Shown here: positions 1 through 37,832 of the stretch, piece by piece | Layout: every line of letters begins with the position of its first letter | How positions within the stretch are numbered: the first letter of the stretch is position 1 | Source of the DNA: Gammaproteobacteria bacterium | GTDB taxonomy: Bacteria; Pseudomonadota; Gammaproteobacteria; DRLM01 | Assembly: GCA_919903055.1 (NCBI GenBank) | Contig: CAKKSB010000068.1 | Location: 1-37,832, forward strand | Direction: 5' to 3' | DNA length: 37,832 nucleotides | Notes under the pieces: model-generated | What the model was told of the DNA's origin: nothing | What the model saw: only the letters and a program-made list of their open reading frames with translations | The model's database searches: none | Translations under genes and position numbers: made by a program

Positions 1-306
1 GGCGTCGTAGGGGGCGATGAAATTGTCGAGCATCTTCGAGCCGCAACTGGTCTTGACGCCTTGCGTGCAGAAGATGTCCTTCTGGGCGAAGGGCACGCCG
101 AGCAGGGGGCCGGTCTCCCCACCGGCGAGCCGTTCATCGGCGGCGCGGGCTGCGGCGAGCGCCGACTCTTCGGTGACGGTGACGAAGCTGTTCAGCCGGC
201 CGTCGAGTTGTTTGATGCGGTTCAGGAAATGGCCGGTCAGCTCGACGCTGGAAACTTCTTTACTGCGCAAGGCCTGGGCTAACTCGGCGATGGTTCGGTT
301 GTGCAT
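1..306 (-). CDS. gatA: Aspartyl/glutamyl-tRNA amidotransferase subunit A, N-terminal part (runs off the window)
   Basis: Reverse-strand translation from ATG at 306: [31 protein letters not shown]...[31 protein letters not shown], typical GatA amidase-family N-terminus; directly downstream of gatC. Confidence 0.93.
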
Positions 307-346
307 CGTGCGGAGATTCCTTGAAAACGGGGTAGGGCGGCGCGCT

Positions 347-634
347 TTACTCGATGACCTTGGGCACCAGATAAAGCCCGGCTTCCACCTGGGGGGCGAG
401 GGCTTGGAAACGCTCGCGCTGATCGGTCTCGCTTACCTGGTCGGGACGCAGGCGCTGGCTTGCGGCCAGCGGATGGGCCATCGGCGCCACGTCGCGGGTG
501 TCCACCGCGCTCATTTGTTCCACCATGGCGAAGATGTTGGAGAGTTCACGGGTGTAGCGCGGAATGTCCTCCTCGCCGACGGCCAAGCGGGCCAAGTGGG
601 CGATTTTTTCAATGTCGGCTCGATTGAGACTCAT
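347..634 (-). CDS. gatC: Aspartyl/glutamyl-tRNA amidotransferase subunit C
   Basis: ORF 347..697 contains [41 protein letters not shown]...[15 protein letters not shown]; conserved GatC start is the internal ATG at 634. Confidence 0.93.
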
Positions 635-788
635 GGCTGATACCGTTGCGTGACCCCGAAAAAAGCGCAACTTACCACAGTTACGTGCTTGCCCCAAACC
701 CCACTGGTTGTTAAATTACTGCGGATTCGCAAGCGCCCCGCCCGGGAAGATCGGCGGCGCGGCTCCAACCCCCCTTTCCACAGGATAA

Positions 789-1844
<1,056 letters not shown>

Positions 1845-1934
1845 TGATCATCATCGAATCCGCGGCCGGCCCGCTGCGCGTCAGCGGCGCGCGGCCCGTC
1901 ATGCGCCGGCGATCAGAGCAACGGAGCGCATTCC

Positions 1935-2834
1935 ATTAAACCGCTATTCAGGCAGGGGCCATCGGAAAACATCCGGCTCGCGGTGTTCGTGGCGGCGTCG
2001 CTCCTGTTGATGACCCTCGACCACCGTTTTCACCACCTCGACAGCGTGCGGGCGGGATTGAGTCTGGTGATCTCGCCGCTGCAATACGTGCTGGGCGCAC
2101 CCGCCGCGGTCGGCGGGTGGTTCGGCGAATTGTTCGAAACCCGCGAGTCCCTCCAGGAAGAAAACGCGGCGCTCAAATCGCAGCATCTGCTGCTGGAGGC
2201 ACGCCTGCAGAAAATGGCGGCGCTGGAGACCGAGAACATGCGCCTGCGCGAGTTACTCGATTCGTCCTTCAAGGTAGCGGAGCGAGTGCTGGTGGCCGAG
2301 CTGCTGCAAGTCGATCTCGATCCTTTCTCGCAGCAAATCGTCATCAATAAAGGCAGCCGGCACGGCGTGATCGCCGGCCAGCCTTTGGTGGATGCCTTGG
2401 GCGTGGTAGGGCAGGTGGTGCACGTCGCGCCCTACACCAGCACCGCGATGCTGATCACCGATCCCAGCCACGCCTTGCCGGTGTGGATTAACCGCAGCGG
2501 TTTGCGGGCCATCGCGGTCGGCACCGGCGCGCCCGGCAAATTGGAATTGCTGCACTTGCCGGTCAACGCCGATGTCGAACCGGGCGACTTGCTGATCACC
2601 TCCGGGCTGGGCGGCGGTTTTCCCGCCGGTTATCCGGTGGGCGTCGTCGAAAAAATCGACCGTAATCCCGCCGAGAGCTTCGCCACGGTGAGCGCCAGGC
2701 CGGTGGCCAAACTGGAGCAGAACCGGGAAGTCTTGCTGGTGTGGGGGCCGCCCGCGCCGGTGGTGCCTTGTGATGTAAATGCCGGGCCCTGCCCGTCTAT
2801 TCCTGACACGCCCGCCGCGGCGCCGGTGAAATAA
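1935..2834 (+). CDS. mreC: Rod shape-determining protein MreC (proposed ATT initiation codon)
   Basis: ORF track starts at GTG 1983, but the in-frame upstream stretch reads ATT-AAA-CCG-CTA-TTC-AGG-CAG-GGG-CCA-TCG = (M)KPLFRQGPSENIRLAVFVAASLLLM, resembling the E. coli MreC N-terminus MKPIFSRGPS; GGAG at 1923-1926 is a suitable RBS. Confidence 0.92.
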   Translation: MKPLFRQGPSENIRLAVFVAASLLLMTLDHRFHHLDSVRAGLSLVISPLQYVLGAPAAVGGWFGELFETRESLQEENAALKSQHLLLEARLQKMAALETENMRLRELLDSSFKVAERVLVAELLQVDLDPFSQQIVINKGSRHGVIAGQPLVDALGVVGQVVHVAPYTSTAMLITDPSHALPVWINRSGLRAIAVGTGAPGKLELLHLPVNADVEPGDLLITSGLGGGFPAGYPVGVVEKIDRNPAESFATVSARPVAKLEQNREVLLVWGPPAPVVPCDVNAGPCPSIPDTPAAAPVK

Positions 2835-2836
2835 TC

Positions 2837-3325
2837 ATGGTGATCCGACGTCATCATAGCGGCTGGATTATTATCGCGAGTTTCGTGGTCGCGCTTCTGC
2901 TCGGTATCGTGATCATGCCGGCCTGGACCGCGCTGTTTCGTCCCGAGTGGGCGGCCATGGTGCTGATTTATTGGTGTCTGGCCTTGCCGCACCGCATCAA
3001 CGTCGGTTACGGCTGGCTGGCGGGCCTGTGCGTCGACGTGTTGAGCGGGGCATTGCTGGGCCAGCATGCGCTGGGTTTCGCGGTCATCGCTTATCTGGTC
3101 GTGAAACTCCATCAGCGTTTGCGGGTCTTCCCGGTGTGGCAGCAGGCCTTGAGCGTGACGGTGTTCGTGGCTTTGGAGCAATTGTTGGTGCTGTGGGTGC
3201 AGGGCATGATCGGCTTGGCGCACGAGAGCTGGACCTACTGGTTGCCCAGCATCGTCAGCGGTCTGTTGTGGCCTTGGACTTTTTGGTTGCTGCGCCGTCT
3301 ACGCCGCCGTTTCCGGGTGAGCTGA
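2837..3325 (+). CDS. mreD: Rod shape-determining protein MreD
   Basis: 162-aa multi-TM protein (RPEWAAMVLIYWCLALPHRINVGYGWLAGLCVDVLSGALLGQHALGF) immediately after mreC. Confidence 0.95.
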   Translation: MVIRRHHSGWIIIASFVVALLLGIVIMPAWTALFRPEWAAMVLIYWCLALPHRINVGYGWLAGLCVDVLSGALLGQHALGFAVIAYLVVKLHQRLRVFPVWQQALSVTVFVALEQLLVLWVQGMIGLAHESWTYWLPSIVSGLLWPWTFWLLRRLRRRFRVS

Positions 3326-3336
3326 CCGCTCCTCTC

Positions 3337-5190
3337 ATGGCCCCACGCACTCCCTTAAAAGATCATTTGCGGGAAACCCATTTATTCACCAGCCGGGTCT
3401 TGATCGCGCTGGTGATGGTCGGGGTGTTGCTGGTGGTGGTGGTGGCCCGGCTGATTTATTTGCAGATCATCAGTCACGAACACTTCTCCACTCTGTCTGA
3501 AAATAACCGCGTCAACATCGTGCCCATGCCGCCTACCCGCGGTTTGATCTACGACCGCAACGGGGTATTGCTGGCGCAGAATCTGCCTGCCTTCAGTTTG
3601 GAGCTGATACCCGAACAAGTGAAAGATCTCGACCAGACCCTCGCGGCGCTGGCGCAACTTATCGCCATCGGCGAAGACGACCTCGATCAATTCAAAAAGC
3701 GTCTCGACCAACGCCACCCTTTTGAAGCGATTCCCTTGCGGCTGCGGCTGAGCGAGGAAGAGGTGGCGCGCTTCGCGGTCAATCGCCATCGTTTTCCCGG
3801 CGTGGATGTCGGTGCGCGATTGGCCCGCGATTATCCGCTCGGCGAACTGGCGGTGCACGCGGTGGGGTACGCGGGCCGCATCAACGAAGCGGATTTGAAA
3901 GTGCTGGACGTTTCGAATTACCGGGGCACTACTCACACCGGCAAAACCGGCGTGGAAAAATATTACGAAGATATTTTGCACGGCCAGGTGGGTTACCAGC
4001 ACGAAGAGACCAACGCGGTGGGCCGGGTGCTGCGGGTCTTGGAACGGCGCTTGCCGACCCCCGGTCAGAATCTCTACCTCAGTCTCGATGTCGATTTGCA
4101 GATGGTGGCGGAGCTGGCGCTCACCGGCAAACGCGGCGCGGTGGTGGCGATCAATCCTAAAAACGGCGAAGTGCTGGTCGCGGCCAGCCTGCCGGGTTAC
4201 GATCCCGGCTCCTTCGTCAACGGCATCTCGACCAAGGACTACGACCTTCTGCGGCGGTCGCCCGATCAACCTTTATTCAATCGCCTCGTCACCGGCCAGT
4301 ATCCGCCGGGTTCGACGATCAAGCCGCTGGTGGCCTTGGCGGGTTTGGAATACCAGGAGATCACGCCGCACAGCAGTACGTTCTGCCCGGGCTGGTTTTC
4401 CTTGCCCGGCGACGATCATCGCTACCGCGACTGGAAAAAAGAAGGCCACGGCAGCGTCGACGTGCGTTTGGCGATCATGCGTTCCTGCGACGTGTATTTT
4501 TATGACTTGGCGCGCACTCTCGGCATCGACCGCATGCAAAAATACCTGGGTTATTTCGGGCTGGGCCGCCGGACCGGCATCGATTTGCCCGGCGAAGTCG
4601 CCGGCCTGTTGCCGTCGCGCGACTGGAAGCGGAGCGCGCGGCGCCAGGCCTGGTATCCCGGCGAGACGCTGATCACCGGCATCGGCCAGGGCTTTATGCT
4701 GACCACGCCCATCCAATTGGCGGCGGCCACCGCGATGCTGGCCAGCCGCGGCGAGGTGTGGCGGCCGCATCTGCTGCACGCCACCCAGCCGACCAGCACC
4801 AGCCGCTTGCTGGTGCAGCCGCCGCTGCGTACCGGCAAGGTGCCGATTTCCGACGGCGCCAATTGGGATACAGTGATCTCCGCCATGGAAGGCGTGGTGC
4901 ACGATCCGGGCGGCACCGCCAAGGGCATCAATCGCGGCATCACTTATCATATGGCGGGCAAGACCGGCACCGCGCAGGTGTTCGGCATCAAACAAGGCGA
5001 AAAATACAAAGCCAGCGAACTGGCCGAGCGGTTGCACGACCACGCTTTGTTCGTGTCGTTCGCGCCGGTGGAAAACCCGGAGATCGCGGTGGTGGTAGTG
5101 GTGGAAAATGGCGGCAGCGGCAGCGGCGAGGCGGCGCCGGTGGCGCGCGCGGTGATGGATCGTTACTTCGCCAATAAACCGGGCTCATGA
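3337..5190 (+). CDS. mrdA: Penicillin-binding protein 2 (peptidoglycan D,D-transpeptidase MrdA)
   Basis: [59 protein letters not shown]...[12 protein letters not shown]; transpeptidase motifs YPPGSTIKP (SxxK), AGKTGTAQ. The ORF-track start at 2947 is an out-of-context GTG inside mreD. Confidence 0.97.
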
Positions 5191-6326
5191 AGATGGCCAC
5201 CGATTATTCACTCACTCGTTTGGCGAACCGGCGGCACCGGCGCACCCTCTGGTTGCGCGGCCTGCATGTGGACATCCCGCTGCTGGCCGGCCTGCTGGTG
5301 CTGGCCGCGGTGGGGCTGACCGTGTTGTACAGCGCCAGCGCGCAAAGCGGCGACATGCTCGGGCGGCAATTGATCCGACTGGGCCTCGGCTTCGGCGCCA
5401 TGCTGGTGCTGGCGCATATCCCGCCCCATCACTTCCGGCGCTGGACGCCGTGGTTATACGGCCTCGGGGTGATTTTATTGTTGGCGGTGCTGGTGATGGG
5501 CGAGATCGGCAAGGGCGCGCAGCGCTGGCTGGATCTGGGCGTGATCCGTTTTCAGCCCTCCGAGATCATGAAACTCGCCGTGCCGCTGATGGTGGCCTGG
5601 TATATGGCGGAACGGCCCTTGCCGCCGGCGCCTAAAATTCTGCTGATGGCCGCGCTCACCCTGGTGGTGCCGGCCTTGCTGATCGCCCGCCAGCCGGATT
5701 TGGGCACGGGTTTGCTGGTGGCGAGCTCCGGGCTATTCGTGCTGCTGCTGGCCGGCGTGGCATGGCGGCTGGTGTTCACGGTGCTGGCGCTGCTGGCGGC
5801 GGTGGCGCCGGTGTTTTGGTATTTCCTGCACGACTACCAGCGCGAGCGGGTCATCACCTTCTTGAATCCCGAACATGATCCGCTGGGTTCGGGTTATCAC
5901 ATCATTCAATCCAAAATCGCCATCGGTTCCGGCGGTTTTTACGGCAAGGGCTGGCTCAACGGCACCCAGGCCCACCTGGATTTTCTGCCGGAACGCTCCA
6001 CGGACTTCATCTTCGCGGTGCTGGGAGAAGAGTTCGGCTTGATCGGCATCCTGGTGCTGCTGCTGATCTATTTCTTCATCATCGCCCGCGGGCTGTACAT
6101 CGCCACTCAGGCGCAAAGCACTTTCACCCGGCTGGTGGCGGGCAGCATCACCCTCACCTTCTTCGTGTACGTCTTCATCAACATCGGCATGGTCACCGGT
6201 CTGTTGCCGGTGGTCGGCGTGCCCTTGCCCTTGGTGAGTTACGGCGGCACCTCCCTGGTGACCATGATGGCCGGGTTCGGTATTCTGATGTCCATCCACA
6301 CGCACCGGCGTTTATTGTCGAGTTAA
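5187..6326 (+). CDS. rodA: Rod shape-determining protein RodA (SEDS glycosyltransferase)
   Basis: Multi-TM SEDS protein with GDLGTG-like [47 protein letters not shown] overlap with mrdA stop. Confidence 0.97.
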
Positions 6327-6340
6327 TACAGGTTTGATTT

Positions 6341-7351
6341 ATGACCCCTCGTTGGATTCTATTGTTATTGTCTCTGTCCTTGGTGGCCTGCGCCGGCGCG
6401 CCGGTCGGCGCCGAATACGTGCAGCGGAATGATGTCAGCGCCTTCATCGACGAGATGCATGAGCGCCACGGTTTTGAGCGCGGCCAATTGGAGACTTGGT
6501 TTAAAGACGTGCGCGTGCGCGACGACATCATCGCCGCCATTTCCCGTCCCGCCGAGAGCAAGCCCTGGCATCAGTACCGGCCGATTTTCCTGCAAAATGC
6601 CCGCATCGAAGGCGGATTGGAGTTTTGGCGGGAGCATGCCGCGGATTTGAAGCGCGCCGAGGAACAATACGGCGTGCCGCCGCAAATCGTCATCGCCATT
6701 CTTGGCGTGGAAACCCGCTACGGCCGCCAGCAGGGCAACTACCGGGTGCTGGACGCGCTCACTACCCTGGCCTTCGATTATCCGCCGCGCGCGAAATTTT
6801 TCCGCGGTGAACTGGAGCAGTATCTCTTGCTCGCCCGCGAAGAAGGCATCGATCCGCTCGCGCTGAAGGGTTCGTACGCCGGGGCGATGGGCCAGGCGCA
6901 GTTCATTTCCAGCAGTTTCCGCAATTACGCCGTCGACTTCGACGGCGACGGCAAACGGGACTTGTGGAACAGCCCCAGCGACGCCATCGGCAGCATCGCC
7001 AACTATTTCAAAGTACACGGCTGGGAATGGCACGGCCTGGTGGCGGTGCCGGCCACGGTGAGCGGCGAGCACTATCCGGCCTTGCTGGAGGCGGGGCTGA
7101 AACCGTCGCTGACCTGGGCCGAGATTAAGCAACGCGGCGTGGAGACCCCGGTGACGCTGCTCGATCAACTCCCCGTCGCCCTGATCGCCCTCGAGCAGGA
7201 GGCCGGGCCGGAGTATTGGCTGGGGCTGCAAAACTTTTATGTCATCACCCGTTATAATCGCAGTCCGTTATACGCCATGGCGGTGTACCAATTGAGCGAA
7301 GAGATCCGCCGGCTGCGGGAACGTCAGTCCGCCGACCGGGAAGCGAAATAA
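6341..7351 (+). CDS. mltB: Membrane-bound lytic murein transglycosylase B
   Basis: Lipobox LSLVACAG; VIAILGVETRYGRQQGNYRVLDALTTLAFDYP and GSYAGAMGQAQFISSSFRNYAVDFDGDGKRDLW are MltB-family hallmarks. Confidence 0.95.
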   Translation: MTPRWILLLLSLSLVACAGAPVGAEYVQRNDVSAFIDEMHERHGFERGQLETWFKDVRVRDDIIAAISRPAESKPWHQYRPIFLQNARIEGGLEFWREHAADLKRAEEQYGVPPQIVIAILGVETRYGRQQGNYRVLDALTTLAFDYPPRAKFFRGELEQYLLLAREEGIDPLALKGSYAGAMGQAQFISSSFRNYAVDFDGDGKRDLWNSPSDAIGSIANYFKVHGWEWHGLVAVPATVSGEHYPALLEAGLKPSLTWAEIKQRGVETPVTLLDQLPVALIALEQEAGPEYWLGLQNFYVITRYNRSPLYAMAVYQLSEEIRRLRERQSADREAK

Positions 7352-7374
7352 TCAGAACGAGAGATACCCATAGA

Positions 7375-8217
7375 ATGCGATGCCCTTGTTTGACGCCGCC
7401 GCGCGCCTTGTTATTGGCGGCGCTGTTGTTGCCCTTGTTGAATGCCTGCAGCAGTCTGCCCAAGACCGGTGGTATCTTGGACACCTCCGGCGACGGCCTG
7501 CCCGCGTCCGGCGTGCCGAAAAATTTAAATCCCGACATCGTCGCCGATGCCGTGCCGCGCAACGAACCGCGCAGCCGGTATGGCAATCCGAGTTCCTACC
7601 AAGTGGAAGGCCGCCGCTACACCGTGCTGGCCAACGCCGAGGGTTACCAGGAGCAAGGCATCGCCTCCTGGTACGGAGCCAAGTTCCACGGCCGCCGCAC
7701 CTCCAGCGGCGAGCCTTACGACATGTACGCCATGACCGCCGCCCACACCACCCTGCCGCTGCCCAGCTATGTGCAAGTCACCAACCTCCGCAACGGCCGC
7801 AAGGTCATCGTCAAGGTCAACGACCGCGGCCCCTTCCGTCACAGCCGGGTCATCGATTTGTCCTACGTCGCGGCGCTCAAGCTGGGCATCGTCGCCGAAG
7901 GCACCGGTCTGGTGGAGGTGAAGGTGGTGACCGCCGAGGACGCACCCGCGCCGGCCGCCGCCGCGTCGGCGCCCAATCCGTCGCCGGATATTTATCTGCA
8001 GGTAGGGGCGTTCGCCGAACGGGCCAAGGCCGAGCGCTTGTCGCAGCGCGTCGCCCCGGTGGCGCCCCGCGGCGCGGTGCAGATTCGTGAAGAAAGCGGC
8101 GCCCGCCCGTTGTACCGGGTGCGGCTCGGGCCGCTTTCCAACGTGGAAGAAGTGGATCGAGTGACCCGCAAGCTGGACGGCTTGGGGGTGAACGACGCGC
8201 ATGTGGTGATCGATTGA
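7375..8217 (+). CDS. rlpA: Septal ring lytic transglycosylase RlpA, DPBB + SPOR domains
   Basis: Lipobox LLNACSS; GIASWYGAKFHGRRTSSGEPYDMYAMTAAHTTLPLPSYVQVTNLRNGRKVIVKVNDRGPF; C-terminal SPOR-like YLQVGAFAERAKAERLS. Confidence 0.96.
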   Translation: MRCPCLTPPRALLLAALLLPLLNACSSLPKTGGILDTSGDGLPASGVPKNLNPDIVADAVPRNEPRSRYGNPSSYQVEGRRYTVLANAEGYQEQGIASWYGAKFHGRRTSSGEPYDMYAMTAAHTTLPLPSYVQVTNLRNGRKVIVKVNDRGPFRHSRVIDLSYVAALKLGIVAEGTGLVEVKVVTAEDAPAPAAAASAPNPSPDIYLQVGAFAERAKAERLSQRVAPVAPRGAVQIREESGARPLYRVRLGPLSNVEEVDRVTRKLDGLGVNDAHVVID

Positions 8218-8346
8218 ACAACGCGGATGGCTGCAATTGCCGCCGATGCGAGTTAGAATAGGCGTCACTTTCCGCCTCAAAACCTCGCCTGATCCCAGCC
8301 AGCAAAACGCCCGCGCCGCGGGTCACAAGTGACGGATGAATCTCAA

Positions 8347-9513
8347 ATGAAATGGTGTGTCGTGAAAACCGGGCCTAGTTTTATCGTGAAGGCGTTGTGC
8401 GCCGTGTTGTTGATGTCGTTGCAGCAGTTCGCCGTGGCGGCGGTCGCCGTACCGCCGCCGCCCGAGGTGGCCGCCCGCGGCTATATCCTGATGGATTTTC
8501 AAAGCGGGCGGGTGCTCGCCGAGTCCAAGGCCGACGAGCGCATGGAACCGGCCAGCCTTACCAAGATCATGACCTCGTATCTGGTTTCCAAGGAAATCGA
8601 GGCCGGGCGCATCAAGCTCGCCGACATGGTCACCATCAGCGAACGCGCCTGGCGCATGGAAGGCTCGCGTTCCTTCATGCGGGTCGGCACGCTGGTGCCG
8701 GTGGAAGTTTTGTTGAAGGGCATGATCGTGCAATCGGGCAACGATGCGACGGTGGCCTTGGCGGAACACGTGGCCGGCGATGAAACGGTGTTCGCTTCGC
8801 TGATGAATCAGCAGGCCAATGCCTTGGGCATGACCCGCAGCCATTTCGTCAATGCCACCGGCCTGCCCGATCCCCAGCATTACACCACCGCGCGCGACGT
8901 GGCGATACTGACGCGGGCCTTGATCCGCGATTTTCCCGAAGAATACAAATGGCACGCCATCCGCGAATTCACTTATAACAACATCACCCAGCACAACCGC
9001 AACCGCTTGCTGTGGCGCAATAAGAGCGTCGATGGGGTGAAGACCGGCCACACCGAGTCGGCGGGCTTTTGCCTGGTGGCCTCGGCCCAGCAGGACGGCA
9101 TGCGATTGATCTCGGTGGTGCTGGGCACCGCCGGCGATAACGAACGGGCCCTCGAAAGCGAGAAATTATTAGGCTACGGTTTCCGCTTCTTCGAAACCCA
9201 TCGTCTTTACAGCGCCCGGCAGCCGCTGTCGAGCGTGCGGGTCTGGAAGGGCGCGACCGAGAACCTGCCGCTGGGTTTGCAGCAGGATTTATACCTCACC
9301 ATTCCGCGCGGCACGTACAAAGAACTCAAGGCGGAGATGCGGGTGGACAACCCCATCATCGCGCCCGCGGCCAAGGGTAAACGCTATGGCGCGTTGAACA
9401 TCAGCCTGCAAGGCGAGGCCTTGGCGGCGCGCCCGCTGGTGGCGCTCAACGAGGTGGCCGAGGGCGGTATGCTGCAACGCGCGCTCGACGCGGTGCGGCT
9501 TTGGATGCAATAA
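8347..9513 (+). CDS. dacA: D-alanyl-D-alanine carboxypeptidase (PBP5/6 family)
   Basis: ASLTKIMTSYLVSKEIE (SxxK), QSGNDATVALAEH (SxN), VDGVKTGHTESAGFCLVASA (KTG); start chosen at ATG 8347 (ORF opens at GTG 8329). Confidence 0.93.
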   Translation: MKWCVVKTGPSFIVKALCAVLLMSLQQFAVAAVAVPPPPEVAARGYILMDFQSGRVLAESKADERMEPASLTKIMTSYLVSKEIEAGRIKLADMVTISERAWRMEGSRSFMRVGTLVPVEVLLKGMIVQSGNDATVALAEHVAGDETVFASLMNQQANALGMTRSHFVNATGLPDPQHYTTARDVAILTRALIRDFPEEYKWHAIREFTYNNITQHNRNRLLWRNKSVDGVKTGHTESAGFCLVASAQQDGMRLISVVLGTAGDNERALESEKLLGYGFRFFETHRLYSARQPLSSVRVWKGATENLPLGLQQDLYLTIPRGTYKELKAEMRVDNPIIAPAAKGKRYGALNISLQGEALAARPLVALNEVAEGGMLQRALDAVRLWMQ

Positions 9514-9529
9514 AAAAGGTCAGTTTCCC

Positions 9530-10402
9530 ATGACGACGGTGTATTTGAACGGCGACTATCTTCCTCTCGCGCAGGCCCGGGTGCCGGTCACCGATCGCGG
9601 CTTCGTATTCGGCGACGGCGTATACGAAGTCATCCCGGTCTACGGCGCGCACTTGTTCCGCTTGGAGCAGCATTTGGTGCGGCTGGCCCGCAGCCTGGCG
9701 GAGATCCGTCTCGCCAATCCGCTCAGCGGCGCGGCGTGGCGCGAGGTTTTGCAGAACCTGGTGGCCCGCAACGGCGGCGGCGACCAGTCGGTGTACGTGC
9801 AAGTCACCCGCGGCCCGGCGCCGCGCGACCATGCTTTTCCCAAGGACGTGCGGCCCACGGTGTACGCCACCAGCAGTCCGCTCAAACCGCTGCCGGCCGA
9901 CCTGGCGCAAAACGGCGTGGCCGCCATCACCCTCGACGACAACCGCTGGCAACGCTGCGACATCAAGGCCATCACCCTGCTGCCGAATATTTTGTTGCGC
10001 CAGCAGGCCGTCGATGCCGGCGCGGTCGAAGCTATCCTGATCCGCGACGGCGTGATCACCGAGGGCGCGGCCAGCAATGTCTTCATGGTGCGCGGCGGCG
10101 TGTTGGTGACGCCGGCCAAGGGACCGTTTCTGCTGCCCGGCATCACCCGTGATTTGATCCTCGAATTGGCCGCCGTCAATACTATCCCTTACGAGGAAAG
10201 CAGCTTCACCGCCGGCGCCTTGCGCCACGCCGATGAAGTGTGGCTGACCAGTTCGACGCGGGAGATCCTGCCGGTCACCCGCTTGGATCAGCGGCCGGTG
10301 GGTAACGGCAAGCCCGGCCCGCTGTGGCGGCGCATGATGGATCTTTATCAATTCTATAAACAGCAAGTGCGCGAACGCGGCGAAGACGTCGCGGTGGTAT
10401 GA
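9530..10402 (+). CDS. dat: D-amino acid aminotransferase (class IV PLP aminotransferase)
   Basis: MTTVYLNGDYLPLAQARVPVTDRGFVFGDGVYEVIPVY...CDIKAITLLPNILLRQQA...ITEGAASNVFMV. Confidence 0.92.
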   Translation: MTTVYLNGDYLPLAQARVPVTDRGFVFGDGVYEVIPVYGAHLFRLEQHLVRLARSLAEIRLANPLSGAAWREVLQNLVARNGGGDQSVYVQVTRGPAPRDHAFPKDVRPTVYATSSPLKPLPADLAQNGVAAITLDDNRWQRCDIKAITLLPNILLRQQAVDAGAVEAILIRDGVITEGAASNVFMVRGGVLVTPAKGPFLLPGITRDLILELAAVNTIPYEESSFTAGALRHADEVWLTSSTREILPVTRLDQRPVGNGKPGPLWRRMMDLYQFYKQQVRERGEDVAVV

Positions 10403-10462
10403 GTTGCGGCGGACCCAAGTTCGGCCGCTACACTTCATAAGCCGCAACCGAGTAGGATTGCC

Positions 10463-10732
10463 ATGCAGACACCGGAAGAAACGCTGTTCAATTTTCCCTG
10501 CGAATTTCCCATCAAGGCGATGGGCCTCGCCAGCGAACATTTCGACGCGCTGGTGGTGAGCATCGTCCGCCGCCACGCCGGCGATATCGCCGAGGGCGCG
10601 GTGACCACCCGCGCCAGTTCGGGCGGAAAATATTTGGCGGTCACCGTCACTATACAAGCCAGCAGCCGCGCTCAGCTCGACGCGATTTATCATGACCTGG
10701 TCGCCGCCGAGCAGGTGCTGATGGCGTTTTGA
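10463..10732 (+). CDS. ybeD: DUF493 / YbeD family protein
   Basis: 89 aa: [38 protein letters not shown]...[28 protein letters not shown]; position before lipB is the conserved context. Confidence 0.92.
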
Positions 10733-11400
10733 TGAATATCCTCACGGTCCGCCGACTCGGGACGCGGGATTACCAACCGGTGTGGCGCGCCATGCAGGAG
10801 TACACCGAGCGGCGCGACGCCGACAGCGGCGATGAAGTGTGGCTGGTCGAGCATCCGCCGGTCTTCACCGTGGGCCTCAACGGCAAGCCGGAACACCTGC
10901 TGGCGCCCGGCGATATTCCGGTGGTGCACATCGATCGCGGCGGCCAGGTGACCTATCACGGCCCCGGCCAATTGGTGATCTATCCCCTGCTCGACCTGCG
11001 GCGCTTGAAACTGGGCGTGCGGCAATTGGTCGCCAGTTTGGAACAGGCGGTGATCGATCTGCTCGCCGATTATGAAATAACCGCGGTCGGCCGGCGCGAC
11101 GCGCCCGGAGTCTACGTGGACGGCGCCAAGATCGCCGCCCTCGGCCTGCGGGTGCGGCGCGGTTGCTGTTATCACGGCCTGAGTCTCAACGTCGCCATGG
11201 ATTTGCAACCTTTCGCGCGCATCAATCCCTGCGGCTACCCGGATTTGCGGGTCACCCAGCTCAGCGCGCTGACCGGCGGAGTGGAGACGGCGGCGGTGGC
11301 GCAAGGACTGGTTGCCCACTTAGCGCGCGGGCTGGGTGTTACACTGCGCGCAACCGAAACGCCCGCGCCGGCCGCCGTTTCGCGCGCTGCCGGCCTTTAA
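10732..11400 (+). CDS. lipB: Octanoyltransferase LipB
   Basis: [22 protein letters not shown]...[27 protein letters not shown]...[34 protein letters not shown]. Confidence 0.97.
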
Positions 11401-11419
11401 TTTTTTCCGGAGAGTATCC

Positions 11420-12385
11420 GTGTCCACCGACGACCAAAAACCCGCCGCTCCTCACGATCCGCGCCAACGCGGCGCGGCCAAAGTGGCGCGCATCCCGATT
11501 AAAGTGGAACCCACCATGCAGGCGCTGCGCAAACCCAATTGGATACGCGCCAAGGCGCCGACTTCGCCGGAAGTGGCGCGTTTGAAATCAGTGTTGCGCG
11601 AACACCGTTTGCACACGGTGTGCGAAGAAGCATCCTGTCCGAATCTCGGCGAGTGCTTCAGCCACGGCACCGCCACCTTCATGATCATGGGCGACATCTG
11701 CACGCGGCGTTGCCCCTTTTGCGACGTGGCCCACGGCCGGCCCAACGCCCTCGACAGCGAAGAGCCGATTAACCTCGCGCGCACCATCGCCGCGATGAAT
11801 TTGAAATATGTGGTGATCACCTCGGTGGACCGCGACGATTTGCGCGACGGCGGCGCCGGGCATTTCAAGGACTGTATCGCGGCGGTGCGCGCGCAATCGC
11901 CGCATACCAAGATCGAAGTACTGGTGCCGGATTTTCGCGGACGCATCGACGTCGCGCTGGAGATCGTCGCCCAGCAGCCGCCCGATGTCTTCAATCACAA
12001 TCTCGAAAGCGTGCCGCGTCTTTATAAAGCCGTGCGTCCCGGCGCCGATTACGCCGGTTCGTTAAGCTTGTTGCGGCGTTTTAAAAACGCCCATCCGCAC
12101 GTCCCCACCAAATCGGGTTTGATGTTGGGACTCGGCGAAACCATCGAAGAGATCGAGCAGGTGATGCGGGATTTGCGCGCCCACGGCGTGGACATGCTCA
12201 CTCTCGGCCAATATCTGCAACCCAGCCGTCATCATTTACCGGTGGTGCGTTACGTGACGCCGGATGAATTCGCCGCTCTCGGCGAAACGGCCGTGGCTAT
12301 GGGCTACGCCAATGTGGCGAGCGGACCGATGGTGCGTTCGTCTTATCACGCCGATTTGCAGGCGGCGGGTGAACGGGTGTCGTAA
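11420..12385 (+). CDS. lipA: Lipoyl synthase LipA (radical SAM)
   Basis: [42 protein letters not shown] start at 11420 gives [45 protein letters not shown]. Confidence 0.97.
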
Positions 12386-12709
12386 CCCAAACTCAGTTCA
12401 CTGTCGCGCCGTAATTCCTTCCGCTGATTATTCCGCCGCGCCGGCGTAAGCCGGTATCGGGGGTATCGTATGACATGCCCTCCATGCCTGTTATCGCCTG
12501 CTCATTTTTTCGGGACGACACAAGTTCGCCCGAATTTTATGTCGCGGCGGTGGCTATTTATTCGATTAAATTCACCCGCCGGGTATTTTGATTCCATCGG
12601 CAAGGTTTAACCGGGCGGGCAAATATACCTCAACGTTTTTAAAATTTTCAATTACTTAAATTTTCACAAGGTTTACCTGGGTTGGTGAATGACGTGATTT
12701 ATTACTTCC

Positions 12710-12736
12710 TTGACATTTAAAAAAACTGTCCATAAT
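12710..12736 (+). promoter_or_regulatory. Sigma70-like promoter candidate upstream of the surface-protein cluster
   Basis: TTGACA (12710-12715), 15-nt spacer, CATAAT (12731-12736) in an AT-rich stretch ~110 bp upstream of the 12847 start codon; the spacer is shorter than optimal. Confidence 0.45.
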
Positions 12737-12846
12737 TAGAGAAGCTTAATTTAATTAAAAACTAATAATCATGCGCGTGAGGTCCACGTCAACGAACCTG
12801 TGAATGATCATTCAGGTTTAAGCCGGGGCCAGTTGGAAGGATGTAA

Positions 12847-13380
12847 ATGCTGTTTGTTGTATTGCGCGCGTGGAGCGGTATCGGAATCGTGTTGCTGACC
12901 GTCGGTGTCGTAAAGGCCGCCGATCCGCCCAGCGTTGTGGTCACGCTTTCCGCTCAAAAAATCATCGTGAGCGTCGAGGGCCGCGAGCGGCGGCTGCCGG
13001 CGGAACGGACGCGGCCCGGTGACATCGTCGAATACCGGGCGATGTACAAAAATGCCGGAAAATCCACGGTAAAAAATCTGGTGGCCACTTTGCCGGTTCC
13101 CGCGGCGGGGATGGAATATCTACCGCGTACCGCCGATCCCCATATCGTTCAAGCCAGCGTCGACGGCATTGCTTTCGATAACGTGCCGCTCAAACGCCGC
13201 ATCGTGCTGCCCGGCGGTAGGCAGGTATCGCACGACATCCCTTATTCAGAATACCGCTACCTGCGCTGGGAGCTTGGTGAATTACCGCCCGGAAAAAACA
13301 CCTCGGTAAGCGCACGCATGCGCGTCAATCCAGTAGAACCTCCACCCGTTACGCTCTCGACATCAGGAGATAAGCCATGA
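12847..13380 (+). CDS. Secreted DUF11-like (conserved repeat domain) small protein
   Basis: Signal peptide-like N-terminus; GDIVEYRAMYKNAGKSTVKNLVATLPVPAAGMEYLPRTA is DUF11/conserved-repeat-like. Confidence 0.7.
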   Translation: MLFVVLRAWSGIGIVLLTVGVVKAADPPSVVVTLSAQKIIVSVEGRERRLPAERTRPGDIVEYRAMYKNAGKSTVKNLVATLPVPAAGMEYLPRTADPHIVQASVDGIAFDNVPLKRRIVLPGGRQVSHDIPYSEYRYLRWELGELPPGKNTSVSARMRVNPVEPPPVTLSTSGDKP

Positions 13381-16025
13381 TAGTCCATCATGCGTCGCGT
13401 CATCGTCTGCTTAAAGTGGTTTCAACGGGTGGAATCAATGCCGCCGCGCTGATCTCGATGTTGATGGTATTGATGATACTGGCGTTGCCGCGGGCGCAGG
13501 CCGCGCCGGCGGCCGGCAGCAGCATCGGCAATCAAGCTTCCGCCACGTATTCGGATGTTTCACTCGTTACCCGTACCGTCACGTCCAACACCGTGACTAC
13601 CGTCGTGCAGCAGGTGGCGAGCCTGAGCCTGACCGCCGGCGGTACGAAAACCGTCACGCCCGGCGGACAGGCGAGTTATCCGCACACCCTGGTCAACACC
13701 GGCAACGGCGGCGACAGTTTCACGTTGAGCACCGGCAACGCCGGCAGCATGACGTTTTCTTCGGTCGCGCTGTATGCCGACGCCAACGGTGACGGCGTTG
13801 CCGACAACGCAACCGCGATTACCAGCAGCGGCGAACTGGCGGCGGGCGGCGTCTTCAAATTCGTGGTGGTGGGCAATGCGCCGGGCACGGCGGTGGCGGG
13901 CAACACCAATACCTTGACGCTCACCGCCGCCAGCGTCTTCACACCCGCGGTCACCGCCTCGAACAGCGACGTCACCACGGTGACTAACAACGCGGTGATC
14001 AACGTCACCAAGTCGATCGACCTGAGCGCCGGCGCGTCGCCCAGCGGCCCGCGCACCGTCACCTTGACTTACACCAACACCGGCAACGCGACCGCCACCG
14101 CGCTGACGCTCACCGATCTCCTGCCTTCCGGCATGACTTACGTGGCCAGCAGCGCGCGCTGGAGCGCCGGCGGCGCCACCGTGCTCACCGACCTCAACGC
14201 CGCCGACAACCAGGGCGGCATCGTTTACGATTTCGGCGTCACGCTCGCCGGCCGCGTCACCGCGGTGATCGCGTCGGTCGCGCCCGGCGTCGCGGCGACG
14301 CTGACTTTCCAAGTCAACATCAACAGCGGCCTCGCGCCCGGCGCCAACGCGGCGACCGCCAACACCGCCGCCTTCGCCTATCACGACGGCAGCAGCCAGA
14401 TCGCCGCCACCAATACCAACACCGTGCAATTCGCCGTCGCGCGCGCCGCGGCGTTGGCCCTCACCGGCGCGACGGTGGCGAACGCCAGCCAGGGCAGCAC
14501 GGCGAGCTTCACCAATCTGCTCGCCAACAACGGCAACGGCGGCGACACCTTCGACATCACGCTCGGCGCCAGCACCTATCCGGCCGGCACTACCTTCACG
14601 CTGTATCAAGCCGACGGCGTCACGCCCTTGTCGGACAGCAACGGCAACGGCGTCGCCGACAGCGGGCCGCTGGCCGCGGGCACGAGTTACAACGTGATAC
14701 TCAAGGCGACGCTGCCGGCCGGCGCCACCGGCGGACCGTACAGCGTGCAATTGATCGCGACCTCGCTGGCCGATCCGACCAGGACCGCCACCGTCTCCGA
14801 CACCCTGACCACGATCACCGCCAATAGCGTCGATCTCACCAACACCAGCGCGGGCGTCGGCGCGCCCGGCCTCGGCGCGGGACCGGAAGCGGGAGCGGTG
14901 GTCACCGCCACCGTCGCGCCGGGCAACACCACCCGCTTCACCTTGTATGCGGCCAACGGCAGCTCGGTGGCCGACACCTTTAACTTGCAGGCGAGCACCG
15001 ACTCGAGCTTCGCCGCGCTGAGCCTGCCGGCAGGCTGGAGCGTCAGCTTCAAAAACGCCGGCGGCGCGGTTATCAGCAACAGCGGCGTGATCAACGGCGG
15101 CGCCAATAGCGTAATTTACGCCGACGTGACGGTGCCGGCCGGCACCGCGGCGGGCACCACGGATTTATATTTCCGCGCGCTGTCGCCCACCTCCGGCGCG
15201 GTTGATCGTCTGCACGACGCGGTCACCGTCAACACCATCCGCGGCCTCACGCTCACGCCGAATCAAAACGGCCAGATCTTTCCCGGTGGCACCGTCGTCT
15301 ACAGCCACACCCTCACCAACAACGGCAACGTGCTGGAAGGCGACGGCGTGGCCAGCAGCGTCACGCTCGCCACCGCCGACAGCGCGGCCGGCTTCAGCGC
15401 CGTGGTGTACTGGGACAAAAACAACGACGGCGTGCTCGACACCGCCGATCCGGTGCTCGCCGATCTCGCCGCGCTGACCGGCGGCAGCAACGGCGCGAGC
15501 ACCGCCGCCGGTCTCGCCCCCGGCGAAAGCGCGACGCTGTTCGTCAAAGTGTTCGCCGCGGGCGGCGCGGCGATCGGCGCGATCGACGCGACCACCACCA
15601 CGCTGAGCGTGAGCGGCGCCATCAACGGCGCCGCGGCGCCGGCCAACGCGACCGCCGTCGCCAGCTCGACGGTGATCGCCGGCCAGGTCGGCCTGATCAA
15701 ATTGCAGGCGCTGGACGCGGCTTGCGACGGCACGCCGGACGCCGCTTACGCGCCGACCAATCTCACCAGCGGCGCCGTGCCCGGCGCCTGCGTGCGTTAT
15801 CAAGTCACCGCCACCAACGTCGGCGTGGTCGACGTCACCAGCGTGGTGGTGAGCGACGCCACGCCGGCCAATACCACTTACACCGCGACCAGTGCGCTGG
15901 CGAGCAGCGTCGGCACGGTCAGCGCGCCGGCCGACGGCGCGGCGGGCACGTTGCAGGCCACCGTCGGCACGCTCGCGCCGGGACAGTCCGCGGTCATCAC
16001 TTTCGGGGTGAGGATCGCGCCCTGA
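13377..16025 (+). CDS. DUF11-repeat surface/secreted protein (882 aa)
   Basis: Signal peptide (LISMLMVLMILALPRAQAAPAAG) then repeated modules such as VTLTYTNTGNATATALTLTDLLPSGMTYV and RYQVTATNVGVVDVTSVVVSDATPANTTY; ATGA overlap with the upstream gene. Confidence 0.8.
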   Translation: MIVHHASRHRLLKVVSTGGINAAALISMLMVLMILALPRAQAAPAAGSSIGNQASATYSDVSLVTRTVTSNTVTTVVQQVASLSLTAGGTKTVTPGGQASYPHTLVNTGNGGDSFTLSTGNAGSMTFSSVALYADANGDGVADNATAITSSGELAAGGVFKFVVVGNAPGTAVAGNTNTLTLTAASVFTPAVTASNSDVTTVTNNAVINVTKSIDLSAGASPSGPRTVTLTYTNTGNATATALTLTDLLPSGMTYVASSARWSAGGATVLTDLNAADNQGGIVYDFGVTLAGRVTAVIASVAPGVAATLTFQVNINSGLAPGANAATANTAAFAYHDGSSQIAATNTNTVQFAVARAAALALTGATVANASQGSTASFTNLLANNGNGGDTFDITLGASTYPAGTTFTLYQADGVTPLSDSNGNGVADSGPLAAGTSYNVILKATLPAGATGGPYSVQLIATSLADPTRTATVSDTLTTITANSVDLTNTSAGVGAPGLGAGPEAGAVVTATVAPGNTTRFTLYAANGSSVADTFNLQASTDSSFAALSLPAGWSVSFKNAGGAVISNSGVINGGANSVIYADVTVPAGTAAGTTDLYFRALSPTSGAVDRLHDAVTVNTIRGLTLTPNQNGQIFPGGTVVYSHTLTNNGNVLEGDGVASSVTLATADSAAGFSAVVYWDKNNDGVLDTADPVLADLAALTGGSNGASTAAGLAPGESATLFVKVFAAGGAAIGAIDATTTTLSVSGAINGAAAPANATAVASSTVIAGQVGLIKLQALDAACDGTPDAAYAPTNLTSGAVPGACVRYQVTATNVGVVDVTSVVVSDATPANTTYTATSALASSVGTVSAPADGAAGTLQATVGTLAPGQSAVITFGVRIAP

Positions 16026-16124
16026 GCGCAAGCCCGCTTCCGCCGGTTGCGACGCGAGCGCGCAGCCGGGCGCGGCAGCGCTGGTTCGACGCGGATACGG
16101 CGGCCGGTTGAAGGCGGAAGTGCG

Positions 16125-19100
16125 ATGTACAACGCTTTCAAAAACGCACGGTGTCGAAGGGGCGCGGCCGGCCTGCTCATGCTGACGGGGATGATGCCCG
16201 GCCACGCCGCGCCGCCGGCCGGCAGCGTGATCGGCAACTGGGCGACGATGGCGTATTTCGATCCGGCCAGCGGACTCAATTCCAATCTACGATCCAACAC
16301 CGTCAACGTCATCGTCCAACCGCTGGAAGCGCTGACCCTGACGCGGAATCAAGACATCGTGCACCGCCCCGGCAGCACCTTCCATCTGGCGCATCGCCTC
16401 ATCAACACCGGCAACACGCCGGCGGATTATCTGCTGAGCGTCGCCAATCTCGCCGGCGATCACTATGATCTCGCCGACCTCGGCGTGGTGTACGACGGCA
16501 ACGCCAACGGCATCGCCGACAGCGGCGAGCCCGCGCTCGGCAACGGCGCCGATCTGCGCCTCGCCGCCGGCCAGTGGGCGGATCTGGTGGTCACCGGCAC
16601 CATTCCCGGCACGACGCCGCTGGCCAACGCCGCCGCCCTGCAACTCACCGCGACCAGCCGGCTGCAACAGATCAGCGCCGCCAATACCGATACCGTCACC
16701 ACCCATGACGCGGCCGCGCTGCACCTTGTCACCGCCGCGTCCACCCTCACCCCGGCCCGCGACGAAATGGTGACCTTCACCCTCCGCGCCAGCAACGTCG
16801 GCGGCCTGCACGCGACGGGTATGCCGATAACCTTGAACGGCGCGCCGGCGTCCATGATCGTGATCTACAATGACGTGCCGGCCAACACCACGCTGGTGGA
16901 GCTGAGCGGGCCGGCCAACGGCATACCGCTTTATCATCTGCTGGGCGATCCGCCCATGCTGTTCAGCTCGGCGGCGCCCGCCGACCTCGGCCGGGTGGAC
17001 GCGGTGGGTTACGGTTTCGCCGGTTTCATGGCGGGACAGACCAGCGTCGTCAATCTCAAGGTCAAGATCAACAGCCTCGCCAGCGGCGCGCTGTCCCATC
17101 AGGCGCAGGTGTTTTATACCGACGGCGTCCACCCCGCGGTCATCGGCGCCGAGTCCAACCAGGTCATGCTCGGCATGGCCGCGCTGGCGCCGGCCATCAA
17201 ATATTTCAGAAATGGCAATTTCGATACCGAGCAAGCGGCGACGCGGGTCGGCATGCCTTTATACGTGCAGGCCGAAGCCGCCGCCTGCAACACCGCCGGT
17301 CCGGCCATCGAAACCATCGACATCACGCTTTCGTCGGCGCTGACGACGGACACCGAGGTCTTCGCCGCCACCGAAACCGCGGCCAATTCCGGCCAGTTCC
17401 GCGTCACCGGCGACGTGATGACGGCCGACGGCGATCTTCAGCCGGCGATCAGCGGCAACGGCATACTCGAAGTGAAAAAAGGCGACACCCTCACCGCCAG
17501 CATTCAAGGTTGCGGCGCGACGATGACCCAGACCGCCATCCTGATCGACCCGGCCGGCATCGTCTTCGACAGCAAGACCAATGCCCCGCTGAGCGGCGCG
17601 ACGGTGAGTCTGATCGACGTCGCCGGCGCCGCCAACGGCGGCAACCCCGGCGGCGCGGCGCGGGTGTTCGACATGGACGGCGTGACGGCGGCGCCGAGCA
17701 CGGTGGTGACCGGCGCCGACGGTTTCTATCAATTTCCGCTGGTGGGCGCGAGCACCTATCGCCTGCTGGTGACGCCGCCGGGCGCTTACCGTTTTCCCTC
17801 GACGCTGGCGGCGGGACTGTTACCGGCCGGTCGGCGCATCGATGTCGCGGGTTCCTACGGCGGCGTGTTCCCGGTCAATGAAATCACGGGCGCGGTGATG
17901 ATCGACATCCCGCTCGACGCGGGCGGCGAGGGCTTGTTCGTGCAAAAGACCGCGTCGCGCCGCACGGCGGAGATCGCCGAGTTCGTCGATTACACCGTCA
18001 AGATCAAAAACGTCAGCGGCGCGGCGCTGGCGGGCATCACCTTGTCCGACGCCCTGCCCGCCGGTTTCGCCTACCAGCCCGGCACGGCGCGCTTGAACGG
18101 CGCCGGGGTCGCCGATCCCGCCGGCGGCCGCGGCCCGGCGCTGCGCTTCGCGGTCGGCAATCTCGGCGACGGCGTCACCGCGACGCTGAGTTACCGCGTG
18201 CGCATCGGCCCCGGCGCCTTGCAGGGCGACGGCGTCAACCGCGCCCAGGCCGGCAGCGCGCTGCCCTTGCCCAAACTCAGCAACCTCGCCACCGCCGAAG
18301 TGAAAGTGCAGGGCGGCGTGTTCAGCGACCGCGGTTATCTGCTCGGCAAGGTCTACGCCGACTGCAACGGCAACCGCATACAGGATACCGGCGAAGCGGG
18401 CCTGCCCGGCGTGCGGCTGTATCTCGAAGACGGCAGTTTCGTGATCGCCGACGGCGACGGCAAATACAGTTTTTACGGACTCAGTCCACGCACCCACGTG
18501 CTCAAGCTCGACACCACCACCCTGCCCGCCGGCGCGAGACTCGCCGTGCTCGCCAACCGCAACGCCGGCGACGCCGGCAGCCGCTTCGTCGATCTCAAAC
18601 ACGGCGAATTGCACAAAGCCGATTTCGCGGTGGACGGCTGCGACGAGGCGCTGGCCGCGGCGATAACGCTGCGCAAGCGCAGCGTGGCGGGCGATGAACT
18701 GGCGCGCGGCCTGAAAACCGAGATGACCGCCGACGGCCAGGCCGCCGCGCTCGGCGATGTGCGGGCCTTGCCGGCGAGCGGTGTGCTCGGCGGCGAGACG
18801 CCGGCGGCCTTGCCCGCCACGGCGGAGAATGATGCCGTAACGCCGCCGACCGCTGTCGCGGCCCGCGCCGCGCCCGCGCCGGATGCGCCGCCGCTCGCGG
18901 CCGACGCGGATGAACAACCGGGATTCATCGGCCTGGGCGACCGCGACGTGTTGCCGATGGCGCAGACCAATCTGCGCATCAAAGGTCCGGCGCGCGCCGC
19001 GTTGAGTCTGCTGGTGAACGGCGTAGCGGTGCCGGACGATCGCATCGGCACGCGGCTGGTCCTCGAAGACCGCCGGATCGAAGTGCGCGAATACATCGGC

Positions 19101-21953
19101 CTCGCGCTGCGGCCCGGCGAAAATGTCCTCACCGTCAGCGCCGCCGACGCGTTCGGCAATCCGCGCGGCAGTCACGCCATCACCGTGATCGCGCCCGGTG
19201 AATTGGCGCGGCTGGTGATCGACGTTCCGCAAGCCAAGATGACGGCGGACGGCAGCAGCCTGGGCAGGCTGCGGCTGCGGCTGGTCGACGGCCATAACGT
19301 GCCGGTCACCGCGCGCACGGCGGTGACGCTGGAGACCAGTCTCGGCCTGTGGCAAATCGACGATCTCGACAAACGCGAGCCCGCCGTGCAGACCTTCGTC
19401 GAAGGCGGTCAGGCCGAGTTCGCGCTGCGCGCGCCGGCGGAGCCCGGCGAGGCCCGAGTGCGGATAAGCAGCGGCAGGCTGCGGGCGGAAACTCACATCA
19501 CCTTCCTGCCGCAACTGCGGCCGCTGCTGGCGGTCGGCGTCATCGAAGGTGCTTTCAATCTGCGCAAACTCGACAGCGGCGCGCTGGTGCCGGCGCGCGC
19601 GCAGGATAATTTCGAGCGGGAATTGCGCCAGTTTTCGCAGGAAAACGGCAAAGGCCAGGCCGGCGCGCGCGCCGCGTTATTCCTGAAAGGTAAGATCAAG
19701 GGTGAATATCTGCTGACGCTCGGTTACGACTCCGACAAGGAAACCCAGGAACGCCTGTTTCGCGACATCCAGCCCGATCAGTTTTATCCGGTGTACGGCG
19801 ACGCCGCGGTGAAAGGTTTCGATGCGCAATCCACCGGCCGGCTCTACGTGCGGGTGGACAAGCAACGGTCGTATCTACTGTACGGCGATTACACCACGCA
19901 GACCGCCGTTCAGCCGGCGCGCGGCCTCAGCGCCTATAATCGCAGCCTCAACGGCCTCAAACACCATTACGAAAATTCACGCATCGCCGCCAACGTCTTC
20001 GCCAGCCGCGACAGCACCCGCCAGGTGGTGGAAGAACTGCCCGCCAACGGCACCTCGGGCCCTTATACCTTGAGCAACGACAATGCGATCGAGAACAGCG
20101 AGCGCATCGAGATCATCACCCGTGATCGCAACCAGTCGGCGGTGATTTTGAAAAGCGTGCCGCAGACCCGCTTCAGCGATTACGAGATCGAGGCCTTTAC
20201 CGGCCGGATATTATTTAGGGCGCCGGTGCCCGGCGTCGATGCCGACCTCAATCCGAATTCGATACGCGTGACGTATGAAGTGGATCAGGGCGGCGCTGCA
20301 TTCTGGGTGACGGGCATGGATGCCCAGGTCAAACTCAACGGCCGCGTCGAAGTCGGCGGCAGTTGGATCGACGACCGGAATCCGCAAGACCCGGCGACCT
20401 TGCAGAGCGTCAACGCCACGCTGCGTCTCGCCGAGCAGACCGTGGTGATGGGCGAACTGGTGCGCACCGACAAGCTCAGCGTCGGCGACGGTCACGGCGA
20501 GCGCATCGAAGTGCGCCACGACGGCGAGAATCTGCAAGCGACGCTGTTCGCCGGCCGCACCGACGCGGAGTTCGACAATCCCTCGGCGAGTTTGAGCAAG
20601 GGCCGCGCCGAAGCCGGCGCGCGCGCCTCCTATAAGATCGACGAGCGCACCCGCCTGGTCGGCGAAGCGATCCGCACCGAGGACGTGGTGAGCGACGACC
20701 GCCGCGACGGCGTGATGCTCGGCGCCGAGCGCAGCTTCGACAATAATCTGCGGCTCGAAGCCGGCGTGCGCCACGCCCGCGAACACAGCGCGGCGGCCGA
20801 CATCGACTTTACCAGTCTGCGCGCCAAACTGTCCGCGGCGTTGCCCGGCCTGCCCGCGGCTTCGGTATACGGCGAGGCCGAACGCGAGATCGACGACGAT
20901 AACGGCGTGCTCGCCGCCGGCGGTGAATACCGTTTCACCGACCGCGGCCGTCTGTACGCACGGCACGAGTTCATTTCCTCGCTCGCCGGCCCGTACGCGC
21001 TCAACGCCGATCAACAGCAGAACACCAGCGTACTCGGCATTGACACCGCTTACATGCAAGACGGCCAGGCCTACAGCGAATACCGGGTGCGCGAGGCGAT
21101 CAGCGGCCGCGAGGGCCAGGCGGCGATCGGCCTGCGCAATCTGTGGCGGATCGCCGAAGGCACGCGGCTCAACACCAGCATCGAGCGCATCCACGCGGTG
21201 GCGGGCGGCGCGGACAATGAATCGACCGCGCTCACCGGCGCCATCGAATACACCCGCAATCCGCTGTGGAAAGGCACGGCGCGCCTCGAACTCTACAACA
21301 GCGATCTCAGCCGCAGTCTGCTCAACAGTCTGGGCCTCGCCTACAAGCTCGGCGACGACTGGACCTTGCTCGGCAAGACCATCCTTAGCATCACCGACAA
21401 CAGAAGTCCCGGTGCGGGCCAGCGTTTATTGAGCCGTCTCCAACTCGGTCTGGCCTATCGCGAGACCGCGCGCAATGTTTGGAGCGGCCTCTCGCGCTAC
21501 GAATACAAACGCGAGGACGACGACAGTAATCCCGCCCTGGCGGTGCGGCGCGATGTGCATATCGTCTCACTGCATGCGAACTATCAGCCGAGCAATCCGC
21601 TGATCTTCACCGCGCGTTACGCCGCCAAGCGGGCGACCGAGGACAGCAACGCGATCGAGAGCCGCGCCAGCGCGCAGTTGCTGAGCGGCCGGGCGACGTA
21701 CGACATCGACAAGCGCTGGGACGCCGGTGTCATCATCAGCGGCCTGTTCAGCGGCGGCTACGCGAGCACGCAGTACGGCATGGGCGCGGAGATCGGCCGG
21801 GTGCTTCAGGAAAATCTCTGGATGTCGGTCGGCTACAATTTTTTCGGTTACAGCGACGAGGATTTGACCGGCCAGGACTACACCAACCGCGGCCCTTATT
21901 TGCGGCTGCGCTTCAAGTTCGATGAAAATCTGTTCAGCGGAAGAGCGATGTGA
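16125..21953 (+). CDS. Giant DUF11/SdrD-B-like surface protein with predicted C-terminal outer-membrane beta-barrel (about 1943 aa)
   Basis: MYNAFKNARCRRGAAGLLMLTGMMPGHAAPPAGS signal peptide; SdrD-B-like blocks (GIVFDSKTNAPLSGATVSLIDVAG; GYLLGKVYADCNGNRIQDTGEAGLPGVRLYLEDGSFVIADGDGKYSFYGL); DUF11 block (VDYTVKIKNVSGAALAGITLSDALPAGFAYQPG); Ig-like block (KMTADGSSLGRLRLRLVDGHNVPVTA); amphipathic-strand-rich last ~700 aa ending GPYLRLRFKFDENLFSGRAM. Confidence 0.82.
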   Translation: MYNAFKNARCRRGAAGLLMLTGMMPGHAAPPAGSVIGNWATMAYFDPASGLNSNLRSNTVNVIVQPLEALTLTRNQDIVHRPGSTFHLAHRLINTGNTPADYLLSVANLAGDHYDLADLGVVYDGNANGIADSGEPALGNGADLRLAAGQWADLVVTGTIPGTTPLANAAALQLTATSRLQQISAANTDTVTTHDAAALHLVTAASTLTPARDEMVTFTLRASNVGGLHATGMPITLNGAPASMIVIYNDVPANTTLVELSGPANGIPLYHLLGDPPMLFSSAAPADLGRVDAVGYGFAGFMAGQTSVVNLKVKINSLASGALSHQAQVFYTDGVHPAVIGAESNQVMLGMAALAPAIKYFRNGNFDTEQAATRVGMPLYVQAEAAACNTAGPAIETIDITLSSALTTDTEVFAATETAANSGQFRVTGDVMTADGDLQPAISGNGILEVKKGDTLTASIQGCGATMTQTAILIDPAGIVFDSKTNAPLSGATVSLIDVAGAANGGNPGGAARVFDMDGVTAAPSTVVTGADGFYQFPLVGASTYRLLVTPPGAYRFPSTLAAGLLPAGRRIDVAGSYGGVFPVNEITGAVMIDIPLDAGGEGLFVQKTASRRTAEIAEFVDYTVKIKNVSGAALAGITLSDALPAGFAYQPGTARLNGAGVADPAGGRGPALRFAVGNLGDGVTATLSYRVRIGPGALQGDGVNRAQAGSALPLPKLSNLATAEVKVQGGVFSDRGYLLGKVYADCNGNRIQDTGEAGLPGVRLYLEDGSFVIADGDGKYSFYGLSPRTHVLKLDTTTLPAGARLAVLANRNAGDAGSRFVDLKHGELHKADFAVDGCDEALAAAITLRKRSVAGDELARGLKTEMTADGQAAALGDVRALPASGVLGGETPAALPATAENDAVTPPTAVAARAAPAPDAPPLAADADEQPGFIGLGDRDVLPMAQTNLRIKGPARAALSLLVNGVAVPDDRIGTRLVLEDRRIEVREYIGLALRPGENVLTVSAADAFGNPRGSHAITVIAPGELARLVIDVPQAKMTADGSSLGRLRLRLVDGHNVPVTARTAVTLETSLGLWQIDDLDKREPAVQTFVEGGQAEFALRAPAEPGEARVRISSGRLRAETHITFLPQLRPLLAVGVIEGAFNLRKLDSGALVPARAQDNFERELRQFSQENGKGQAGARAALFLKGKIKGEYLLTLGYDSDKETQERLFRDIQPDQFYPVYGDAAVKGFDAQSTGRLYVRVDKQRSYLLYGDYTTQTAVQPARGLSAYNRSLNGLKHHYENSRIAANVFASRDSTRQVVEELPANGTSGPYTLSNDNAIENSERIEIITRDRNQSAVILKSVPQTRFSDYEIEAFTGRILFRAPVPGVDADLNPNSIRVTYEVDQGGAAFWVTGMDAQVKLNGRVEVGGSWIDDRNPQDPATLQSVNATLRLAEQTVVMGELVRTDKLSVGDGHGERIEVRHDGENLQATLFAGRTDAEFDNPSASLSKGRAEAGARASYKIDERTRLVGEAIRTEDVVSDDRRDGVMLGAERSFDNNLRLEAGVRHAREHSAAADIDFTSLRAKLSAALPGLPAASVYGEAEREIDDDNGVLAAGGEYRFTDRGRLYARHEFISSLAGPYALNADQQQNTSVLGIDTAYMQDGQAYSEYRVREAISGREGQAAIGLRNLWRIAEGTRLNTSIERIHAVAGGADNESTALTGAIEYTRNPLWKGTARLELYNSDLSRSLLNSLGLAYKLGDDWTLLGKTILSITDNRSPGAGQRLLSRLQLGLAYRETARNVWSGLSRYEYKREDDDSNPALAVRRDVHIVSLHANYQPSNPLIFTARYAAKRATEDSNAIESRASAQLLSGRATYDIDKRWDAGVIISGLFSGGYASTQYGMGAEIGRVLQENLWMSVGYNFFGYSDEDLTGQDYTNRGPYLRLRFKFDENLFSGRAM

Positions 21954-21954
21954 C

Positions 21955-24705
21955 ATGCGTATCACGCTACTGATAAGACTGTGCGCGCTGATGCTGTGCT
22001 GCGGCGGGCTGGCGGCCATGGCGCCGGCGCAGGCCGCGTGCACTGGCGGCGCCTGCCTGTCCGCCGGGCCGCGGCTCGCCAGCGTCGATTCCACGCGCGG
22101 CGCGCTGCTCAATGCCTTGCTCGGCAATTTGCTCGGCAGCAGCGTGAATCTGAGCGTCGCCGACTGGAATAATCTCGCGCAAGGCGACGTCAATCTCGTG
22201 AGTTATCTCAATGCGCTGCAAACGTCGTTGAACGTTTCATCGCCGGCCGCCGCGCTCAGCGCCGACGCCACGCTCGCGCAATTGATTTCGACGATGGCCG
22301 CCGCCGCGCAGGCCGACGGCGATACCGCCACCGCCGCCGCGCTCGCTAATCTGCAGCCGCAGGTCTCCGCCCTTGCCGCCACCGTGCGCCTCGGCGATCT
22401 GCTGACGGTGACCACGCCCAGCGGCGCCTTGTCGGACGTCAATCTCAACGCGCTCGATCTCGTCACCGGCGGCATCCAGCTCTACAATTACGACAACGTG
22501 CTGACCACGCCCACGCCGGTGACGATATCCGGCGGCGCCATCGGCCTCGCCGGCGTGATCAATTCGGTGCAGCTCTACGCGCAGGTGATCGAGCCGCCGG
22601 TGATGATTTGCGGTCCGGCCGGTACGCAATTCCACACCGCGGCGATCCGCGTCAAGCTCAACCTGGATCTGGTGGACTTGGGCCTGGGTACCTCGGCCTT
22701 GACCCTATTACCGGGTGTGACCAGCGCGGCGCTGACCCTGGCGCAACTCGAACTCTATGTCGAGGTCGCCCGCGCGCAAGGCACGCTCGCCACCGTCAAC
22801 GCGCTGGCCGACGCCGTGATCGTGCAGGCTACGCCGGGGGTCGCCGATCTTTACCTCGGCAGTATCAGCGACGCGAACTTTTTCAATCGTAGCCGCGTGC
22901 TGAACACCGCCACCGATCTCGGCTTCAGCACCATCGGCGCGCTCACCATCAACGCGCTCACCGTCAATCTTCAAGTGAAGAGCGCTGCGCGCGGCGAGGC
23001 ACCCTTCAGCAGCAGTCTGAGTTTCAGCGGGCCGTATCCGCAGACCCGCAGCGCGAGCACCAGCGCCGCCTTCATCGCCAACCTCGCCGGCACGTTGGTG
23101 AACAACCTCAGTGTGAGCGTGAGTCCCAGCCTGGGCTTGCTCGACGCGGTGGTGTTGCCCGCCGTCAAGACCCTGGTCGGCACGGCCTTGACGCCGGTAT
23201 TGACCACGCTATTGACCGGCCTGGTCGATCCTCTGCTCGAACTGCTCGGCATTCGCCTCGGTGAAGTGGACGTGACGGTCTACGGCGTCACCCGGTCCTG
23301 TTCGATTGCGGGAACGGTGTATCTCGACGCGAATCACAACGCCACACTTGACGGCGAGGCCGGCACCGGCCTCACGCTGTACGCCAAAGCCATAGCGTCC
23401 TCCTCGCCCGGCGGACCGGCGCTGCTGGCGGCGACTGTGGATCCGGCCAGCGGCGCTTACAGCCTGGCCGGCATCGGCGGCGGCAGCTACACCGTGATCG
23501 TCGATACCAACAACACTCTGAGCGACGTCGCGCCCACGGCGCCGGCGGGCTGGGTCGGCACGGAGAGTCCGAGCCTCGCGCGTGTTAATACGACCCTCAC
23601 CTTCAACGATGTCGGCGCTCAGAATTTCGGCCTCTATCACGGCAGCAAACTCAGCGGCAGGGTGTTCAAGGACAACGGCGCCGGCGGCGGCACGCCCAAC
23701 AACGCGGTGCAGGACGGCGGCGAAACCGGTCTTGCCAACGTAGTGATAAAAATCACCGATAATGGCGGCGGCGTCATCCACGACAGCACCGCGAGCGGCG
23801 GTGACGGCAACTACACGCTGTGGATACCGGCCGCCGCCGACGCGAGCATCGTGAAGGTGGTGGAAATCAATGCCGGCGGTTACATTTCCGTCGGCGGCGC
23901 GGCCGGCAATACCGGCGGCGGTTATGATCGCGCCGGCGATACTTTGAGCTTCACCAATGCGGCGGGCGGCAGCTATACCGGCGTTAATTTCGCCGATGTG
24001 CCGGACCTCCGTTTTCTCACCGACGGCCGCCAGACCGCCGTGCCGGGCGGCGTGGTGTTTTATCCGCACCAATTCGTCGCCGGCAGTGGCGGCCAGCTCA
24101 CTTTCAGCGCCGCCGGCACGGCCAACCCGAACGAAGCCGGCTGGAACCAGGTGCTGTATCTCGACGGTAATTGCAGCGGCGCGCTCGATAGCGGCGAGTT
24201 GCCGATAGCGGCCGTGTTGAACGTCGGCGCCGATCAGCAAGTGTGTATCGTGGTGAAGGTCGGCGTACCGGTAAACGCCGCGTACAACGCGCAATACCCG
24301 CTCACGGTGAGCGCGAGTTTCACTTACATCAATGCCAGCCCCGCCTTGACCGGCACGCAAAGCCACAGCGATCTCACCACCGTGAGCAATCCCGCCGAGG
24401 CGGGATTGAAACTCACCAAAACCGTGGACAAGAACGTGGCGCAATCCGGCGAGGTGATCACGTACACCGTCAGCTACATCAATAACAGCAGCGCGGCCTT
24501 GAGCAATCTCAAAATCAACGACTCGACGCCGGCCTACACCGTGTTCAACGCGGCCTCTTGCGGCGCGCTGCCCGCCGGTCTCACCGTTTGCACACTGACG
24601 GCGCAACCCGCCGCCGGCGCCGCCGGCGCCATCGAATGGACGTTCACCGGCACATTGATTTCCGGTGGCAGCGGGAATGTCGGTTTCAGCGTCATCTTGG
24701 AATAA
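21955..24705 (+). CDS. Secreted protein with TadG-like N-terminal region and C-terminal SdrD-B-like/DUF11 domains (about 916 aa)
   Basis: MRITLLIRLCALMLCCGGLAAMAPAQAACTGG signal peptide; LLNALLGNLLGSSVNLSVADWNNLAQGDVNLVSYLNALQ; SdrD-like CSIAGTVYLDANHNATLDGEAGTGLTLYAKA; DUF11 AGLKLTKTVDKNVAQSGEVITYTVSYINNSSAALSNLKINDSTPAYTVF. Confidence 0.75.
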   Translation: MRITLLIRLCALMLCCGGLAAMAPAQAACTGGACLSAGPRLASVDSTRGALLNALLGNLLGSSVNLSVADWNNLAQGDVNLVSYLNALQTSLNVSSPAAALSADATLAQLISTMAAAAQADGDTATAAALANLQPQVSALAATVRLGDLLTVTTPSGALSDVNLNALDLVTGGIQLYNYDNVLTTPTPVTISGGAIGLAGVINSVQLYAQVIEPPVMICGPAGTQFHTAAIRVKLNLDLVDLGLGTSALTLLPGVTSAALTLAQLELYVEVARAQGTLATVNALADAVIVQATPGVADLYLGSISDANFFNRSRVLNTATDLGFSTIGALTINALTVNLQVKSAARGEAPFSSSLSFSGPYPQTRSASTSAAFIANLAGTLVNNLSVSVSPSLGLLDAVVLPAVKTLVGTALTPVLTTLLTGLVDPLLELLGIRLGEVDVTVYGVTRSCSIAGTVYLDANHNATLDGEAGTGLTLYAKAIASSSPGGPALLAATVDPASGAYSLAGIGGGSYTVIVDTNNTLSDVAPTAPAGWVGTESPSLARVNTTLTFNDVGAQNFGLYHGSKLSGRVFKDNGAGGGTPNNAVQDGGETGLANVVIKITDNGGGVIHDSTASGGDGNYTLWIPAAADASIVKVVEINAGGYISVGGAAGNTGGGYDRAGDTLSFTNAAGGSYTGVNFADVPDLRFLTDGRQTAVPGGVVFYPHQFVAGSGGQLTFSAAGTANPNEAGWNQVLYLDGNCSGALDSGELPIAAVLNVGADQQVCIVVKVGVPVNAAYNAQYPLTVSASFTYINASPALTGTQSHSDLTTVSNPAEAGLKLTKTVDKNVAQSGEVITYTVSYINNSSAALSNLKINDSTPAYTVFNAASCGALPAGLTVCTLTAQPAAGAAGAIEWTFTGTLISGGSGNVGFSVILE

Positions 24706-24747
24706 TTAAAAGATTCCTGGAACACGCCGTGTCGCGTCTTTGGAAAG

Positions 24748-24798
24748 CGATATGCCCGTTCGTAGGCATATCGATTTACGTCGAGCGATCTTGATCGC
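24748..24798. repeat. Two adjacent intergenic hairpins
   Basis: CGATATGCC-CGTTCGTA-GGCATATCG (24748-24773) and GCGATC-TT-GATCGC (24785-24798); no obvious U-tract. Confidence 0.55.
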
Positions 24799-24835
24799 CT
24801 CGCTTCGGCACGCTACATCACCGCGGAAAGTAAAT

Positions 24836-24857
24836 GTAGGGTGCGTCCCACGCACCC
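24836..24857 (+). repeat. REP-like hairpin with GTAG tetranucleotide (left copy)
   Basis: GTAGGGTGCGTCCCACGCACCC: 8-bp stem GGGTGCGT/ACGCACCC with CCC loop, preceded by GTA(G). Confidence 0.85.
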
Positions 24858-24864
24858 AATAAAA

Positions 24865-25416
24865 CTACTCACCAAATTCCGCTTTATCCCGATCTCCGTC
24901 TGACGCGCCACACCAATCCAACGGGTAAACCCCGTTTGTCGCGTATTTGTGAAATGTTGAATAAGGCCAATCCGACACCCGGCTCACCAGCCCGTGTTTG
25001 ACGGGATTCCAATGTATATAATCGACATGCCTCAAGTAATCGCCTTCATCTCGGATTAGATGCTCCCAATAACGCCTTTGCCACAAGTTGGTTTCCTTGC
25101 GCTTCAACCGAGATTCGCTCAGCGATTCCGGCCGGGTTAATGGGTTGCCACATGTCCGGCTGACATGCCGTTTGATCATTCCCCAACGCTTGGCAAAATC
25201 CGCATCCCCTTCGGGCAAGGTCCAGATGCAATGAAGGTGGTCCGGTAACAATACCCATGCCTGGATTTGAAAGGGAAATCTTTCGCGCGTTTTTTGTATA
25301 CCCTCTCTCAATGCTTGACGCAGGTTTTCTTCCGTCAACACCGATTGTCTGCGGTAGGTGTTTACGGTGAAGAAGTAAGTTCCTCCTTGCGTATTGGCGC
25401 GCCGGTATTCAGGCAT
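24865..25416 (-). CDS. REP-associated tyrosine transposase (RAYT; Y1/IS200-like, TnpA_REP)
   Basis: From internal ATG at 25416: MPEYRRANTQGGTYFFTVNTYRRQSVLT...IQAWVLLPDHLHCIWTLPEGDADFAKRWGMIKRHVSR...NLWQRRYWEHLIRDEGDYLRHVDYIHWNPVKHGLVSRVSDWPYSTFHKY; HxH motif (HLHCIW) and RAYT C-terminal signature. Confidence 0.93.
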   Translation of the reverse strand: MPEYRRANTQGGTYFFTVNTYRRQSVLTEENLRQALREGIQKTRERFPFQIQAWVLLPDHLHCIWTLPEGDADFAKRWGMIKRHVSRTCGNPLTRPESLSESRLKRKETNLWQRRYWEHLIRDEGDYLRHVDYIHWNPVKHGLVSRVSDWPYSTFHKYATNGVYPLDWCGASDGDRDKAEFGE

Positions 25417-25437
25417 AGGTTCATTTACCCATGTATT

Positions 25438-25458
25438 GGTGCGTGGGACGCACCCTAC
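25438..25458 (-). repeat. REP-like hairpin with GTAG tetranucleotide (right copy, inverted)
   Basis: Plus strand GGTGCGTGGGACGCACCCTAC, reverse complement GTAGGGTGCGTCCCACGCACC. Confidence 0.85.
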
Positions 25459-25463
25459 GCTTG

Positions 25464-25692
25464 CTGAACCAAGTGCGAATTCAGAATCTATTTGTGTAGG
25501 CCCTTTAACTGCTGCTCTCACAGCCTTGGCCTTTTCGAATGCATCTGCTGCGGTAGCACATGCATCGATTTCCGGTGACGCTAAAGCCGGAAACTCAATT
25601 CCCTCAACAAGTTCGAATCCCAAACCATTCAGAAGATCAGAGAGATTTCTTCTCTCCAAACCTGTCTTTTGAATTTCGATAGCCCATCTCAC
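25464..25692 (-). pseudogene. 3'-truncated ORF fragment upstream of the RAYT unit
   Basis: GTG at 25692 opens MRWAIEIQKTGLERRNLSDLLNGLGFELVEGIEFPALASPEIDACATAADAFEKAKAVRAAVKGPTQIDSEFALGSA, protein-like, then runs into the REP hairpin and the RAYT frame. Confidence 0.6.
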
Positions 25693-25697
25693 ATGTG

Positions 25698-25734
25698 TGT
25701 CCCGTTTTCTGTCGGCTGGATGCGATTGTTGGAA
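25698..25734 (-). other. attC-like left half (266-aa gene cassette) abutting an AGAAAACGGGACA arm
   Basis: Sense strand: TTCCAACAATCGCATCCAGCCGAC-AGAAAACGGGACA. R'' box TTCCAAC is the reverse complement of GTTGGAA at this cassette's start (26562-26556). No right half visible. Confidence 0.65.
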
Positions 25735-25738
25735 GGCG

Positions 25739-26539
25739 TTACGCGAACACCAGCACGAGCCCAACGATACTCGCAATTGACGCGACGGCAGCAAACAATG
25801 TCCAGCCCCAATGCTCGGTGACAAGCTCTGCAATGGCTTGTGGATGAATGCCGCGAGCCTCCCACCATGAAGCATTGGTCTTGAGGGTTCCATCAAGCGT
25901 ACGACCGAACAGGTTCGCCAAGATGTCCACCTTTCTGAGGGTGGACTGATGCAGTTTCACGAACTCGCCGTTTTCAAAGGCTGCCGCTTCATCTTTTCCA
26001 ACCAAGAAGCTTTTGTCTGTGATTTTGTTGATGTTCACGATGCTTTCAAGGCGGGGGTGGCCAGCGTACCCGACGCCGTAGATGCTGATTAAAGCGCGCG
26101 CCAAATCAATTTTTCGTTCTTCTGGCAGCCTCGAAGGGGGCTGCCCGCCGAGAATCTTGTGTCTGTGCTCTATCGCCTGAAATCCATAATTGATGTCTCT
26201 CATGTTCCAGTGCATCCATGTGCAGAGGCTGTTCCCCTGTAGAAAATCACCAAACTCGTCCAACATTTCCTTTTCTAGTTGGTCGTAGTAGTTGGCTATC
26301 TGGTCTAGGGGAATTTTCTTTAGCTCCGCGACCTTGTGAATGGAGAACGATTCCGTTTGGCCTGAGCCAAGGTTGCGAACCGCGATAGACGTAACTCTGG
26401 GCGTAGATCCCTCTGGGCGGTCGAAGAAGCTTTCACATGAGTAGTGAACGACTACGACATGATCTTTTCGGGCGTCTATGTCATGCAGTCGCCTCAAGGT
26501 TTCCTTTCGGCTTCTCAGTCGTCGCAGCGTGTCCCCCAC
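25739..26539 (-). CDS. Integron-cassette protein of unknown function, C-terminal transmembrane anchor (266 aa)
   Basis: GTG start; soluble region HVVVVHYSCESFFDRPEGSTPRVTSIAVRNLGSGQTESFSIHK...TWMHWNMRDINYGFQAIEHRHKILGG; C-terminal TM WTLFAAVASIASIVGLVLVFA. Confidence 0.75.
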   Translation of the reverse strand: MGDTLRRLRSRKETLRRLHDIDARKDHVVVVHYSCESFFDRPEGSTPRVTSIAVRNLGSGQTESFSIHKVAELKKIPLDQIANYYDQLEKEMLDEFGDFLQGNSLCTWMHWNMRDINYGFQAIEHRHKILGGQPPSRLPEERKIDLARALISIYGVGYAGHPRLESIVNINKITDKSFLVGKDEAAAFENGEFVKLHQSTLRKVDILANLFGRTLDGTLKTNASWWEARGIHPQAIAELVTEHWGWTLFAAVASIASIVGLVLVFA

Positions 26540-26593
26540 AGCCCTCTCCTATGCTTTCCAACTTTATTAGGCACCCCAACAGGCGCTTTTCTT

Positions 26594-26610
26594 TGCGCCA
26601 ATGTGGCGCA
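26594..26610. repeat. Short perfect hairpin in the cassette region
   Basis: TGCGCCA-ATG-TGGCGCA, 7-bp stem. Confidence 0.6.
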
Positions 26611-26740
26611 TAATTCCAAGAGAAAACGGGACAGATTTATTTATGCGGTTGGCCGTTATTTCACCCCAAAAATAAATCTGTCCGTTTTCTTGCGAAGCGT
26701 CCCAGTGAGCGAAGCGAACGACTTGAGCGCCGTGTTATGC
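26608..26740 (-). other. attC-like site of the 99-aa cassette, interrupted by a ~70-bp hairpin element
   Basis: Sense strand: GCATAACACGGCGCTCAAGTCGTTCGCTTCGCTCACTGGGACGCTTCGCA-[element]-CTTGGAATTATGC; R'' GCATAAC is the reverse complement of the cassette start GTTATGC (27065-27059). Confidence 0.65.
26621..26690. repeat. Inverted-repeat (MITE/REP-like) element inside an attC-like site
   Basis: Arms AGAAAACGGGACAGATTTATTT (from 26621) and its inverted copy AAATAAATCTGTCCGTTTTCT (to 26690), differing by one G; ~27-nt centre. Confidence 0.8.
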
Positions 26741-26742
26741 AT

Positions 26743-27042
26743 TTATTCTCGACGACGGATTAATACTGATCCGTCGTATGTTTTCAAGAAAAATTGCTTT
26801 CCTTCTTTATCTTCCCATACAACTTTTTCCCATCCTTCTAATTGAATTCTGCTTTGTAAATTTTTGGATGAGCACCAACTAATTTTGTAGCCTTTGTCTT
26901 CTAAATTTTGTTGCAATCCGGAATCGGAAGGAAATTTTATGTTGACTTCTAGATCTACGAATTCAGCCGGTTCCCAACTAACTCCACCGATTGGAGTATC
27001 TATCCCTCTCAGTGATTTAAGTATCTTCCTTACCCATTTCAC
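26743..27042 (-). CDS. Integron-cassette protein of unknown function (99 aa)
   Basis: GTG start at 27042 preceded by AAAGGAG; MKWVRKILKSLRGIDTPIGGVSWEPAEFVDLEVNIKFPSDSGLQQNLEDKGYKISWCSSKNLQSRIQLEGWEKVVWEDKEGKQFFLKTYDGSVLIRRRE. Confidence 0.7.
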   Translation of the reverse strand: MKWVRKILKSLRGIDTPIGGVSWEPAEFVDLEVNIKFPSDSGLQQNLEDKGYKISWCSSKNLQSRIQLEGWEKVVWEDKEGKQFFLKTYDGSVLIRRRE

Positions 27043-27058
27043 CCCTCAACTCCTTTAT

Positions 27059-27096
27059 GCATAACGTTCAAGGTCCGATTGACCGCAGGGTTGGGC
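27059..27096 (-). other. Short attC-like site of the AbiTii-like cassette (38 bp)
   Basis: Sense strand GCCCAAC-CCTGC-GGTCAA-TCGGACC-TTGAAC-GTTATGC: R''/L''/L'/R'-like boxes; R'' lies within a 13-nt reverse-complement match (GATGACGCCCAAC) to the cassette start GTTGGGCGTCATC (28068-28056). Confidence 0.65.
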
Positions 27097-27119
27097 GTCA
27101 TCGTGCGCATGAGGCCATG

Positions 27120-28043
27120 CTACTTAAGACCGTAGTATTTGAGTAAAGCCTCTTTAACGACGTCGGATGCGACTGCAACCCCCATCTTCCAAGTGCCGGA
27201 CGCGGCTTTCTTGAGGTTTTCAACGAACCAGGTGCGAACGCGAGGCCCCATTGGTTCGGCGCTGCTATCTGGATTTTCAGATGCCGCGAGACGCGCAAGT
27301 TCTTGAGCATCTTCTTCCGCCATGCCGGACCCTGTTAGAAACTGCGCCAAGCTATTTGCATCATGCGGCGCCACTGCCACTTGAATCGTAGCTCCATCGC
27401 CAGTGGCTGCGATCGACGTGAAGTTTCCGTAGATGATTTGCTGCGCAATTTGCGTAGCTGCTGCAGAACTAGGCGCTGACGGCAAAGCCCCCGGGCCAAT
27501 TGTGACCGCTGCGGCATCCGGAACAGACTTCTCAAGTTCCAGAGTCAGTTCGAGAACGCGACTCCGCACCGCATGGCGTATAGCCGCAAGTGATGAGCGT
27601 GCGATACGCCCAGTTACCGAGTTGCATGCATAGTCCGGATAGACTTTGCCCTGAAGCAGAAGGATGAGGTCGGCAGCGTTTATTCCCAGATCGCCACCTT
27701 TCTCGGCTGTACCTAGTAGATCGTCGACGGCAGCGATGCTCTCACGCATCTCGTACCGCACCCAATGCTCTCCGGCGAATTTCTTAACCAAGTACGGTGA
27801 GATAGGGGCGTTGTTGATCCCAGACCCAAAGGGTCCAGAGAAGCTGGCTGTGTAGGAGACGGTAATGAAACGATAGTCGGGCAACTCGGCATCCCGTGGG
27901 TAGCCCTCTGATTCGTGCCGTACCCAATCGGCGAGTGGCTGACTTCCGATCCGAGCGGCCAAAAGCCGAAGCTTAAGAAGGATCGGACCAAGATCCGATT
28001 CGTCTTGAAGTACCGCAGCTTGGATTTCGTGAAGTAGGCTCAC
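27120..28043 (-). CDS. AbiTii-domain-like protein (abortive infection family)
   Basis: From GTG 28043: MSLLHEIQAAVLQDESDLGPILLKLRLLAARIGSQPLADWVRHESEGYPRDAELPDYRFITVSYTASFSGPFGSGINNAPIS...GTWKMGVAVASDVVKEALLKYYGLK; recognised as AbiTii-like by eye at both ends. Confidence 0.75.
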   Translation of the reverse strand: MSLLHEIQAAVLQDESDLGPILLKLRLLAARIGSQPLADWVRHESEGYPRDAELPDYRFITVSYTASFSGPFGSGINNAPISPYLVKKFAGEHWVRYEMRESIAAVDDLLGTAEKGGDLGINAADLILLLQGKVYPDYACNSVTGRIARSSLAAIRHAVRSRVLELTLELEKSVPDAAAVTIGPGALPSAPSSAAATQIAQQIIYGNFTSIAATGDGATIQVAVAPHDANSLAQFLTGSGMAEEDAQELARLAASENPDSSAEPMGPRVRTWFVENLKKAASGTWKMGVAVASDVVKEALLKYYGLK

Positions 28044-28087
28044 ATATGCTCCCTTGATGACGCCCAACTTGAAATAGACATCCTAAT

Positions 28088-28107
28088 TGACGCCTTATAA
28101 TGCGTCA
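28088..28107. repeat. Hairpin near the outer boundary of the cassette array
   Basis: TGACGC-CTTATAAT-GCGTCA. Confidence 0.5.
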
Positions 28108-28485
28108 TCCTGTGTTCTTAATTATTTCCCATGACCAAAGTATCTTAATTGCAATAAGCAAATCAATTTTAGAATGTCCTATTTAGCTAGGACTAATAAG
28201 CCAGACAGTTCTCTCGAACCGCGTAATGCCCGTATCCGGCGACACTCCATTCAACTGGGCTTACAGTTTTTTCGTGAAGACGACGCCGACTACAAACCAT
28301 GTTCATCACGCGTGCGCGCGCCGCGCGTTTCACCTAAACCACCACCCAGAAAAGAACCCAAGCCACCAAGCTGTCCGTCGCTCAGGGTTTTTTCCTCGGA
28401 TTAAAGCCGCTCCCCCTCCCTCCCGATAACCGCACCATCGGCGCTGGATGCCGATTGATTGGGATGTCTTGAGGAGTGCGGTTCC

Positions 28486-31400
28486 ATGGTGCGGGACGTG
28501 AGCATGACTCCGCTACGGCCATGGAGGCCTTTCCACCGGGTAGGGGGAAAGATGCGCGGTTACGCCGCCATCGCAGCGGTATTTTCAATATTAATGGCTG
28601 ACTGGCCGGGTTTCGCCGAGGTGCGGGCCGCGTCGTCGGCGGCTGTCGATTCGGGGGTGCGTTCCCTTACTCAAATCGAATACGCCGGACGTAAGCCGAC
28701 GCCGCTGGCGCGCGGTTTGACGGGCGTGGCCAACGATGCCGCCGCGGTGCAATTCGTCCAAGGCGCGGTCCATCTCGATCCCCGTTATCTGCCGGTCTTG
28801 CGCGGCGACGAAGGCCATGTGCTGCTGCAATTCCGGGGGCCGCTCGACGTGGAACAGCAACGGCGTCTGACCGGACACGGTGTGGCCCTGCTCGAATACA
28901 TTCCTCACAACACGTGGAAGGCGCGGGTGCGCAGCGCGTCGCTGGCGGCCGTGCGCGGTCTGGATTTCGTCCAGGCGGTCGGCTCGATTTATCCGGTCGA
29001 TAAATTGCCGGCGGCGATCCTCGCCGGAGATTTTCATCCCCGCTCGCTCAATGCCGACGGCAGTTTGAGTCTCGAAGTGTATTTCCATCCCGGTGTCGAT
29101 TACGCCCGCGCGGCGGTCTTGCTGGCGGGGATCGGCGCCGCGCCGGTCCAGGCCGATTTTTTGAGCGGCCGGCATCTGACGGTGCGCCTGCCGCAGAATC
29201 GGGTGATCGACCTGTTGGCCCTCGACAGCGTGGCGTGGGTGGAGGATCGCGAGGCGCCCAAGGCCGGTGAAAACGTGGGGGCGGCCGCTTTGTCGCACGT
29301 GGACAGTTTGTGGCGGGCGCCGTTGAATCTCAGCGGCGCCGGCGTGGCGATCGGTATGTGGGATGAGGGTTTGGTGGATGTCAGTCATCCCGACTTGGCG
29401 GGTCATGTGGCTACCGGCGAGGCGGGGCAGGTGGTAGGCCATGCCACCCATGTGGCCGGCACCTTGTCCGGTTCGGGCGCCGGCAATAGCAGCGCGCGGG
29501 GCATGGCGCCCGCCGCCGCGGTGTGGTCCTATGATTACTTCGGCGACCCGGTGGCGGAACACACCGCCGCCCGCAAGGACCGCGGGATCGCGGTGGCTAA
29601 TAATTCCTGGGGTTATCTGGCCGGCTGGCAGTCGAATTATTACAACGACGGGTATTGGGTGTGGTTTGGCGGCGCGGCCAACCGGACTGATCCGGATTTC
29701 GGCGGTTATTCCTCGCTGACCCGCAATTGGGACCGGCTGGTGTACGACACCGAACTGGTGGTGGTGAAGTCGGCGGGGAATGACCGCAGCGAGAGCGGGG
29801 CCGCGGGCCGCGCCCATCGCCACTACGGCGACAGCACGACCTTGTATTACGATCACCACGACGCCGACGGCGATTACCGCAGCATCGGCCAGATCGCCAC
29901 CGCCAAGAACGTCATCACCGTGGGCGCGGTGGATAATGCCGGCGCCATGACCGCGTACAGCGCCTGGGGTCCGACCAACGACGGCCGGCTCAAGCCGGAT
30001 GTGGTGGCCAAGGGCCAGGATGTCTATTCCACTTATCTTGCGAGCGGTTACACCTCATTAAATGGCACCTCGATGGCCACGCCTACCGTCAGCGGCGCCA
30101 TCGCCCTGCTGGTGGAGAGATACCGCAAAGTCACCGGCAGCCTGGCGCCGCCGCCGGCCCATCTGATCCGCGCTTTGGTGGCCAACACCGCCGCCGATCT
30201 CGGCACGCCGGGACCGGATTACGCCTATGGCTGGGGTTTGCTCGATGCGCAGGCCGCCCTCAAGGTAATCGACGCCGACAGCGGCGCCGGCCGCCGTTTC
30301 ATCACCGCCAGCCTGTTGCAGGGCACGGCGCAGCGCTACGATATCGACGTCGCCGCTAATGCCGGGCCTCTCAAAATCAGCCTGGCCTGGACCGATCCGC
30401 CGGGTTCTCCCGGTGCCGCCGCCGCGCTGGTGAATGATTTGGATATCCGGCTGATCGGCCCCGCCGGGACGGTGTACTACCCTTACAGCCTGGCTGGATT
30501 GCGCGACCCCGCCGCGCCGGCCACCGCCCTCGGCCCCAATAGCGTGGATAATCTCGAGCAAGTGCTGGTCGCGTCGCCGCAGGCCGGGCTGTGGCAGGTG
30601 GAGGTCCGCGGCAGTCGAGTGCAGGGTGTGCAATCCTATTCCCTGGTGAACAACCTCGACATGCCGACCGATAAAACCCCGCCCGGTGGCGGTTATGTAG
30701 TCGTCAACCAAGGCGGCGAATACGCCCTCTCGCCTAAAATCATGGTGTTTTTGGCGGGATACGACAATCAGGGCGTGACCGGTTATTATCTGTCGGAAAA
30801 TCCGGCGCGGCCGGGTTTGAGCCAATTCACCGCGGCGGATACGGTGGCCCGCTTAAGCCTCAGCGTGCCGTATACCTTGTCCGCCGGCGACGGCAGTAAG
30901 ACACTTTATCTGTGGTTGCGCGACGCCTCCGGCAACATCAGCGAGGCGGCGTCGGTCACGGTGAAACTGGACACCCAGCCGCCGGATGCGCCCCGGCTCA
31001 GCGTGCAGGCCGGAACGCAAGGCGGACGGCCGCAATGGGAATGGACGCCGGGCAATGGCATGGGCGTTTTCCGCTACAAGCTCAATGACTCGCGTTTAAA
31101 TATCGGTGCCGAGGAAACCCGGAACCTCGCCTTCCTGCCCGGCGCGCCCTTGAGTCCGGGCATGCACATTTTGTACGTGCAGGAGCGGGATGAGGCGGGG
31201 CAGTGGTCGGCCGTGAGTCAAATGAGTATTACGGTCACCGCCCAGGAATGGGATTCGCCGCAACTCGGCGCGGGCGGCGTACCGCTGGCGCCGAGTCTGC
31301 GCGCCTTGACCCCGGTGAACGATCCTTTACCGCGCTGGTTGTGGAATTCGATAAACGGCGGCGGTATTTTCCGGTTACGGCTGAATGAGGCCGATCTCAG

Positions 31401-31974
31401 CGGCGCCGCCGAGACCACCGCGACCGCCTTCCTGCCGCCGGTGAAGTTGGCCGACGGCCTGCACAGGCTTTATATCCAGGAGCGCGGAGTCAGCGGGCTG
31501 TGGTCGCCGGTGATTTCTTTCGCGGTCATGGTGGATACCGCCGCGCCGGTGACCACCGCCAGCATCACACCGGCGGCGTCGACCTCTACTCAGTGGGTGA
31601 GTTTACGTTGCGACGACATCGGCGCCGGCTGCGCGGCCACCTATTACACTTTGGATGGCAGCGTGCCCACGCCCCAATCGCCGCGGTATAACGGCATGAT
31701 TCCGGTGAGCGCCAGCACGACCCTGCGTTTTCTGTCGTTTGACCAGGCGGGCAACGTCGAGCCGGATCGCGTCGAGACCTATCTGGTCAGCGAGCCCGCC
31801 CAGGCCGGCAGCGGCGGGGGTGGCGGCGGCTTACTGACGGAGTTGCTGCTGCTGATTTGTGCTCTGCCGCTGGCCGCCGCGCGGCGCGGGCGGCGGTTTT
31901 ATTGGCTGCGGGTGCTGACCACTTCGAAGCGTTGGCGTTGTTCGCCGCGCAATTGCACGGTGGATTTGAAGTAG
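28486..31974 (+). CDS. Subtilisin-like S8 serine peptidase with C-terminal chitobiase-type domain and GlyGly-CTERM-like tail
   Basis: Triad motifs GMWDEGLVDVSHPDL, GHATHVAGTLSG, LNGTSMATPTVSGAIALLVERY; C-terminal TYYTLDGSVPTPQSPRYNGMIPVSASTTLRFLSFDQAGNVEP; tail GSGGGGGGLLTELLLLICALPLAAARRGRR. Start uncertain (28486 or 28552). Confidence 0.93.
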   Translation: MVRDVSMTPLRPWRPFHRVGGKMRGYAAIAAVFSILMADWPGFAEVRAASSAAVDSGVRSLTQIEYAGRKPTPLARGLTGVANDAAAVQFVQGAVHLDPRYLPVLRGDEGHVLLQFRGPLDVEQQRRLTGHGVALLEYIPHNTWKARVRSASLAAVRGLDFVQAVGSIYPVDKLPAAILAGDFHPRSLNADGSLSLEVYFHPGVDYARAAVLLAGIGAAPVQADFLSGRHLTVRLPQNRVIDLLALDSVAWVEDREAPKAGENVGAAALSHVDSLWRAPLNLSGAGVAIGMWDEGLVDVSHPDLAGHVATGEAGQVVGHATHVAGTLSGSGAGNSSARGMAPAAAVWSYDYFGDPVAEHTAARKDRGIAVANNSWGYLAGWQSNYYNDGYWVWFGGAANRTDPDFGGYSSLTRNWDRLVYDTELVVVKSAGNDRSESGAAGRAHRHYGDSTTLYYDHHDADGDYRSIGQIATAKNVITVGAVDNAGAMTAYSAWGPTNDGRLKPDVVAKGQDVYSTYLASGYTSLNGTSMATPTVSGAIALLVERYRKVTGSLAPPPAHLIRALVANTAADLGTPGPDYAYGWGLLDAQAALKVIDADSGAGRRFITASLLQGTAQRYDIDVAANAGPLKISLAWTDPPGSPGAAAALVNDLDIRLIGPAGTVYYPYSLAGLRDPAAPATALGPNSVDNLEQVLVASPQAGLWQVEVRGSRVQGVQSYSLVNNLDMPTDKTPPGGGYVVVNQGGEYALSPKIMVFLAGYDNQGVTGYYLSENPARPGLSQFTAADTVARLSLSVPYTLSAGDGSKTLYLWLRDASGNISEAASVTVKLDTQPPDAPRLSVQAGTQGGRPQWEWTPGNGMGVFRYKLNDSRLNIGAEETRNLAFLPGAPLSPGMHILYVQERDEAGQWSAVSQMSITVTAQEWDSPQLGAGGVPLAPSLRALTPVNDPLPRWLWNSINGGGIFRLRLNEADLSGAAETTATAFLPPVKLADGLHRLYIQERGVSGLWSPVISFAVMVDTAAPVTTASITPAASTSTQWVSLRCDDIGAGCAATYYTLDGSVPTPQSPRYNGMIPVSASTTLRFLSFDQAGNVEPDRVETYLVSEPAQAGSGGGGGGLLTELLLLICALPLAAARRGRRFYWLRVLTTSKRWRCSPRNCTVDLK

Positions 31975-32381
31975 GCCCGCTCGCGGACATCCCGCGCCTG
32001 GCCCGGCGGGATTTTCGGTTTCAGAGTGACGGTGGTTTGATCGACGACCTCGCAGTGCCCGTCGCCCAGGCAGTCTTCGATGGAGATGCGCAGCACCACT
32101 TCCATGAGGGTGTAGTGCGGCGAGTGATTACGCAGACGTCCCGACAGATCTTTCAGGCCGCGCCCCGCTTCCGTTAACCGCATCTCGGCCAATTCGATCT
32201 CGGCGGGCGTGATCCGTTGTTTGGACTGGCCCAGCTCGTGATCTTGATACCAAGCGAAGAAGGCGATGATGCCGACGATGGTCACCAGCGCGACGGGCAG
32301 GGCGCGCCGCAAGTCTTTTTTAGTGATGAGAACGGCGAGAAGGATCACCGTGAAAATCAGCCCGAACAATCCCCAGATCAT
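31899..32381 (-). CDS. Hypothetical membrane protein (160 aa)
   Basis: Two N-terminal TM segments (MIWGLFGLIFTVILLAVLITKK; LPVALVTIVGIIAFFAWYQDHELG) and soluble C-terminus; overlaps the subtilase tail-to-tail by 76 nt. Confidence 0.72.
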   Translation of the reverse strand: MIWGLFGLIFTVILLAVLITKKDLRRALPVALVTIVGIIAFFAWYQDHELGQSKQRITPAEIELAEMRLTEAGRGLKDLSGRLRNHSPHYTLMEVVLRISIEDCLGDGHCEVVDQTTVTLKPKIPPGQARDVRERAYFKSTVQLRGEQRQRFEVVSTRSQ

Positions 32382-32556
32382 GCCGTGTCATTCCTATGTG
32401 GGCGAGGCCGGCGAAGTATACCAGTCTTGGCGTCCCCGCCGGCTAAAGCCGTGGCCAAGCACGAAGCGGTGGTAGGGTTTTACAGGTCGGTGGGTCAGGG
32501 GCGTAGCATATTTGTGGAGGGGTTTACATCGAACCGCGCCGCGGTGTCCGATCACA

Positions 32557-32901
32557 TCAGGCGAGGACGTCCAATCCCCGCGCCGGCCGGGCGCGATTTA
32601 CATCGGATGCCCCGGCATCCCCAGCGCCGCGCCGCTCGCCGCGCCGCCGCTCGCGTTGGGCGCGAGTGTCCAATAACACCGCGCGCCGCGCCCAGCGGCG
32701 GTGTTGATGGCGGCGGTCGGTGCGGCGGCGGTTCGGGCTTTGTTCCACTGGCCGGCTCGCCGCCGAGGCGGGTTCGGCTGGCCGTTCTTCTATGCTGGGC
32801 GTAGCGGTCACCGGCGCGACCGTGCCCGCCGCGCGGGCGGCGTTACTTTCTTGAAGGCGGTGCAATCCGGCATCGTCGCGGGGGATGGGGAGTATCGTCA
32901 T
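32557..32901 (-). CDS. Hypothetical small Arg-rich protein
   Basis: ATG 32901 preceded by AGGTGA; MTILPIPRDDAGLHRLQESNAARAAGTVAPVTATPSIEERPAEPASAASRPVEQSPNRRRTDRRHQHRRWARRAVLLDTRAQRERRRGERR. Low complexity, so moderate support only. Confidence 0.45.
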   Translation of the reverse strand: MTILPIPRDDAGLHRLQESNAARAAGTVAPVTATPSIEERPAEPASAASRPVEQSPNRRRTDRRHQHRRWARRAVLLDTRAQRERRRGERRGAGDAGASDVNRARPARGLDVLA

Positions 32902-33333
32902 GGAAATCACCTCGCATTACAGACTATCTACCTATCAAATCGGCCGGGGGTCCGTCAACTGGGGATGAACGGTCTCGGATTTAAAGAAGTCTCAAGAGAA
33001 CGCGGCGGAGCCCCCGCCGAGCCGGTAACTTACAATGGGGTAGCCTCACCTTGGGAGGTTTATTGTAGTATTCATGGGTCGATTTGAAGCATGTTTAAAA
33101 TCCCCGCGCAGCTACCGCCAGTCCGGGAAAGGGAAGTTGATCAAGACAGGTTCTCCTGCTTCGGCCGGCACGGATGGTCTCTCCGCATGCAATCGGAATT
33201 TACCGAGATCAGCAGCGAGTACGTGCCGGTGGCCGCGCGCTACTTCAGCGTAAGCCAATGTAGCCGATAAGGAAATAGCTTTGCCCGTATCTGCCGTTCG
33301 GCTGCGCGCGGGCCACAAAAAGGAGGCGTGTTG

Positions 33334-34479
33334 ATGATCCATGACAAGACCCATGCCGGGCGGTGGGCGGGCTTGGCCTTGCTGGTGTGTTTATTGAGCG
33401 CATGCGCCATGGTGGGAGGAAAAAAAGAGACGGCGCTGAGTCCGGGTATCAAACTCTATGCGCCGCTGAGCGTGGAGGAATTGGCGCGGCTGCCGCCGGC
33501 CGAGCAAATCCGCTATTTCACCGATAACGTTTATTTCGCCGCCACCAATCGCGGCGGCGCCGGCGAAGCGCGGGCCGAAGCCGCCGCGGCCGCCTTGCGT
33601 TATTTGCAGGACACCCTCGGCAAAGAAGAATTTCTGCGTTTTTGGACAGGCGTGGACGGTGACTTTTTCGGACGCGTGAACGCTGCCTTGGAATTTACCG
33701 ACTACACCCGGCCCCAAGCCGCTTTGGATGAGCGGCGGGTGCGCACGGCCTACAACCTCACCGCGCGGCATTTGGAGGTGGTGAAAAATCTCGGCGAGGC
33801 GCGCCAGCGCGCCATGACTTATTTGATCGAGCTGGCCAGTAAAGGCGAAAGTGAAGCCTGCTTCGCTTTTCACAAGGCCTATAAAGATTATGCTAACCCG
33901 CTGCACGCCGACACCGAGTTGACTTGGCCGCAAGTGGACGGCAAACCTTTCCGCAAGTCGATGTGGGCGGGTTCGGGGGAGGCGACGGTCGGCGGTAAGG
34001 TCGTGCAAATCGCCATTCCAGCCGAAGTGGTGCTGGGGTGCCGCGCGATTTTGCATCCGCCCGTCACGGTGACCGCCGGGGTGGTGGAGGATGTGAAGCA
34101 GTTTTTTGCCGGGATCAAGCTCGGCCGCGACTTTAACCTGGCCGGCTATAACCAGCGTAAAGAGGCGTGGCGGCGCGACATCGCCCAGCAGGCGTTGGCG
34201 GCCGCGGAAAAACTGCGCTTGGAAAAGATCCGTATCGTCAACGTGGTGGACGTGTATCAGATATATCCGCCCGAGCTGGATTATGAATACGAACTGGCGG
34301 CCGGCAACGGCACTTTATCCGAACGGGTAGCGGCCGGCATACTCGGTGAACAAGAAGCCTTCGTGGTGGAGCAGCGTATCCACGAGCGCGCCGTGTTGTT
34401 GACCGGCGTAGGTATTACCCCGCAAGGCACGCCCATGGCGTTTCTGTATATGGTGTCGGACCGCGCCGCGAAAAAATAA
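33334..34479 (+). CDS. Hypothetical lipoprotein
   Basis: Start MIHDKTHAGRWAGLALLVCLLSACAMVGG with lipobox LLSAC; GGAGG upstream; uninterrupted ~380 aa. Confidence 0.8.
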   Translation: MIHDKTHAGRWAGLALLVCLLSACAMVGGKKETALSPGIKLYAPLSVEELARLPPAEQIRYFTDNVYFAATNRGGAGEARAEAAAAALRYLQDTLGKEEFLRFWTGVDGDFFGRVNAALEFTDYTRPQAALDERRVRTAYNLTARHLEVVKNLGEARQRAMTYLIELASKGESEACFAFHKAYKDYANPLHADTELTWPQVDGKPFRKSMWAGSGEATVGGKVVQIAIPAEVVLGCRAILHPPVTVTAGVVEDVKQFFAGIKLGRDFNLAGYNQRKEAWRRDIAQQALAAAEKLRLEKIRIVNVVDVYQIYPPELDYEYELAAGNGTLSERVAAGILGEQEAFVVEQRIHERAVLLTGVGITPQGTPMAFLYMVSDRAAKK

Positions 34480-34533
34480 TCCGCCGTGCGGCGGCAACGC
34501 CGCCATCGCCTTCATCCTGAAAAAAGCAGTTGG

Positions 34534-34653
34534 CCACGGTGGACACGGGAGGAACACATCAACGATGGCATGTCCTTATCGAATGTACTCGCCAGGCGAA
34601 CTCGTCCAATGGTGTAACATCCCGATGCTCCGTGTCCTCCCTGTTCTCCGTGG
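34534..34653. repeat. Imperfect inverted repeat pair in the intergenic region
   Basis: CCACGGTGGACACGGGAGGAACAC at 34534-34557 versus reverse complement of 34627-34653, CCACGGAGAACAGGGAGGACACGGAGC. Confidence 0.6.
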
Positions 34654-34677
34654 TTTGCATCATCCGCGGTTTTTAGG

Positions 34678-35505
34678 TTAATTGGCCAACAGCTGAACCG
34701 TCTCCGGCACTTCGATCTCCACCGCAATAGGCAGATGATCGGAGATGGCATGGTTGAGCACTTGCAGATTGGTGACTTTCAGCGACGGCGTGGTGAGGAT
34801 GTGGTCGATGTTGCGGATCGGCCGCCAGCTGGGAAAGGTGTGCAGAATTTGGGTGGGTTCGCAGAGCTTGGAGACGGTTAACAGACGGTCCATTTCCCGG
34901 CTCTGCGGCGCGCAGTTGAAATCACCCATCACCACCGCATGCTCGTAATCGCAGACCAGCTCGCCCAGAAAATCCAGTTGCCGTTGGCGGGTGCGCCGCC
35001 CCAGGGCGAGGTGGACCAGGATTAGCATGATGGGGTTGTCATGGTGCCCGAAGCGCACGGCCATGGCGCCGCGGCCGGGGATGAGGCCCGGCAGTTTGTG
35101 CTGCTCGATCATGCTGGGACGGATCCGGCTCAGCAGGCCGTTGCTGTGCTGGGCGAATTTGCCGAGGTCGCGGTTGGTCTGATGGCACCAGAACGGGAAG
35201 TGGCCGCGGCGCGCGAGATATTCCACCTGATTGATGAAATAGCTGCGCAGACTGCCGGCATCCGCTTCCTGAAGGGCCACCACGTCGTACTGGGAGGCCA
35301 GCCGGGCGATGCGGTCCAAGTTGTCGAAACTGGAGAAGTGGGGCAGCACATGTTTCCAGCTGCGCGTGAAATAGTGATGGGGCCGGGTCGAAGCCACCGC
35401 GGTTTGAATGTTGTAAGTGAGCAGGCGTAACCGCGACTTGCCGCCGCCGGTAACGCTGCCGGGGTGCGCGTGTTCCTCAACCAGCGCCGAGATGGGTGGG
35501 CTCAT
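34678..35505 (-). CDS. Endonuclease/exonuclease/phosphatase (EEP) family protein
   Basis: RLLTYNIQTAV...DVVALQEADAGSLRS...HAVVMGDFNCAPQSREMDRLL...IRNIDHILTTPSLKV...ISDHLPIAVEI. Confidence 0.9.
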   Translation of the reverse strand: MSPPISALVEEHAHPGSVTGGGKSRLRLLTYNIQTAVASTRPHHYFTRSWKHVLPHFSSFDNLDRIARLASQYDVVALQEADAGSLRSYFINQVEYLARRGHFPFWCHQTNRDLGKFAQHSNGLLSRIRPSMIEQHKLPGLIPGRGAMAVRFGHHDNPIMLILVHLALGRRTRQRQLDFLGELVCDYEHAVVMGDFNCAPQSREMDRLLTVSKLCEPTQILHTFPSWRPIRNIDHILTTPSLKVTNLQVLNHAISDHLPIAVEIEVPETVQLLAN

Positions 35506-37133
35506 AGGGGAAAGATCGTCTCGCCGAGTTTGGCCGTCAATTTCAGGTTCTCCGTATAATCGACCGGGCAGTCGATGATGTTTACGCCGCCGTCGGCCAG
35601 CGCCTGCCGCAGTATCGGCATCAATTGCCCGGCGCTCTCGACTCGATAGCCTTTAGCGCCGAAGGACTCGGCGTATTTTACGAAGTCCGGGTTCTTGAAG
35701 TGTACATAGGCCGGCCGGCCATACGTACTCATTTGTTTCCATTCGATCAGGCCGTAGCCGCCGTCATTCCAGATCAGCACCACTATCGGAAGCTTGAGCC
35801 GCACCGCGGTTTCGATTTCTTGCGAGTTCATCAAAAAACCGGCGTCGCCGGTCACCGCCACCACCCGCCGTTCGGGACAGGCGAGCTTGGCGCCGACCGC
35901 GCCCGGCACGGCGATCCCCATGCTGGCGAAGCCGTTGGAAATGATACAGGTGTTGGGCTGCTCGCAGCGGAACATCCGCGCCATCCACATTTTATGCGCG
36001 CCGACGTCGCAGATTACGATGTCTTCCAGGTCGAGCGCGGTGCGTAAATCCCAAATGATTTTTTGCGGCTTGAGCGGGAAGGCGTCGTCGTCGCGGTGCT
36101 GATTCATGTCCTCGATCAGCGCGTCGCGCAGCGGCCGCAAAGGATGGCCTTGCTGCGGCGTCGCGCGTTCGGCAATGCGGCGCAGGCTGTGGCGAAGATC
36201 GCCCACCACGCCGACCTCGACCGTGTAATGGGCGTCGACCTCGGCGGGATTGGCGTCGATGTGGATGATCTTGCGATCGCGGGTCGGGTGCCAGAGGCGC
36301 GGGTGGTATTCCACCAGATCGTAGCCGACGCAGACGATGACGTCGGCGCGGTTAAAGCCGCTGTTGACGTAATCTTGCGATTGCAGGCCGACGCTGCCGA
36401 GGGCGGTGGGATGTTTGAAGGGCACCACGCCCTTGGCCATGAAGGTATTGGCCACCGGAATATTCAGCGCGGCCGCGAACTCGGCGAGTTCCCGCCAGGC
36501 CTGGGCGCGGATCACTCCGTTGCCGGCGAGGATGATGGGATGGCGCGCCTCGGAGAGGAGACGGGCGGCGGCCTCCACCCGGTCGGCGGCCGGCTCGGGC
36601 ATGGTCGGCTGCTGGGCGCGCAGCGGTTCGGCTTCGATTTCCATGTCGGCGAGATTTTCGGGAAATTCGATGAAGCAGGCGCCGCTCTTTTCGGTCTGCG
36701 CCAATTTAAAGGCTTTGCGCACCACCTCGGGCACGGTGTTGGGCGTCAACAGCCGCGAGGAATATTTGGTGACCGGCGCGAAAATGCTCTTGAGGTCGAG
36801 CACTTGATGCGATTCTTTGTGCAACCGGCTGGTGTCGGCCTGGCCGGCGATCGCGACCAGCGGCGCGTGGTCCATGTTGGCGTCGGCGACGCCGGTGAGC
36901 AGGTTGGTGGCGCCGGGGCCGAGGGTGGACAGACAAACCCCGGCCCGCGCGGTGAGCCGGCCGTAGACGTCGGCCATGAAGGCCGCGCCTTGTTCATGCC
37001 GGGTGGTGATGAATTGGATGGGCGAATCCAGCAAGGCGTCCATCAGCGCGAGGTTCTCCTCGCCGGGAATGCCGAAGATATATTCGACGCCTTCGTTTTC
37101 GAGGCATTTGACGAACAGCTTGGCGGTTTTCAT
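35502..37133 (-). CDS. Acetolactate synthase large subunit-like ThDP-dependent enzyme
   Basis: MKTAKLFVKCLENEGVEYIFGIPGEENLALMDALLDSPIQFITTRHEQGAAFMADVYGRLTARAGVCLSTLGPGATNLLTGVADANMDHAPLVAIAGQ; ThDP motif VAVTGDAGFLMNSQEIETAVRLKLPIVVLIWNDGGYGLI; start moved to ATG 37133. Confidence 0.92.
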   Translation of the reverse strand: MKTAKLFVKCLENEGVEYIFGIPGEENLALMDALLDSPIQFITTRHEQGAAFMADVYGRLTARAGVCLSTLGPGATNLLTGVADANMDHAPLVAIAGQADTSRLHKESHQVLDLKSIFAPVTKYSSRLLTPNTVPEVVRKAFKLAQTEKSGACFIEFPENLADMEIEAEPLRAQQPTMPEPAADRVEAAARLLSEARHPIILAGNGVIRAQAWRELAEFAAALNIPVANTFMAKGVVPFKHPTALGSVGLQSQDYVNSGFNRADVIVCVGYDLVEYHPRLWHPTRDRKIIHIDANPAEVDAHYTVEVGVVGDLRHSLRRIAERATPQQGHPLRPLRDALIEDMNQHRDDDAFPLKPQKIIWDLRTALDLEDIVICDVGAHKMWMARMFRCEQPNTCIISNGFASMGIAVPGAVGAKLACPERRVVAVTGDAGFLMNSQEIETAVRLKLPIVVLIWNDGGYGLIEWKQMSTYGRPAYVHFKNPDFVKYAESFGAKGYRVESAGQLMPILRQALADGGVNIIDCPVDYTENLKLTAKLGETIFPL

Positions 37134-37221
37134 CTTGGGTTGTGGACCGATCTGCGCCGCGCGGGCGGGCGGCCCGCGCGGCATAAAGCTGCCCGGCGTG
37201 ACGGGTGGGTCAGGTCGCCGG

Positions 37222-37832
37222 TCATAAACCTTTGCGTTCTTTTTCGATGAGGAAATCCATGACCTTGAGCATGGCGTTGAAATTGCCTTCGACCTGGCCG
37301 GGATTGAGGATGTATTTACCGTTGATTACTATGGAGGGCGTGGCTTCGGTCTGATAACGGCGACTCATTTCCTTGGCGCGCCGTACCTTGGCCTCCACCG
37401 AAAAGGAATTAAAGGTCTTTTTGAAATCGTCATTGCTGACGCCTTGTTCGGCGAAGAACTCCATCAAACGTTCTTCGGTGTCGAGCCGGCGTTTTTGCGC
37501 GTGGATGGCGTCGAACAACGGCTTATGAATTTTGTCGAGCACGCCCAGAGCTTCGGCGGCGTAAAAGGCGCGGGCATGAATAATCCAGTGTTCCGCCAAG
37601 GTGGCGGGCATGCGGCGGTATTCCACGTCGGCCGGCAATTGTTTTACCCAGCGTTCGAGATAAGGCTGGAAACGATAGCAGTGAGGACAGCCGTACCAGA
37701 ACAATTCCACCACTTCGATCTTGCTTTTGCTTTCGGTGGGTTGGGCGGGAACGATGCGCGTGTAATTGCGGCCTTCCTGGAATTCGGCGGCCTGGGCCAG
37801 GGCGGGAAGCAGCAACAAGGGCAACAGCCAGC
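37222..37832 (-). CDS. dsbA: Thiol:disulfide interchange protein DsbA (N-terminal signal peptide runs off the window)
   Basis: VVELFWYGCPHCYRFQPYLERWVKQLP (CPHC) and TEATPSIVINGKYILNPG; the reading frame continues past the window edge as signal-peptide-like LLPLLLLPALAQA. Confidence 0.93.
   Translation of the reverse strand, partial: WLLPLLLLPALAQAAEFQEGRNYTRIVPAQPTESKSKIEVVELFWYGCPHCYRFQPYLERWVKQLPADVEYRRMPATLAEHWIIHARAFYAAEALGVLDKIHKPLFDAIHAQKRRLDTEERLMEFFAEQGVSNDDFKKTFNSFSVEAKVRRAKEMSRRYQTEATPSIVINGKYILNPGQVEGNFNAMLKVMDFLIEKERKGL

Follow-up and report, generated by a model that had tools for sequence, protein, structure and literature searches.

In the standard picture of an integron, a single integrase works with a single attI and a single array. 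The question raised by the present locus is how three cassette-like genes came to stand in a row where no integrase gene is found. The window analysed here is a stretch of 37,832 nucleotides, and its first-pass annotation described the three genes as a CALIN-like array of integron cassettes on the minus strand. The description of the cassettes holds, and the arrangement proved to be more complex than a single array.

Cassette genes and complementary pairs

The three cassettes are as follows.

27120–28043, minus strand: cassette 1, AbiTii-domain protein, likely GTG start at 28043, cassette body about 28068–27066
26743–27042, minus strand: cassette 2, ORF of 99 amino acids, no known family
25739–26539, minus strand: cassette 3, protein of 266 amino acids from a family without a name, cassette body about 26562–25711

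The cassette 1 protein matched PF18864 (E 2.4e-39) and the PADLOC AbiTii model (E 1.5e-33). Neither the 99-aa nor the 266-aa protein had a match in Pfam, PADLOC or NCBIfam. Homologues of the 266-aa protein are present on six plasmids, five of them being 49–55% identical and two lying near HEPN or TrlF-like genes; no plasmid homologue of the 99-aa protein was found. Judged by annotation, the plasmid homologues of the AbiTii and 266-aa proteins have no obvious cassette context, which is neutral on their mobility as cassettes.

Each gene is enclosed by a complementary pair that fits the R'' (RYYYAAC) and R' (GTTRRRY) boxes of a cassette, and the coordinates and sequences first given for all three pairs are correct.

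28068–28056 with 27102–27090, minus strand: pair 1, 13-nt complement, AbiTii cassette
27065–27057 with 26742–26734, minus strand: pair 2, 9-nt complement, 99-aa cassette
26562–26556 with 25734–25728, minus strand: pair 3, 7-nt complement GTTGGAA/TTCCAAC, 266-aa cassette

When the 43 nt before the start and the 75 nt after the stop were shuffled 2000 times per gene, the 13-nt length of the AbiTii gene was never reached (0/2000) and is beyond chance alone, and the 9 nt of the 99-aa gene, reached in 17 shuffles, is nearly so. The 7 nt of the 266-aa gene was reached in 212 of 2000, and this length alone is not significant. In the same comparison, 15 other genes of the window gave complements of 8 nt or less. 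The third pair therefore lends something to the view that three genes of a variable island resemble cassettes by chance, through short inverted repeats. All three pairs are considered real because of the flanking attC anatomy, and not because of pair length alone.

attC sites

Because a strict scan for R''/R' hairpins gave too few sites, arm matrices were used instead. The training set for a matrix of R''-spacer-L'' consisted of 15 attC sites, taken from class 1 integron plasmids and from related genomes, and contained no window sequence. Among 75,620 positions on both strands the three R'' boxes took the top three places, with 17.8 bits (attC1), 17.8 (attC2) and 14.9 (attC3); the next-best window position scored 13.5.

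27059–27102, minus strand: attC1, covariance match (model R3) and matrix rank 1
26691–26742, minus strand: attC2, 5' half only, R'' GCATAAC (26740–26734) and L'' arm, matrix rank 2
25711–25734, minus strand: attC3, 5' half only, TTCCAAC-AATCG-CATCCAGCCGAC, cut off at AGAAAACGGGACA, matrix rank 3

A covariance search had been proposed as the check on the first reading. With the model R3, made from 28 attC sites, attC1 (27096–27059) was matched at 23.2 bits with E 0.0011 in the window and 0.067 in the genome (model E-values, here and below, are rough by the tool's own statement), and the damaged attC2 and attC3 were not matched. Rfam gave no match in the window. RF01731, tried as a guess at the attC family, had zero matches across the genome.

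attC1 is composed of R'' GCCCAAC (27096–27090), the spacer CCTGC, a GGTC-AATCG-GACC mini-stem, TTGAAC and R' GTTATGC, and its 13-nt complement with the cassette start takes in 27102–27097. Apart from the missing distal hairpin and L', it resembles the attC, GCCTAACTCGGCGCTCAACCGGACC...GGTTAGCTTGAACGTTGGGC, that is intact in G001, a sister genome of the same genus. attC2 matches an intact attC of G020 (L041/L019) at 97% over 35 nt, and its 5' half runs into a 70-bp palindrome with arms AAAACGGGACAGATTTATTT. In attC3, R'' and L'' are kept, and the site then breaks off at an arm end like that of the palindrome, with which attC3 shares the inverted repeat I3. The R''-spacer-L'' arms are thus present throughout, with the hairpin and L' gone from attC1 and the 3' halves gone from attC2 and attC3. 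All three sites are worn: attC1 by loss of its hairpin, attC2 by the palindrome that splits it, and attC3 by being cut off.

The threshold for a CALIN in an IntegronFinder-type rule is at least two attC sites (PMC12444791), and one attC of the window was matched with our own covariance model. Such a rule would probably miss the array and not call it a CALIN, because only attC1 reaches a covariance match and all attC sites are damaged.

attI-like sites before two of the cassettes

A model of attI, R1, was made from four sites, none of them from the window. It matched the window at two places.

28062–28137, minus strand: attI-A, before the AbiTii cassette, ending at R' GTTGGGC (28068–28062), R1 27.8 bits, E 6.4e-7
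26556–26626, minus strand: attI-B, before the 266-aa cassette, ending at R' GTTGGAA (26562–26556), R1 42.8 bits, E 1.6e-11

Both matches end exactly at cassette starts, and the third-best match in the window had an E-value of 0.79. The score of attI-A is modest; its 3' half also resembles the attI beside intI in G027:C30. Sequences 79–84% identical to the stretch from the palindrome to the 266-aa cassette are found at other places in this genome and also in G001, and those uncut by a contig end continue with GTTRRRY and then a gene.

The element consists of a promoter-like TTGAC-N17-CATACT, GGCGYAAAA, a hairpin of the GACACC-AATTAG-GGTGTC type and GAATACAA-GTTRRRY. In four of the six hairpin pairs both bases have changed and still pair (2/500 shuffles). 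The Pc promoter, conserved in the attI family, is degenerate in both window copies, and neither has a good -35 box.

The window thus contains two putative attI sites, recognised by homology to intI-linked attI, and no adjacent intI as a complete integron would have: no IntI remnant was found by tblastn within 3 kb of either site, the region upstream of attI-A included. That the window lacks intI, as first reported, was borne out. A search of the rest of the genome, recommended at the same time, gave no match above the TIGR02249 cut-off in an assembly that is 75% complete, so that, within this scope, no integron integrase lies nearby, as in a CALIN. The next gene upstream of the array is indeed a subtilase.

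The three matrix ranks, the covariance match of attC1 and the two attI matches at exact cassette starts jointly refute the view that the cassettes are a chance resemblance, whose probability we consider negligible. Of the first description, integron cassettes without a nearby integrase stand, and the single plain array gives way, there being two attI-like sites. Because these sites precede both the AbiTii and the 266-aa cassettes, the region has the look of two short arrays, each at an orphan attI site (attI without adjacent intI), that were fused through a REP-like palindrome. In all likelihood, it is a decayed, integrase-less, CALIN-like array built of these two. Its own intI has presumably been lost, or else falls within the quarter that the assembly lacks.

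Palindrome, transposase unit and surrounding insertion

Two REP-related features are found in and beside the array.

26621–26690, minus strand: REP-like palindrome, inverted repeat I2, fold of -22 kcal/mol with DNA parameters
24829–25465, minus strand: REP-associated tyrosine transposase unit, gene about 25416–24865 between inverted REP arms (I1)

The palindrome that splits attC2 also removes the -35 box of attI-B. Three copies exist in the genome (window 26621–26690, G000:C73:13423 and G000:C134:1883), all near attC, and the palindrome may prefer attC or cassette arrays. The transposase matched NF047646 (E 1.9e-60). Since the palindrome and the REP arms of the transposase unit (GGTGCGTGGGACGCACC) are unlike in sequence, no link between the two is claimed. 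It should be mentioned that the transposase unit interrupts an ORF fragment (25692–25466), possibly a fourth, broken cassette gene.

In G002, the genes corresponding to window positions 1–12381 and 28399–31872 are about 2 kb apart with uppP between them (named from sequence and not by a family search), whereas the window has 16 kb there and a short uppP-like stretch left near 28345–28280. Because of this difference in spacing, and because none of the 55 relatives searched has the AbiTii gene, the array lies in a lineage-specific insertion of 16 kb (window 12382–28398) in place of uppP. The same insertion also holds large DUF11-repeat surface proteins (12847–24705) beside the cassettes.

Dispersal of the attI element

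The exact IUPAC core of the element occurs in five stretches among 85,462 species genomes, all from uncultured Gammaproteobacteria MAGs. A refined attI model (E<=1e-4) matched 16 of 369 sampled genomes of the class. Five copies are present in each of G027 and G174, four in the genome of the window (G000), three in G001, two in each of G031, G176, G073 and G154, and one in each of the remaining matching genomes; G002, of the same genus, has no such site. Degenerate copies (C39/C27), G025, G055 and copies at contig ends were left out of the statistics. The degenerate attI-like promoters, which lack GTT and cassettes, are in the same place in two species (L082 about 6019 in G000:C39; L085 about 2296 in G001:C27).

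Four copies are linked to intI, with the element directly upstream of the gene: G001:C50, G174:C6 (nzgw581), G073:C56 and G176:C2. In G001:C50 the intI is divergent and full-length, and the element occupies the canonical attI position; the intI of G176:C2 has a stop. In other genomes intI lies away from the attI copies (on C30 in G027, C73 in G026, C17 in G137, and C23 and C16 in G201), and no intI (E<=1e-40) was found in G031, G193, G265, G154, G203, G117 and G249, each of which is at least 96% complete.

The flanks of the orphan sites are ordinary chromosome. Those of G000:C144 and G001:C60 lie after atpC, with glmU following the cassette in C144, and atpC and glmU are neighbours in G003 and G005. 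In G002, the sequence after atpC (G002:C22:36170–36611) repeats one upstream of intI in G002:C23, and both contigs end in the repeat.

Cassettes at orphan attI sites

A complementary R'' partner (>=6/7) was found downstream of 18 of 26 orphan attI sites and of 29 of 373 control GTTRRRY sites (p=6e-13), a comparison that is conservative because the controls include true cassettes. The 26 are those orphan sites whose sequence was long enough, and they include the two of the window; the controls are the other GTTRRRY sites of the same loci. An intact, model-supported attC is present downstream of many orphan sites.

These observations bear on the view that the dispersed element is no recombination site but an ordinary promoter, or a leader, for accessory genes. 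The sigma70-like TTGAC-N17-CATACT and the hairpin would suit such a role, as would the degenerate copies upstream of ordinary genes in G000:C39 and G001:C27. However, the homology stops exactly at GTTRRRY, the element is in the canonical attI position beside intI in four genomes, and the excess of R'' partners, with attC downstream, is what a recombination site would have. The promoter view is thus very improbable, and we continue to regard the element as attI.

Among the cargo, a single cassette at the orphan attI of G174:C2 (L166:2005–3829) carries a complete NgoMIV-type restriction-modification pair with an R'/R'' complement of 7/7, and the cassettes of G203:C43 and G000:C144 carry a PIN-domain protein with a pilin and DUF4238, respectively. 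G137:C38 and G249:C31 have 775 nt upstream (86%) and the downstream gene in common and a different first cassette; this orphan locus thus shows a clean cassette swap between two species. Similarly, G000:C144 and G001:C60 have the atpC flank and attI in common, but their cassettes differ. nzgw581 (G174) carries the same cassette start twice, identical over 120/120 nt: once at position 4 of the intI-linked array, and once at position 1 after the orphan attI of C22b. Both copies run into contig ends, as a repeat would, which leaves some chance of an assembly fault.

In G174:C2, G174:C9 and G154:C14 (L166:4293 on the plus strand, L169:5582 on the minus strand and L176:3254 on the plus strand), the R' GTT that follows the last attC-like site is also the precise starting point of a further sequence, GTT-GAGGCTGTAGAAAA, as if an element targets that point.

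Origin of the orphan sites

Remnants of the 5' part of intI lie by the attI of G265:C1 and G154:C14 (tblastn) and of G174:C22b and G176:C3 (short DNA similarity). Because some orphan sites carry such remnants, loss of intI is one route to them, and alone it explains part of the family. The orphan sites might then all be relics, that is, complete integrons with intI deleted and zero recombination since. The stop in the intI of G176:C2 and the damage to all window attC sites are in keeping with this. On the other hand, different cassettes are found at the same orphan locus in sister species, and one cassette of nzgw581 is at two platforms of one genome. Moreover, G174:C2, G174:C9 and the resident site have a sharply bounded 142 bp in common and nothing further left, and no intI remnant is found in C2 or C9. 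We therefore consider relics alone an unlikely explanation, although one of appreciable weight. The sharp end of the likeness at 142 bp suggests that copying of a small module is another route. The GTGGTGT at its left border looks like a weak R box. Movement of the module by IntI itself is speculation, and for movement of the whole attI-cassette unit by IntI recombination at GTGGTGT the shared left border is no more than a hint.

The occurrence of attI in several places per genome, mostly without adjacent intI, suggests that many insertion points, scattered through the genome, can share a single integrase. In the account that we consider likely, a cassette circle would bring its attC to an attI-Pc module, where the integrase encoded elsewhere in the genome, presumably acting in trans on the orphan attI, would join attC to attI at G^TTRRRY. 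The Pc promoter of the module, where intact, presumably works and would express the first cassette. attI-A and attI-B belong to this dispersed family: attI-A would have begun an array of the AbiTii and 99-aa cassettes, and attI-B an array of the 266-aa cassette. Later decay would have included the hairpin deletion in attC1 and the palindrome-associated truncation of attC2, attI-B and attC3. A bolder reading, offered tentatively and with somewhat less than an even chance of being correct, is that of a distributed integron, in which one chromosomal integrase would serve scattered attI-Pc pads, the module of about 142 bp with its sharp left end at GTGGTGT would be mobile, and cassettes, such as those with defence genes, would be inserted and expressed at many loci.

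Comparison with known systems and implications

CALINs, clusters of attC sites lacking an integrase, are well known. In Xanthomonas, about 50% of genomes have them, at a few conserved loci, and IntI is said to be able to mobilise them in trans (PMC12444791). The present loci are like these in having cassettes with attC and no nearby intI, and unlike them in the full attI-like module before the cassettes, since the passages considered of PMC12444791 report no attI at CALIN loci. One reported case, a prophage CALIN of Shewanella sp. with its own attI (PMC9892861), is likewise an integrase-less array starting with the attI of the resident integron; however, there is one extra copy in one prophage there, whereas here a genome can have several, in ordinary chromosomal surroundings, and the copies span several families. 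Truncated attI sites move within cassettes of class 1 and 2 integrons (PMC12901181). In these Delta-attI-type cassettes, attI has also moved to a new place, where it is still recombined by IntI, but a mostly truncated attI replaces the 3' attC of the cassette, whereas here attI and promoter precede the cassettes. The attG genomic sites also receive cassettes outside the main attI; mentioned in PMC12444791 and PMC12901181, they are short consensus targets, neither attC nor attI, whereas the sites here are homologous attI copies. No report of multi-copy dispersed attI-Pc modules was found in the open-access text searched, subscription papers being outside the search.

If attI-Pc modules are multi-copy landing pads, the position and expression of cassettes would not be confined to a single queue. 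This would also give a testable reason for the recurrence of integrase-less arrays at the same few chromosomal loci, as in Xanthomonas. The presence of a complete NgoMIV-type restriction-modification pair and an AbiTii gene in the cargo agrees with the view that integrons store defence genes.
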